From contig NZ_JAUOEK010000116.1 of NCBI RefSeq assembly GCF_030540835.1, forward strand, positions 1 to 44,909: a stretch of 44,909 nt of DNA, in the 5' to 3' direction. The notes below the pieces were generated by a model. That model made no database searches, was not told where the DNA came from, and worked only from the letters and a program-made list of their open reading frames with translations. Position numbers and translations under genes: made by a program. Each line of letters starts with the position of its first letter. Positions within the stretch are counted from its first letter, which is position 1. This stretch comes from Flavivirga aquimarina (GTDB lineage Bacteria > Bacteroidota > Bacteroidia > Flavobacteriales > Flavobacteriaceae). Below, in pieces: positions 1 to 44,909 of the stretch.

Positions 1-5
1 TTTAT

Positions 6-115
6 GTCAGTTTGAGTGATTCTTGCAAAAAATCGTATCGAAAACCAATAAATTTTCGACTAAAAAAGCTTCTCGATACAAAATTCTTCCAGAATTTCAC
101 TCGAAGTGACTTCTG
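6..115. repeat. Intergenic palindromic repeat (imperfect inverted repeat)
   Basis: The left half (about 6-45) and right half (about 73-115) are imperfect reverse complements. The outer arms GTCAGTTTGAGTGA and TCACTCGAAGTGAC pair at 12 of 14 positions, and the inner arms share GTATCGA/TCGATAC. There is no coding potential. It resembles the palindromic spacer repeats scattered through Flavobacteriaceae genomes, an assignment made from memory. It sits just upstream of a truncated gene. Confidence 0.6.
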
Positions 116-185
116 AACTCTTAAGCAAGATTCACGTTAAATAGTAAAATTTAAAAATTCGGCTTGTGTTTCATCCGAAAAGTAA

Positions 186-608
186 CAGCTTATTTTCAGC
201 GCTACTTTTCATATACGGAGCCGTCAGACTGTCTCAAAATCTCTTATAACTAAAGAGAGAAGAGCTATTTATCAGCAGTATGTGAATTTGATTATTGGAA
301 TCTTCGCAAATACTAAATCCAATAAAGGAAACAATACTAACAAGATGCTTACTGACTTATATGAATTTTATAAAAAGTATGTACTGTATGCATCACCAAA
401 AGTTATAATCGCCTTTTCTGATTATTTTCAATTTATGTACCATCAAGATGAGAATAAGGAACTTGATTCCCTAACTCATTTGTTATTAATGACAAAAATA
501 ATGGCTGAAATGAGAAAAGATTTAGGTTTAAAAAACAATGACCTTGGAGAAAATGGACAGATGTTAATGAGAGCACTGATTAAAGACTATGATTCACTAA
601 TAAAATAA
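186..608 (+). pseudogene. 5'-truncated remnant of a hypothetical protein gene
   Basis: The reading frame is open from 186, after a stop at 183-185. The only convenient start is a GTG at 282, giving 108 residues, but sequence that looks like the same protein continues upstream of that GTG (about residues SLITKERRAIYQQYVNL). It is helical and charged, with the segments YEFYKKYVLYASPKVI and MRKDLG. From memory these match the C-terminal half of a larger family of unknown function whose members carry a longer N-terminal part. That part is missing here and is replaced by the non-coding palindromic repeat region. It ends directly at a 128-bp repeat. I read it as a decayed or truncated accessory gene. 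If the GTG is used, it could instead be a short intact protein. Function unknown. Confidence 0.5.
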
Positions 609-609
609 A

Positions 610-736
610 GCCAGTTTGCCGTATATAATTTATTGCTCGGTTCTAGCCTACTTACGAAAATCCTCGCGGATTTTCTATTCGGTTTCTATTTGCTAAATTT
701 AGTGCTTAAACCACGCAACAAACCATAAACACGTTA
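610..736 (+). repeat. Cassette-boundary-like repeat, copy 1
   Basis: This 127-nt element begins GCCAG and ends CGTTA. It aligns along its whole length with the 128-nt element at 1433-1560. Shared blocks include ACTTACGAA, ATTTGCTAAATT, GCTTAA and AACCATA. It carries a perfect 8-bp hairpin (656-663 with 668-675, loop TCGC). It starts just after the stop of the remnant gene and ends 15 nt before the start of the next gene. That layout resembles an integron attC site or a similar recombination boundary, but the textbook attC core is not present. Confidence 0.75.
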
Positions 737-751
737 CCTGCAAGCCAAAGA

Positions 752-1426
752 ATGAGCAATAAAGAAGAAAAAAATCAAATTGATATTTTTAAATCAGTAA
801 AGTCTAAAGCTATAACCGAATTAACACCTGAACTTCTTGAAACTGGACTTGATTTAATTGTAGAATCAGATGTTTTGAAGGATATACCAGTATTTGGAAT
901 TGGATTTAAAAGTTTTAGCTTGTATCAAAAAATCACGGAATCGTTTTTTACAAAAAAATTACTAAAATTTTTAATTGAACTTAAAGAAATCCCATTATCA
1001 GAACGAAAAAAATTCATTAATGAATTAGAATCTAAAAATCAGACTGCTAAGGCAGGTGAAAAACTTTTAATAACACTTAATAGATTAAATGAAGATGAAA
1101 AAGCTACCTTTATTGGTAGATTATTCAAGCATACAATATTGGGTAAATTAGAATACACGGAATTTAATAGACTTACTCACATAATTGACAATGCCTATCT
1201 GGATGACTTAAAATTACTAAAAAACAATAAACATTTAAGTTATATAAGTCCTGACATTAAATCTAACTTGCACCAATTAGGTATTCTAAATCAATCTATT
1301 TCAGATATAGGTGAGGAATTAAAATTTCTAAAGAAAGTGACAGGTAGTATAGATGGAGCTAAAGCAAAACTGCTTTTCAAAATTAATGATATTGGTTTGA
1401 AATTTATTGAGTTTGGATTTGAATAA
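752..1426 (+). CDS. Accessory hypothetical protein, 224 aa
   Basis: The function is not recognised. The protein is lysine-rich and mostly helical, with no signal peptide. A short uncharged stretch around residues 40-60 contains DIPVFGIGFK, followed by a conserved-looking block FLIELKEIPLSERKKFI at about residues 88-104. From memory, similar proteins with the KDIP-FG and FL-EL--IP--ER blocks occur sporadically in many bacteria as single accessory genes. The ATG lies 15 nt after repeat copy 1, and the stop lies a few bases before repeat copy 2, so the gene is bracketed like a cassette. It has no obvious promoter of its own outside the repeat. Confidence 0.7.
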   Translation: MSNKEEKNQIDIFKSVKSKAITELTPELLETGLDLIVESDVLKDIPVFGIGFKSFSLYQKITESFFTKKLLKFLIELKEIPLSERKKFINELESKNQTAKAGEKLLITLNRLNEDEKATFIGRLFKHTILGKLEYTEFNRLTHIIDNAYLDDLKLLKNNKHLSYISPDIKSNLHQLGILNQSISDIGEELKFLKKVTGSIDGAKAKLLFKINDIGLKFIEFGFE

Positions 1427-1432
1427 AATGAA

Positions 1433-1560
1433 GCCAGCAGCTGTGTGTAATAATTACTTGGTCACTGCCGACTTACGAACATTCCTGCGGAATATTCTAT
1501 CTGTGATTTATTTGCTAAATTAGTTGCTTAACCACACGACTAACCATACACTGACCGTTA
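1433..1560 (+). repeat. Cassette-boundary-like repeat, copy 2
   Basis: This 128-nt element begins GCCAG and ends CGTTA, and is a diverged copy of 610-736. The central hairpin is kept: 1477-1485 pairs with 1489-1497 around a TGC loop with one mismatch, although its sequence differs from copy 1. Conservation of the fold despite base changes suggests that structure matters. It lies immediately after the stop of the 224-aa gene and 9 nt before the first ATG of the next gene. Confidence 0.75.
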
Positions 1561-1569
1561 TGCTCAATT

Positions 1570-2355
1570 ATGAAATGCCATATGAAATTTAAGGATATAA
1601 TTATTATTTACATATTTTTTACTTCATTTAATCTATTTTCGTTACAAGAATTTAATGGGTTACCTTTTTATGTAACAGCTGAAAGTGGATTATCCATAAG
1701 AGAAAAACCATCTTTGGAATCTAAAAAAATTGGAAAATTAGAATATAAATCTAAAGTCATAATAAAAAAAGTTTTACCTAATAAGTTCGAAACAATTCTT
1801 GATGAGGGATTGAAAATTTCTTCAAATTGGATACAAATAGAAAATCCTGCAAATCCAAAATTAGAATCATATATTTTTGGAGGTTTTTTAAATCAAAAAA
1901 AATTAGAAGTGAGTAGTAAAATAGACACTACCAATTGGGTGGGCCTCAAACTGAAAAAACATAATATTTCATTGAAACAACCTAAAAACTGGATAAACAT
2001 AACATCAAAAACAAATAGTTATTATAATTGGAATAAGAACAACATATTAATAACTCACGAAGATGGAATTGACCCCACACAAGTTATTATTAAAATACAG
2101 AATAATTCATTAGCAGAATCAGAAAGAAATCTTTTGGGTAAAGAATGGTTTAAAAAAATTGAGGAATTGATTATTAATAATAAAAAGGTAATAAAATGTA
2201 CGTTTTTTTTCGACAACCAATGCTCAAACATCCAATATCTACATAAGATAACTGAAAATAAGTTAATGATAATTGAAGTTTCAGGAACTTGTGTTTCTCA
2301 CTCAAAGGAATATGACGAAACAAAAATAAAAGTTGCTGAAAGCATAAAATATTGA
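1570..2355 (+). CDS. Secreted SH3b-domain protein, about 257-261 aa
   Basis: The N-terminus is a signal peptide: a few lysines, then a hydrophobic run rich in I, F and L ending near FSLQ. Residues ~30-110 look like a bacterial SH3 (SH3b) domain, with the segment YVTAESGLSIREKPS, the usual beta-turn spacing, and a terminal YIFGGFL strand. The C-terminal half has no family I recognise. The ATG at 1570 or the in-frame ATG at 1582 could start it, and 1582 gives a cleaner signal peptide. It directly follows repeat copy 2 and, unlike the gene before it, has no clear repeat copy after it. It probably acts in the periplasm or at the cell envelope; substrate unknown. Confidence 0.7.
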   Translation: MKCHMKFKDIIIIYIFFTSFNLFSLQEFNGLPFYVTAESGLSIREKPSLESKKIGKLEYKSKVIIKKVLPNKFETILDEGLKISSNWIQIENPANPKLESYIFGGFLNQKKLEVSSKIDTTNWVGLKLKKHNISLKQPKNWINITSKTNSYYNWNKNNILITHEDGIDPTQVIIKIQNNSLAESERNLLGKEWFKKIEELIINNKKVIKCTFFFDNQCSNIQYLHKITENKLMIIEVSGTCVSHSKEYDETKIKVAESIKY

Positions 2356-2398
2356 TTAAAGAAAAACTAAATACAACAAAGAACTGAGTTGAAAAACA

Positions 2399-2414
2399 AG
2401 CAATTTTAATTGCT
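2399..2414. terminator. Small hairpin between convergent genes
   Basis: AGCAAT and ATTGCT flank a TTTA centre in the gap between the SH3b gene and the convergent ferredoxin gene. The stem is weak and AT-rich with no long T-run, so the terminator role is tentative. The bases after it (TTGCTAAATTTA, 2411-2422) also occur inside the cassette-like repeat, so this may be what is left of a third copy. Confidence 0.3.
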
Positions 2415-2444
2415 AAATTTAATCATACCCAAAACCATTCTCCC

Positions 2445-2795
2445 CTATTCCGTATGCAACCAAGCCTTCTTCTCAAGTAAAGTCTCTTCAGATTCAACAT
2501 GATCTTCATCAGGAACACAACAATCAACAGGGCAAACCGATGCACATTGCGGTTCGTCATGAAAGCCTTTACACTCAGTACACTTATCAGGTACAATAAA
2601 ATAAAACTCATCAGAAACAGGGTCGTTTTCGGCATCGGCATCAACTTCGCCACCATTTGGTAAAGTAACCATACCACTTAAAGACGTTTCATCAGAGTAA
2701 GACCATTCCTGATCTGGCTCGTAAATTGCATTGTTTGGGCATTCAGATACGCATGCATCACAATTTATACATTCATCGGTTATTATGATCGCCAT
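2445..2795 (-). CDS. 2[4Fe-4S] ferredoxin, Alvin-type
   Basis: A 116-aa soluble electron carrier. Cluster I ligands are in C9-x2-C12-x2-C15-x3-C19-P. Cluster II follows the Alvin-type pattern C72-x2-C75-x8-C84-x3-C88-P, with further cysteines at 92 and 93. An acidic ~50-residue loop separates the two cluster motifs, longer than in clostridial ferredoxins. It is divergent from korA across a 185-bp gap. In this class, 2-oxoacid:ferredoxin oxidoreductases reduce such ferredoxins. Given the missing NADH module in the adjacent complex I operon, this protein is the obvious candidate to carry electrons from KorAB to NuoI. That link is inference from position and chemistry. Confidence 0.9.
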
Positions 2796-2980
2796 GATTT
2801 ATTTATTTAAAAGAAACGATTTTGTAAAGTTAAATGTCATTTTAAAATATTAATATGATAAATTTCATGTTTCTTCATATAAAATTAAATTACATTTAAA
2901 CCACACATTTCGTATAAATTTATTAAATATTTGGTAAATATTTAATAAATTTAGTTAAAATATTTAATTTTTGGTAAAGG
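2796..2980. promoter_or_regulatory. Divergent promoter region, ferredoxin / korA
   Basis: A very AT-rich 185-bp gap between divergent start codons must hold promoters for both directions. A TTTG at 2930-2933 could be a -33 element for korA, but no exact TAnnTTTG box follows at the right distance. The closest is TAATTTTTG at 2965-2973, which has one extra base. GGTAAAGG just before the korA ATG is a modest ribosome-binding site. Confidence 0.4.
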
Positions 2981-4837
2981 ATGGCCACAACTGAAATAAA
3001 ACACCAACCAGAAGTACTAGAAGCAGTAATTATTAGATTTGTAGGAGACTCGGGAGATGGGATGCAATTAACAGGCACGCAATTTTCTGATACCTCAGCT
3101 ATGTTTGGTAACGATATTGCTACATTTCCTAACTATCCAGCAGAAATTAGAGCCCCACAAGGGAGTTTATATGGTGTTTCAGGATTTCAGGTTCATATAG
3201 GAAGTGTAGAAATTAGTACACCCGGAGATGAGGTAGATTTATTGGTAGCCATGAACCCGGCCGGATTAAAAACGAACTTGCATGCCGTTAAGCCCGGGCA
3301 TACCATTATAGTAGATACAGATGCCTTTACCAAAAAGAACTTAGAAAAAGCACAATACGATAGCAATCCATTAGAAGATGGAAGCTTAGAAAACTATAGA
3401 GTTATCGAAGTAACCATGACTTCCTTAACCAAAGAAGCCTTAAAAGATGTAGAAGGCTTAGATAACAAAAGCATAACCCGAAGCAAGAATATGTTTGCTT
3501 TAGGCATGGTGTATTGGATGTACGATAGATCTACCGATCATACCATAGCCTTTTTTAAGAATAAGTTTAAGACAAAGCCACAACTCATAGAAGCCAATAC
3601 GAAGGTGCTAAATACGGGTTACTACTTTGCAGAAACCTTGGAGCTAATACCTAATTCCTATACCGTTGCCCCTGCAAAAATGGAATCCGGTACATATAGA
3701 ATTATAATGGGTAATACAGCAACAGCCTGGGGGTTTTTGGCAGCATCAGAGAAATGCGGATTAGATTTGTTTTTAGGATCTTACCCAATAACACCTGCAT
3801 CCGATATTCTTCATGAACTAGCTAAACACAAGCACTTTGGCGTAAAAACATTTCAGGCAGAAGATGAGATAGCAGGTATAACCTCAGCCATAGGAGCTTC
3901 CTTTGCAGGGAATTTGGCAATTACTACCACATCAGGACCAGGATTGGCGCTTAAAGGAGAAGCCTTAGGTTTGGCCATGATGATAGAAATGCCTTTGGTG
4001 GTCGTTAATGTTCAACGCGGCGGACCATCTACAGGATTGCCGACAAAAACAGAGCAGTCCGATTTACTTCAAACATTATATGGAAGAAATGGAGAAAGTC
4101 CGGTGATTGTTTTAGCGGCAAGTACACCTTCAAATTGTTTCGACTTTGCCTATGAAGCAGCGAAACTTACTATAGAACACATGACTCCTGTAGTCTTGTT
4201 AAGCGACGGGTATATAGCAAATGGTTCTGCACCATGGAAGATTAAATCAGTTAGCGATATGCCGGACATAAACAATAATATTATTCATAAAGCTAAAGAA
4301 AATTGGCATCCTTATGATAGGAATGAAAAAACGTTGGCGCGCGATTGGGCCATACCAGGAACACCCGGTTTAGAACATCGAGTAGGCGGATTGGAAAAAG
4401 ATCGAATAAGTGGCAATGTGTCTTATGTTCCCGATAACCATGAGTACATGGTAAATATTAGAGCAGAGAAAATTATGCGCGTTCAAAATTCAATTCCCGA
4501 GTTAACTACGGCATTTTCAGATGAAGGCGATTTGCTTGTTATAGGTTGGGGAGGCACCTATGGGTCTTTGTATTCCACAGTAAAGCATATTAAAGAAGAA
4601 GGGTTTAATACCATTGGTTTTGCTCATTTTAATTATATAAATCCGCTGCCTAAAAATACAGCGGAAGTACTAAAACGATTTAAAAAGATCGTCGTATGCG
4701 AATTAAACAATGGTCAGTTTGCAAAAGTGTTGAAATTGAATTTTAATGACTTTAATATTTTGCAGTTTAACAAGATTCAAGGACTACCATTTGGTAATGA
4801 AGAATTAGTTCAAAAATTTAAACAATTGGTAAAATAA
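2981..4837 (+). CDS. korA: 2-oxoacid:ferredoxin oxidoreductase, alpha/gamma fusion (KorA)
   Basis: 618 aa. Residues ~14-200 are the gamma domain (VGDSGDGMQ at ~21-29) fused to the alpha subunit. The alpha part has the YPITPAS motif at ~268-274, which positions 2-oxoacid and CoA in this family, and PSTGLPTK at ~349-356. With KorB it oxidises a 2-oxoacid plus CoA to acyl-CoA and CO2 and reduces ferredoxin. 2-oxoglutarate is the usual substrate for this two-subunit architecture, but sequence alone does not exclude other 2-oxoacids. The korB start follows two bases after the stop, and the nuo genes follow on the same strand, so this is the first gene of the complex I operon. Confidence 0.92.
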   Translation: MATTEIKHQPEVLEAVIIRFVGDSGDGMQLTGTQFSDTSAMFGNDIATFPNYPAEIRAPQGSLYGVSGFQVHIGSVEISTPGDEVDLLVAMNPAGLKTNLHAVKPGHTIIVDTDAFTKKNLEKAQYDSNPLEDGSLENYRVIEVTMTSLTKEALKDVEGLDNKSITRSKNMFALGMVYWMYDRSTDHTIAFFKNKFKTKPQLIEANTKVLNTGYYFAETLELIPNSYTVAPAKMESGTYRIIMGNTATAWGFLAASEKCGLDLFLGSYPITPASDILHELAKHKHFGVKTFQAEDEIAGITSAIGASFAGNLAITTTSGPGLALKGEALGLAMMIEMPLVVVNVQRGGPSTGLPTKTEQSDLLQTLYGRNGESPVIVLAASTPSNCFDFAYEAAKLTIEHMTPVVLLSDGYIANGSAPWKIKSVSDMPDINNNIIHKAKENWHPYDRNEKTLARDWAIPGTPGLEHRVGGLEKDRISGNVSYVPDNHEYMVNIRAEKIMRVQNSIPELTTAFSDEGDLLVIGWGGTYGSLYSTVKHIKEEGFNTIGFAHFNYINPLPKNTAEVLKRFKKIVVCELNNGQFAKVLKLNFNDFNILQFNKIQGLPFGNEELVQKFKQLVK

Positions 4838-4839
4838 TT

Positions 4840-5853
4840 ATGGACACAACGGTTGAAAATAAATATACGTTTAAAGACTTTGCAAGCGATCAGGAAGTTA
4901 GATGGTGCCCCGGTTGCGATGACTATGTTATTTTACGCGCCATGCAAAAGGCACTTCCAGAAATAGGAGTAAAAAAAGAAGATATTGTTTTTATATCAGG
5001 CATAGGTTGTTCCTCTCGTTTTCCATATTATATGGATACCTATGGGATGCATAGTATTCATGGAAGAGCACCAGCCATTGCAACAGGAACAAAATTGGCA
5101 AACCCTAATTTAAGCGTATGGGTTATTACGGGTGATGGAGATTCTATGGCTATAGGAGGAAATCATTTTATACATGCCTTAAGAAGAAATGTAGATTTAA
5201 ATATTTTACTGTTTAACAATGAAATATACGGCCTCACAAAAGGTCAGTTTTCCCCAACCTCTTTAGTAGGACAGAAAACAAAATCGTCACCTTACGGAAA
5301 TACACAACCCCCATTTTCTGCCGGTGAATTAGCCATAGGTGCACAAGCACGTTTTTTTGCCAGAATTGGCGGAAATACACCAAAAGAAATGACCCAGATT
5401 TTTATTGAGGCCGAAAAGTTTAAAGGCACTTCTTTAATAGAAGTCATGCAGAATTGCCCAATTTTTAATGATGGTTGTTTTGACCAATTTACAGATAAGG
5501 CCGTTCGAGCAGATAAGCAGTTGTTTGTAGAACATGGTAAGCCCATGATTTTTGGTAAAGATCGTAATCAAGGGCTTGTTTTAAACGGACTGAAATTAGA
5601 AGTCGTTGCCATTGGAGAAAATAATATTACCGAAGAAGATATCTTGGTTCATGATGCAAAAGAACAAGATCCGACATTACACCAAATGTTGGTTAGATTA
5701 GATTATCCAAAAGTTATGGGAGTTATAAGAAGTTTTAATGATATAACCCTGGAAGAAAGAAAAGATGCGCAAACACAAGAAGTGAAGTCGAATTCTAAAT
5801 TTAGAAAAACGGATGATTTGTTTTTTTCAGGAGACATATACGAAGTTGAATAA
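4840..5853 (+). CDS. korB: 2-oxoacid:ferredoxin oxidoreductase, beta subunit (KorB)
   Basis: 337 aa. The thiamine diphosphate-binding subunit, also expected to bind one [4Fe-4S] cluster. It shows WCPGC at residues 22-26, a further conserved GIGCSSR, the TPP/Mg motif starting GDGDS near residue 98 and ending NNEIYGLT near 126-133, and a late cysteine in the NDGC segment. It forms the catalytic pair with KorA. It is separated from nuoA by only 14 bp with no terminator between, so 2-oxoacid oxidation and complex I are very likely co-transcribed. Confidence 0.92.
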   Translation: MDTTVENKYTFKDFASDQEVRWCPGCDDYVILRAMQKALPEIGVKKEDIVFISGIGCSSRFPYYMDTYGMHSIHGRAPAIATGTKLANPNLSVWVITGDGDSMAIGGNHFIHALRRNVDLNILLFNNEIYGLTKGQFSPTSLVGQKTKSSPYGNTQPPFSAGELAIGAQARFFARIGGNTPKEMTQIFIEAEKFKGTSLIEVMQNCPIFNDGCFDQFTDKAVRADKQLFVEHGKPMIFGKDRNQGLVLNGLKLEVVAIGENNITEEDILVHDAKEQDPTLHQMLVRLDYPKVMGVIRSFNDITLEERKDAQTQEVKSNSKFRKTDDLFFSGDIYEVE

Positions 5854-5867
5854 ATAAAAAAAACCTT

Positions 5868-6218
5868 ATGGGATCTGAAGCTATTATTGTTTTCTTTCTT
5901 GCTGGAGTGGTATTAGTCGCCGGCTCTAATTTTTTATCAAATTTAATTTCACACAAGTCCGATAATGCGCAAAAAAGAGAACCGTACGAAAGCGGTATGA
6001 AAACCATAGGGCCTACATGGGTTCAATTTAAAGTAGGGTACTATCTGTTTGCAATTTTGTTTTTAATTTTTGATGTTGAAGTTGCCTTCTTAGTGCCATG
6101 GGCGGTTGTATTTCAAGATTTTGGAGGCGTTGCTTTTATTGAAATAATCATATTTCTATTCATATTGGGCCTTGGGCTGCTTTATGCTTGGAAAAAAGGA
6201 GCTTTAAAATGGGAGTAG
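5868..6218 (+). CDS. nuoA: Complex I subunit NuoA
   Basis: 116 aa with three membrane segments (~5-25, ~60-82, ~87-108). It has the family motifs EPYESG in the loop after TM1 and FDVEVAFL in TM2. NuoA is a small core membrane subunit near the quinone site, packing with NuoH, J and K. Its end overlaps the start of nuoB by about 10 nt, typical of translational coupling. Confidence 0.95.
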
Positions 6219-6775
6219 ATAACACATATAAAATTCCAGATGATTTTCCCGGAAAAGTAATTCCGGCAGGAAATGGAGCAAATATTGTTGTTACCTCATT
6301 AGATAAAATAATTAATTGGGGGCGCTCAAACTCCCTTTGGTCTTTATATTTTGGAACAAGTTGCTGTGCTATAGAAATGATGCAAACCGGAGCAGCGAGA
6401 CACGATTATTCCAGATTTGGATTTGAAGTTGCACGGCCTTCCCCACGTCAGGCAGATTTAATAATTATTGCAGGAACCATAGTCAATAAAATGGCACCCG
6501 TTTTACGAAGACTTTACGACCAAATGGCAGAACCCAGATACGTTATAGCTATGGGAGCCTGTGCCATTTCAGGAGGACCGTTTTTTTATAACACCTACTC
6601 AGTAGTAAAAGGAGCAGATCATGTTATTCCTGTAGATGTTTATGTACCCGGATGTCCTCCCAGACCAGAAGCATTATTAGAAGGCATGCTTATGCTACAA
6701 GATAAAATTAGAACAGAGAGCATGAAAGATAAAAAGAACCCTATCGAAGGGTTTGATGAAGGCTTTTATAAGTAA
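6209..6775 (+). CDS. nuoB: Complex I subunit NuoB (cluster N2 subunit)
   Basis: 188 aa from the ATG at 6209 (MGVDNTYK). An ATG at 6188 is in frame but would add seven residues unlike the family and a longer overlap with nuoA. N2 cluster ligands are all present: adjacent C52-C53, C118 and C149 in the PGCPPRPE motif. NuoB passes electrons from NuoI to quinone at the NuoD interface, so the quinone-reducing end of the complex is intact here. Confidence 0.95.
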
Positions 6776-6779
6776 TATT

Positions 6780-7328
6780 ATGACTAACGAAGCATTACAA
6801 AAATTAATAAGCAGTTGGTTTCCCAATCCAGAAGCTGGTATAACCCCAGAACCAATTCAGGTTTCTGAAGGAGAAGGCATAGCGGAACCTCAGGAGCCTA
6901 TTAATCCAAGTCTTTTGGAATTTACAGAAGAAGGCTCACAGTTTTTAAATGTTTCGGTAAAACCTGAAAACTTACATGAATTAATGACCCAGTTAAAAGC
7001 TAGTAACGAAACAAGTTTTGATTATTTGTTTTGTTTAAGCGGGGTAGATTGGGGAACAGCATTAGGAGTGGTGTATCATTTAGAATCTACTACATATCGT
7101 CATAGCATAGTTGTAAAAGTAAAAACAGAAGATAGAGAAGATCCAAACTTCGATTCAGTTTGTGATATATGGAGAACAGCAGAATTCCATGAACGTGAGG
7201 TGTTTGATTTTTTTGGTATAAAGTTCCATAATCATCCAAATTTAAAGCGTCTTTTCTTAACAGAAGAATGGGATGGTTTTCCACTTAGAAAAGATTATGT
7301 AGACGAAATAAACATGGTTATTAAATAA
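6780..7328 (+). CDS. nuoC: Complex I subunit NuoC
   Basis: 182 aa from the ATG at 6780 (MTNEALQK). An in-frame ATG at 6753 lies inside nuoB and would add nine unlikely residues. The NuoC signature spans the WRTAEFHEREVFDFFGI segment and the following RLFLTEEWDGFPLRKDY. Residues ~10-45 form a Pro/Glu-rich insertion before the conserved domain. It is separate from nuoD here, not fused as in E. coli. It is a peripheral-arm subunit that docks with NuoD. Confidence 0.93.
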   Translation: MTNEALQKLISSWFPNPEAGITPEPIQVSEGEGIAEPQEPINPSLLEFTEEGSQFLNVSVKPENLHELMTQLKASNETSFDYLFCLSGVDWGTALGVVYHLESTTYRHSIVVKVKTEDREDPNFDSVCDIWRTAEFHEREVFDFFGIKFHNHPNLKRLFLTEEWDGFPLRKDYVDEINMVIK

Positions 7329-7333
7329 AGGTT

Positions 7334-8458
7334 ATGCAAGAAACCACAACCATAAATAATAATTTCAAATCTGAAGAGTATTTCATTAATATGGGGCCTC
7401 AACACCCTGCTACACATGGAGTACTACGTCTTTTATTGACTATAGATGGCGAGATTATTAAAAAGGTAGAACCGGATCTTGGATATATACATCGTTCCAT
7501 AGAAAAAATGTGTGAACGGGACAGCTACCAGCAAATCGTTCATTTAACAGACAGGATGGATTATTTGTCCTCGCATATAAATAACGAAGCTGTTTGCTTA
7601 ACTGTCGAAAATGCCCTGCAATTAGAAATTCCAGAACGCGTCAAGGTTGTTAGAACCATTATTGGCGAACTCACCCGAATAGCGTCGCATTGTTTATGGT
7701 GGGGAGTTATGGGTATGGATGTTGGCGCACTGACTACCTATTTTTATGGGTTTAGAGATCGCGAAATGATCAATGATATTTTTGAAGAAACCTGTGGTGC
7801 ACGATTAACTATGAACTATAACGTACCGGGAGGTTTAATGTGGGATATTCACCCCAATTTCGTTAACCGTGTTAAAGCATTTGTAAAACATTTTAAAACC
7901 AAAATACCAGAATACGATAGACTGCTAACGGGCAATGTGATTTTTCAAAAGAGAACAAAAGGCGTAGGTGTTTTATCCAAAGAAGATGCTATTTCCTTTG
8001 GGGCTTCCGGTCCCGTTGGCCGCGGGTCGGGATACTCATGCGATGTTAGAAAATACCACCCCTATAGCGCATTAGATAAAGTGACATTTAAAGAATCCTT
8101 ACAAACAGCAGGTGATACGTTTGCGAGGTATCAAGTTCGAATTCAGGAAATGTGGCAGTCTTTGTCTATTGTAGAACAGTTAATCGATAATATTCCAGAA
8201 GGAGAACATCGCGTAAAAACAAATGCAGTAATAAAACTACCAAAAGGAGAATTTTATCAAAAAGTTGAAACGGCAAGAGGTGAGCTAGGTGTTTATGTTA
8301 TAAGTACAGGAACAAAAAATCCTTATAGATTAAAGTTTAGATCACCCGGATTTTCCAACCTGTCCTTACTAAATCATATAGCTGTTGGAGGCAAAATAGG
8401 AGATTTAGTAGCAACAATGGCCACATTAGACTTGGTAATTCCGGATATAGATCGATGA
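7334..8458 (+). CDS. nuoD: Complex I subunit NuoD (quinone-site subunit)
   Basis: 374 aa. It shows the family hallmarks GPQHPATHGVLR near residues 22-33, the conserved GYIHRSIEK segment, TDRMDYLSS, and the C-terminal SLLNHIAVGGKIGDLVATMATLD. It is homologous to the large subunit of [NiFe] hydrogenases but lacks the Ni ligands. It starts five bases after nuoC. After its stop the usual nuoE-nuoF-nuoG genes are missing and a 238-bp non-coding gap leads directly to nuoH. Confidence 0.95.
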   Translation: MQETTTINNNFKSEEYFINMGPQHPATHGVLRLLLTIDGEIIKKVEPDLGYIHRSIEKMCERDSYQQIVHLTDRMDYLSSHINNEAVCLTVENALQLEIPERVKVVRTIIGELTRIASHCLWWGVMGMDVGALTTYFYGFRDREMINDIFEETCGARLTMNYNVPGGLMWDIHPNFVNRVKAFVKHFKTKIPEYDRLLTGNVIFQKRTKGVGVLSKEDAISFGASGPVGRGSGYSCDVRKYHPYSALDKVTFKESLQTAGDTFARYQVRIQEMWQSLSIVEQLIDNIPEGEHRVKTNAVIKLPKGEFYQKVETARGELGVYVISTGTKNPYRLKFRSPGFSNLSLLNHIAVGGKIGDLVATMATLDLVIPDIDR

Positions 8459-8514
8459 TAAGAGGTATAGAAAATTAAAATATTAATTTAAAAGAAAATA
8501 ATAATTAGGTTAAC

Positions 8515-8669
8515 GTGAGTTCGAGTTAAGACAAGTTCATTTTAAGGATAAACTCAATAATATTGTTACTTGTCGCCTTGAGCGCAGTCGAAAGGTCATT
8601 AAAATATACAAGTTTAAATAGGTTTCGACTGCGCTCAACCTGACACTCAAATTGTTAAATCGAACTCAC
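8515..8669. repeat. Large inverted repeat where nuoEFG would lie
   Basis: The outer arms GTGAGTTCGAGTTAA (8515-8529) and TTAAATCGAACTCAC (8655-8669) pair with one mismatch. The inner arms TTGAGCGCAGTCGAAA (8578-8593) and TTTCGACTGCGCTCAA (8623-8638) pair perfectly over 16 bp. The element is non-coding. From memory, GAGCGCAGTCGAA palindromes are common intergenic repeats in Flavobacteriaceae. It interrupts an otherwise tightly packed operon between nuoD and nuoH, so the transcript must either read through a long stem-loop or restart. Confidence 0.8.
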
Positions 8670-8696
8670 CTTAGGTTATAAAATAAACTTCGAAAT

Positions 8697-9692
8697 ATGA
8701 GTATTATTGAAATGGTATTGATAGCACTGGTTTATTTAGGGATTTTCTCTGTTGCAGGATTGTTTTTGGTTTTATTAGAAAGACGTGTAGCAGCTTGGTT
8801 TCAATTAAGAATTGGTCCAAACCGTGTGGGCTTTCAAGGACTTTTGCAAACCATGGCCGATGCTTTGAAATTAGTTTCCAAAGAGTTAACAGGAACAGAG
8901 AAAGCAGATAAGTTTCTATACAATTTAGCACCTTATTTTGTGATTATTACAGCCTTAATGGCACTCGGTGTTATTCCATTTACCAAAGATTTTCAGGCAT
9001 TCGATATTAATATTGGCATTTTCTTTTTAATAGCTATTTCATCAATAGGCGTTATAGGTATTTTATTAGGAGGATGGGCCAGTAACAACAAATTTGCTCT
9101 TATTGGAGCTATGCGAAGTGGGGTTCAAACCATTAGCTACGAACTTTCAGTAGGTTTATCACTTTTAACAATGATATTATTAACACGCTCTTTACAGCTT
9201 TCAGAAATTGTAGAAGTCCAAAAAAACGGATGGCTGATTGTTCAAGGGCACATTCCGGCTATAATAGCCTTTATGGTATTTATGATAGCCGGTACAGCAG
9301 AAACTAATAGAGCCCCTTTTGATATGGTAGAAGCCGAATCGGAGCTAGGAGCAGGGTTTCATACCGAATATTCAGGAATGAAATTCGCTTATTTCTTTTT
9401 AGCAGAGTTCATTAATATGTTCCTAATAGCCGCCATAGCAACAACCGTATTTTTTGGAGCGTGGTTATCGCCATTTGGGATTACGGAATCCATACCCTGG
9501 CTGGGCGTTTTTTGGTTCCTATTAAAAACCTTAATACTGGTGTTTTTAATGATGTGGTTTAGATGGACCTTCCCAAGACTAAGAGTAGATCAGTTGTTAA
9601 CTCTGGAGTGGAAATATTTGTTACCTATTAACCTGGTTAATATTGTAATTATGGCATTTGTAGTTTGGCAAAATTTAATTATTCAGTTTTAA
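8697..9692 (+). CDS. nuoH: Complex I subunit NuoH
   Basis: 331 aa with about eight membrane helices. It shows the characteristic ERRVAAWFQLRIGPNRVG loop near residues 29-46 and the acidic ETNRAPFDMVEAESELGAG loop in the middle, which lines the quinone channel and links quinone reduction to proton translocation. It follows a 238-bp gap and the inverted repeat. nuoI follows after eight bases. Confidence 0.95.
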   Translation: MSIIEMVLIALVYLGIFSVAGLFLVLLERRVAAWFQLRIGPNRVGFQGLLQTMADALKLVSKELTGTEKADKFLYNLAPYFVIITALMALGVIPFTKDFQAFDINIGIFFLIAISSIGVIGILLGGWASNNKFALIGAMRSGVQTISYELSVGLSLLTMILLTRSLQLSEIVEVQKNGWLIVQGHIPAIIAFMVFMIAGTAETNRAPFDMVEAESELGAGFHTEYSGMKFAYFFLAEFINMFLIAAIATTVFFGAWLSPFGITESIPWLGVFWFLLKTLILVFLMMWFRWTFPRLRVDQLLTLEWKYLLPINLVNIVIMAFVVWQNLIIQF

Positions 9693-9700
9693 AAAAGGAT

Positions 9701-10177
9701 ATGAGTTATTTTTCAAATATTTTTTATGGTATAAAAACACTTCTCACAGGAATGCGTGTTACAGGGAAGTATTTTTTAAACTCAAGAAAAGGAGCCATTA
9801 CGCAGCAATATCCAGATAACCGTGGTATCCTTAAAATGTTTGACAGGTTTCGTGGTGAAGTGATTATGCCACACGATGAAAATAACGAACACGCATGTAC
9901 CGGATGTCAGAAATGCGAAATAGCATGTCCAAATGGAACGATTGAAATTATTTGGGACAGAGGTCTTGATGAAGCCACAGGGAAAAAGAAAAAGAAGATA
10001 GATCAGTTTGTTTACCATCTAAGTTTATGCACTATGTGCGGTTTGTGTATAGATGTTTGTCCGACAGATGCTATTGAATGGGGGCAGAATTTCGAGAATT
10101 CTGTTTATGATAGAACAGCATTAACCAGAGTTTTAAATAAACCCGATTCTAAAATTAGACCCGGGGTAGAAGATTAA
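9701..10177 (+). CDS. nuoI: Complex I subunit NuoI (2[4Fe-4S], N6a/N6b)
   Basis: 158 aa from the ATG at 9701. An in-frame ATG at 9665 lies inside nuoH, and AAAAAGG just before 9701 supports the shorter start. Two ferredoxin-type motifs are intact: C66-x2-C69-x2-C72-x3-C76-P and C110-x2-C113-x2-C116-x3-C120-P. In a 14-subunit enzyme NuoI receives electrons from NuoG. With NuoEFG absent from this operon, NuoI would be the exposed entry point, and a soluble ferredoxin is the likely donor. A basic patch (GKKKKK, residues ~94-99) lies between the motifs and could serve acidic ferredoxin docking; that is inference. Confidence 0.95.
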   Translation: MSYFSNIFYGIKTLLTGMRVTGKYFLNSRKGAITQQYPDNRGILKMFDRFRGEVIMPHDENNEHACTGCQKCEIACPNGTIEIIWDRGLDEATGKKKKKIDQFVYHLSLCTMCGLCIDVCPTDAIEWGQNFENSVYDRTALTRVLNKPDSKIRPGVED

Positions 10178-10182
10178 TAATT

Positions 10183-10710
10183 ATGGAACGCATCCTATTT
10201 TACATATTGGCCTTAATAATAGTCATTTTCGCCATTGCAGCAGTAAGTAGCCGTAAAATGTTACGCTCGGTTATTTACCTGTTATTCGTACTTTGTAGTA
10301 TAGCAGGTCTTTACTTTTTAATCGATTATAATTTTCTTGCGGCCATTCAACTTACAGTTTACGCCGGAGGGATTATAGTACTCATTATTTTCTCTGTGCT
10401 TCTGGTTCATCATATCGAATTAGAATTAGAACTGGCAAAACCACTTAAACAGATTATCACAGCCTTAGCCTGTTTGGTTGGAATAGGGGTGATTTTAACA
10501 ACCATTTACTCCTATGATTTTAAAGTTATAGAAAATGATACGGCTATAACCACTGCCGATGTTGGCTCGAAACTATTAAGTTACGATCAAGGGGGATTTA
10601 TTTTACCTTTTGAAGTGATTAGTGTGGTTTTATTAGCAGCCATGATTGGAGCCATTATTATTGCTAAAGGGAAGCAGGTTGAAAAGCATGAAAACAAAAG
10701 AATAGAATGA
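10183..10710 (+). CDS. nuoJ: Complex I subunit NuoJ
   Basis: 175 aa with five predicted membrane helices. The conserved segment RSVIYLLFVLCSIAGLYFLI at residues ~27-46 and YAGGIIVLIIFSV in TM3 match NuoJ. It carries part of the central hydrophilic axis near the quinone-proximal end. Its stop overlaps the nuoK start (ATGA). Confidence 0.93.
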   Translation: MERILFYILALIIVIFAIAAVSSRKMLRSVIYLLFVLCSIAGLYFLIDYNFLAAIQLTVYAGGIIVLIIFSVLLVHHIELELELAKPLKQIITALACLVGIGVILTTIYSYDFKVIENDTAITTADVGSKLLSYDQGGFILPFEVISVVLLAAMIGAIIIAKGKQVEKHENKRIE

Positions 10711-11024
10711 TACAGGGCATTAGTATATACGAGATCTTAACAGTAACAACAGTGTTGTTTTTTATTGGTGTTTATGGATTTCTTACAAGAAAGAACCTAA
10801 TATCTATGTTAATTTCTGTAGAGCTTATTTTAAATGCCTCCGTCGTAAACTTTGTAGTTATAAACAAGTATTTGTACCCAGATATGTTGCAAGGCGCAGT
10901 TTACGCCATTTTTATAATAGCAGTGGCTGCAGCAGAAACAGCACTGGCAATATCTATTATTATTAATCTTTATAGGCAAATAAACTCTGTTGAGGTTAAA
11001 GATACTGAAGTTATGAAGCATTAA
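10707..11024 (+). CDS. nuoK: Complex I subunit NuoK
   Basis: 105 aa with three membrane helices. The family motif MLISVELILNA near residues 34-44 contains the conserved glutamate in TM2, and VAAAETALAISIII in TM3 carries the second. It overlaps nuoJ by four bases, which indicates translational coupling. It is an antiporter-type proton-path subunit. Confidence 0.95.
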   Translation: MIQGISIYEILTVTTVLFFIGVYGFLTRKNLISMLISVELILNASVVNFVVINKYLYPDMLQGAVYAIFIIAVAAAETALAISIIINLYRQINSVEVKDTEVMKH

Positions 11025-11035
11025 TTATTAAATAA

Positions 11036-12955
11036 ATGGACATCAGTTACATCATATTAATTCCGATAATTCCACTCGTAGTATTCTTGCTACTCGGAAT
11101 TTTTAATCAGAAAATTAAACCTGGTATTTCAGGTTATGTAGGTGTTTTTGGGTTATTGGCTTCAACAACGCTATCATTTTATGCAGCCTATCAATACTTC
11201 TTTGTTTATGGTAAAGTAGATGGTGTTTTTCAAACATTTTCAGAAAAAACAGTTTGGATGAATTTTACAGACACCCTTCATATAGATATGGGTATTTTAG
11301 TAGACCCTATATCTGTTATGATGCTAGTCGTAGTATCTGTGGTATCACTTATGGTGCATATGTATAGTAGAGGCTATATGAAAGGGGATGAAGGTTATAC
11401 CAAATTCTTTGCTTTTTTATCCCTATTTACATTTTCTATGTATGGGTTGGTGTTGGCAACTAATCTGTTTCAGATTTATATATTCTGGGAACTGGTAGGC
11501 GTTTCATCGTACCTGTTAATAGGCTATTACTATACCAAAACGGCGGCTATCGCTGCGGCAAAAAAGGCATTTATAGTAACACGGTTTGCCGATTTCGGAT
11601 TCTTGATTGGCATATTGATTATTGGATTCTATACCGGAACATTCGATTTTGAAACATTAAACAACCCCGAAGGAAGTGTTATACTAAATTGGGCAGCAAC
11701 CTCTTTTATGGGATTGTCGGTAATCACTTGGGCATTGATACTCATATTTATAGGAGGTGCAGGGAAATCAGCTATGTTTCCACTACATATTTGGTTGCCG
11801 GATGCTATGGAAGGGCCAACACCGGTTTCAGCATTAATTCATGCAGCTACCATGGTTGTTGCAGGGGTCTTTCTAGTAGCAAGGTTATTCCCTATGTTCT
11901 ATTTTGTGGAAGATGGTTTTGCTTTAAATATAGTGGCCTATGTGGGTGCATTTTCAGCATTATTTGCAGCCATTATTGCGATAACACAAACAGATATCAA
12001 GCGCGTTTTGGCATTTTCAACCATGTCTCAATTAGGTTATATGATGCTGGCTTTAGGCGTTTCTGGTTACGAAGGGCATGAAGGTGTTGGTTATATGGCA
12101 TCTATGTTTCATTTGTTTACACATGCCATGTTTAAGGCGCTTCTGTTTTTAGGAGCAGGCTCAGTAATTCATGCTGTGCATAGTAATTATTTAAAAGATA
12201 TGGGAGGCTTGCGTAAATATATGCCCATAACCAATATTACTTTTTTAATTGCGGCTTTAGCTATTGCAGGCGTTCCGCCATTAGCCGGATTTTGGAGCAA
12301 GGATGAAATATTAGTTGCAGCTTTCGAGCACAATAAACTAATCTATTATGTGGGAGTTTTTGTAGCGGGATTAACAGCGTTTTATATGTTTAGAATTTAT
12401 TTTGGCATCTTTTGGGGAAAGGAAAGAACCTACGACCATAAACCAAAAGAGTCACCTTTGTCAATGACGCTACCTTTAATTGTACTAGCGTTTTTAAGTG
12501 TTACTGCCGGATTTATTCCATTTAGTGAATTTGTAACAGCAGATAAAGCTGGTTTTGAAGCCCATTTGAATTATCCATTAGCAGCTGTGGCGACAGGTGT
12601 TGGGTTGATAGGAATTGTATTGGCATGGATCTTTTATAAAAATGAAAACAGTTTATCCGATAGATATGCGAAAGCATTTGGACCGCTTTATAAATGGGCA
12701 AGCGATAAATTTTATTTTGATGAGATTTATATGTTCGTAGCTAAGAAAATTTTGTTTAAACGCGTGTCTGAACCCATAGCAAAATTTGATAAAAAATATG
12801 TTGACGGTACTATGGTCGGTATAGGCAATAAGACGGTATTAACATCAAAAAAAATAAAAGGAATACAATCTGGGAAAGTTCAGGATTATGCTTTTGCATT
12901 TATTGCAGGCGTTGTTGTATTAGCTTTAGTGTTTATTTATTTATGGCCAAACTAA
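11036..12955 (+). CDS. nuoL: Complex I subunit NuoL (proton pump)
   Basis: 639 aa, the largest membrane subunit, homologous to Mrp antiporters. It shows the core segments GAGKSAMFPLHIWLPDAM and EGPTPVSALIHAATMVVAG near residues 240-280, the discontinuous TM7 loop and a further lysine-bearing TM12 region. A long C-terminal lateral helix region (~520-610) ends in a last membrane helix. It is the distal proton-pumping module and is complete here. Confidence 0.95.
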   Translation: MDISYIILIPIIPLVVFLLLGIFNQKIKPGISGYVGVFGLLASTTLSFYAAYQYFFVYGKVDGVFQTFSEKTVWMNFTDTLHIDMGILVDPISVMMLVVVSVVSLMVHMYSRGYMKGDEGYTKFFAFLSLFTFSMYGLVLATNLFQIYIFWELVGVSSYLLIGYYYTKTAAIAAAKKAFIVTRFADFGFLIGILIIGFYTGTFDFETLNNPEGSVILNWAATSFMGLSVITWALILIFIGGAGKSAMFPLHIWLPDAMEGPTPVSALIHAATMVVAGVFLVARLFPMFYFVEDGFALNIVAYVGAFSALFAAIIAITQTDIKRVLAFSTMSQLGYMMLALGVSGYEGHEGVGYMASMFHLFTHAMFKALLFLGAGSVIHAVHSNYLKDMGGLRKYMPITNITFLIAALAIAGVPPLAGFWSKDEILVAAFEHNKLIYYVGVFVAGLTAFYMFRIYFGIFWGKERTYDHKPKESPLSMTLPLIVLAFLSVTAGFIPFSEFVTADKAGFEAHLNYPLAAVATGVGLIGIVLAWIFYKNENSLSDRYAKAFGPLYKWASDKFYFDEIYMFVAKKILFKRVSEPIAKFDKKYVDGTMVGIGNKTVLTSKKIKGIQSGKVQDYAFAFIAGVVVLALVFIYLWPN

Positions 12956-12964
12956 GCAAGTAAT

Positions 12965-14452
12965 ATGGATATTTTATCACTTTTTATAGTTGTACCGGTA
13001 CTAACCATTTTGGTTTTAGTGTTCACTAGAAACCTAAAACAGGCGCGTTTGGTTTCAGTGGTTGGAAGTCTTGTTCAACTTGGAATGGCTATTAATCTGG
13101 TATTTGCTTATTTAAAAGAACGTGCCATTAATAGCGATATCATGGTGTTTACCAAAGATGTTGTTTGGTTCGAACAATTTAATATTCATTATACGATTGG
13201 TGTAGATGGTATTTCGGTAGCACTATTATTGCTAACAGCCATTGTAGTACTTGCGGGTGTTTTTATTTCCTGGAAAATGTACGACCTCCCTAAAGAGTTC
13301 TTTATTTCTTTAATAGTTTTATCTATTGGTGTTTACGGATTTTTTATTTCAATAGACCTCTTTACCATGTTTGTGTTCTTTGAAATTGCCGTAATACCTA
13401 TGTATTTGCTTATAGGTATTTGGGGATCCGGGCCAAAGGAATATTCTGCTATGAAATTAACCTTGATGCTCATGGGGGCTTCAGCAGTTTTGTTAGTAGG
13501 TATTTTAGGTATTTACTTTAATTCGAATGCAGACGGAGGAGCACTAACCTTTAATATATTAGAAATAGCTAAAGCGAACATCCCTTTTGAAGTACAAAAA
13601 TTATTTTTCCCACTTACTTTTATAGGGTTTGCGGTTATCGGAGCCTTATTCCCATTTCATACCTGGTCGCCAGATGGTCATGCCTCAGCCCCAACAGCCG
13701 TATCCATGTTACACGCAGGTGTGCTTATGAAATTAGGAGGGTATGGTGTGTTTAGAGTAGCCATGTATTTATTGCCCGAAGGCGCTTTACATTGGTCATG
13801 GATATTTATAATTCTATCCGTTATCGGAGTCGTTTATGGCGCGTTTAGTGCTATTAAACAAACCGATTTAAAGTATATCAATGCATATTCATCAGTAAGT
13901 CATTTAGGCTTAGTCCTATTTGCGTTATTAATGTTGAATAAAACAGCATGGAACGGGGCTATTTTACAGTCCTTGTCTCATGGATTTATGACGGCACTGT
14001 TTTTCGCATTAATCGGGATGATATACAGTAGAACACATACGCGGGATATTACCAAACTAGGCGGACTGCTTAAAGTGATTCCGTTTATATCGGTCATATA
14101 TGTTATAGCAGGTTTGGCTTCATTAGGTTTGCCCGGGTTTAGCGGATTTGTTGCTGAAATGAACATATTTGTTGGTGCCTTCCAACAAGAGGGTCTGTTT
14201 ATGAGGATTGCTACCATACTATCGGTTTCAGTTATTGTAATTACCGCAGTATATATTTTACGAGTTGTTGGCATCATGCTTATGGGACCAATTAAAAATG
14301 AGTCTTATTTAACATTGGAAAAAGTAACATGGTACGAAAGATTTGGAATTTTATTATTACTCATTCCAATAGTGGGTATCGGTGTAGCACCGCTTTGGCT
14401 GAGTGATATGATTTTAGAAAGTTTACAACCTTTTATTCAAGGTCTATTGTAG
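12965..14452 (+). CDS. nuoM: Complex I subunit NuoM (proton pump)
   Basis: 495 aa with about 14 membrane helices. Signature PFHTWSPDGHASAPTAVSML and HAGVLMKLGGYG near residues 232-262, and the conserved glutamate in TM5 within FFEIAVIPMYLLIG. Antiporter-like pumping subunit between NuoL and NuoN. Nine bases separate it from nuoL. Confidence 0.95.
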   Translation: MDILSLFIVVPVLTILVLVFTRNLKQARLVSVVGSLVQLGMAINLVFAYLKERAINSDIMVFTKDVVWFEQFNIHYTIGVDGISVALLLLTAIVVLAGVFISWKMYDLPKEFFISLIVLSIGVYGFFISIDLFTMFVFFEIAVIPMYLLIGIWGSGPKEYSAMKLTLMLMGASAVLLVGILGIYFNSNADGGALTFNILEIAKANIPFEVQKLFFPLTFIGFAVIGALFPFHTWSPDGHASAPTAVSMLHAGVLMKLGGYGVFRVAMYLLPEGALHWSWIFIILSVIGVVYGAFSAIKQTDLKYINAYSSVSHLGLVLFALLMLNKTAWNGAILQSLSHGFMTALFFALIGMIYSRTHTRDITKLGGLLKVIPFISVIYVIAGLASLGLPGFSGFVAEMNIFVGAFQQEGLFMRIATILSVSVIVITAVYILRVVGIMLMGPIKNESYLTLEKVTWYERFGILLLLIPIVGIGVAPLWLSDMILESLQPFIQGLL

Positions 14453-14474
14453 AAATTAAAATAAAAAACAACGC

Positions 14475-15902
14475 ATGGATTTAAGTACCTTTTTATTGAT
14501 GAGACACGAAATAGTCCTCTTGGTAGTTATTTTATTGCTTATTATTGGCGAGGTTTTTATTGCTGAAAGTAAAAAAAGCAGTATGGTTCATTTAGCCGTT
14601 TTTTTATTTGGCATTCACACCTTAATAGGGTTTTTAAGCATCGATTACGGAAGCCTTTTTGGAGGCATGTTTCATACCAACGCATTAATTCAGTTTTTGA
14701 AGAATGTACTCAATATTGGAGTCCTTATTTTATTATTGCAATCAGGTGACTGGCTACAGGAAAAGATTATTCGGGTAAATAGAGGTGTTGAGTTTTTTAT
14801 ACTACTATTTTCATCACTTTTGGGCATGTATTTTATGATTTCTGCCGGAGATTTTCTTATGTTTTACTTAGGGTTAGAATTATCGACACTTCCGGTTGCA
14901 GCATTAGCAGCTTATGATATAACAAAACGAATATCAAGTGAATCTGGAATTAAACTAATTTTGTCTGCTGCTTTAGCATCAGGCGTATCGTTATTTGGAA
15001 TTTCCATGCTATATGCTACCACAGGTTCTATCTATTTTACAGAAATTAGTTATGTTATTACCGCAGATAATTTAACTGTTTTAGCATTTATTTTGTTCTT
15101 TACAGGCTTGGCGTTTAAGATTTCATTAGTTCCTTTTCATTTTTGGACAGCTGATGTTTATGAAGGCGCTCCAATAAGCATTGCGTCTTATTTATCTGTA
15201 ATTTCTAAAGGAGCTGCTGTTTTTATATTAATGATTTTACTATTTACCGTACTAAAACCCCTGATGCATATTTGGGAAAACATGGTTTATATTATTGCTA
15301 TTGTTACCATGTTTATTGGTAACCTATTTGCGCTTAGGCAGCAGAATATGAAGCGGTTTTTGGCTTTTTCATCTATTGCACAAGCAGGATTTATTTTATT
15401 AGGGTTAATCACAGGAGACCAGTTAGGAACAGCCACAGTAGTTTATTTTTTACTGATTTATATTTTCTCTAATCTGGCAGCATTTGGAGTTGTACAGGCT
15501 ATTTCATTAGAAACAGGTAAAGAGCAGATGAAAGATTATGAAGGGCTATATAGAACAAACCCCAACTTAAGCCTTATTATGATGTTAGCGTTATTTTCCT
15601 TGGCTGGAATCCCTCCGGTAGCAGGGTTTTTTGGTAAGTTCTTTCTATTTACTGCTGCTGCAAGTAAGGGGTACTATTTATTGGTATTTTTAGCTGTGGT
15701 TAACGTAACCATTTCACTATACTATTATTTGTTGGTTGTAAGAGCTATGTTTTTAAGGAAAAGTGATAATGCGATCCCTTATTTTAAAAGTAAGGTATAT
15801 ATGAGATTGGGGTTGTTAATTACGGCAATTGGCATTCTAGTCATTGGGATATACAGTCCGATATATGATTATATTTATGAGTTGAGCAGAAACTTATTGT
15901 AA
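14475..15902 (+). CDS. nuoN: Complex I subunit NuoN (proton pump)
   Basis: 475 aa with about 14 membrane helices. It shows the antiporter-family segment VPFHFWTADVYEGAPISIAS with SVISKGAAVF near residues 220-250, and LSLAGIPPVAGFFGKFFLF later. It is the third pumping subunit, next to NuoK. With L and M it completes the membrane arm, so loss of E, F and G is selective for the NADH module. Confidence 0.94.
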   Translation: MDLSTFLLMRHEIVLLVVILLLIIGEVFIAESKKSSMVHLAVFLFGIHTLIGFLSIDYGSLFGGMFHTNALIQFLKNVLNIGVLILLLQSGDWLQEKIIRVNRGVEFFILLFSSLLGMYFMISAGDFLMFYLGLELSTLPVAALAAYDITKRISSESGIKLILSAALASGVSLFGISMLYATTGSIYFTEISYVITADNLTVLAFILFFTGLAFKISLVPFHFWTADVYEGAPISIASYLSVISKGAAVFILMILLFTVLKPLMHIWENMVYIIAIVTMFIGNLFALRQQNMKRFLAFSSIAQAGFILLGLITGDQLGTATVVYFLLIYIFSNLAAFGVVQAISLETGKEQMKDYEGLYRTNPNLSLIMMLALFSLAGIPPVAGFFGKFFLFTAAASKGYYLLVFLAVVNVTISLYYYLLVVRAMFLRKSDNAIPYFKSKVYMRLGLLITAIGILVIGIYSPIYDYIYELSRNLL

Positions 15903-15912
15903 ATTAAAAACT

Positions 15913-16251
15913 ATGGCATTAACAGGAAGACATACATTTGGAAGCATTGAAGATACCAGAGTTACGTTTGTAGAAAAGGGAGCAAGCGCAAATAGAAAAG
16001 ACTTTCTGAAAAAATTATTAGAATATAATGGTTTTGAAGTCCTTATTCAGGAAGATAAAAAGAAGGCAGAAGAAGACCCTCAACTCTATACAGTGGCTGT
16101 AACCGATATGGTTTTTAACCCAACGATATGGGTGTTCCAACGAAAGCTCGAAACTTTTGATGGAAAAAAAGTAACCCAAGATTATTGGAATCAAGAAACT
16201 GAAAATGCCAAACCTCAATATTGGAATAATGGGAGTAGCCCCAAAAAGTAA
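15913..16251 (+). CDS. Conserved hypothetical protein at the end of the nuo operon
   Basis: 112 aa, soluble, with no cysteines. I do not recognise a named domain. It has a conserved-looking start (TGRHTFGSIEDTRVTFVEKGA) and a lysine/glutamate-rich middle. It begins ten bases after nuoN with no terminator between and is followed at once by a strong terminator, so it is the last gene of the operon. A role in assembly or regulation of the complex is possible but is only position-based. Confidence 0.8.
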   Translation: MALTGRHTFGSIEDTRVTFVEKGASANRKDFLKKLLEYNGFEVLIQEDKKKAEEDPQLYTVAVTDMVFNPTIWVFQRKLETFDGKKVTQDYWNQETENAKPQYWNNGSSPKK

Positions 16252-16264
16252 ATGTGGGCTTTTT
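16237..16264 (+). terminator. Intrinsic terminator of the kor-nuo operon
   Basis: AGCCC (16237-16241) pairs with GGGCT (16256-16260), followed by TTTT. The stem overlaps the stop codon of the preceding gene. It cleanly ends the operon before the separate [2Fe-2S] ferredoxin gene. Confidence 0.75.
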
Positions 16265-16485
16265 ATTTGGTTTTTAGTATAGAAACTCAGGTTAAATTAG
16301 TTTTAAGTATTTTGAACAATAACTAAAGAATTACTTACCTCAAGTTATTTTAACAAATTTTTTTTTCAAAAAAACAAACGCTTATATGTTTAATAAACAA
16401 GGAGTTAAATCCGGTTTATTTTTAATTCCTACTAAATCTATAGAAATAATTCGTTAAAGAGTTATGTATTATTAAAAATTAAGCT

Positions 16486-16493
16486 TAATTTTG
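16486..16493 (+). promoter_or_regulatory. Candidate -7 box for the [2Fe-2S] ferredoxin
   Basis: TAATTTTG is an exact match to the Bacteroidota TAnnTTTG -7 element, 22 bases before the ATG at 16516. No clear TTG is seen at the -33 position. Confidence 0.5.
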
Positions 16494-16515
16494 ACCAAAA
16501 ATTCTATATAAAACA

Positions 16516-16845
16516 ATGGTTGACGTTACAATAAATATAACGGACAGAGAAGGAAAAAAACATGAAATTTTAGCCCCTACCGATATGGCGATGAACCTTA
16601 TGGAAGTTGTTAGGTCTTACGAGTTAGCACCAGAAGGTACTATAGGTGTTTGTGGTGGTATGGCTATGTGTGCCTCATGTCAATGTTATGTGAATTCAGA
16701 TCATAAACTCCCCGAAATGTTAGACGATGAAGAAGCTATGCTATCGGAGGCTTTTGATGTAAAAGAAAATAGTCGTTTAGGTTGCCAGATACAAATGACG
16801 CCGGAAATGGAAGGTCTAGAAGTAGAGCTAGCTCCAGAGAGTTAA
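16516..16845 (+). CDS. [2Fe-2S] ferredoxin, adrenodoxin/ISC type
   Basis: 109 aa. Ligands are C46-x5-C52-x2-C55 and C90, the adrenodoxin-type spacing, in the segment GVCGGMAMCASC. The C-terminus is acidic. Such ferredoxins serve Fe-S cluster assembly or oxygenases. Its place right after the complex I operon raises the option that it works with it, but it has its own promoter-like box and the preceding operon is terminated, so the two may be unrelated. Confidence 0.9.
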   Translation: MVDVTINITDREGKKHEILAPTDMAMNLMEVVRSYELAPEGTIGVCGGMAMCASCQCYVNSDHKLPEMLDDEEAMLSEAFDVKENSRLGCQIQMTPEMEGLEVELAPES

Positions 16846-16858
16846 CAATTCCTGCTAA

Positions 16859-16876
16859 TCCCGATAGCTATCGGGA
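16859..16876. repeat. Perfect 18-bp palindrome
   Basis: TCCCGATAGCTATCGGGA is a perfect palindrome downstream of the ferredoxin gene, and short flanks ATTCC/GGAAT extend it into a hairpin (about 16849-16882). Near-copies occur in this window at 18792-18809 and 22271-22288, so it is a dispersed short repeat. Here it may act as a terminator. Confidence 0.75.
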
Positions 16877-16975
16877 AGGAATCTCATAAATTATAACTTA
16901 AATAGTATTAAATATTTTGAGAACTCCTCAAATTGGGACGACTTTCTATACGTAATTCCACGTTCTGGGTAATTT

Positions 16976-16999
16976 CTATCCTGATAATTATTAGGATAG
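16976..16999. terminator. Hairpin downstream of the DUF1853 gene
   Basis: CTATCCT (16976-16982) pairs with AGGATAG (16993-16999) across a ten-base loop, 40 bases past the end of the minus-strand gene. There is no T-run, so termination is uncertain. Confidence 0.35.
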
Positions 17000-17039
17000 A
17001 CATGACCTAATAGTGAGTTGACATTTCCAAAAAACATAA

Positions 17040-17834
17040 TCACCACCAAACCAAAAATACTTTTTTCAGCGTGCCGTTTTTAAATTTCACCCAGCACATT
17101 GGAGAAAATTGTTGTTCGTAATAGTCTTTTGCTATAACTTCAAAGGCATTGAAACTAAGCCAATCTACATTGGTATGTGGAATGACTAACCAATCTTTCT
17201 TTTTAGGGATATAAAACTTACAATTACTAAATTCGCCTAATTGATGTTTATTGATATAAAAACCAATAATACAATCTGTATTAAGTGTTTTAAGTTGCAT
17301 GTCCTTATCTGAAAACGGAACAAACAATTGTGCTTTAAAATAGACTTGTTGAGAAATAGTTTCCGATTCCAGATTAAGGGATTTTAAATAGTCTTTACAG
17401 GTATTAGAATGTAAAAGTGGTAATTGTTTATCTTTTAGTTTGGTGACTTTTTCCTTTAGAGAATCCTTTCTGTTTGGACCAATAAAATGTTCGATTTCGG
17501 TTGCTCCAATCGTAGGGCCGTACAAATAGAATTTATAAATAATTTCCAGATGAATGGGTTGGTTGTTTTTAAGAAGCAAACAATCTAATTCCCCTAGAGT
17601 TGTTTTATTATCCTGAATTTGAATGTTTTCAGCCAAAATGGAAATATTCTCATGCTGCTCTAATTCAAAAGAAACAAATCGTTCAACGTATTTGCCTAAG
17701 CGTAGTGTTTCGTCAATACTAATATCAATTTTGTTAGATTTTGAAACAATTTCGAATTGATTCAAATGAGCAACAATATCACTTTTCCATAAAAATGGAG
17801 TGTTTAAAAAACCTATATATCTTTTTTGAAGCAT
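17040..17834 (-). CDS. DUF1853 family protein (nuclease-like fold)
   Basis: 264 aa. The arrangement of LGKYVERFVSFEL near residue 47, GELDCLLLKN near residue 77 and PIHLEIIYKFYLYG near 92-105 matches my recollection of the DUF1853 family. The D-x(n)-E-x(n)-K layout across the last two segments looks like a PD-(D/E)XK nuclease core; activity is unproven. The C-terminal half is family-specific. It lies 24 bp after the metallophosphoesterase gene on the same strand, so the two probably form an operon. Confidence 0.7.
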   Translation of the reverse strand: MLQKRYIGFLNTPFLWKSDIVAHLNQFEIVSKSNKIDISIDETLRLGKYVERFVSFELEQHENISILAENIQIQDNKTTLGELDCLLLKNNQPIHLEIIYKFYLYGPTIGATEIEHFIGPNRKDSLKEKVTKLKDKQLPLLHSNTCKDYLKSLNLESETISQQVYFKAQLFVPFSDKDMQLKTLNTDCIIGFYINKHQLGEFSNCKFYIPKKKDWLVIPHTNVDWLSFNAFEVIAKDYYEQQFSPMCWVKFKNGTLKKVFLVWW

Positions 17835-17858
17835 TAATGAAGTAGGTGATATAATTAA

Positions 17859-18758
17859 TTATTCTGTTTTATAATCAGCCAACCTTCTAGGCCCTTCAAG
17901 CAAAGTCCTAACAATTTGAAGCGTACCATCTTCTCTAGTAGCAATATGCCATTTAATTAAAGAAATAGTACCGTTTTCAATTTCAATACCAGTAATGCTT
18001 CTTGGGTGTACACAACTTCCATCATTAAAGAAAGCAATGTCTCCGGGTTCTGGAAAACGAGGCCTGTGCGTGTGGCCAACTATGGTTAATAAATTATTAT
18101 TGTCACTAATCCATTTTTTGGTTCTACGCTCAACTTTAATGAGTTCCTTATAATTTTTTGCAGGACTTGTCGGGTCGGCAATTCCCATAACGTTTAAAGG
18201 TTTCCAAAGAACACGTACCATAAAACGGCTCCATTTCCAAAATAAGAAATTCCACCAATCTGCTTGATGTCCGTGCGTTAAAAATATTTCCTGACCGGTT
18301 GAGCTGTGTTTTAAAACAATGCCTTCATGGTAGGTAATATTTCCAAAAAGCTCAACATCTTCCCCCATTTTAGCATCAAAATAAGTGGATAAATGTTTTT
18401 TAACATAATCTGGGTTTCTGTATACCATATCATGGTTTCCCCAAATCATATGTAACCTGTTATCCTTATGAAAAAGTTTCATAAGCATATACACATTTTT
18501 ATGAGCGTTTAATATGGAATTAAATGACAGGTTTTCCCAAAGTTCGTCACCATCCCCCAGTTCGCAATAATTAAAGCCTTCTGTATAATAGTGCTTTAAG
18601 GCGTGAAAGTATATGTTTCGGTTATTGGCGAAATCATCGGCAAAACTATTATCACCGCGGTGACAATCGCTAAACAAGATAAACTTACTATCGTCGTTAA
18701 AGTCGATGATTTTGGCAGTTGCATATGCGTTATCTAATCTTTTTTTGGATGAATACAT
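17859..18758 (-). CDS. Calcineurin-like metallophosphoesterase
   Basis: About 299 aa from the ATG at 18758. A longer in-frame start at 18791 falls inside the hairpin of the upstream terminator and is unlikely. All metal motifs are visible in order: FSDCHRGD, LGDGDELWE, GNHD, the histidine of LTHGHQ and VGHTHRP. The family includes LpxH-like lipid A hydrolases, and UDP-diacylglucosamine hydrolysis is one option. The W-rich middle (WWNFLFWKWSRFM) may touch membranes. Substrate not determined by sequence. Confidence 0.85.
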   Translation of the reverse strand: MYSSKKRLDNAYATAKIIDFNDDSKFILFSDCHRGDNSFADDFANNRNIYFHALKHYYTEGFNYCELGDGDELWENLSFNSILNAHKNVYMLMKLFHKDNRLHMIWGNHDMVYRNPDYVKKHLSTYFDAKMGEDVELFGNITYHEGIVLKHSSTGQEIFLTHGHQADWWNFLFWKWSRFMVRVLWKPLNVMGIADPTSPAKNYKELIKVERRTKKWISDNNNLLTIVGHTHRPRFPEPGDIAFFNDGSCVHPRSITGIEIENGTISLIKWHIATREDGTLQIVRTLLEGPRRLADYKTE

Positions 18759-18777
18759 GATAAAGTAAATGTAAACA

Positions 18778-18821
18778 AAAAAGCGTTTCAATCCCGATAA
18801 CTATCGGAAGAAACGCTTTTT
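18778..18821. terminator. Bidirectional terminator with palindromic loop
   Basis: A 12-bp stem (AAAAAGCGTTTC, 18778-18789, with GAAACGCTTTTT, 18810-18821) has A/T runs on both sides. Its loop is TCCCGATAACTATCGGAA (18792-18809), a near-copy of the palindrome at 16859, so a dispersed repeat seems to sit in the terminator loop. It ends the minus-strand outer-membrane protein gene. Confidence 0.8.
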
Positions 18822-18844
18822 CAAGATTTGAAAACAAAAAGGGT

Positions 18845-19888
18845 TTAATGAAATGCGTATTGCAATCCGAACGTTAAATTGTAATTCTGTTTTAATTGAA
18901 TACCATTTAAGTCTTGATATAAAGGCGTTGCACATTCGGCAGCAAAGCGTAAGCCTTTTAGGCCGCCATTAGTGACTAAATAATTTAGCCCTATACCAGA
19001 ATTAATATAAGTGCCTCCTGAGTTTGCTGTATCTGCAGTTGTAACCATCATGGGGTTTAAATCGCTACTTGCTCCATCAATTTCATCAACAAGTAATCCT
19101 TCTAATCTTAAAGAAACCGATAAATTGTCTCCAGCTTTAGCTGCCAGCCAGTTGTTAAACGAGTAGCGATTTCCGAACTTATAATCCTGATCGTTATCGT
19201 TAATGTTTATTTTGGCATTTAATTGATGCCCCCAGGAAAAGTTGTCGCATTGCCCTAAGTATGTTAATCCTAGCTTAGTTCCAAATGAACCGGTACCTGT
19301 TTGCATAGGATAAGGCAATTGAACATCTGTACCCGAAGACATGGGTGTGACATCTTTTTCTTCAATACTTCCAGTTGGAAAGCTAACACCTAATTCGGCA
19401 TGTAATGATTTTCTGTTTTTATTAAAAAGGCTATATAATGCACTTACAGAAACGTCTCCTAGTCCTCCAGAGCTTGTGTCGAAATCTACTCCGGTCATCA
19501 TCTGTAAGCCCATATCGTTTTCTATATAATTAGCCATAACCATTAAAGTTAGCTTATCTGATGGGGCATACATACCACCAAGCATGTGCATATTCATGGT
19601 CATATTTTGTGGTGCAACCATATAGTCTGCAAAAGCATTCATGTTGGTAGCGTCCTCTGTGCTTTGTCGTAGTTGTCTCATATCCATGGTCATGTAGCGA
19701 TATGAAATCATAAAGCCCCCTTTATGGTGCGTATGATCTGCCATAATAGAAATTGGTGCATGTCCATCTGGTCTGTCTGAAGACCATAAATTTGAATTAG
19801 ATTGATGGTCTTCATGGTCATGGTGTTCATGTTGTGCAAAAGTTATAGTTGTTGCAACGCATAGCATTGCAATGAAAAAATATTTCAT
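18845..19888 (-). CDS. His/Met-rich outer-membrane beta-barrel protein
   Basis: 347 aa with a signal peptide ending near TFAQ. The mature N-terminus is histidine-rich (HEHHDHEDH), followed by DRPDGHAPISIMADHTHHKG, and the next ~60 residues are full of methionine (MTMDM, MTMNMHMLGGMY). The rest alternates like beta strands and ends with the typical aromatic terminal strand FGLQYAFH. The His/Met content suggests binding of a soft metal such as copper, and its neighbour is a small cysteine protein of a type I associate with copper loci in Bacteroidota. The metal assignment is inference. It could also be a generic transporter-like barrel. Confidence 0.65.
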   Translation of the reverse strand: MKYFFIAMLCVATTITFAQHEHHDHEDHQSNSNLWSSDRPDGHAPISIMADHTHHKGGFMISYRYMTMDMRQLRQSTEDATNMNAFADYMVAPQNMTMNMHMLGGMYAPSDKLTLMVMANYIENDMGLQMMTGVDFDTSSGGLGDVSVSALYSLFNKNRKSLHAELGVSFPTGSIEEKDVTPMSSGTDVQLPYPMQTGTGSFGTKLGLTYLGQCDNFSWGHQLNAKININDNDQDYKFGNRYSFNNWLAAKAGDNLSVSLRLEGLLVDEIDGASSDLNPMMVTTADTANSGGTYINSGIGLNYLVTNGGLKGLRFAAECATPLYQDLNGIQLKQNYNLTFGLQYAFH

Positions 19889-19963
19889 TGTAAATAATTG
19901 TTTAAATTTTGTGAAAATGAAAATGTTTATGTTTCTAAAGAAACAAAAGAACTGAATAGTAGA

Positions 19964-20338
19964 TTACACTAAATCCGGTGGTTGGTAGGCTCTTTTGAAA
20001 TAATTGAAGTGGTACAATTGTATATATGAAAATTGGGAGCTATTAGAAATGACAAAATCTTCAGATTTTTTTTCTATACTATAAATAGTTACAAAACCAA
20101 TAGGATAATTTTCCAACGAAATTCTTAAAGATGAAAGCGGTTCATTTTCTTGTTGCTTTTCAATTTCTTTTACTAAATGGCATTTACCGTTACACTGAAA
20201 CTCCGGTTTTTCTTTATTGATACATAAAAATTCAGCAATATAATCTTGATTAAGCGCATATTCAATGTAAGGTTGAATAGGTTTCAACATGGCAATCATG
20301 TACAAGAAAACAAAAAATGTCGCTATAAGTTTATGCAA
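19964..20338 (-). CDS. Small membrane-anchored cysteine protein (CxGKC motif)
   Basis: 124 aa. An N-terminal hydrophobic helix (~3-20) is followed by KPIQPYIEYALNQDYIAEFLC and, near residue 49, the motif CNGKCHL, giving three cysteines at about 39, 49 and 53. I know similar proteins as unnamed partners of metal-handling outer-membrane proteins in Flavobacteriia. The start is most likely the TTG at 20336-20338, since no ATG lies upstream in frame. An ATG at internal residue 14 would cut the membrane helix. It lies 75 bp from the outer-membrane gene on the same strand. Confidence 0.6.
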   Translation of the reverse strand: MHKLIATFFVFLYMIAMLKPIQPYIEYALNQDYIAEFLCINKEKPEFQCNGKCHLVKEIEKQQENEPLSSLRISLENYPIGFVTIYSIEKKSEDFVISNSSQFSYIQLYHFNYFKRAYQPPDLV

Positions 20339-20431
20339 TGAAATATTTTTTAGTAAATATATAATTAGATGCTAAATTGAGCTAAAACATGTGTTTTAAA
20401 TTTTTATGTTATTTAAAATATTTTTTTCAAC

Positions 20432-21610
20432 TTACTTAAAGGCATTTAATCCAGTAATATCTAATCCGGTAATTAGTAAGTGAATATCGTGTGTGCCCTC
20501 ATAAGTAATAACGCTTTCAAGGTTCATAGAATGACGCATAATACTATACTCACCAGTAATACCCATACCACCAAGCATTTGTCTGGCTTCTCTGGCAATA
20601 TGTATTGCCATATCAACATTATTACGTTTTGCCATAGATATTTGTGCCGATGTCGCTTTGCCTTCGTTACGTAATACACCTAAACGCCATGTTAAAAACT
20701 GTGCTTTTGTAATTTCGGTAATCATTTCTGCAAGTTTCTTTTGTTGCAATTGAAACTGACCAATAGGTTTTCCAAATTGCATACGTTCTTTACTATATCG
20801 CAAAGCAGTATCGTAGCAGTCCATTGCAGCTCCAATAGCACCCCAGGCTATACCGTATCTAGCGGAATCTAAACATCCAAGTGGCGCTCCCAAACCAGAT
20901 TTATTAGGTAGTAGATTTTCTTTTGGAACTTTTACATTATCAAAAATAAGCTCACCGGTAGAAGAAGCACGAAGCGACCATTTATTATGAGTTTCTGGTG
21001 TAGTAAAGCCTTCCATACCGCGCTCAACTATTAAACCATGTATACGTCCTTCCTCATTTTTTGCCCAAACAACAGCTACTTGAGCAAAAGGTGCATTACT
21101 AATCCACATTTTGGCACCATTTAAAAGATAATGATCACCCATATCTTTAAAATTTGTTACCATGCCAGAAGGATTACTTCCATGGTCTGGTTCTGTTAAA
21201 CCAAAACAACCAATCCATTCACCACTTGCTAGTTTTGGTAAATATTTTTGACGTTGCTCTTCGTTACCGTATTTCCAAATAGGATACATAACTAATGATG
21301 ATTGTACAGAGGCTGTACTTCTAACCCCAGAATCTCCACGTTCTATTTCTTGCATGATTAAACCATAAGAAATTTGATCTAAACCGGCACCGCCATATTC
21401 CATAGGGATATACGGTCCAAATGCACCAATTTCTGCTAATCCATTAATGATTTCTGTTGGGAATTCTGCTTTTTGTGCATAGTCTTCAATAATAGGAGAG
21501 ACTTCACGTTTTACCCATTCACGCGCGGCATCACGTACTAATTTATGTTCATCTGTGAGTAGTTCATCAAGGTTATAATAATCTGGTGCTTCGAATAAGT
21601 CTGGTCGCAT
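20432..21610 (-). CDS. Acyl-CoA dehydrogenase, glutaryl-CoA dehydrogenase type
   Basis: 392 aa, an FAD-dependent acyl-CoA dehydrogenase. The catalytic base is E371 in VITYEGTHD, the position used by glutaryl-CoA and isovaleryl-type enzymes. RSTASVQSSLVMYPI near 97-111 and the ending HDIHLLITGLDITGLNAF resemble GcdH. Glutaryl-CoA dehydrogenase converts glutaryl-CoA to crotonyl-CoA and CO2 in lysine and tryptophan breakdown. The exact substrate cannot be fixed by sequence. The gene stands alone, with an exact reverse-strand TAAATTTG box at 21692-21699 upstream. Confidence 0.85.
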   Translation of the reverse strand: MRPDLFEAPDYYNLDELLTDEHKLVRDAAREWVKREVSPIIEDYAQKAEFPTEIINGLAEIGAFGPYIPMEYGGAGLDQISYGLIMQEIERGDSGVRSTASVQSSLVMYPIWKYGNEEQRQKYLPKLASGEWIGCFGLTEPDHGSNPSGMVTNFKDMGDHYLLNGAKMWISNAPFAQVAVVWAKNEEGRIHGLIVERGMEGFTTPETHNKWSLRASSTGELIFDNVKVPKENLLPNKSGLGAPLGCLDSARYGIAWGAIGAAMDCYDTALRYSKERMQFGKPIGQFQLQQKKLAEMITEITKAQFLTWRLGVLRNEGKATSAQISMAKRNNVDMAIHIAREARQMLGGMGITGEYSIMRHSMNLESVITYEGTHDIHLLITGLDITGLNAFK

Positions 21611-21719
21611 AAAGTATAAATTTAGTATGTGTCAAAAACAAAATCATTAATAAAAATGTTGTTTTTTTGTTAATTCAATATTTTTAGACCCCAAATTTAA
21701 TTAATTCATATCGATTCGA

Positions 21720-22475
21720 TTACATTTTTAAGTAAAAATCTTTAGTAAGATTTATATAATCTTCTGTGTATTGATGTCTTGATACTTCAATGGTCAGATT
21801 GTCAATTTTTATATTGCTATTTTGGCCTTGTTCAGCACCGTTTTTTAGGAAAGAAAATTCGATTAAACTCCGTTTGATTTCAGAAGTCGGAGACCCTTTA
21901 ACACGCAATATTCTATTAGGAAAGAGACCGAAATTTGAAGCTAGATTAATCAGTTTTTCTTCTTCTTTAAATGGGATAATTGTAGAAAAATTACCATTTT
22001 CTGATAATAATTTTGAAACACTTTCAATTAAGTGGTTAAAAGGCATGGCATCCTGAAACCTTGCTATATCCCGTTGTTTATTATCTGTTTTGTAGTCTTC
22101 GGAATAAAAAGGTGGGTTAGAAATAATGAGGTCGTATGTGTCATCAATTTCATCAACAAATTCCTGAAGTGAAGCATGATAACAAAACAATTTGTCTCCC
22201 CAGAGTGATTGTTCAAAATTGTCAACGCATTGTTCGTAAGCATTGTCATCAATTTCAATGGCATCAATAATCTCGATAGCTGTCGGGACTGCATGACTTC
22301 GTTGTGCTAACATAAGAGATAAAATACCTGTGCCTGCTCCAATGTCTAATATAGAAAAAAGATTATCTTTAACGAGTGTCCAAGCTCCAAGTAAAACACT
22401 ATCGGTACCAATTTTCATAGCACATTGTTCTTGGTTCACGGAAAATTGTTTAAAAACAAAGGGTTTTTTAGACAT
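21720..22475 (-). CDS. tRNA1(Val) (adenine37-N6)-methyltransferase, TrmN6-like
   Basis: 251 aa, a class I SAM methyltransferase. The SAM-binding loop is DIGAGTG at 44-50 and the N6-adenine motif NPPF is at 120-123. The N-terminal FKQFSVNQEQCAMKIGTDSVLLGAW is typical of the YfiC/TrmN6 family, which methylates A37 of tRNA1(Val). Residues 61-69 (HAVPTAIEI), between the QRS and IDAIE segments, look like a five- to six-residue insertion. The DNA there (22271-22288) is a near-copy of the 18-bp palindrome seen elsewhere in the window. The acidic motif DAIEIDDN follows intact, so the enzyme may still work. Confidence 0.85.
   Translation of the reverse strand: MSKKPFVFKQFSVNQEQCAMKIGTDSVLLGAWTLVKDNLFSILDIGAGTGILSLMLAQRSHAVPTAIEIIDAIEIDDNAYEQCVDNFEQSLWGDKLFCYHASLQEFVDEIDDTYDLIISNPPFYSEDYKTDNKQRDIARFQDAMPFNHLIESVSKLLSENGNFSTIIPFKEEEKLINLASNFGLFPNRILRVKGSPTSEIKRSLIEFSFLKNGAEQGQNSNIKIDNLTIEVSRHQYTEDYINLTKDFYLKM
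22271..22288. repeat. Palindromic repeat inside trmN6
   Basis: TCTCGATAGCTGTCGGGA matches the palindrome at 16859-16876 at 16 of 18 bases. It lies in frame in the methyltransferase gene at a loop position and encodes roughly residues PTAIE. Confidence 0.65.
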
Positions 22476-22623
22476 GAAGTTATGTTTTGAAGTTTAAGGC
22501 AATAGTATAAAATAAAAAGATGTAACGAAGCAAAAATTATAAAAGTATATTTAAAATTAATGTTAAAGATATCCGTTTATTTTATAGTTAACGTATATAA
22601 AAAATAGAGACTTAATTGGGGAA

Positions 22624-23055
22624 ATGAAAAAAGAAAATAAAATTTTAGTAAAGTTAAACGACATTTTTCTAATGAATGAAGCCATCGGGAAAATCTATAC
22701 AAAAGCAAGTAAAAAAGCTTCTGATACTAATACAAAAGCCTTTTTAAAAGAAAAAAGTTTTGAACGATATGATTTTGGTAAGATGTTGCAAAATGAAATT
22801 AAAAAGTTCGATACAGATGTTGAAGAATCAATAATGTCAAGAAGACCTTATCATCTATATCTGAGAAACTTTAATAATTTGTTAGAACATGAGAATAATG
22901 CTGATTTGCTGAATTCTATTTATAAAATTGAGTTATTGTGCATCGAAAAATATAACGAATTACTTAGAGAAATTAATCTGCCTTTATCCCTTTGCAGATT
23001 ATTAGTAAAACAGCAGGATAATACTCAATATGGATTACGTTTAATAAGAAGATAA
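22624..23055 (+). CDS. DUF2383-like four-helix protein
   Basis: 143 aa, all helical by composition, with no signal peptide or membrane segment. The layout (a helix with LNDIFLMNEAIGKIYTKAS, an FLKEKSFERYDFGKMLQNEIKKF helix, and a final CIEKYNELLREI helix) resembles the DUF2383/PA2169 ferritin-like bundle, though I see no clear set of iron ligands. It stands alone on the plus strand between trmN6 and the convergent rimM. Function unknown. Confidence 0.55.
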   Translation: MKKENKILVKLNDIFLMNEAIGKIYTKASKKASDTNTKAFLKEKSFERYDFGKMLQNEIKKFDTDVEESIMSRRPYHLYLRNFNNLLEHENNADLLNSIYKIELLCIEKYNELLREINLPLSLCRLLVKQQDNTQYGLRLIRR

Positions 23056-23091
23056 CTGGTTTTTATTGATTAATTTTTAAACACCAAATCT

Positions 23092-23625
23092 TTATAGGTA
23101 TAAGTCGATTAGCCCTTCAGGTGTATTAACCAAAATAGTTTTGTTGTCTCGATCAACCTTTACAATAAATTCATCATTCATAGGAATTAAAACTTCAACA
23201 CCATTTCTGTCTATTTCAAAAAGTGATTGTGCAGTCGAGTCGTTTATAGCTTTTATAGTACCTACTTTTCCATGCTTTACATCTTCAATGGCAAAACCGA
23301 TAACTTCATGAAAATAGAACTTGTTTCCTTCAAGTTTGGGGAGTAAGTCGAGAGGCAAATATAAATCGCTTTTCATTATGGCATCGGCATCTGCTTCCTC
23401 ATCGACATCTTCAAATTTAATACGCAATAATTCTGACTTATGAAGTTGTGACCGCTCAATAAAAAACGGAACGAGGTTATTTCTTAAGTTTAAAAAAATA
23501 GCATCTAAGTTCTCATAGAGTTCTGGCTGATCTGTATCAAGTTTAGCTAAAACTTCACCTTTGAAACTATATTTTTTCACAATTTTACCTAAGTAAAAAC
23601 AATCTTCTTTTCGCATCTGGAACAT
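23092..23625 (-). CDS. rimM: 16S rRNA processing protein RimM
   Basis: 177 aa. The N-terminal domain starts YLGKIVKKYSFKGEVLAKL, and the C-terminal PRC-barrel-like domain holds FYFHEVIGFAIED and VLIPMNDEFIVKVD. RimM helps mature the 30S head and binds S19. An in-frame ATG at 23616 would remove three residues and is equally possible. It follows rpsP, the conserved S16-RimM order, but a terminator and three other hairpins lie between the two genes. Confidence 0.93.
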   Translation of the reverse strand: MFQMRKEDCFYLGKIVKKYSFKGEVLAKLDTDQPELYENLDAIFLNLRNNLVPFFIERSQLHKSELLRIKFEDVDEEADADAIMKSDLYLPLDLLPKLEGNKFYFHEVIGFAIEDVKHGKVGTIKAINDSTAQSLFEIDRNGVEVLIPMNDEFIVKVDRDNKTILVNTPEGLIDLYL

Positions 23626-23634
23626 TTTATTTTC

Positions 23635-23727
23635 ATTTCCGTGAAGACGGAAATCTTATTGTTTTTATATCTCTATTTCAAAAGATTCCCTTCTTCAAGG
23701 GAATGTGCAAAAAGAAACTTTTTTGCA
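23635..23727. repeat. Three consecutive hairpins upstream of rimM
   Basis: Hairpin A: ATTTCCGT (23635-23642) with ACGGAAAT (23647-23654), a perfect 8-bp stem ten bases before the rimM start. Hairpin B: ATTCCCTT (23685-23692) with AAGGGAAT (23697-23704), also perfect. Hairpin C: TGCAAAAAG (23706-23714) with CTTTTTTGCA (23718-23727), one bulge. Together with the terminator at 23732-23757 they fill most of the gap between rpsP and rimM. Hairpin A would sit in the rimM leader. Confidence 0.75.
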
Positions 23728-23731
23728 TAAA

Positions 23732-23757
23732 AAACTCCGATAAAAATATCGGAGTTT
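23732..23757 (-). terminator. Intrinsic terminator after rpsP
   Basis: An 11-bp perfect stem (AAACTCCGATA with TATCGGAGTTT) and a four-base loop, followed on the minus strand by TTTT. It lies 21 bp after the rpsP stop and should end or reduce transcription into rimM. Confidence 0.85.
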
Positions 23758-23778
23758 AAAAGTATAAAAAATTCTTTT

Positions 23779-24336
23779 TTATTCTTCTTCTTTTACTGCA
23801 GGAGTTTCTTCGGCTACAGCTTCAGTTGTTTCCTCAACAGTGTCTTCTGCAGTTTCAGTAGCTTCCTCTGCAACTTCTTCTTCAACAACAGGAGCTGCTG
23901 CAGCAATACGAGCTTCATTAGCAGCTTTTTCAGCTTCTAATGCTTTTGCTTTAGCATCCGCTTGAGCTTTAGCTAAATCATCAGCTTTAGCACCAACTTT
24001 ACTAGCTTTTTCTTCTACCCAAGCATTAAACTTTGCTTCGGCTTGTTCTTCAGTTAAAGCACCTTTTCTAACACCACCTGCAAGGTGATTTTTTAATAAA
24101 GCACCTTTGTAAGATAAAATAGCTTTAGCCGTATCGGTTGGTTGTGCACCATTCTGTAACCATTGTACCGCACCATCAATGTTTAATTCGATAGTTGCTG
24201 GGTTTGTGTTTGGATTGTAAGCACCTAATTTTTCAAGGTATTTACCATCTCTTTTTGAACGTGCATCTGCTGCTACGATCCAGTAATAAGGTTTTCCTTT
24301 TTTACCGTGTCTTTGTAATCTAATCTTTACTGGCAT
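23779..24336 (-). CDS. rpsP: 30S ribosomal protein S16 with long acidic tail
   Basis: 185 aa. Residues 1-85 are ordinary S16 (PVKIRLQRHGKKGKPYYWIV at the start, DGKYLEKLGAYNPNT near 30-45). The next ~100 residues are an alanine- and glutamate-rich low-complexity extension (AKAQADAKAKALEAEKAANEA, then EE/ETAE repeats) not found in E. coli S16, which is about 82 aa. Such tails occur in Bacteroidota S16 as far as I recall. The promoter and a leader hairpin are visible upstream. Confidence 0.93.
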   Translation of the reverse strand: MPVKIRLQRHGKKGKPYYWIVAADARSKRDGKYLEKLGAYNPNTNPATIELNIDGAVQWLQNGAQPTDTAKAILSYKGALLKNHLAGGVRKGALTEEQAEAKFNAWVEEKASKVGAKADDLAKAQADAKAKALEAEKAANEARIAAAAPVVEEEVAEEATETAEDTVEETTEAVAEETPAVKEEE

Positions 24337-24350
24337 AATAATTAATTATT

Positions 24351-24365
24351 TGAGGTTCTCGACCT
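24351..24365 (-). promoter_or_regulatory. Leader hairpin upstream of rpsP
   Basis: GAGGT and ACCTC pair around a five-base loop, 15 bases before the rpsP start and downstream of the promoter. It could influence translation initiation of S16. No known riboswitch or ribosomal-leader class is recognised. Confidence 0.4.
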
Positions 24366-24383
24366 CGGTTATTAATGAGGGCG

Positions 24384-24412
24384 CAAAGATACTATATTTT
24401 TTTAATTAACAA
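24384..24412 (-). promoter_or_regulatory. Promoter of rpsP
   Basis: On the minus strand, TATCTTTG (24384-24391) is an exact TAnnTTTG -7 box, and TTG (24410-24412) is a fitting -33 element with 18 bases between. This places the RNA start about 40 bases before the rpsP codon. Confidence 0.65.
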
Positions 24413-24447
24413 GGCTTTATTTTTCTTAGAAATAGCATTGAGTCATC

Positions 24448-25506
24448 TTAAAATAATAGGCAAACAGGCGTGGGTAAATCTGTAGCATGTAGAAATGTAA
24501 GTTTACCGCTTTTCTTATCAATTTTAAAAACCGAAATATTGTTGCTTTTTTTGTTGGCAACTAGTAAAAATTTTCCTGTAGGATCTAAGGTGAAGTTTCT
24601 GGGCCAATCTCCGTGAACACTTATATTTTGTATTTTTTGAATGGTACCATCTAGTGGGTTTCTTTTAAAGACAGCAATAGAGTTTTCGCCTCTGTTCGAC
24701 CCGTACAAAAAGCGTTCGTCTTTAGATAGGTGAATATCGGCACAAGAATTTTTTCCTTTATAATGGTCATCTAAAGTAGAATCATAGTCAATTTCTTCAA
24801 AACCATTAGCGGTTTTTTTAACCGATGTAATTGAGCTTCCATACTCGTTAATAATATAAATAAATGTCCCATCATGACTTAATGAAAAATGTCTTGGACC
24901 AGGATTTCCTGTTGTTTTAACAATAGCAGGAGAAACCAGACTGTATGCATTATCTGTTAATTTATATTGATAAACAGCATTCATGCCTAAATCTGCCACA
25001 TATAGCAGATCTTTATAAAATTGTGCAGAATGTGCGTGAGATGCTCTTTCGTCTGTATTATGATTAAAAGTTTGTGAAGCTTCATTTAGACTGCCGTCCT
25101 TATTTATAGAATAAATGGAGATATTTCCTCCTCTGTAATTTGAAACAACAGCTTTGTCTCCAAGGCTGTTAATCGAAACATGACAAGGCCCTTTGCCATT
25201 ACTACTAACGGTATTTATAAGCTTTAGTTTACCTTCTGATTCAACTTTAAAAGCAGATACAGCACTTATACTACTTTCTCCAGCGGCATATATGAATTTT
25301 TTATTTGGAGAAAACGAAATGAATGATGGGTTTTGCGTAGCGACTGCTAATGTTTTGTTGCTTAATTCTCCAGTTTTAGTGTTAAATTGAAGATGATAAA
25401 TACCTTTACTATCTTCATTGGTGTAAGTTCCAACATATAAAGGAATATTTTGCGCATTGGAGTTTAAAAAGATAGAAACAGCCACTAAAAACAATTTAAC
25501 ATTCAT
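24448..25506 (-). CDS. Secreted lactonase-family beta-propeller (6-phosphogluconolactonase-like)
   Basis: About 352 aa from the ATG at 25506, which gives a clean signal peptide (KLFLVAVSIFLNSNAQ). A longer in-frame start at 25584 would bury it. The body is a seven-bladed propeller of the YbhE/Pgl type: YVGTYTNEDSKGIY at the mature start, GKGPCHVSIN, SHAHSAQFY, GPRHFSLSHDG, GDWPRNFTLDPTGKFLLVAN near the end. Family members hydrolyse 6-phosphogluconolactone or related lactones. Export to the periplasm suggests a different substrate here, perhaps a sugar lactone. Confidence 0.85.
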   Translation of the reverse strand: MNVKLFLVAVSIFLNSNAQNIPLYVGTYTNEDSKGIYHLQFNTKTGELSNKTLAVATQNPSFISFSPNKKFIYAAGESSISAVSAFKVESEGKLKLINTVSSNGKGPCHVSINSLGDKAVVSNYRGGNISIYSINKDGSLNEASQTFNHNTDERASHAHSAQFYKDLLYVADLGMNAVYQYKLTDNAYSLVSPAIVKTTGNPGPRHFSLSHDGTFIYIINEYGSSITSVKKTANGFEEIDYDSTLDDHYKGKNSCADIHLSKDERFLYGSNRGENSIAVFKRNPLDGTIQKIQNISVHGDWPRNFTLDPTGKFLLVANKKSNNISVFKIDKKSGKLTFLHATDLPTPVCLLF

Positions 25507-25692
25507 AATTTTGAGTTGTGTGTTTTCAAAAATAACATATTTTGGATGAAATTTATTGGTAATGAGAAAGAAATCATTAGCCACCTATTTTTTGTTTAAA
25601 ACTCTTTATAACTTCCTTTTAGAAAAGTTTTATTTCTGTGTATTTTTATGTGTTCAAATAACTTTTCCCTTTGGGGAGATTAAAAAGGAAAT

Positions 25693-28600
25693 ATGTACTT
25701 AATTTTCGATACGGAAACAACTGGATTACCAAAACGTTGGGATGCACCTATTACAGATACCGATAATTGGCCAAGGTGTATTCAAATTGCATGGCAATTG
25801 CACGATGCTATGGGCAATTGTATCGATCATCAAGATTATTTAGTACAACCAGAAGGGTTTAATATACCTTATGATGCCGAGAAAATTCATGGTATTTCTA
25901 CTGAATTAGCTCAAGAACAAGGCGTTCCATTAATCGAAGTTTTAGAAAAATTTAATGAAGCTTTAAGCAAAACCAAATTTGTTGTCGGACAAAATGTAAA
26001 GTTCGATTTAAACATTATGGGTGCCGAATTTGTTCGTGGCGATGTTTCTAATCCGCTACAAGAATTACCTGTTTTAGATACTTGTACAGAACATACGGCT
26101 AGTTTGTGCCAGATTCCCGGAGGGCGTTATGGTAAATTTAAACTGCCAACACTTACTGAGTTGCATGAGTTTTTATTTAAAGTGCCTTTTGCTGAAGCCC
26201 ATAATGCAACAGCCGATGTAGAGGCAACCACGCGTTGCTTTTTTGAGCTGGTTCGTTTAGGAGAATATACTAAGGAACAACTAGATGTAGAGGTCGATTA
26301 TTTCCAGAATTTTAACGAGGCCAATCCGAAAGAAATTGAGCTTATAGATTTAAAGCACGTTAATCTTAAACAAGAAAGTGCTAAGATTAGAGAACGTCTT
26401 GAAAAGCTTAAAAGCGAAACGATTTCTACTGAGGATATTGAGAAAAATGTATCAGATTTAGCAGATGTCGATTTTGTACACCTTCATAACCACTCACAGT
26501 TTTCAATATTACAATCTACTATTAGTGTTAACGATTTAGTGGTTTCTGCAGCATCACATAATATGCCTGCGGTTGCTTTAACCGATCATGCTAATATGAT
26601 GGGCGCTTTTCATTTTGTAAAAGCAGTAAACAATCATAATAAATCTGTTAAGGCAAAAAATGAAGAAGCTGTAGAAAAAGGCGAAACGCCAGTAGCAAGA
26701 ACCATTAAACCAATTATAGGATGCGAGTTTTTTGTTTGCGAAAACCATCAAGATAAAACCAGAAAAGACAATGGTTACCAAATAGTATTATTGGCCAAAA
26801 ATAAAAATGGGTATCATAATTTGGCGAAATTATCATCACATGCTTTTGTTGATGGGTTTTATTATTTACCAAGAATTGATAAAGAGCTAATAAAACAATA
26901 TAAAGAAGATTTAATTGTACTAACAGGAAACCTATACGGAGAAGTACCGAGTAAGGTTTTAAATATTGGCGAAACGCAAGCAGAAGAAGCATTACTTTGG
27001 TGGAAAGAACAATTTAAAGATGATTTGTACATCGAATTAATGCGACACAATCAAGAGGACGAAAATCGTGTGAATTCTGTGTTAATTGAGTTTTCTAAAA
27101 AGCATGATGTAAAATTAGTTGCTACAAACAATACATATTACTGTGAAAAAGATGATGCCAATGCGCATGATATTTTATTGTGTGTAAAAGAAGGGGAAAA
27201 GCAGGCAACACCAATTGGACGTGGTCGTGGGTATCGTTACGGATTACCAAATCAAGACTATTATTTTAAGTCACCGGACGAGATGAAATCGTTGTTTAAA
27301 GATGTTCCGGATGCGATTAGTAATATTCAGGAAGTTGTAGACAAGGTAGAGGCTTACGAGTTGGCGCGAGAGGTCTTATTACCCGCGTTCGATATTCCAG
27401 ATCAATTTAAGCATGAGGAAGATTTGGCAGATGGTGGTAAACGAGGTGAAAATGCTTATTTACGCCATTTAACATACGAAGGCGCTAAAAAACGTTATGG
27501 CGAAGCGTTGTCCGACGAGGTTAAAGAACGTCTCGATTTTGAGTTAAGTGTTATTGAAAATACAGGATATCCGGGATATTTTTTAATTGTTGAAGACTTT
27601 ATTCGCGAAGCTCGAAATATGGATGTGTCTGTAGGCCCTGGTCGTGGTTCAGCTGCAGGATCGGTAGTGGCATATTGCCTTTGGATTACAAATATAGATC
27701 CACTTAAGTACGATTTGCTTTTTGAGCGTTTTTTAAATCCAGATCGTATTAGTATGCCCGATATTGATATTGATTTTGATGACGAAGGAAGAAGTCGTGT
27801 TATGGACTATGTTATTGATAAATATGGGAGCAATCAGGTAGCACAAATTATCACTTATGGTACCATGGCTGCAAAATCGTCCATTCGTGATACAGCACGT
27901 GTTTTAGATTTGCCTCTTTTTGATGCCGACAGAATTGCTAAACTAATACCAACCATGTCCAAACTCGGAAAGATTTTTGGATTAGATGAAAAGGAATTAA
28001 GTAAAAAGTTTCGTGCTGAAGATTTAGAAAAGGTAAACCAACTTCTAAATATTTCAGAAGGATCCGATTTAGAAGCTGAAACTGTTAATACAGCAAGAGC
28101 TTTGGAGGGGTCGGTTAGAAATACTGGAATCCATGCCTGTGGCGTTATTATTACACCAGATGATATTACCAAGTTTGTTCCGGTAGCAACTGCTAAAGAT
28201 TCCGATTTATATGTCACACAGTTTGATAACTCAGTTGTTGAGGATGCGGGCTTATTAAAAATGGATTTTTTAGGATTAAAGACTTTAACTTTAATAAAAG
28301 ACACTGTTAAAATTGTAAAGGCAAAACACGATGTCTTGTTAGATCCGGAGTCATTTCCACTAGATGATGAAAAAACATACGCTTTATTTCAACGTGGAGA
28401 AACAGTTGGAGTATTCCAATATGAATCTCCCGGTATGCAAAAACACCTTAGGGATTTAAAACCAACAGTTTTTGAAGATTTAATTGCGATGAATGCTTTG
28501 TACCGTCCCGGTCCTATGGAATACATTCCAAGTTTTGTTAGAAGAAAACATGGCGATGAAGATATCGAGTACGATTTACCGGCCATGGAAGAGTACTTAA

Positions 28601-30081
28601 AAGAAACATATGGTATTACGGTATACCAAGAGCAGGTGATGTTGTTGTCTCAAAAACTGGCAGACTTTACAAAAGGTGAAGCAGACGTCCTACGTAAGGC
28701 TATGGGTAAAAAGCAAATAGCGGTACTAGACAAAATGAAGCCTAAATTTGTAGAACAAGCCAGTGCAAATGGACATGATGCCAAAGTGCTTGAAAAAGTT
28801 TGGAAAGATTGGGAAGCTTTTGCGAGTTATGCTTTTAATAAATCGCACTCTACTTGTTATGCATGGATAGCCTACCAAACAGCCTATTTAAAAGCACATT
28901 ATCCGGCGGAGTATATGGCGGCAGTATTATCTAATAACATGAACGATATTAAGCAGGTTACCTTCTTTATGGAAGAATGTAAACGTATGAAATTGGATGT
29001 GTTGGGGCCAGATGTTAACGAATCGTATTATAAATTTTCTGTAAACCAGGATAATGCAGTACGTTTTGGTATGGGAGCTATTAAAGGTGTTGGTCATGGT
29101 GCCGTAATGACTATAGTAGAGAAAAGAAAAGATGATGGGTCATATAAGTCTATTTTCGATTTAGCAAAACGTATTGATTTAAGAGCAGCAAACAAAAAGG
29201 CTTTCGAAAATTTAGCTTTGGCTGGTGGTTTCGATTGTTTTGGAGATACACACCGTGCCCAGTATTTTCATAAAGAAGGTGATGATATTACGTTTTTAGA
29301 AAAAGCGGTTAAGTATGGAAGTAAACATCAGGAAAATGAGAACTCGGCACAAGTGAGTTTGTTTGGAGAGGCCAGCGATGTTCAAATAGCAGAGCCGGAA
29401 GTGCCACCATGTGAAGAGTGGGGTACTATGGAAAAGCTAAGTAAAGAACGTGAGGTTGTTGGTATTTATATTTCTGGGCATCCATTAGATGATTTTAAAA
29501 CGGAAATGAAAACGTTTTGCAATGGTACTATTGCTATGTTTAATAATTTAGAACCTTATATAAACAGGGAAATTGTTTTTGGTGGTGTTGTGACCGATGT
29601 GCAACATCGTGTGAGTAAACAAGGAAAAGGCTGGGGGTTATTTACCGTTGAAGATTATACCGATAGTTTTGAGTTTAGAATTTTTGGCGAAGAATATTTA
29701 AAATTCAGACACTTTTTAATGAAAAACAATTTTGTGTTTGTAAAAACATTTATTCGAGAAGGCTGGGTTAATAAAGATACAGGTAAAAAGAGTGACCCCA
29801 GATTACAGTTTAATAGTTTCCAATTACTGCACGATGTTATGGAGCATTATGCAAAAAAATTATCAATACAAGTTGATATTAAGGATTTAGACGAACAAAA
29901 AATAATGGCCTTAAAAGAACTAATGAATATGCATCCGGGTAATCAAGCACTTAATTTTTTAGTGTATGATACCAAAGAAAAAATAAAACTAACAATGCCT
30001 AGTAGAAGGCAGAAAGTAAAAGTGTCTCAAGAGCTAATTAAAGAGTTGGAAGAGCAACATATTATGTATAAATTGAATTAG
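25693..30081 (+). CDS. dnaE: DNA polymerase III alpha with N-terminal proofreading exonuclease
   Basis: 1462 aa. Residues 1-200 are a DEDDh 3'-5' exonuclease: FDTETTG with D and E near 6-8, KFDLN with D near 105, and HNATAD with H170 and D175, so all catalytic residues are present. Then come the PHP domain (HLHNHSQFS near 262-270, TDHANMMGAF), the polymerase core with PGRGSAAGS and the catalytic aspartates in PDIDIDFDD near 689-697, a helix-hairpin-helix region (GMGAIKGVGHGA) and an OB fold (VVTDVQHRVSKQGKGWG). Alpha and epsilon functions are thus on one chain, with the exonuclease before the PHP domain, unlike PolC where it is inserted within it. Confidence 0.93.
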   Translation: MYLIFDTETTGLPKRWDAPITDTDNWPRCIQIAWQLHDAMGNCIDHQDYLVQPEGFNIPYDAEKIHGISTELAQEQGVPLIEVLEKFNEALSKTKFVVGQNVKFDLNIMGAEFVRGDVSNPLQELPVLDTCTEHTASLCQIPGGRYGKFKLPTLTELHEFLFKVPFAEAHNATADVEATTRCFFELVRLGEYTKEQLDVEVDYFQNFNEANPKEIELIDLKHVNLKQESAKIRERLEKLKSETISTEDIEKNVSDLADVDFVHLHNHSQFSILQSTISVNDLVVSAASHNMPAVALTDHANMMGAFHFVKAVNNHNKSVKAKNEEAVEKGETPVARTIKPIIGCEFFVCENHQDKTRKDNGYQIVLLAKNKNGYHNLAKLSSHAFVDGFYYLPRIDKELIKQYKEDLIVLTGNLYGEVPSKVLNIGETQAEEALLWWKEQFKDDLYIELMRHNQEDENRVNSVLIEFSKKHDVKLVATNNTYYCEKDDANAHDILLCVKEGEKQATPIGRGRGYRYGLPNQDYYFKSPDEMKSLFKDVPDAISNIQEVVDKVEAYELAREVLLPAFDIPDQFKHEEDLADGGKRGENAYLRHLTYEGAKKRYGEALSDEVKERLDFELSVIENTGYPGYFLIVEDFIREARNMDVSVGPGRGSAAGSVVAYCLWITNIDPLKYDLLFERFLNPDRISMPDIDIDFDDEGRSRVMDYVIDKYGSNQVAQIITYGTMAAKSSIRDTARVLDLPLFDADRIAKLIPTMSKLGKIFGLDEKELSKKFRAEDLEKVNQLLNISEGSDLEAETVNTARALEGSVRNTGIHACGVIITPDDITKFVPVATAKDSDLYVTQFDNSVVEDAGLLKMDFLGLKTLTLIKDTVKIVKAKHDVLLDPESFPLDDEKTYALFQRGETVGVFQYESPGMQKHLRDLKPTVFEDLIAMNALYRPGPMEYIPSFVRRKHGDEDIEYDLPAMEEYLKETYGITVYQEQVMLLSQKLADFTKGEADVLRKAMGKKQIAVLDKMKPKFVEQASANGHDAKVLEKVWKDWEAFASYAFNKSHSTCYAWIAYQTAYLKAHYPAEYMAAVLSNNMNDIKQVTFFMEECKRMKLDVLGPDVNESYYKFSVNQDNAVRFGMGAIKGVGHGAVMTIVEKRKDDGSYKSIFDLAKRIDLRAANKKAFENLALAGGFDCFGDTHRAQYFHKEGDDITFLEKAVKYGSKHQENENSAQVSLFGEASDVQIAEPEVPPCEEWGTMEKLSKEREVVGIYISGHPLDDFKTEMKTFCNGTIAMFNNLEPYINREIVFGGVVTDVQHRVSKQGKGWGLFTVEDYTDSFEFRIFGEEYLKFRHFLMKNNFVFVKTFIREGWVNKDTGKKSDPRLQFNSFQLLHDVMEHYAKKLSIQVDIKDLDEQKIMALKELMNMHPGNQALNFLVYDTKEKIKLTMPSRRQKVKVSQELIKELEEQHIMYKLN

Positions 30082-30642
30082 AATTTTAATATGCTTTGTG
30101 CAGATAGTTTTAGTGAGATTTGTTGTGCAATATTTGGTTTGTATTTGCGACTCCATAACATTATTTAAAAATGCATAACGGTTTAATATAGAAAATATCA
30201 TTGTATTATATTTTATGATATTTCAGCTATGACCTTAAGTCTTTGGTTACAAGTTTTAATCAATATATTTTACCCATTCTTGAATAAGGAAATTGATGAT
30301 AATACACAAAAATGACATTAGCAGACCGAAATTAGGGCTATAAGTTATTAACATCTGAAATTTTTTTTCTAATTTTAAGTGTAAGTTTTAAATGCCTCGA
30401 AATTTAAAACTTATTCTATTATAGGTGATTAGTATGTTACATTCAATAAAAATATTGATGAGTTAATATGAAAAGGCAATAACTTGATTGTTATCTTTTT
30501 TTTTCGAATAGGTTATCTCAAGTAGGAGAACAAAACCTCACGACAATCAATATTTAGTGTAAGCCTAGATTGTTGAGCCCATTTCAAAGATCACTTTTTT
30601 TACAAGAGTTAGAATGGGCTTTTTGTTTATTGTTGTTTTAAT
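30082..30642. other. 560-bp gap after dnaE with three stem-loops at its right end
   Basis: No convincing coding sequence on either strand. The first ~420 bp look like plain AT-rich spacer. The last part (30510-30625) folds into three stem-loops ending in a terminator-like hairpin and is listed separately as a candidate RNA. Confidence 0.6.
30510..30625 (+). ncRNA. Candidate structured RNA with terminator
   Basis: Stem 1: AGGTT/AACCT (30510-30514, 30534-30538) with inner TCTC/GAGA. Stem 2: CGACAATC (30541-30548) with GATTGTTG (30568-30575), one G-U pair. Stem 3: AGCCCATT (30576-30583) with AATGGGCT (30613-30620), followed by TTTT. Stems 2 and 3 abut. The layout fits a small RNA of about 115 nt or a structured dnaE 3' UTR. 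No promoter box fits well upstream and no known RNA family is recognised. Confidence 0.35.
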
Positions 30643-31065
30643 TTATTCTTGCTTGTATGGTTGCCCAATGCCAGTTTCGCATAAAGATTTTAAACTATAT
30701 AAAAACCGTCCCCAATGATAATTACAGAAACCAAAGAACTCACTTTCATCTGCCCAATTTAAATGAGAAAATTTTAGATAAGTATCACCTTCTTTTTCTT
30801 CAAGTTCAAAGGCCAGTTTTGTGCCTATCCATTCTTTATCTCCATCTACACATTCCCAACTCACATTGGATGGAAAGTTTAGTTCTAAAACTTTCATTTT
30901 ATTAAAATATTCAGAGCCAAATTTAAAATGGTTGATGTTTCCTAATTCATGTTTTGCAGAAGTGTCATCTGTCCACCAACCTTTTAGCCCTTCTTCCAAT
31001 GTTAATGCATCATAAACTTTTTTGATGGGTGCTTTAATCGTAAAATGATGTCTAATATTTGCCAT
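30643..31065 (-). CDS. SRPBCC/AHSA1-type protein
   Basis: 140 aa. The START-like fold shows as ANIRHHFTIKAPIKKVYDALT at the start, GLKGWWTDDTSA, the middle strands ending in WEC, and a C-terminal helix with LYSLKSLCETG. The family binds hydrophobic ligands or Hsp90. The exact role is unknown. It is the third gene of a tight minus-strand operon with an ArsR regulator and a second AHSA1 protein. Confidence 0.85.
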   Translation of the reverse strand: MANIRHHFTIKAPIKKVYDALTLEEGLKGWWTDDTSAKHELGNINHFKFGSEYFNKMKVLELNFPSNVSWECVDGDKEWIGTKLAFELEEKEGDTYLKFSHLNWADESEFFGFCNYHWGRFLYSLKSLCETGIGQPYKQE

Positions 31066-31082
31066 TTTATGTAGTGTTTATT

Positions 31083-31406
31083 TTAAGTTTTACTGTTTAA
31101 ATAATTTCCTAAATTTTGTAATGAATTATCCCAGAATTGAGAGTAAAATTGTAGCCATTTGTTAATTTCTTGCAAAGGTTTGGTATTGGCATTACAAAAG
31201 CGTTCACGTCCTTGGGCATCAATAACTACCAACCCTGCTTCTTGAAGTGTTTTTATGTGTTTGGTAACCCCTTGTCGACTAATCTCAAATTGATTTGATA
31301 TTTGGGTTATAGACAATGCTGAGGTTGCAATAACTAAGGCGTGAAAAATGTCACGCCTTGTTGGATCTGCAATGGCTTTAAATAGTTTGGTTATTTTATC
31401 CTGCAT
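31083..31406 (-). CDS. ArsR-family transcriptional regulator
   Basis: 107 aa, a winged helix-turn-helix. Recognisable features are KAIADPTRRDIFHAL at 10-24, the recognition region ITQISNQFEISRQGVTKHI near 34-52, and the wing VVIDAQGRERFC near 62-73. No metal-binding cysteine pair (CxC in the DNA-binding helix) is present, so it is not a classical metal sensor. It belongs to the SRPBCC-linked ArsR group often co-encoded with AHSA1 proteins. Its start overlaps the end of the upstream AHSA1 gene by 11 nt. Probably an autorepressor acting at the two palindromes upstream of the operon. Confidence 0.88.
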   Translation of the reverse strand: MQDKITKLFKAIADPTRRDIFHALVIATSALSITQISNQFEISRQGVTKHIKTLQEAGLVVIDAQGRERFCNANTKPLQEINKWLQFYSQFWDNSLQNLGNYLNSKT

Positions 31407-31827
31407 TTACTTCTTCTTTTAAATATCCAGATAATCCGTTAAAACAATTATCCCAACCTCCATTGAAGCTTTCAAACATTTTTACAGCAGTTTCACCTCC
31501 ATAGTTAGAAATTCCAGAATGTTCTAATGTTAGTTTAGTCCCGTTTTGAGTAGATTCTAATTCCCAACATACTGTAGTTTCTACTTTAGTGTCTGCAACT
31601 ACCCAAGTATAAACCAATACATAAGGATTTGCATTTTTTACTTCGCCACTTATTACTGTGCAACCTTTTTCATTAGGTTCTGATGTAAAAGTATATCGAT
31701 AGCCTTTTTCGGCTTTAAAATCGGCTTGAATAAACCATGTTGAGATTTCTTCGGCTTTAGAAATAGCATTCCATACTTTGTCTATAGAATGATTTAAAGT
31801 AACTTCCTTTTTAATAACGTCGTTCAT
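31396..31827 (-). CDS. SRPBCC/AHSA1-type protein
   Basis: 143 aa. START-like fold with KEVTLNHSIDKVWNAIS at the start, EISTWFIQADFKAEKGYRY, and the C-terminal helix GWDNCFNGLSGYLKEEV. It is the first gene of the operon. It and the 140-aa protein share only the family fold, so they are probably not a recent duplication. Confidence 0.85.
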   Translation of the reverse strand: MNDVIKKEVTLNHSIDKVWNAISKAEEISTWFIQADFKAEKGYRYTFTSEPNEKGCTVISGEVKNANPYVLVYTWVVADTKVETTVCWELESTQNGTKLTLEHSGISNYGGETAVKMFESFNGGWDNCFNGLSGYLKEEVNAG

Positions 31828-31852
31828 AATTGTTTTATTTTTTGATTAATAT

Positions 31853-31910
31853 GCAGCTTATCGGTTGCTAAACTAAAAAGAATAATTTAAATACGCAACT
31901 TTTTGGTTGC
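31853..31910. promoter_or_regulatory. Two candidate ArsR operators
   Basis: GCAGC-TTATCG-GTTGC (31853-31868) and GCAAC-TTTTTG-GTTGC (31895-31910) are inverted repeats with the same 5-6-5 spacing. They lie in a direct repeat of about 32 bp whose units start 42 bp apart (ATATGCA.../ATACGCA..., both ending near AACTAA). They sit 26-83 bp before the start of the operon that encodes the ArsR regulator, which suggests autoregulation. Confidence 0.55.
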
Positions 31911-32139
31911 TTAACTAAGATTTTAATAAAAGTTCGGCATTGTGCAAAGGATAGAAGCGGCATCCTTTTTTGTGCTGATCTATAGATTTGATTTAAAACA
32001 GAGTTTATTTGACAGGATACCGAAACGAATTCTGCACAAGAAAGATATAGCGGATACCTAGTCCTAATAGTTACGGGATGCGCCAGAAAAAATTAAATAA
32101 ACCTAAATGATGCTGCTATAAGTAAAACAAATAGTTAGA

Positions 32140-32173
32140 TTGTAAGCTTTAGAAAATATTTTGACTAATTTTG
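32140..32173 (+). promoter_or_regulatory. Promoter of trxA
   Basis: TAATTTTG (32166-32173) is an exact TAnnTTTG -7 box. TTG (32140-32142) lies 23 bases upstream as a possible -33 element. The trxA start follows at 32213. Confidence 0.55.
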
Positions 32174-32212
32174 TGTTATAAAAAATAAAAAACGAATTAA
32201 AATATAAATATT

Positions 32213-32530
32213 ATGGCATTAGAAATAACAGATGCAACGTTTGAAGAAACTGTATTAAAAAGCGATAAACCAGTATTGGTTGATTTTTGGGCTGCTTGGT
32301 GTGGGCCTTGTAGAATGGTTGGGCCTATTATTGAAGAAATTAGTGGAGAATATGATGGTAAAGCTGTTGTAGGGAAAGTAGATGTAGATGCAAACCAAGA
32401 GTTTGCTGCAAAATACGGTGTGCGTAACATACCTACTGTTTTAGTATTTCAAAACGGAGAAGTTGTTGGAAGACAAGTTGGTGTAGCACCAAAAAATGCA
32501 TATACAGAAGCGATAGATTCGCTATTATAA
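32213..32530 (+). CDS. trxA: Thioredoxin
   Basis: 105 aa, the normal length for cytosolic thioredoxin. The active site is WCGPC with C30 and C33, the buried aspartate is in VLVDFWA, and the cis-proline loop is RNIPTVL near 76. No signal peptide. It reduces protein disulfides with electrons from thioredoxin reductase, which is not in this window. A strong terminator separates it from the ClpP-like gene, so it is monocistronic. Confidence 0.95.
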   Translation: MALEITDATFEETVLKSDKPVLVDFWAAWCGPCRMVGPIIEEISGEYDGKAVVGKVDVDANQEFAAKYGVRNIPTVLVFQNGEVVGRQVGVAPKNAYTEAIDSLL

Positions 32531-32551
32531 TTAAAATATTAAAAGAAAGCT

Positions 32552-32584
32552 AAAAAGGTTTGTCATTATGACAAACCTTTTTTT
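32552..32584 (+). terminator. Terminator after trxA
   Basis: AAAAAGGTTTGTCAT (32552-32566) pairs with ATGACAAACCTTTTT (32568-32582), continuing into a T-run. The A/T runs on both sides could stop transcription in either direction. Confidence 0.85.
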
Positions 32585-32610
32585 ATTTTAGATAAAAATT
32601 AAAAATAGAT

Positions 32611-33153
32611 ATGAGTAAACAAATAAAAATACAAGATGCTATTGATAGCAAACTAATAGAAGAACGCAAAGTATTTTTGTGGGGTCAAGTAGATGATACA
32701 TCTGCAAAGCATGTTATAGACCGTTTAATGTATTTAGATACTTTAGAAGTTAAAGACATTCATTTGTATATTAATAGTCCGGGAGGTTATGTAACGTCTG
32801 GTTTTGCTATTTACGATTGTATAAAATCATTAAAAAGTGATGTGTCTACTATTTGTACAGGGTTTGCTGCATCTATGGGATCTATAATATTATCTGCAGG
32901 CGAAAAGGGCAAACGTTTTATACAGCCTCATGCACGTGTTATGATTCATCAACCAAGTGGTGGTGCGCGAGGACAAGCAAGCGATATAGAAATTACTGCT
33001 AAAGAAATTATAATTACTAAAGAATTAAGTGCACAAATATTGGCAGATAATTGTGGACAAACTTTTGATAAGATAATGAAGGATTTTAATCGTGATCACT
33101 GGATGGGAGCCGATGAGTCAGTATCCTATGGAATTGTTGATGCGATTATTTAG
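32611..33153 (+). CDS. ClpP-family serine protease (paralogue)
   Basis: 180 aa. The catalytic triad is visible: S88 in GFAASMGS, H113 in MIHQPSGG, and D162 in NRDHWMGADES. INSPGGYVTSG marks the oxyanion strand. It is shorter than usual Flavobacteriia ClpP and is not next to tig or clpX, so it is likely a second ClpP-type subunit. It may form mixed rings with the main ClpP or act alone. Partner unknown. Confidence 0.85.
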   Translation: MSKQIKIQDAIDSKLIEERKVFLWGQVDDTSAKHVIDRLMYLDTLEVKDIHLYINSPGGYVTSGFAIYDCIKSLKSDVSTICTGFAASMGSIILSAGEKGKRFIQPHARVMIHQPSGGARGQASDIEITAKEIIITKELSAQILADNCGQTFDKIMKDFNRDHWMGADESVSYGIVDAII

Positions 33154-33236
33154 AGAAAAGAGAAAAAATAAAGAAAAGATTAGGGTTTTAATCTAGCGTC
33201 TTGATTATAAGCTAAGTGGCCTAATATTTAAACAGC

Positions 33237-34166
33237 ATGAATTTACGAGCAGAACTTAATAAGGCTGAAGGTTTTAAAAATCTGGAACTACTTGCTAAGC
33301 AGGTAGTAGAAGGCTTTATTGCAGGGATGCACAAGAGTCCGTTTCATGGGTTTTCTGCAGAATTTGCAGAACATAAAATATACAATCAAGGAGAAAGTAC
33401 GCGCCATATAGATTGGAAACTGTTTGCTAAAACAGATAAACTTTACACTAAACGCTATGACGATGAAACTAATTTACGTTGTCATATTATTTTAGATAAT
33501 AGTAGCTCGATGCATTATCCGAAAATGGATTCGTTTTCAATTAAGAATTTAAATAAAATTGCGTTTTCTGCTTTAGCTTCTGCATCTTTAATGCATATTT
33601 TAAAAAAACAACGAGATGCAGTTGGTTTAAGTATTTATAGTAATGATTACGATTATTATGCACCAGAAAAAGGCAGTGAACGTCACCATCAAATGCTGTT
33701 AAATCATTTGAGCGATGCTGTCATTTCGAAACCTTTAAATAAAGAAACAGAAACATATAAATATTTACATGAAATAGCAGAAAAGATTCATAGACGTTCT
33801 ATGATATTTTTATTTACCGATATGTTTCAAACATCCGAAGATGCTGTAAAATTGTTCGAAGCATTACGTCATCTAAAATATAACAAGCATGAAGTCATTT
33901 TGTTTCACGTATTTGATAAAGAAAAAGAATTAGCCTTTAATTTTGATAATAAGCCTAAGCGTTTTATTGATGTTGAAACAGGAGAATATATCAATTTATA
34001 TGCCGATACGATAAAAGAGAATTATAATGAAGCTGTAAAAAATTATTTTGATGCTTTACGATTAAAGTGCGCGCAATACAAGATTAAATATGTAGAAGCT
34101 GATATTAATAAAGATTTTAATACGATCCTTACTACATACATGATAGAGCGCCAAAAATTTGTTTAG
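33237..34166 (+). CDS. DUF58 domain protein
   Basis: 309 aa, cytosolic. The DUF58 signature is the GESTRHIDWKLFAKTDKLY segment near 52-70, followed by a vWA-like fold with a degenerate MIDAS-type DNSSSMHYP near 88-96. Such proteins usually pair with MoxR AAA+ ATPases and vWA membrane proteins in a batABCDE-type cluster. Here no MoxR gene lies alongside, so its partner must be elsewhere. Confidence 0.88.
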   Translation: MNLRAELNKAEGFKNLELLAKQVVEGFIAGMHKSPFHGFSAEFAEHKIYNQGESTRHIDWKLFAKTDKLYTKRYDDETNLRCHIILDNSSSMHYPKMDSFSIKNLNKIAFSALASASLMHILKKQRDAVGLSIYSNDYDYYAPEKGSERHHQMLLNHLSDAVISKPLNKETETYKYLHEIAEKIHRRSMIFLFTDMFQTSEDAVKLFEALRHLKYNKHEVILFHVFDKEKELAFNFDNKPKRFIDVETGEYINLYADTIKENYNEAVKNYFDALRLKCAQYKIKYVEADINKDFNTILTTYMIERQKFV

Positions 34167-34232
34167 ATTCAGTGTAATGATAAATTTCAAAAAAGAATTA
34201 TTTCGAATTTCATTAAAAAACTTAAAAAAACA

Positions 34233-34263
34233 TTTGGGATATAAAAAAAGGCATGTATATTTG
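34233..34263 (+). promoter_or_regulatory. Promoter of tRNA-Asp
   Basis: TTTG (34233-34236) and TATATTTG (34256-34263) match both elements of the Bacteroidota promoter with 19 bases between. The tRNA starts 19 bases after the -7 box. This is the clearest promoter in the window. Confidence 0.8.
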
Positions 34264-34281
34264 CAACCGCAATAATGCAAC

Positions 34282-34355
34282 GGTCTGGTAGTTCAGTTGG
34301 TTAGAATGTCGCCCTGTCACGGCGAAGGTCGCGGGTTCGAGTCCCGTCCAGACCG
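34282..34355 (+). tRNA. tRNA-Asp (GTC)
   Basis: A 74-nt cloverleaf. Acceptor stem GGTCTGG/CCAGACC with discriminator G at 34355. Anticodon stem TCGCC/GGCGA around loop CTGTCAC with anticodon GTC at 34316-34318. The T-loop contains GGTTCGAGTCC. CCA is not encoded. Confidence 0.97.
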
Positions 34356-34690
34356 CAAATTAAATTGCTAATCGCTTAGAAATCGATATGATATCTAAGC
34401 GATTTTTTTATGGGTAACAAATTCTGTATAATACCAGACCAAATAAAGAACTTTGCGGAATTACGTGCAGAATAACCTAGGGCCATGACTAAAATCTAGG
34501 ACGTAGTATAAGTCTAAACGTATTAAAAAAGAGGTGTTGAAATATATTTAATTAATTTGAGGTAAAAATAAGGGGCGTATGTCAAAGGTATGTCAACTAG
34601 AGTCAGTTATTTTTTCAAAATATTCACTTAAATTAAATTGATTTAGGAATTAAGTGTTTTGCTTGTGATTAGCACTTAAATAAATGCATA
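34356..34690. other. 335-bp gap after tRNA-Asp
   Basis: Apart from the terminator listed next, the stretch shows no coding sequence. A 7-bp CCAGACC recurs after the terminator but is too short to support an attachment site. Confidence 0.6.
34370..34409 (+). terminator. Terminator of tRNA-Asp
   Basis: AATCGCTTAGA (34370-34380) pairs with TCTAAGCGATT (34394-34404), followed by a run of T to 34409. Confidence 0.85.
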
Positions 34691-35800
34691 TTATACTTTG
34701 CTAATAGTATGAATACTAACTTCATTATGTTTTCCTTTTAATAATACCTTTCCTAAGAATTTAGAGGACAAATACCTTTCAATTTTTAGATTTTTCAATA
34801 ATTTTTCAGATATCAATAAAGAGACTTTATACGTGTTACATTCACTCTGTATACGGGCAGATGTATTGATGACATCTCCATGGTATGCTAATTCTTTTTT
34901 TACAATACCAACTTCTGCTACCATTAAAGTACCTCCATGTAACCCTGCTTTGAATATTGGTGTAACGCCATATTTTTTCATGTAGTATTCTTTTTTAGTG
35001 TGTAGTTTATGGGTGAATGCAAAAAATAATTCTACACAATTATTGTTCACCAACCCTTTTTTGTATGGCCAACTTATCACGGCTTCATCACCTACATATT
35101 GATATATTTCAGCATCATATTTCGGAACGACTTCATTTAAATCTAAAAAGCAATCTTGAATAAGTTGACTATATTTTAAATGCCCAAGTTCTTCTGCATA
35201 GGTGGTTGAGGATTTTAAATCCAGAAACATAAAAATGCGTTTTTCCTCTTTAGGTTCCCTATATTTTCCGAATAGCATTTTAAGAAAGACACCTTTACCA
35301 AATTTATCATTGGCTATCTTAATAAATGAAAACACTATGGAAGCAATAAACGTATATATAATAGCGGCTCTAAAAACTAAGCTATTTCGCCACCATCCAA
35401 ACTCAATATTAAGCTCTAGGCCTAAAGCTGTATTAGCAATACTCCTTACAAAAGTGGAAATAAAGACTATAAACAAGAAATAAAGAAAGGTGCTTAAAAA
35501 AATATTAAACCCCATAGAAAATCTTTTTGAAAAATATTTTTCCAAACCAAATTCTATATTGGCATAGATGACCCCCATTAAAAAGCCAGAAAGGGCAAAT
35601 AGCATAACCTTTATCCTTAAATCGGCATTTATATCCAATCCGTTTGCTTCTTTTATCGAACTGTCCTCAAAAATACCATAGTACCTAAAAACAGCAAAAA
35701 AAGCCATCGCAATAGTCCAGAATAAAACCGATTGCCAAAGAGTTCTTGTGTACTGCTTCATGAGTTTAATCCAATCGTTTATTTTGAGCTGATTAATCAT
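34691..35800 (-). CDS. Membrane class III adenylate/guanylate cyclase
   Basis: 369 aa. Residues ~15-165 hold about four membrane helices, and the C-terminal ~190 residues are a class III cyclase domain. Metal-binding aspartates are in FMFLDLKSST near 193 and YVGDEAVISW near 237. The transition-state Asn and Arg are in GDVINTSARIQ near 309-316, so catalytic residues look intact. Whether it makes cAMP or cGMP cannot be told by eye. There are no partners nearby. The membrane part could sense a lipid or envelope signal, which is a guess. Confidence 0.85.
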   Translation of the reverse strand: MINQLKINDWIKLMKQYTRTLWQSVLFWTIAMAFFAVFRYYGIFEDSSIKEANGLDINADLRIKVMLFALSGFLMGVIYANIEFGLEKYFSKRFSMGFNIFLSTFLYFLFIVFISTFVRSIANTALGLELNIEFGWWRNSLVFRAAIIYTFIASIVFSFIKIANDKFGKGVFLKMLFGKYREPKEEKRIFMFLDLKSSTTYAEELGHLKYSQLIQDCFLDLNEVVPKYDAEIYQYVGDEAVISWPYKKGLVNNNCVELFFAFTHKLHTKKEYYMKKYGVTPIFKAGLHGGTLMVAEVGIVKKELAYHGDVINTSARIQSECNTYKVSLLISEKLLKNLKIERYLSSKFLGKVLLKGKHNEVSIHTISKV

Positions 35801-35871
35801 TCTTAATAGTTGTATTTAACTTTATGCTTCATAGTCTATATTGGGTTTTTTAATCTTCAATATGTAAATCG

Positions 35872-36990
35872 TTATACTTGTTTTTTATAGCTCCATACTG
35901 CCAATCCATTAAAAATAAAGGCTAAAATAAAGGTATATAGAAATTCAAATCGGATGTTCCAAAAGCCACTACCTTTCATTAATACCTTTCGGCTAACGGA
36001 AATAAAATGAGCCAAAGGATTTCCAACGGTTAATTGTTGCGCCCATTTAGGCATACTATCTATGGGTGTGAAAAGTCCAGACATCAACACGAAAATGATA
36101 ATGAAAAAGAAGGCTACAAAAATGGCTTGCTGTTGCGTATCTGCAAAGTTAGAAATGAGTAAACCTAGTCCTAATACAGCAATGATATTAAGCGTTGTAT
36201 AGCCAAAAAGCAAGGGGAGGTTTCCTAGTATAGGAATACTGAAAATTAATTTGCTGGCAATAATGCCTACTGTAAAAAGAACTAGGCCTATACATAAAAA
36301 TGGAATTAATTTCCCTAAAATAAATTGCCATTTTTTAAGCGGCGTTACATTAATCTGTTCAATGGTACCTACTTCTCGTTCTCGTACAACATTCATCGCC
36401 GAAAGTATAATGGTTAATAATGCGGTAAGTTGGGCTAGAATACCTGGCGCCATAAAATGGGTGTATTTTAACTCAGGATTGTACCAGTATCTCGAGGAAA
36501 TGGTGGTGTTACTTTGCTTTGATATGGAAATGTCAGGTATTACTTTCTGAATCAGTTTTGCATTGAATGACGCAACGATCGCTTTTAAGTAGCCCGATCC
36601 TACTATCGCCTGTTGCCCATTAGTAGCATTAACCAGCAACTGTATCTTAGGCTGTTTACCATTTATGTAATCATTTTCAAAATCAGGCGGAATCTCTATG
36701 ACAATATCACTTGTGTTTTCTTGTAAATAAAAGTGGGCTTCATTGGTATTAAAAGAAGTAGCGACAAGTGTTATTCTATCATTGGCTATTATTTTATGGT
36801 TGAGTGTTCTTGAACTCTCACTTTGATCCATATCCACAACTACTACGTTTACATTTTTAACTTCATTGGAAGCTGCATTTGACAATACAATGAGTTGAAC
36901 GATTGGCAATACAGTCATCATAGGCAAAATAGCCTTGTTACGTATAATCTGTATAAATTCTTTTTGTATGATATATGCTAAAATGTTCAT
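35872..36990 (-). CDS. ABC-2 type exporter permease
   Basis: 372 aa. One N-terminal membrane helix, a large extracytoplasmic domain (~45-170), then five helices. Family segment VVREREVGTIEQINVTPLKKWQFILGK near 204-230, and PMKWA-like SMPKWAQQLTVGNPLAHF near the end. It resembles YbhR/YhhJ of the E. coli YbhGFSR system. It is the last gene of the efflux operon, overlapping the preceding permease gene by one base. Confidence 0.9.
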   Translation of the reverse strand: MNILAYIIQKEFIQIIRNKAILPMMTVLPIVQLIVLSNAASNEVKNVNVVVVDMDQSESSRTLNHKIIANDRITLVATSFNTNEAHFYLQENTSDIVIEIPPDFENDYINGKQPKIQLLVNATNGQQAIVGSGYLKAIVASFNAKLIQKVIPDISISKQSNTTISSRYWYNPELKYTHFMAPGILAQLTALLTIILSAMNVVREREVGTIEQINVTPLKKWQFILGKLIPFLCIGLVLFTVGIIASKLIFSIPILGNLPLLFGYTTLNIIAVLGLGLLISNFADTQQQAIFVAFFFIIIFVLMSGLFTPIDSMPKWAQQLTVGNPLAHFISVSRKVLMKGSGFWNIRFEFLYTFILAFIFNGLAVWSYKKQV

Positions 36991-38102
36991 TATTCTAGTC
37001 GTATTTTAAAATTCTTTAAAGCCAAGGCTAGTAATACAATGGTCATTCCTAGTAAAATTGCTATTTCAATCACAACGGATTGAAAACCAACACCACGTAG
37101 CATCACAGCTTTTAATATTTCAATAAAATAAGTGGCGGGAACTACAATACTTCCGATGACTTGTAAAACTTGAGGCATGCTCGAAAAAGGAAAAATGAAC
37201 CCAGATAGAATCATTGTTGGTAGCATTAACCCCATCATAGAAGCAAGCATGGCCTGTTGTTGTGTTTTTGCCTTGGTAGAAATAAATATGCCTAAGGACA
37301 AGGCCAGAATTACGTATAATAAACAGCACAGTAATAATAGGATGAGACTTCCCAGTAAGGGTACTTTAAAGACAAAATGACCAATAATAAGTACCAGAAT
37401 AGCATCTATAAATGAGAGTAGTGCATAGGGCGTTACTTTACCTAAAATGATAAGTAAAGGCGGTAGGGGTGAAACCAATAAAATCTCCATTGTGCCTAAT
37501 TCTTTTTCCCGAGTTATAGCAAGAGATGTAAGCATTGCCGAAATAATAAGCAAAATAAAAGCAATGGTTCCTGGAATGAAATTATAAGCACTTATCAACT
37601 GAGGGTTATATAGCATTCTATCTTCTACAGTAATCAAAAAAGGATTTTCTATTTGTTGTAATTTGTTTTTCTGAAAGCTTTGAATCAACCTTGTGGTATA
37701 TTGTACCAAAGTATTTGCTTTATTGGGGTCTGACCCGTCCGCAATCAATTGAATAGTTAACGGATTATTTCCATAAAAATCTGAAGAAAAATCTTTAGGA
37801 ATTACCATAACCAGAGCTACGTTACCTTCTTTAAAACCACTTTCTATATCGGCTTCTGACGTTAATACTTTATTGAGTGTAAAATGCCCTGAACTTTGTA
37901 TATGTTGTATGAGTTGTATACTGGTTTCGTCTTTGGCATAATCTAATACATCTATAGAAGCATCTTTAAATTCGGTGCTAACAGCATACCCGAAGAGGAG
38001 CACTTGTACAATGGGTATTCCAAAAAGAATAATTAGCGTACGTTTATCACGAATGATGTGATATAATTCTTTTTTTACAAATGCTTTGAATATTTTGAAC
38101 AT
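36990..38102 (-). CDS. ABC-2 type exporter permease
   Basis: 370 aa, same architecture as its neighbour: an N-terminal helix after VKKELYHIIRDKRTL, an outer domain, then about five helices. Family segment TREKELGTMEILLVSPLPP near 198-216. It resembles YbhS. The two permeases are paralogues and should form a heterodimer. Confidence 0.9.
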   Translation of the reverse strand: MFKIFKAFVKKELYHIIRDKRTLIILFGIPIVQVLLFGYAVSTEFKDASIDVLDYAKDETSIQLIQHIQSSGHFTLNKVLTSEADIESGFKEGNVALVMVIPKDFSSDFYGNNPLTIQLIADGSDPNKANTLVQYTTRLIQSFQKNKLQQIENPFLITVEDRMLYNPQLISAYNFIPGTIAFILLIISAMLTSLAITREKELGTMEILLVSPLPPLLIILGKVTPYALLSFIDAILVLIIGHFVFKVPLLGSLILLLLCCLLYVILALSLGIFISTKAKTQQQAMLASMMGLMLPTMILSGFIFPFSSMPQVLQVIGSIVVPATYFIEILKAVMLRGVGFQSVVIEIAILLGMTIVLLALALKNFKIRLE

Positions 38103-38827
38103 TAGCGTGCTAGTTTTAAAAATACTTCGTCCATAGATGTTGCCTCGAATTGTTGCTTTAAATTATGTGGTGTGTCCAATGCTTCAATTTTTCCTGCAAC
38201 CATAATAGAAACCCTGTCACAGTATTCTGCTTCATCCATATAATGTGTTGTAACAAAAACGGTACGTCCTTTTTCGGCCACCTGATAAATGGTTTCCCAA
38301 AACTGCCTGCGTACTCTAGGATCTACTCCTCCCGTGGGTTCATCAAGAAAAACAATCTCTGGGTCGTGGACCATAGATATGGCAAATGCCAAACGTTGTT
38401 TCCAACCCAATGGCAAGGATATAACCAATGATTTAGATACTTCTGTTAGCTCCAATTCTTCTAGTATTTCTGTGGTTTTTTCTTTTATCTTTTCCCTTGA
38501 AAGCCCATAAATACCCCCATAAAATTGAATATTCTCAACGACGGTCAAGTCATCATACAGGCTAAATTTCTGAGACATATAGCCAATGTTTTTTTTGATT
38601 TTTTCAGGTTCGGTATCTACGTTGAATCCCGCAACTTTCCCCATACCTTCTGTAGGTTTGCTTAAACCAATCAACATTTTTATAGCTGTGGTCTTACCAG
38701 CGCCATTAGCACCTAAGAATCCAAATATCTCCCCTTTTTTAACTTTAAAAGTAATGGCATCAACAGCAATAAAATCGCCAAAACGCTTGGTGAGTTTGTC
38801 TAATTCTATGGCAATAGGTGTGTTCAT
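38102..38827 (-). CDS. ABC exporter ATPase
   Basis: 241 aa. Walker A GANGAGKTT near 39-47, Walker B with VFLDEPTGG, and the H-loop histidine in FVTTHYMDEAE. The signature loop is unusual: SLPLGWKQRLAFA in place of the standard LSGG. Similar forms occur in YbhF-type proteins as far as I recall. It overlaps the downstream permease by one base. Confidence 0.92.
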   Translation of the reverse strand: MNTPIAIELDKLTKRFGDFIAVDAITFKVKKGEIFGFLGANGAGKTTAIKMLIGLSKPTEGMGKVAGFNVDTEPEKIKKNIGYMSQKFSLYDDLTVVENIQFYGGIYGLSREKIKEKTTEILEELELTEVSKSLVISLPLGWKQRLAFAISMVHDPEIVFLDEPTGGVDPRVRRQFWETIYQVAEKGRTVFVTTHYMDEAEYCDRVSIMVAGKIEALDTPHNLKQQFEATSMDEVFLKLAR

Positions 38828-38832
38828 TTTTC

Positions 38833-39744
38833 TTAATTAACAGGTTGACTTACATCTAAAAATATATCTTCAACCGTAGGTTGAATTGTTTTTGCTGTAC
38901 TATCTGAAAACCCTGAAATTTTTAAATGATGCTCTATTTGAGAAACCTCATACGGTTTATTGGTAATCAGGTGTAAATTTTCTCCAAAAGGCAATACGCT
39001 TTCTGTAAAATTCTGTACTCGTAGATAGTTTAATAACCTATACGTTTCTGTAGAATTAATAGAAAACAGCGGTTTTTCAAAATTGGAAATCATCTGCTGC
39101 GGCGAATTAATTTTTAGAATTTCTCCATTTTGAATAAGGGCTATTCTATCGCACAATGTGGCTTCGTCCATATATGGTGTGCTCACCAAAATGGCAATTC
39201 CTTTGGTTTTTAGTTTCTTAAGCATGTCCCAAAATTCAACACGACTTACGGCATCGACACCTGTGGTAGGTTCATCTAAAAATAAGACCTCGGGTTTATG
39301 AATTAAAGCACAACACAATGCTAGCTTTTGTTTCATGCCTCCCGAAAGTTTACCTGCCAATCTCTTTTTAAAGGGTTCTATCTGAACATAAATATCCTTT
39401 ATTAAATCATAGTTGTCTTCTACTGTTGTACCAAATATGGTAGCAAAAAAGGATAGGTTCTCTTCGATGCTTAAATCTTGATACAAAGAAAAGCGTCCTG
39501 GCATATATCCTACTTTTTTACGTATTTCCTTGTACTCGTTTACAATTGGGTGTCCCGCAACAGTTCCTTTGCCTTTATCGGCAAGTAAAAGTGTTGTTAG
39601 TATTCTAAAAAGTGTTGACTTTCCTGCACCATCGGGACCAATAAGTCCAAACAATTCGCCTTTACCCACGGTAAAGGACACATCATTCAAAGCTAACACA
39701 CCGCCATATTTTTTTGTGATATGTTCTACTGTGATTGCATCCAT
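38833..39744 (-). CDS. ABC exporter ATPase
   Basis: 303 aa. Walker A GPDGAGKST near 36-44, a standard signature LSGGMKQK, and Walker B LFLDEPTTG. In place of the H-loop histidine the sequence reads LVSTPYMDEAT, so Pro replaces His. This half may bind ATP but hydrolyse it poorly, while the partner ATPase keeps the histidine but has an odd signature. Together they look like a split YbhF with one canonical and one degenerate composite site. A C-terminal ~80-residue extension follows. Confidence 0.9.
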   Translation of the reverse strand: MDAITVEHITKKYGGVLALNDVSFTVGKGELFGLIGPDGAGKSTLFRILTTLLLADKGKGTVAGHPIVNEYKEIRKKVGYMPGRFSLYQDLSIEENLSFFATIFGTTVEDNYDLIKDIYVQIEPFKKRLAGKLSGGMKQKLALCCALIHKPEVLFLDEPTTGVDAVSRVEFWDMLKKLKTKGIAILVSTPYMDEATLCDRIALIQNGEILKINSPQQMISNFEKPLFSINSTETYRLLNYLRVQNFTESVLPFGENLHLITNKPYEVSQIEHHLKISGFSDSTAKTIQPTVEDIFLDVSQPVN

Positions 39745-40652
39745 TAGTCTCTGTTTTTATTAGAAAAGACGACTTCTGCCGGCATTCCTATTTTAAGCAA
39801 TCCATCGTTTTTTACTTCTACATCTAATGCATAAACCAGATTAACTCGTTCCTCTTTGGTCTCAATGCTTTTAGGCGTAAATTCAGCTTCATCTGCAATC
39901 CACGTAACGATACCTTCCAGTTCTGTATAACTATCCTCATCACTATCTATTAATACAGTCACCTTATCATTTAATTTCACTTTTTGAAGTAACAGAGCGC
40001 TCGTATATGCTTTTAGTTTTAAAGTGTTTAGATTGGCGATTTTATATAATGGTCTGCCTTGATTTACCAGTTCAGAGACTTCGACAAAAGTGGATAATAC
40101 GGTACCTTCTATCGGGTTATTGATCTCATGGTCGTTTATTTTATTTCTCAAAATCGCAATTTGAGCTTCTAAAGGTTTTCGCTCTGATAAAATGCTGCGA
40201 TTGGCAATATTAATCTGTCTGGTGGTTGAACTTATTTGCTGGTCGACCACCTCTATTTCTCCATTATAATCATCGAGTTGTTTTTGGGTTGCTGCCTTTT
40301 TTGCTACTAGATTTTGGGTTCTGTTCCGTTCTCTATCTAAATTGCTTTTTCGTTTTAATAAAATAGCAATTTCTGGAGCCGCTTCTTGTAATTTAAAGTC
40401 TAAAGCTTCTAATTTTGCAATGACTTGTAACTTTTCTAAATGCAATTGTGTTGTATCTATTAAGCCTACGTTAATCCCTTTTTGAAGTTTCATGCCTTCC
40501 TTTATATTGAATTGTAGCAACTCGCCATTTCCTTTGGCACTAATGGTTACTGAAGTGGCTTCAAAGTTTCCATAAGCATCGGATTTTTCGGAGTTTCCGC
40601 AAGAAAACAGCAATACGACAACGAAGATGACGGTTATTGATTTTATTTGCAT
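39744..40652 (-). CDS. HlyD-type periplasmic adaptor lipoprotein
   Basis: About 302 aa from the ATG at 40652 (MQIKSITV). A start at 40670 is in frame but overlaps tolC and hides the signal. The lipobox LLFSC near residue 18 indicates a lipoprotein. Then a lipoyl half-motif (GNGELLQFNIKEGMKLQKG), a long coiled coil (~80-190), the second lipoyl half and a beta domain. It bridges the inner-membrane ABC pair and TolC, like YbhG. Confidence 0.9.
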   Translation of the reverse strand: MQIKSITVIFVVVLLFSCGNSEKSDAYGNFEATSVTISAKGNGELLQFNIKEGMKLQKGINVGLIDTTQLHLEKLQVIAKLEALDFKLQEAAPEIAILLKRKSNLDRERNRTQNLVAKKAATQKQLDDYNGEIEVVDQQISSTTRQINIANRSILSERKPLEAQIAILRNKINDHEINNPIEGTVLSTFVEVSELVNQGRPLYKIANLNTLKLKAYTSALLLQKVKLNDKVTVLIDSDEDSYTELEGIVTWIADEAEFTPKSIETKEERVNLVYALDVEVKNDGLLKIGMPAEVVFSNKNRD

Positions 40653-40656
40653 AATA

Positions 40657-41931
40657 TTATAATTTTCCAAATAGGGTTAAATAATTTACTTGTAATTGTT
40701 GTATTTGTATTTGATGTAATTTCAGTTGTTGGCGCGCAGATAATTCGGCGTTGATTTGAATGAGGTAATCATTGGCTTTTATAACTCCTTCTTGTAACTG
40801 TACTTGTATTTGCGCTAAAATATCTTTTTGAAGTGCTGCTATTTGATTATCCTTTTTCACTTGTTCCTCTAAAGCAACTATTTTTTCTTGGTATTCCTTT
40901 TGCTGTGAAACAATATTAAATTCGAAAGTTTCTTTATTTACTTGTACTTGTTTCACTTGTATATCTATTTTTTCGCGCTCTTTTTTAGCTTTGCCCCAAT
41001 CTAGAATGTTCCAGTTTAAACGAACCCCTCCTAATGCATAGGTTGCATTTGAAACATCGGAAAAATTAACTGGATTCGGATATCCAACACCTCCTTGGGC
41101 AAATAGCGAAACTTTAGGCTTTCTATTAGCATTTATGGTCTTTCCCTGTGCTTGCAATAGCTTTTTTTTAGAATCATAATAAACTTGCTCTGGTCTTGAA
41201 ATGTTTGGAAGGTTATCCATTAAAACCATTTCGGGAATCTGTAGTATTGTATCTTCTGAAAGGTTCGTTCCTAAAAGTGTATTAAGCACTCCTAAATAGG
41301 CTTTTATGTCTCCTGTAAGCCGTCCGTCTTCCGATTCTAGTTCCAGCTTGCGAACTTTTAATTTTGAAAGTTCACTTTCTAAAACTGTTCCATTATCAAA
41401 ACCAACTTGCAATGATTCTATATTGGTACTAATATCGTGTATAGAGGTATGCAGCAATGATTGGTGTTGGCGTGATAATTTAATGACAAAAAAGAGTGCA
41501 TTCACTCTATCTTTTAGGTTGCGAAGCGACACATTAAGTTCTTGTTGATGTACTTCCAACGATGCAACTTCAATATGTTGCCGAGCCTTGGTTAAACCGC
41601 CATCATAGATATTATAGTTAACGTCTACATGTCCTTTATAACTCTCCAGAGGAAGGTCAATATTCACAGGTCCTCCAGCCATTCCAAAGTTTAAGTTTTC
41701 AGATTGTAACTGCCCTGTACCATTAAGGCTAATAGTAGGTAGTTTTCCTTTTTTAATAATATCTATATTGGTTTTGGATGCCTCATTTAACAGCCCTTTA
41801 TTTAAAAGGAGCGGATAATTTGCCTCTACTTTTACATAGGCTTCCTTCAGAGTTATCACAGACGCGTTTTGTGCGTTTGTTTTTATACTGAAGAAGAGTA
41901 TCACAAAGGCTATGATTGTTTTTTGAAACAT
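40657..41931 (-). CDS. TolC-family outer-membrane efflux protein
   Basis: 424 aa with a signal peptide ending in KTNAQ. It shows two long coiled-coil halves of the OEP repeat (VHQQELNVSLRNLKDRVNALFF and the C-terminal LQIQVQLQEG region), with beta-barrel strands such as VDVNYNIYDGG and LNWNILDWG. It provides the outer-membrane exit duct. It starts one base after the TetR gene ends. Confidence 0.92.
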   Translation of the reverse strand: MFQKTIIAFVILFFSIKTNAQNASVITLKEAYVKVEANYPLLLNKGLLNEASKTNIDIIKKGKLPTISLNGTGQLQSENLNFGMAGGPVNIDLPLESYKGHVDVNYNIYDGGLTKARQHIEVASLEVHQQELNVSLRNLKDRVNALFFVIKLSRQHQSLLHTSIHDISTNIESLQVGFDNGTVLESELSKLKVRKLELESEDGRLTGDIKAYLGVLNTLLGTNLSEDTILQIPEMVLMDNLPNISRPEQVYYDSKKKLLQAQGKTINANRKPKVSLFAQGGVGYPNPVNFSDVSNATYALGGVRLNWNILDWGKAKKEREKIDIQVKQVQVNKETFEFNIVSQQKEYQEKIVALEEQVKKDNQIAALQKDILAQIQVQLQEGVIKANDYLIQINAELSARQQLKLHQIQIQQLQVNYLTLFGKL

Positions 41932-41932
41932 T

Positions 41933-42544
41933 TTATACTTTTATTGAATTGATAATAAAATTTGCGACTTCCGTTTTACGATTCTCTAACAGTTTTTCGA
42001 ATGCAAGGTCTTCAGTATTTGTAACTGCCTTAATCAAAGGTGCCCCTAGAAAAGGAAAAGCATTTAGGGCAATTATATTGATAAATAACTGTTCGCCATT
42101 TATTGGTTTTAGATGTCCATTTTTCACTTCGTCGTCTAGTTGTTTCTTAAATTTTTCAAGGTTAGGAAGTCCTATTTCCTTTTTTATATTTAAGATGAAT
42201 TCTGGATTTCTGTTAAGTTCCTGAAAAATAAAACTTGGTAAATACGGATGCTCCATAATAAATGAAATATGGTTAAAAGTGAAATTTCTAATCTTCTCTT
42301 CAATAGATAAATCATCATTCAAAATTTCACCAAGATGTGTTGTCATCGATTTAAATGCATTTTTAAATACGGCTTCGAACAAAAGTTGTTTACTCCTATA
42401 ATAATAATGAAGCATTGCTTTATTAATACCAGCTTCATCTGCTATTTCTTGCATTCTAGCACCATCCATTCCTTTACGCTGAAACACACTTTTGGCAGCT
42501 TTTAATATGAGGTTTTCAGTAGTTATATTTTTTTCTTTTGTCAT
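41933..42544 (-). CDS. TetR-family regulator of the efflux operon
   Basis: 203 aa. The HTH lies at ~10-55: AAKSVFQRKGMDGARMQEIADEAGINKAMLHYYY, a standard TetR layout with the usual YYY-F-SK-LF tail. The ligand domain is unspecified. It is the first gene of the operon and a tandem direct repeat lies 4-29 bases before its start, so it probably represses its own operon until a drug-like ligand binds. Confidence 0.92.
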   Translation of the reverse strand: MTKEKNITTENLILKAAKSVFQRKGMDGARMQEIADEAGINKAMLHYYYRSKQLLFEAVFKNAFKSMTTHLGEILNDDLSIEEKIRNFTFNHISFIMEHPYLPSFIFQELNRNPEFILNIKKEIGLPNLEKFKKQLDDEVKNGHLKPINGEQLFINIIALNAFPFLGAPLIKAVTNTEDLAFEKLLENRKTEVANFIINSIKV

Positions 42545-42547
42545 TAT

Positions 42548-42573
42548 TAACTATTTGGTTTAACTATTTGGTT
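42548..42573. promoter_or_regulatory. Candidate TetR operator: tandem 13-bp repeat
   Basis: TAACTATTTGGTT occurs twice back to back (42548-42560 and 42561-42573), directly upstream of the TetR gene. On the minus strand this reads AACCAAATAGTTA twice. The position suits an autorepressor site. Confidence 0.6.
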
Positions 42574-42666
42574 GATAAATATACAAAAAAAAACTAAAAA
42601 TGGGAATTTTACTTTAGTCTGTTATTAGTTTAAATTCATTCATGTGAAGCAACGGTTTATAATTTT

Positions 42667-44400
42667 TTAGTTTTTAATTACTTTTCTCGCAAAGGTGTTA
42701 CCTTCTTCAGATTTTACTTTTAAAATGTAGATTCCTTTTGAAAGAAACTCAACGTTAATTTCCGGGTTAGACGATTTGTAAATTTTAAGTACTCTTCCAT
42801 TCGCATCATAAAGAGTAATATTGTTTATTATTACTCCAGTATTGTTCTCAATGTAAATTTTGTCTTTTACAGGGTTAGGATATGTATTAAATGATGAATT
42901 CAAATCCGTAACCTCATTGGTACTTAACACAGAAGAAAAGTTAGTTTTGAACACAAAAAAGTTGGTTAAACCTATAGTTTGCAAGGCTATTGTTTGGTTA
43001 CTATCTATACTAAAATCAACAGTGTTTTGAAAATTTCCAGATATAATCAAGTTATCATTTGAATCAATATTGGCTTCATAGACATTATGGTTTCCTGAGC
43101 CTCCTAGCATAGAACTCCATTCTACAGAACCATCAATTGTATTTATTTTTCCAAGTAATATGTCTTGATCAATAGGTAGATAGGTGTTTTCTCCAAAAGA
43201 AAAACCCGTTGTACCTACTATATTTCTAACATCACCTGCATAGTATAAGTTGTTATTACTATCAATTGATAAAAAACCGCCCTGCTCTGGGTCTAAATAA
43301 GAAGGAGTTGAATACCATGTTCCAAATGTAGTTACCCACTCAAAATCACCTAAAACATTTAATTTATGTATAAATTGTTTACTCTCACTTGTATTGGGAG
43401 CTGGTACGGAAAAAATTGCGATACCTGGGTCAAAATCTATATTTTGGGGAGACCCTTGCCAAACACCAGTTGTATATACATTTTCATTAGTATCAACAAC
43501 AATAGAATGAATGACAACACTATATGGATTTTTTAACTGTTTTGCCCAAATAAAGTTTCCTTCTGAATCCAATTTTTGAATGTATGAATCAATGCCAATA
43601 GGGCTACCAAGAGTAGATCCTGTTTCTGTCATTAAAAATGTACCCTCTTTATAGTCAAAATCATTTTCGATAAGGAAAAACCCAGCTACATAAATATTAT
43701 TTTTGTCATCAAAAGTAATATCCTTTGCATATGCTGTTCCAGTAGCATATGCCCATAAAACATTGCCGTTTTGGTCTATTTTTACTAAACCATTGGATAG
43801 GTCTAAAGTTGAGAAGGGTGTCTCTATTGTAATACTTGGAGACAATGTTAAAGAATTTCGAAATACGATACTTAGAAGTGTATTTCCTTGGTTATCAGTT
43901 TCTAAATCCATAAGATAATCACCTTCCGAGTTACCGTAATTTACGGCCCACAAAAAATCTCCATTTGGATTAAGTTTTATTACATATATGTCTGCATCTC
44001 CATTAGAAACTAAATTATGAATGTCATCACTAGGGTTAGCATCTAATGTGTTTTGAAAAGTACCACTTACTAAGATATCCCCATTATTAGTAATAGAAAT
44101 ACCTAGCAAGGTTTCATCAAATGTCGATTTGATAGTTTTGACCCATAAAAATTGTCCTTGAGAGTCTCTTTTTTCAATAAAAACATCTCTTAAACCAATA
44201 TTTAATAAATTTTGTCCATTATGACTATAGGTTTCCTGATACGTGCCAGCAGAATAGACGTTTCCGTTATTATCTACTTTAGATAAAATGATTCTTTCTT
44301 CTGAGGTAGATCCATAACTTACTGCCCAATCTGTAGTTTGTGCCATAAGTTTGAAACAGCATAGAAATAAAACTGTGATAAAAAAATAAATTTGTTTCAT
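42667..44400 (-). CDS. Secreted beta-propeller protein with T9SS sorting domain
   Basis: 577 aa. Signal peptide ending KLMAQ. Residues ~20-490 are repeats of the form N-G-N-VYSAGT and F-W-A-K-LG with glycine and aspartate turns (for example DNNGNVYSAG, NGDILVSGTFQNT, TNENVYTTGVW), a propeller-type fold of SBBP-like repeats. The last ~75 residues start NTYPNPVKDKIYIEN and end with FARKVIKN, a type A T9SS sorting domain. It should be exported to the cell surface. Ligand unknown. Confidence 0.88.
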   Translation of the reverse strand: MKQIYFFITVLFLCCFKLMAQTTDWAVSYGSTSEERIILSKVDNNGNVYSAGTYQETYSHNGQNLLNIGLRDVFIEKRDSQGQFLWVKTIKSTFDETLLGISITNNGDILVSGTFQNTLDANPSDDIHNLVSNGDADIYVIKLNPNGDFLWAVNYGNSEGDYLMDLETDNQGNTLLSIVFRNSLTLSPSITIETPFSTLDLSNGLVKIDQNGNVLWAYATGTAYAKDITFDDKNNIYVAGFFLIENDFDYKEGTFLMTETGSTLGSPIGIDSYIQKLDSEGNFIWAKQLKNPYSVVIHSIVVDTNENVYTTGVWQGSPQNIDFDPGIAIFSVPAPNTSESKQFIHKLNVLGDFEWVTTFGTWYSTPSYLDPEQGGFLSIDSNNNLYYAGDVRNIVGTTGFSFGENTYLPIDQDILLGKINTIDGSVEWSSMLGGSGNHNVYEANIDSNDNLIISGNFQNTVDFSIDSNQTIALQTIGLTNFFVFKTNFSSVLSTNEVTDLNSSFNTYPNPVKDKIYIENNTGVIINNITLYDANGRVLKIYKSSNPEINVEFLSKGIYILKVKSEEGNTFARKVIKN

Positions 44401-44602
44401 TATTATTTAAGTGTTGAATGGGGTATATTTTGTTTTACATTAGTCTTTGAAGTTTACAATCTTGATTGCAAACTTTGTAGCGTTTTTTTAAATGATAGGA
44501 ATTATATTTGGTAGAAATGTTTGCTATCATTTAGTTTGGTAGTAAAATAAGCCTGATTTCAGATTCATTTTTACTTAAAACTATAGATTTAAAATTCATA
44601 GT

Positions 44603-44909
44603 TTATTTTTTAATAAACTTAAAGGTGTTTCCGTTTTCAAATTTCAGAAAATACAATCCATTGGGTGATTTTTTAATATCAATTTTTTCATTATTAGAGA
44701 TAATTCCACTACTTATTTTAGTTCCCAAAATATTATAAATTGTATAATTTTCTGTTCTGGGTAATCCTGAAATTTGAATAAAATCTGGGGAAGGGTTTGG
44801 ATATAACTTTATATTGGATACTTCTATGTTTTCATTTATTGAAAGTGTACCTAAGTTGAGCTTAGAAATTCTGTTACCAGAAATTTCAGCAATATACAAG
44901 TCATCTCCA
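44603..44909 (-). CDS. C-terminus of a T9SS-sorted NHL-repeat protein, partial
   Basis: Only the end of the gene is in the window; it runs off the right edge. The frame is open through the last base, with a segment DDLYIAEISGNRISKLN typical of the end of an NHL propeller. The last ~70 residues are a T9SS sorting domain (IKLYPNPSPDFIQI near the start, NGLYFLKFENG near the end). It shares the layout of its neighbour but is not a copy of it. Confidence 0.8.
   Translation of the reverse strand, partial: GDDLYIAEISGNRISKLNLGTLSINENIEVSNIKLYPNPSPDFIQISGLPRTENYTIYNILGTKISSGIISNNEKIDIKKSPNGLYFLKFENGNTFKFIKK

Follow-up and report, generated by a model that had tools for sequence, protein, structure and literature searches.

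An 11-subunit complex I, probably a ferredoxin:menaquinone oxidoreductase, encoded behind korAB in Flavivirga aquimarina

Cyanobacterial and chloroplast NDH-1 is a ferredoxin:plastoquinone oxidoreductase with 11 core subunits and ferredoxin as the electron donor. For haloarchaea it has been described that KorAB and PorAB reduce ferredoxin, which a Nuo complex devoid of NuoEFG might reoxidise (PMC8305020). The Bacteroidales, of the same phylum as the organism studied here, have an 11-subunit Nuo in which NuoEFG is missing and NQR is present (B. fragilis, PMC7002350; S24-7, PMC4936053); these reports name no donor. The B. fragilis complex has no NADH activity, its donor is drawn as 'Xred' (PMC7002350) and its layout is printed as NuoABC/DHIJKLMN (PMC11304471). 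A search for a common donor of the bacterial 11-subunit complex I failed (Moparthi and Hagerhall 2011, as told in PMC11238625).

We examined a window of 44,909 nucleotides, i.e. the whole stretch of F. aquimarina DNA that was analysed. One strand carries korA-korB-nuoABCDHIJKLMN, and a gene for an Alvin-type 2[4Fe-4S] ferredoxin diverges from korA (open reading frames and family searches). This is the arrangement of the original prediction, down to the 14 bp between korB and nuoA, the order nuoA-B-C-D followed by nuoH-N and the lack of an NADH module in the operon. All eleven nuo genes are present at full length, the gene content of an 11-subunit complex I. As a whole, the cluster is best explained, with a probability of about 0.72, as a ferredoxin:menaquinone oxidoreductase of this kind plus its electron supply. 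The features are as follows.

2445..2795, minus strand: fdx, Alvin/YfhL-type 2[4Fe-4S] ferredoxin; NF033683 over cut-off, PDB matches
2796..2980, no strand: fdx-korA divergent intergenic region, 185 bp, from the sequence; both promoters presumed there
2981..4837, plus strand: korA, fused gamma-alpha subunit of 2-oxoacid:ferredoxin oxidoreductase; TIGR03710 643 bits (cut-off 483), PDB 6n2n_A
4840..5853, plus strand: korB, beta subunit, TPP-enzyme domain; TIGR02177 237 bits (below the cut-off of 262), PF02775, PDB 5b46_B and 6n2n_B
5868..6218, plus strand: nuoA; NF005839 109 bits, under cut-off
6188..6775, plus strand: nuoB, N2 ligands; TIGR01957 240 bits, over cut-off; start codon uncertain, with a second in-frame ATG at 6209
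6753..7328, plus strand: nuoC; TIGR01961 123.1 bits (cut-off 122.45)
7334..8458, plus strand: nuoD; NF004739 428 bits, over cut-off, and TIGR01962 424 bits, under cut-off
8459..8696, plus strand: nuoD-nuoH gap of 238 bp, the place where nuoEFG would lie
8697..9692, plus strand: nuoH; NF004741 336 bits, over cut-off
9665..10177, plus strand: nuoI, N6a and N6b cysteines, proposed ferredoxin entry; TIGR01971 90 bits (below the cut-off of 113)
10183..10710, plus strand: nuoJ; NF005168 96 bits, under cut-off
10707..11024, plus strand: nuoK; NF004320 89 bits, over cut-off
11036..12955, plus strand: nuoL, TM7 Lys244 kept; TIGR01974 604 bits
12965..14452, plus strand: nuoM, Ile225 in place of the TM7 lysine; TIGR01972 426 bits
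14475..15902, plus strand: nuoN, TM7 Lys215 kept; TIGR01770 365 bits
15913..16251, plus strand: orf15913, 112 aa, candidate accessory subunit; in the same 13/120 genomes as nuoD
16516-16845: 2Fe-2S ferredoxin

A promoter and terminator scan gave 43 promoter-like sites where 59 were expected. The nuoD-nuoH gap holds a nested inverted repeat.

The NADH module was sought in the whole source genome (5.29 Mb, 99.99% complete), a search proposed with the original prediction. PF01512 (NuoF) and PF10588 (NuoG-type) had no match in it; by these two models NuoF and NuoG are absent, and with them the NuoEFG module of a 14-subunit NADH:quinone oxidoreductase. The 238 bp between nuoD and nuoH leave no room for nuoEFG. 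In eight loci used for comparison the corresponding gap is about 3-4.6 kb, and they were classed as 14-subunit on this ground. That a 14-subunit operon recently lost its nuoEFG was rejected, because NuoD is 37-41% identical to NuoD of those eight loci and the branch leading to the clade of the present type is 0.63 long (support 1.0). The models of Fpo (F420H2 dehydrogenase) listed against the cluster proteins all stayed below cut-off. A group 4 [NiFe] hydrogenase did not fit either: NuoD lacks the CxxC pairs and matches NuoD families.

Two of the predicted consequences were not upheld. KorAB had been thought to stand in for 2-oxoglutarate dehydrogenase as an oxidative TCA step. The search for a SucA-type protein, likewise proposed, found one in the same genome (922-aa frame at G000:C107), as in 116 of the 120 sampled Flavobacteriaceae genomes. 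KorAB is therefore not the sole 2-oxoglutarate route, and its candidacy as sole 2-oxoglutarate oxidase was rejected. NADH had been considered bypassed as such. NqrF is present, so NADH has another entry.

The ligands of cluster N2 and of both N6 clusters are intact, as predicted. NuoB has Cys59, 60, 125 and 156, each found in 38/39 clade rows (exceptions are gaps and one R). NuoI has both CxxCxxCxxxCP motifs, with first cysteines at 78 and 122 (N6a, N6b), and its cluster cysteines are kept in 29/29 usable clade rows, a count that leaves out 10 rows. His28 and Tyr77 of the NuoD quinone site are also kept. The three pumping subunits had been called intact. This holds for their length and fails for one residue: in NuoM, Ile225 (codon 13637-13639) stands where TM7 would carry the lysine of the Glu-Lys ion pair (E. 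coli K234). NuoL and NuoN keep the pair of TM5 Glu and TM7 Lys, NuoM does not. This pair is general to complex I and not a mark of the 11-subunit kind. The NuoM position is I, L or F in 38/38 clade sequences and K in the 12/12 others of the phylum; NdhD of NDH-1 keeps the lysine as well (6hum_D). In NADH-linked complex I the NuoM lysine was reported to be essential for catalysis (PMC9802314), which speaks against an unmodified pump.

KorA is of the fused gamma-alpha family and has a YPITP motif with Tyr268; KorB has Cys23, 26, 57 and 206 and a GLTKGQ motif. Together with the TPP and FeS motifs this is the make-up of a 2-oxoacid:ferredoxin oxidoreductase, with KorB scoring under the TIGR02177 cut-off. 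The two-subunit enzyme 6n2n, which we take to be the 2-oxoglutarate enzyme of Magnetococcus marinus, likewise has a fused gamma-alpha subunit, a beta subunit, and TPP and FeS motifs; in contrast, KorB here is 45 residues longer and the genes are clustered with a pump. The nearest solved chains of KorAB are named both 2-oxoglutarate and general 2-oxoacid enzymes, and 2-oxoglutarate is a presumed substrate. The ferredoxin (116 aa, pI 4.05) matched NF033683, the YfhL family, with 97.9 bits (cut-off 86). Its best solved chains were 2fgo, 3exy and 1blu, the last presumably the Allochromatium vinosum ferredoxin; 2zvs was also matched. Of 39 loci that extend 800 bp upstream and whose korB is identical to at least 75%, the window included, 37 have the divergent fdx beside korA. 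In 27/36 testable loci the ferredoxin gene has a NifJ-type pyruvate:ferredoxin oxidoreductase next to it; in the window it has none. A pump dedicated to 2-oxoglutarate is not supported, given the neighbouring NifJ of those loci and the lack of NuoD in 5 of the 18 family genomes that carry a KorA of this kind.

The gene order was compared across the family, and NuoD was found in 13 of the 120 sampled genomes. In all 13 nuoA lies directly behind korB. Altogether 42 distinct loci share the korAB-nuo order, some of them in MAGs titled Cyclobacteriaceae and Saprospiraceae, and a quirk of one genome was thereby rejected. We scored nuo and rnf within 2 kb of korB in the 43 loci that reach at least 2 kb downstream and whose korB is identical to at least 75%. 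Beside korB we found nuo in 28 and rnf in 8 loci, both in none. In the remaining 7 neither pump is next to korB; there, KorAB, fdx and nifJ persist without an adjoining nuo. Family matches confirmed rnfBCDGEA beside korAB in L062. Rnf oxidises reduced ferredoxin (PMC12174285). Thus, two different ferredoxin-capable pumps alternate at one place beside korB. Rnf has energy-conserving oxidation of reduced ferredoxin in common with the proposed complex and adjoins the same korAB in relatives; however, it consists of different proteins and its acceptor is NAD+.

Genome-wide the picture is wider. Some PF01512 match occurs in 8/13 nuo genomes of the family. In four of them (G003, G032, G116, G047) RnfC is among the matched proteins, so nuo and rnf are not mutually exclusive in a genome; the source genome, having no PF01512 match, has no RnfC. 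NuoF-like proteins of 551-620 aa are encoded in six nuo genomes (G025, G031, G047, G082, G088, G116); neither these nor one in G236 exceeded a NuoF cut-off. Several adjoin formate dehydrogenase or hydrogenase-type genes: L280, L282 (both over cut-off) and L279 (below it, in a frame that the stretch truncates) have a formate dehydrogenase as partner, L275 has an [FeFe] hydrogenase, and L272, L276 and L281 have HoxU/VhuG-like proteins. A shared NADH module is thus just conceivable in these relatives; for NuoF and NuoG it is excluded in the genome of the window.

A ferredoxin-fed pump, as originally predicted, is the reading best backed by comparison, i.e. by the korAB/fdx/nifJ neighbourhood and the nuo/rnf alternation. 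The genome without NuoF and NuoG matches but with NqrF, the retained cluster ligands and quinone-site residues, and the haloarchaeal and B. fragilis precedents also favour it. Against it count the korAB loci and KorA genomes that do without this nuo, the clade loci whose nuo has no korAB beside it, the coexisting SucA, the NuoF-like proteins of relatives, the lack of nifJ next to fdx in the window, and the lost NuoM lysine. KorAB, and in most relatives the neighbouring NifJ too, would oxidise a 2-oxoacid to acyl-CoA and reduce the divergently encoded 2[4Fe-4S] ferredoxin. The reduced ferredoxin would dock at NuoI, which would lie open in the absence of NuoEFG. Electrons would flow from N6a via N6b and N2 to menaquinone at NuoD/NuoB. 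Ferredoxin would thus be the donor, menaquinone the acceptor, and this the direction of flow. The membrane arm would pump protons; the pumping and its stoichiometry are putative. NADH would be handled by Na+-NQR.

Might KorAB dock directly on NuoI/NuoC, perhaps via orf15913, and replace NuoEFG in a fixed 2-oxoacid:menaquinone supercomplex? In its favour are the linkage in 42 loci and the short distance of 14 bp between korB and nuoA; measured from the last matched codon, that distance is 17 bp in the window and 2-25 bp in sixteen further loci. However, KorAB is found without nuo and nuo without adjoining korAB, and a separate ferredoxin gene goes with korAB even in rnf loci. We consider such docking unlikely.

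Of the 39 loci that represent the clade in the tree, 7 lack korAB next to nuo (L199-L202, L240, L266, L267). In L199 a protein similar to FNR/BenC/MmoC reductases, below every cut-off, directly precedes nuoA. These members argue for another low-potential carrier as donor, such as the 2Fe-2S ferredoxin at 16516-16845, a flavodoxin or an FNR-type flavoprotein, with KorAB a neighbour by descent only. Yet the korAB-nuo order is common to 42 loci, the MAGs named above among them, and we consider such a donor quite improbable. Equally improbable is a reverse reaction in which the proton-motive force pushes electrons from menaquinol onto ferredoxin, and in which KorAB/NifJ would serve biosynthesis by carboxylating succinyl-CoA or acetyl-CoA: both complex I and KorAB/NifJ are reversible in principle and an oxidative SucA route is already present, but the cluster itself bears no sign of CO2 fixation.

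In L266 and L267, two loci of the same class, NuoC and NuoD form a single frame, as printed for B. fragilis (PMC11304471; likened by description, not by sequence). Both lie inside the clade, the NuoM lysine is missing, and neither korAB nor orf15913 was found in the locus. Six further loci with an 11-subunit Nuo (L260-L262, L264, L265, L268) belong to the phylum but lie outside this class. They likewise have no EFG gap between nuoD and nuoH, yet they form a separate branch (support 1.0), have no korAB and no orf15913, and keep the NuoM TM7 lysine.

Directly after nuoN lies orf15913, a soluble protein without cysteine. The original prediction ended at 16251, the end of this conserved gene, and left it unnamed. 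It occurs in exactly the family genomes with nuoD, which makes it a candidate twelfth subunit. NCBIfam gave no match to it, Pfam none over cut-off and the PDB sequences none below E 0.26. Across all 43 members Pfam matches were scattered (the best, at E 0.0043, occurred in two of them), and none was to an NdhS-type model, i.e. to the ferredoxin-docking subunit of NDH-1. AlphaFold reached a pLDDT of 83 from an alignment of 43 sequences and 52 from 13. In a Foldseek search of the model against the PDB the best E was 0.43, with nothing at 0.001 or better; that no NDH subunit is among the best 50 matches listed does not by itself prove a different fold. We regard orf15913 as probably a subunit without cofactor in this clade of complex I, or else a factor in its assembly.

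Haloarchaeal Nuo, likened here by its description (PMC8305020), has in common with the present system 2-oxoacid:ferredoxin oxidoreductases and a Nuo without NADH module. In contrast, the present kor and nuo genes share a cluster that has its own ferredoxin, rnf can replace nuo, orf15913 is added, the NuoM TM7 lysine is lost, and SucA and NqrF coexist. In the literature titles and abstract openings searched we found no kor-nuo cluster, no nuo/rnf exchange beside korAB and no orf15913; Spero 2015 and Degli Esposti 2016, on the diversity of complex I, may mention them. Tentatively, the clade may be a working complex I without the NuoM lysine, with orf15913 as twelfth subunit at the face left by NuoEFG: a pump driven by 2-oxoacids and ferredoxin, with altered coupling and evolutionarily interchangeable with Rnf. 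We consider this less likely than not.

Because NuoM lacks the lysine, current models of how complex I pumps protons can be put to a natural test; orf15913 is possibly a complex I subunit that went unnoticed. Gene order, nuo/rnf alternation and the neighbouring ferredoxin name a testable donor and donor enzymes for the present 11-subunit complex I, and the idea can be tested in cultured strains, Flavobacterium cellulosilyticum (L086) and Lutibacter agarilyticus (L093).

The window, contig C30, belongs to a genome of 5.29 Mb and 99.99% completeness. Its relevant features are:

2981-16251, fourteen co-directional genes: korA, korB, nuoA, nuoB, nuoC, nuoD, nuoH, nuoI, nuoJ, nuoK, nuoL, nuoM, nuoN and orf15913
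8511-8673, nested inverted repeat in the nuoD-nuoH gap, arms of 33 and 19 nt
16516-16845, 2Fe-2S ferredoxin gene right after orf15913
34691-41931, minus strand, genes for an outer-membrane efflux protein, an HlyD-like adaptor, two ABC ATPases, two ABC-2 permeases and a cyclase-domain protein; ordinary in appearance

A YfhL/Alvin-type 2[4Fe-4S] ferredoxin gene (fdx) and korA are divergent, with 185 bp between them. The nuoD-nuoH gap of 238 bp is the widest within the fourteen-gene set and is the place of nuoEFG in 14-subunit operons. The original prediction was of a complex I without NADH module. In a profile search for NuoF and NuoG, the genome matched neither PF01512 (NuoF, also RnfC) nor PF10588 (NuoG-type). 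For the nuoD-nuoH repeat a strong RNA fold is predicted (z -5.4), and a terminator scan listed no terminator-like site in the gap. A 16-base core is present in both arms and nowhere else in the window; the repeat resembles an intergenic element of the mobile or regulatory type.

The 11-subunit complex I, KorAB and the ferredoxin are of known kinds. Ferredoxin has been proposed as donor for Nuo devoid of EFG, as stated in portions of PMC8305020, PMC3534657 and PMC10373932; thus the idea itself is not new. Titles and abstract openings found in the literature did not mention the fixed kor-nuo cluster, the nuo/rnf exchange, orf15913 or the altered NuoM residue reported below.

How firmly are korAB and nuo linked? 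Among 120 Flavobacteriaceae genomes from 119 genera, KorA of the window's type was over cut-off in 18; one of these, G033, has a KorA of only 53% identity and no adjoining korB. NuoD reached at least 276 bits in 13 genomes, two more having weak partial matches only, and in all 13 nuoA starts at most 260 bp after korB. The same order recurs among the 80 loci found by a KorB search (the best 80 of at least 594). Altogether 99 loci were counted, window included, after removal of the duplicates L088 and L102 and of the korB-less L054. In 48 loci korB is at least 75% identical to that of the window, and 43 of them have at least 2 kb downstream. Here, korB is accompanied by nuo in 28 loci, by rnf in eight, by both in none and by neither in seven. 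At this identity fdx is divergent in 37/39 loci and nifJ, for pyruvate:ferredoxin oxidoreductase, adjoins fdx in 27/36 (16/24 nuo loci, 8/8 rnf loci; NifJ was identified by TIGR02176, 1739 bits in L062). The window is one of the nine loci without nifJ beside fdx. At 55-75% korB identity the counts were 9/46 for nuo, 0/46 for rnf, 10/44 for divergent fdx and 0/9 for nifJ. In total, nuo is linked to korAB in 42 distinct loci, among them MAGs titled Cyclobacteriaceae (L108, L119) and Saprospiraceae (L113), labels which may be wrong. The family's nuo is not shown to be all of the window's kind: the NuoD of one of its genera, g120 in the phylum sample, is of another kind (E about 1e-134 to 1e-138), and in the two g120 operons inspected (L259, L207) nuoD and nuoH stand about 3 kb apart, the 14-subunit layout.

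In nine loci (L062, L063, L077, L080, L081, L083, L094, L101, L104) convergent rnf genes, rnfA nearest, lie within 2 kb of korB and occupy the site held by nuo elsewhere; L080, which is not among the eight counted above, has less than 2 kb of sequence after korB. Rnf oxidises reduced ferredoxin (PMC12174285, in part). That two different pumps alternate at a single site, whose korAB, fdx and nifJ surroundings are retained, is the strongest comparative argument for a ferredoxin-oxidising Nuo. Among the 13 nuo genomes RnfC is encoded elsewhere in four (G003, G032, G116, G047) and NuoF-like proteins in six, none over a NuoF cut-off; in the window's genome the PF01512 search gave no NuoF-like protein. 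Several of these proteins adjoin formate dehydrogenase or hydrogenase-type genes. In L272, L275, L276 and L279-L282 the neighbours are formate dehydrogenase, [FeFe] hydrogenase or HoxU/VhuG-type genes, and therefore several nuo-bearing relatives handle formate or hydrogen.

Further observations concern the surroundings. G116 holds another, distant NuoD/C/B/L-like set (L070, 1069-7833), which may encode a complex of the membrane-bound hydrogenase or formate-lyase type. Neither nuo nor rnf adjoins korB in L074, L075, L078, L079 and L105, on contigs titled Maribacter, Ulvibacterium, Lutibacter and Flavobacteriaceae; there, ferredoxin may be used by another system. Contigs titled Sulfuricurvum, Acidobacteria and Sericytochromatia (L146, L148, L134, L139) carry KorB relatives of 56-59% identity, through either transfer or mis-binning. 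A 2Fe-2S ferredoxin gene directly follows orf15913 also in L205 and L206, and lies about 8 kb or less from korAB in the nuo-less loci L062, L067, L078, L081, L094 and L101.

A ferredoxin-oxidising Nuo would receive its electrons from KorAB (nearest solved relatives 6n2n and 5b46) via the acidic ferredoxin (computed pI 4.05; NuoI is mildly basic, pI 8.4). The driving force from ferredoxin to menaquinone exceeds that from NADH to menaquinone, hence pumping is feasible. NADH would enter through NQR, as the encoded NqrF suggests. A check for sucA found the SucA C-domain in a 922-aa frame; with both enzymes encoded, KorAB would offer a second exit for 2-oxoglutarate.

The 112-aa orf15913 was found by protein search in precisely the 13 nuoD-bearing family genomes and in 0/107 others, a match expected by random placement at about 1e-17 if shared descent is ignored. 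Fifty genomes of the 80 KorB loci were checked and 26 have it: 25 of the 27 with nuo beside korAB (the exceptions, L099 and L112, are MAGs with contigs ending inside nuo) and one of the 23 without, L107, where nuo and the orf lie at another place. In the phylum sample 10/296 genomes carry it, always directly after nuoN of the window's clade, and 264 have NuoD at E 1e-60 or better. Across 43 sequences H7, R28, F31, L32, L36, N39, F68, N69, Q94 and Y103 are invariant; the window's protein is hydrophilic, near neutral and free of cysteine. No NCBIfam model matched it, Pfam models stayed below cut-off, and sequence matches in the PDB were no better than E 0.26. The predicted model (pLDDT 83, pTM 0.72) has a strand-strand-helix-strand-strand core, and no Foldseek match to the model reached E 0.001 (best 0.43). 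The plainest reading is a complex I subunit or assembly factor; any part in docking is guesswork.

A FastTree of NuoB, D, H, L and M from 53 loci (midpoint root) placed 39 in a clade apart from six other 11-subunit and eight 14-subunit-layout loci (support 1.0, branch 0.63). Among its members, L199-L202 and L266-L267 lack korAB in the nuo locus, and in L240 nuo lies apart from korAB. Thus the korAB link is common, not universal. L266-L267 also lack orf15913 and carry NuoC and NuoD in one frame, as printed for B. fragilis Nuo (PMC11304471). Presence of the cluster is patchy within one genus, as KorA of this type, nuoD and orf15913 are all absent from the window's genus-mate G019. The L199-L202 genomes (family f4) have two NuoD matches each, of which one belongs to the window's clade and is accompanied by orf15913. 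This orf15913 carries an insert rich in Ala and Pro, and in these genomes TM5 of NuoM has an additional Lys. In L199 a gene 38 bp upstream of nuoA (6770-7489) encodes 239 aa of the FNR/BenC reductase type, perhaps another electron input for Nuo.

A column scan showed about 29 near-invariant outgroup columns changed in the clade, mostly mildly. The only known catalytic residue among them is the TM7 lysine of NuoM (E. coli K234). It is K in 12/12 outgroup sequences (all 13 rows have K; L209 is a mis-picked NuoL) and in the three PDB chains shown (8qby_M, 6hum_D, 7wff_D). In the clade it is I in 18, L in 16 and F in 4 (n = 38), with Ile225 in the window and the lysine absent from L266-L267 as well. 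The stretch aligns gap-free to FHTW. The partner Glu140, TM8 Lys256 and TM12 Glu398 are present, and NuoL and NuoN keep their TM7 lysines. The clade alignment has no other fixed Lys or Arg in or near TM7 of NuoM; a reverse scan found clade-specific charges at other positions, e.g. NuoM Lys373 (script numbering), none of which is shown to make up for the loss. The corresponding ion pair of P. denitrificans is reported to be essential for catalysis (PMC9802314). The E. coli NuoN counterpart K217A has about half the oxidase activity and keeps 68-109% of pumping (PMC13073174, in part), which cautions against over-reading the loss. Either coupling is altered in the clade or, if it is not, the lysine pair is less universal than thought.
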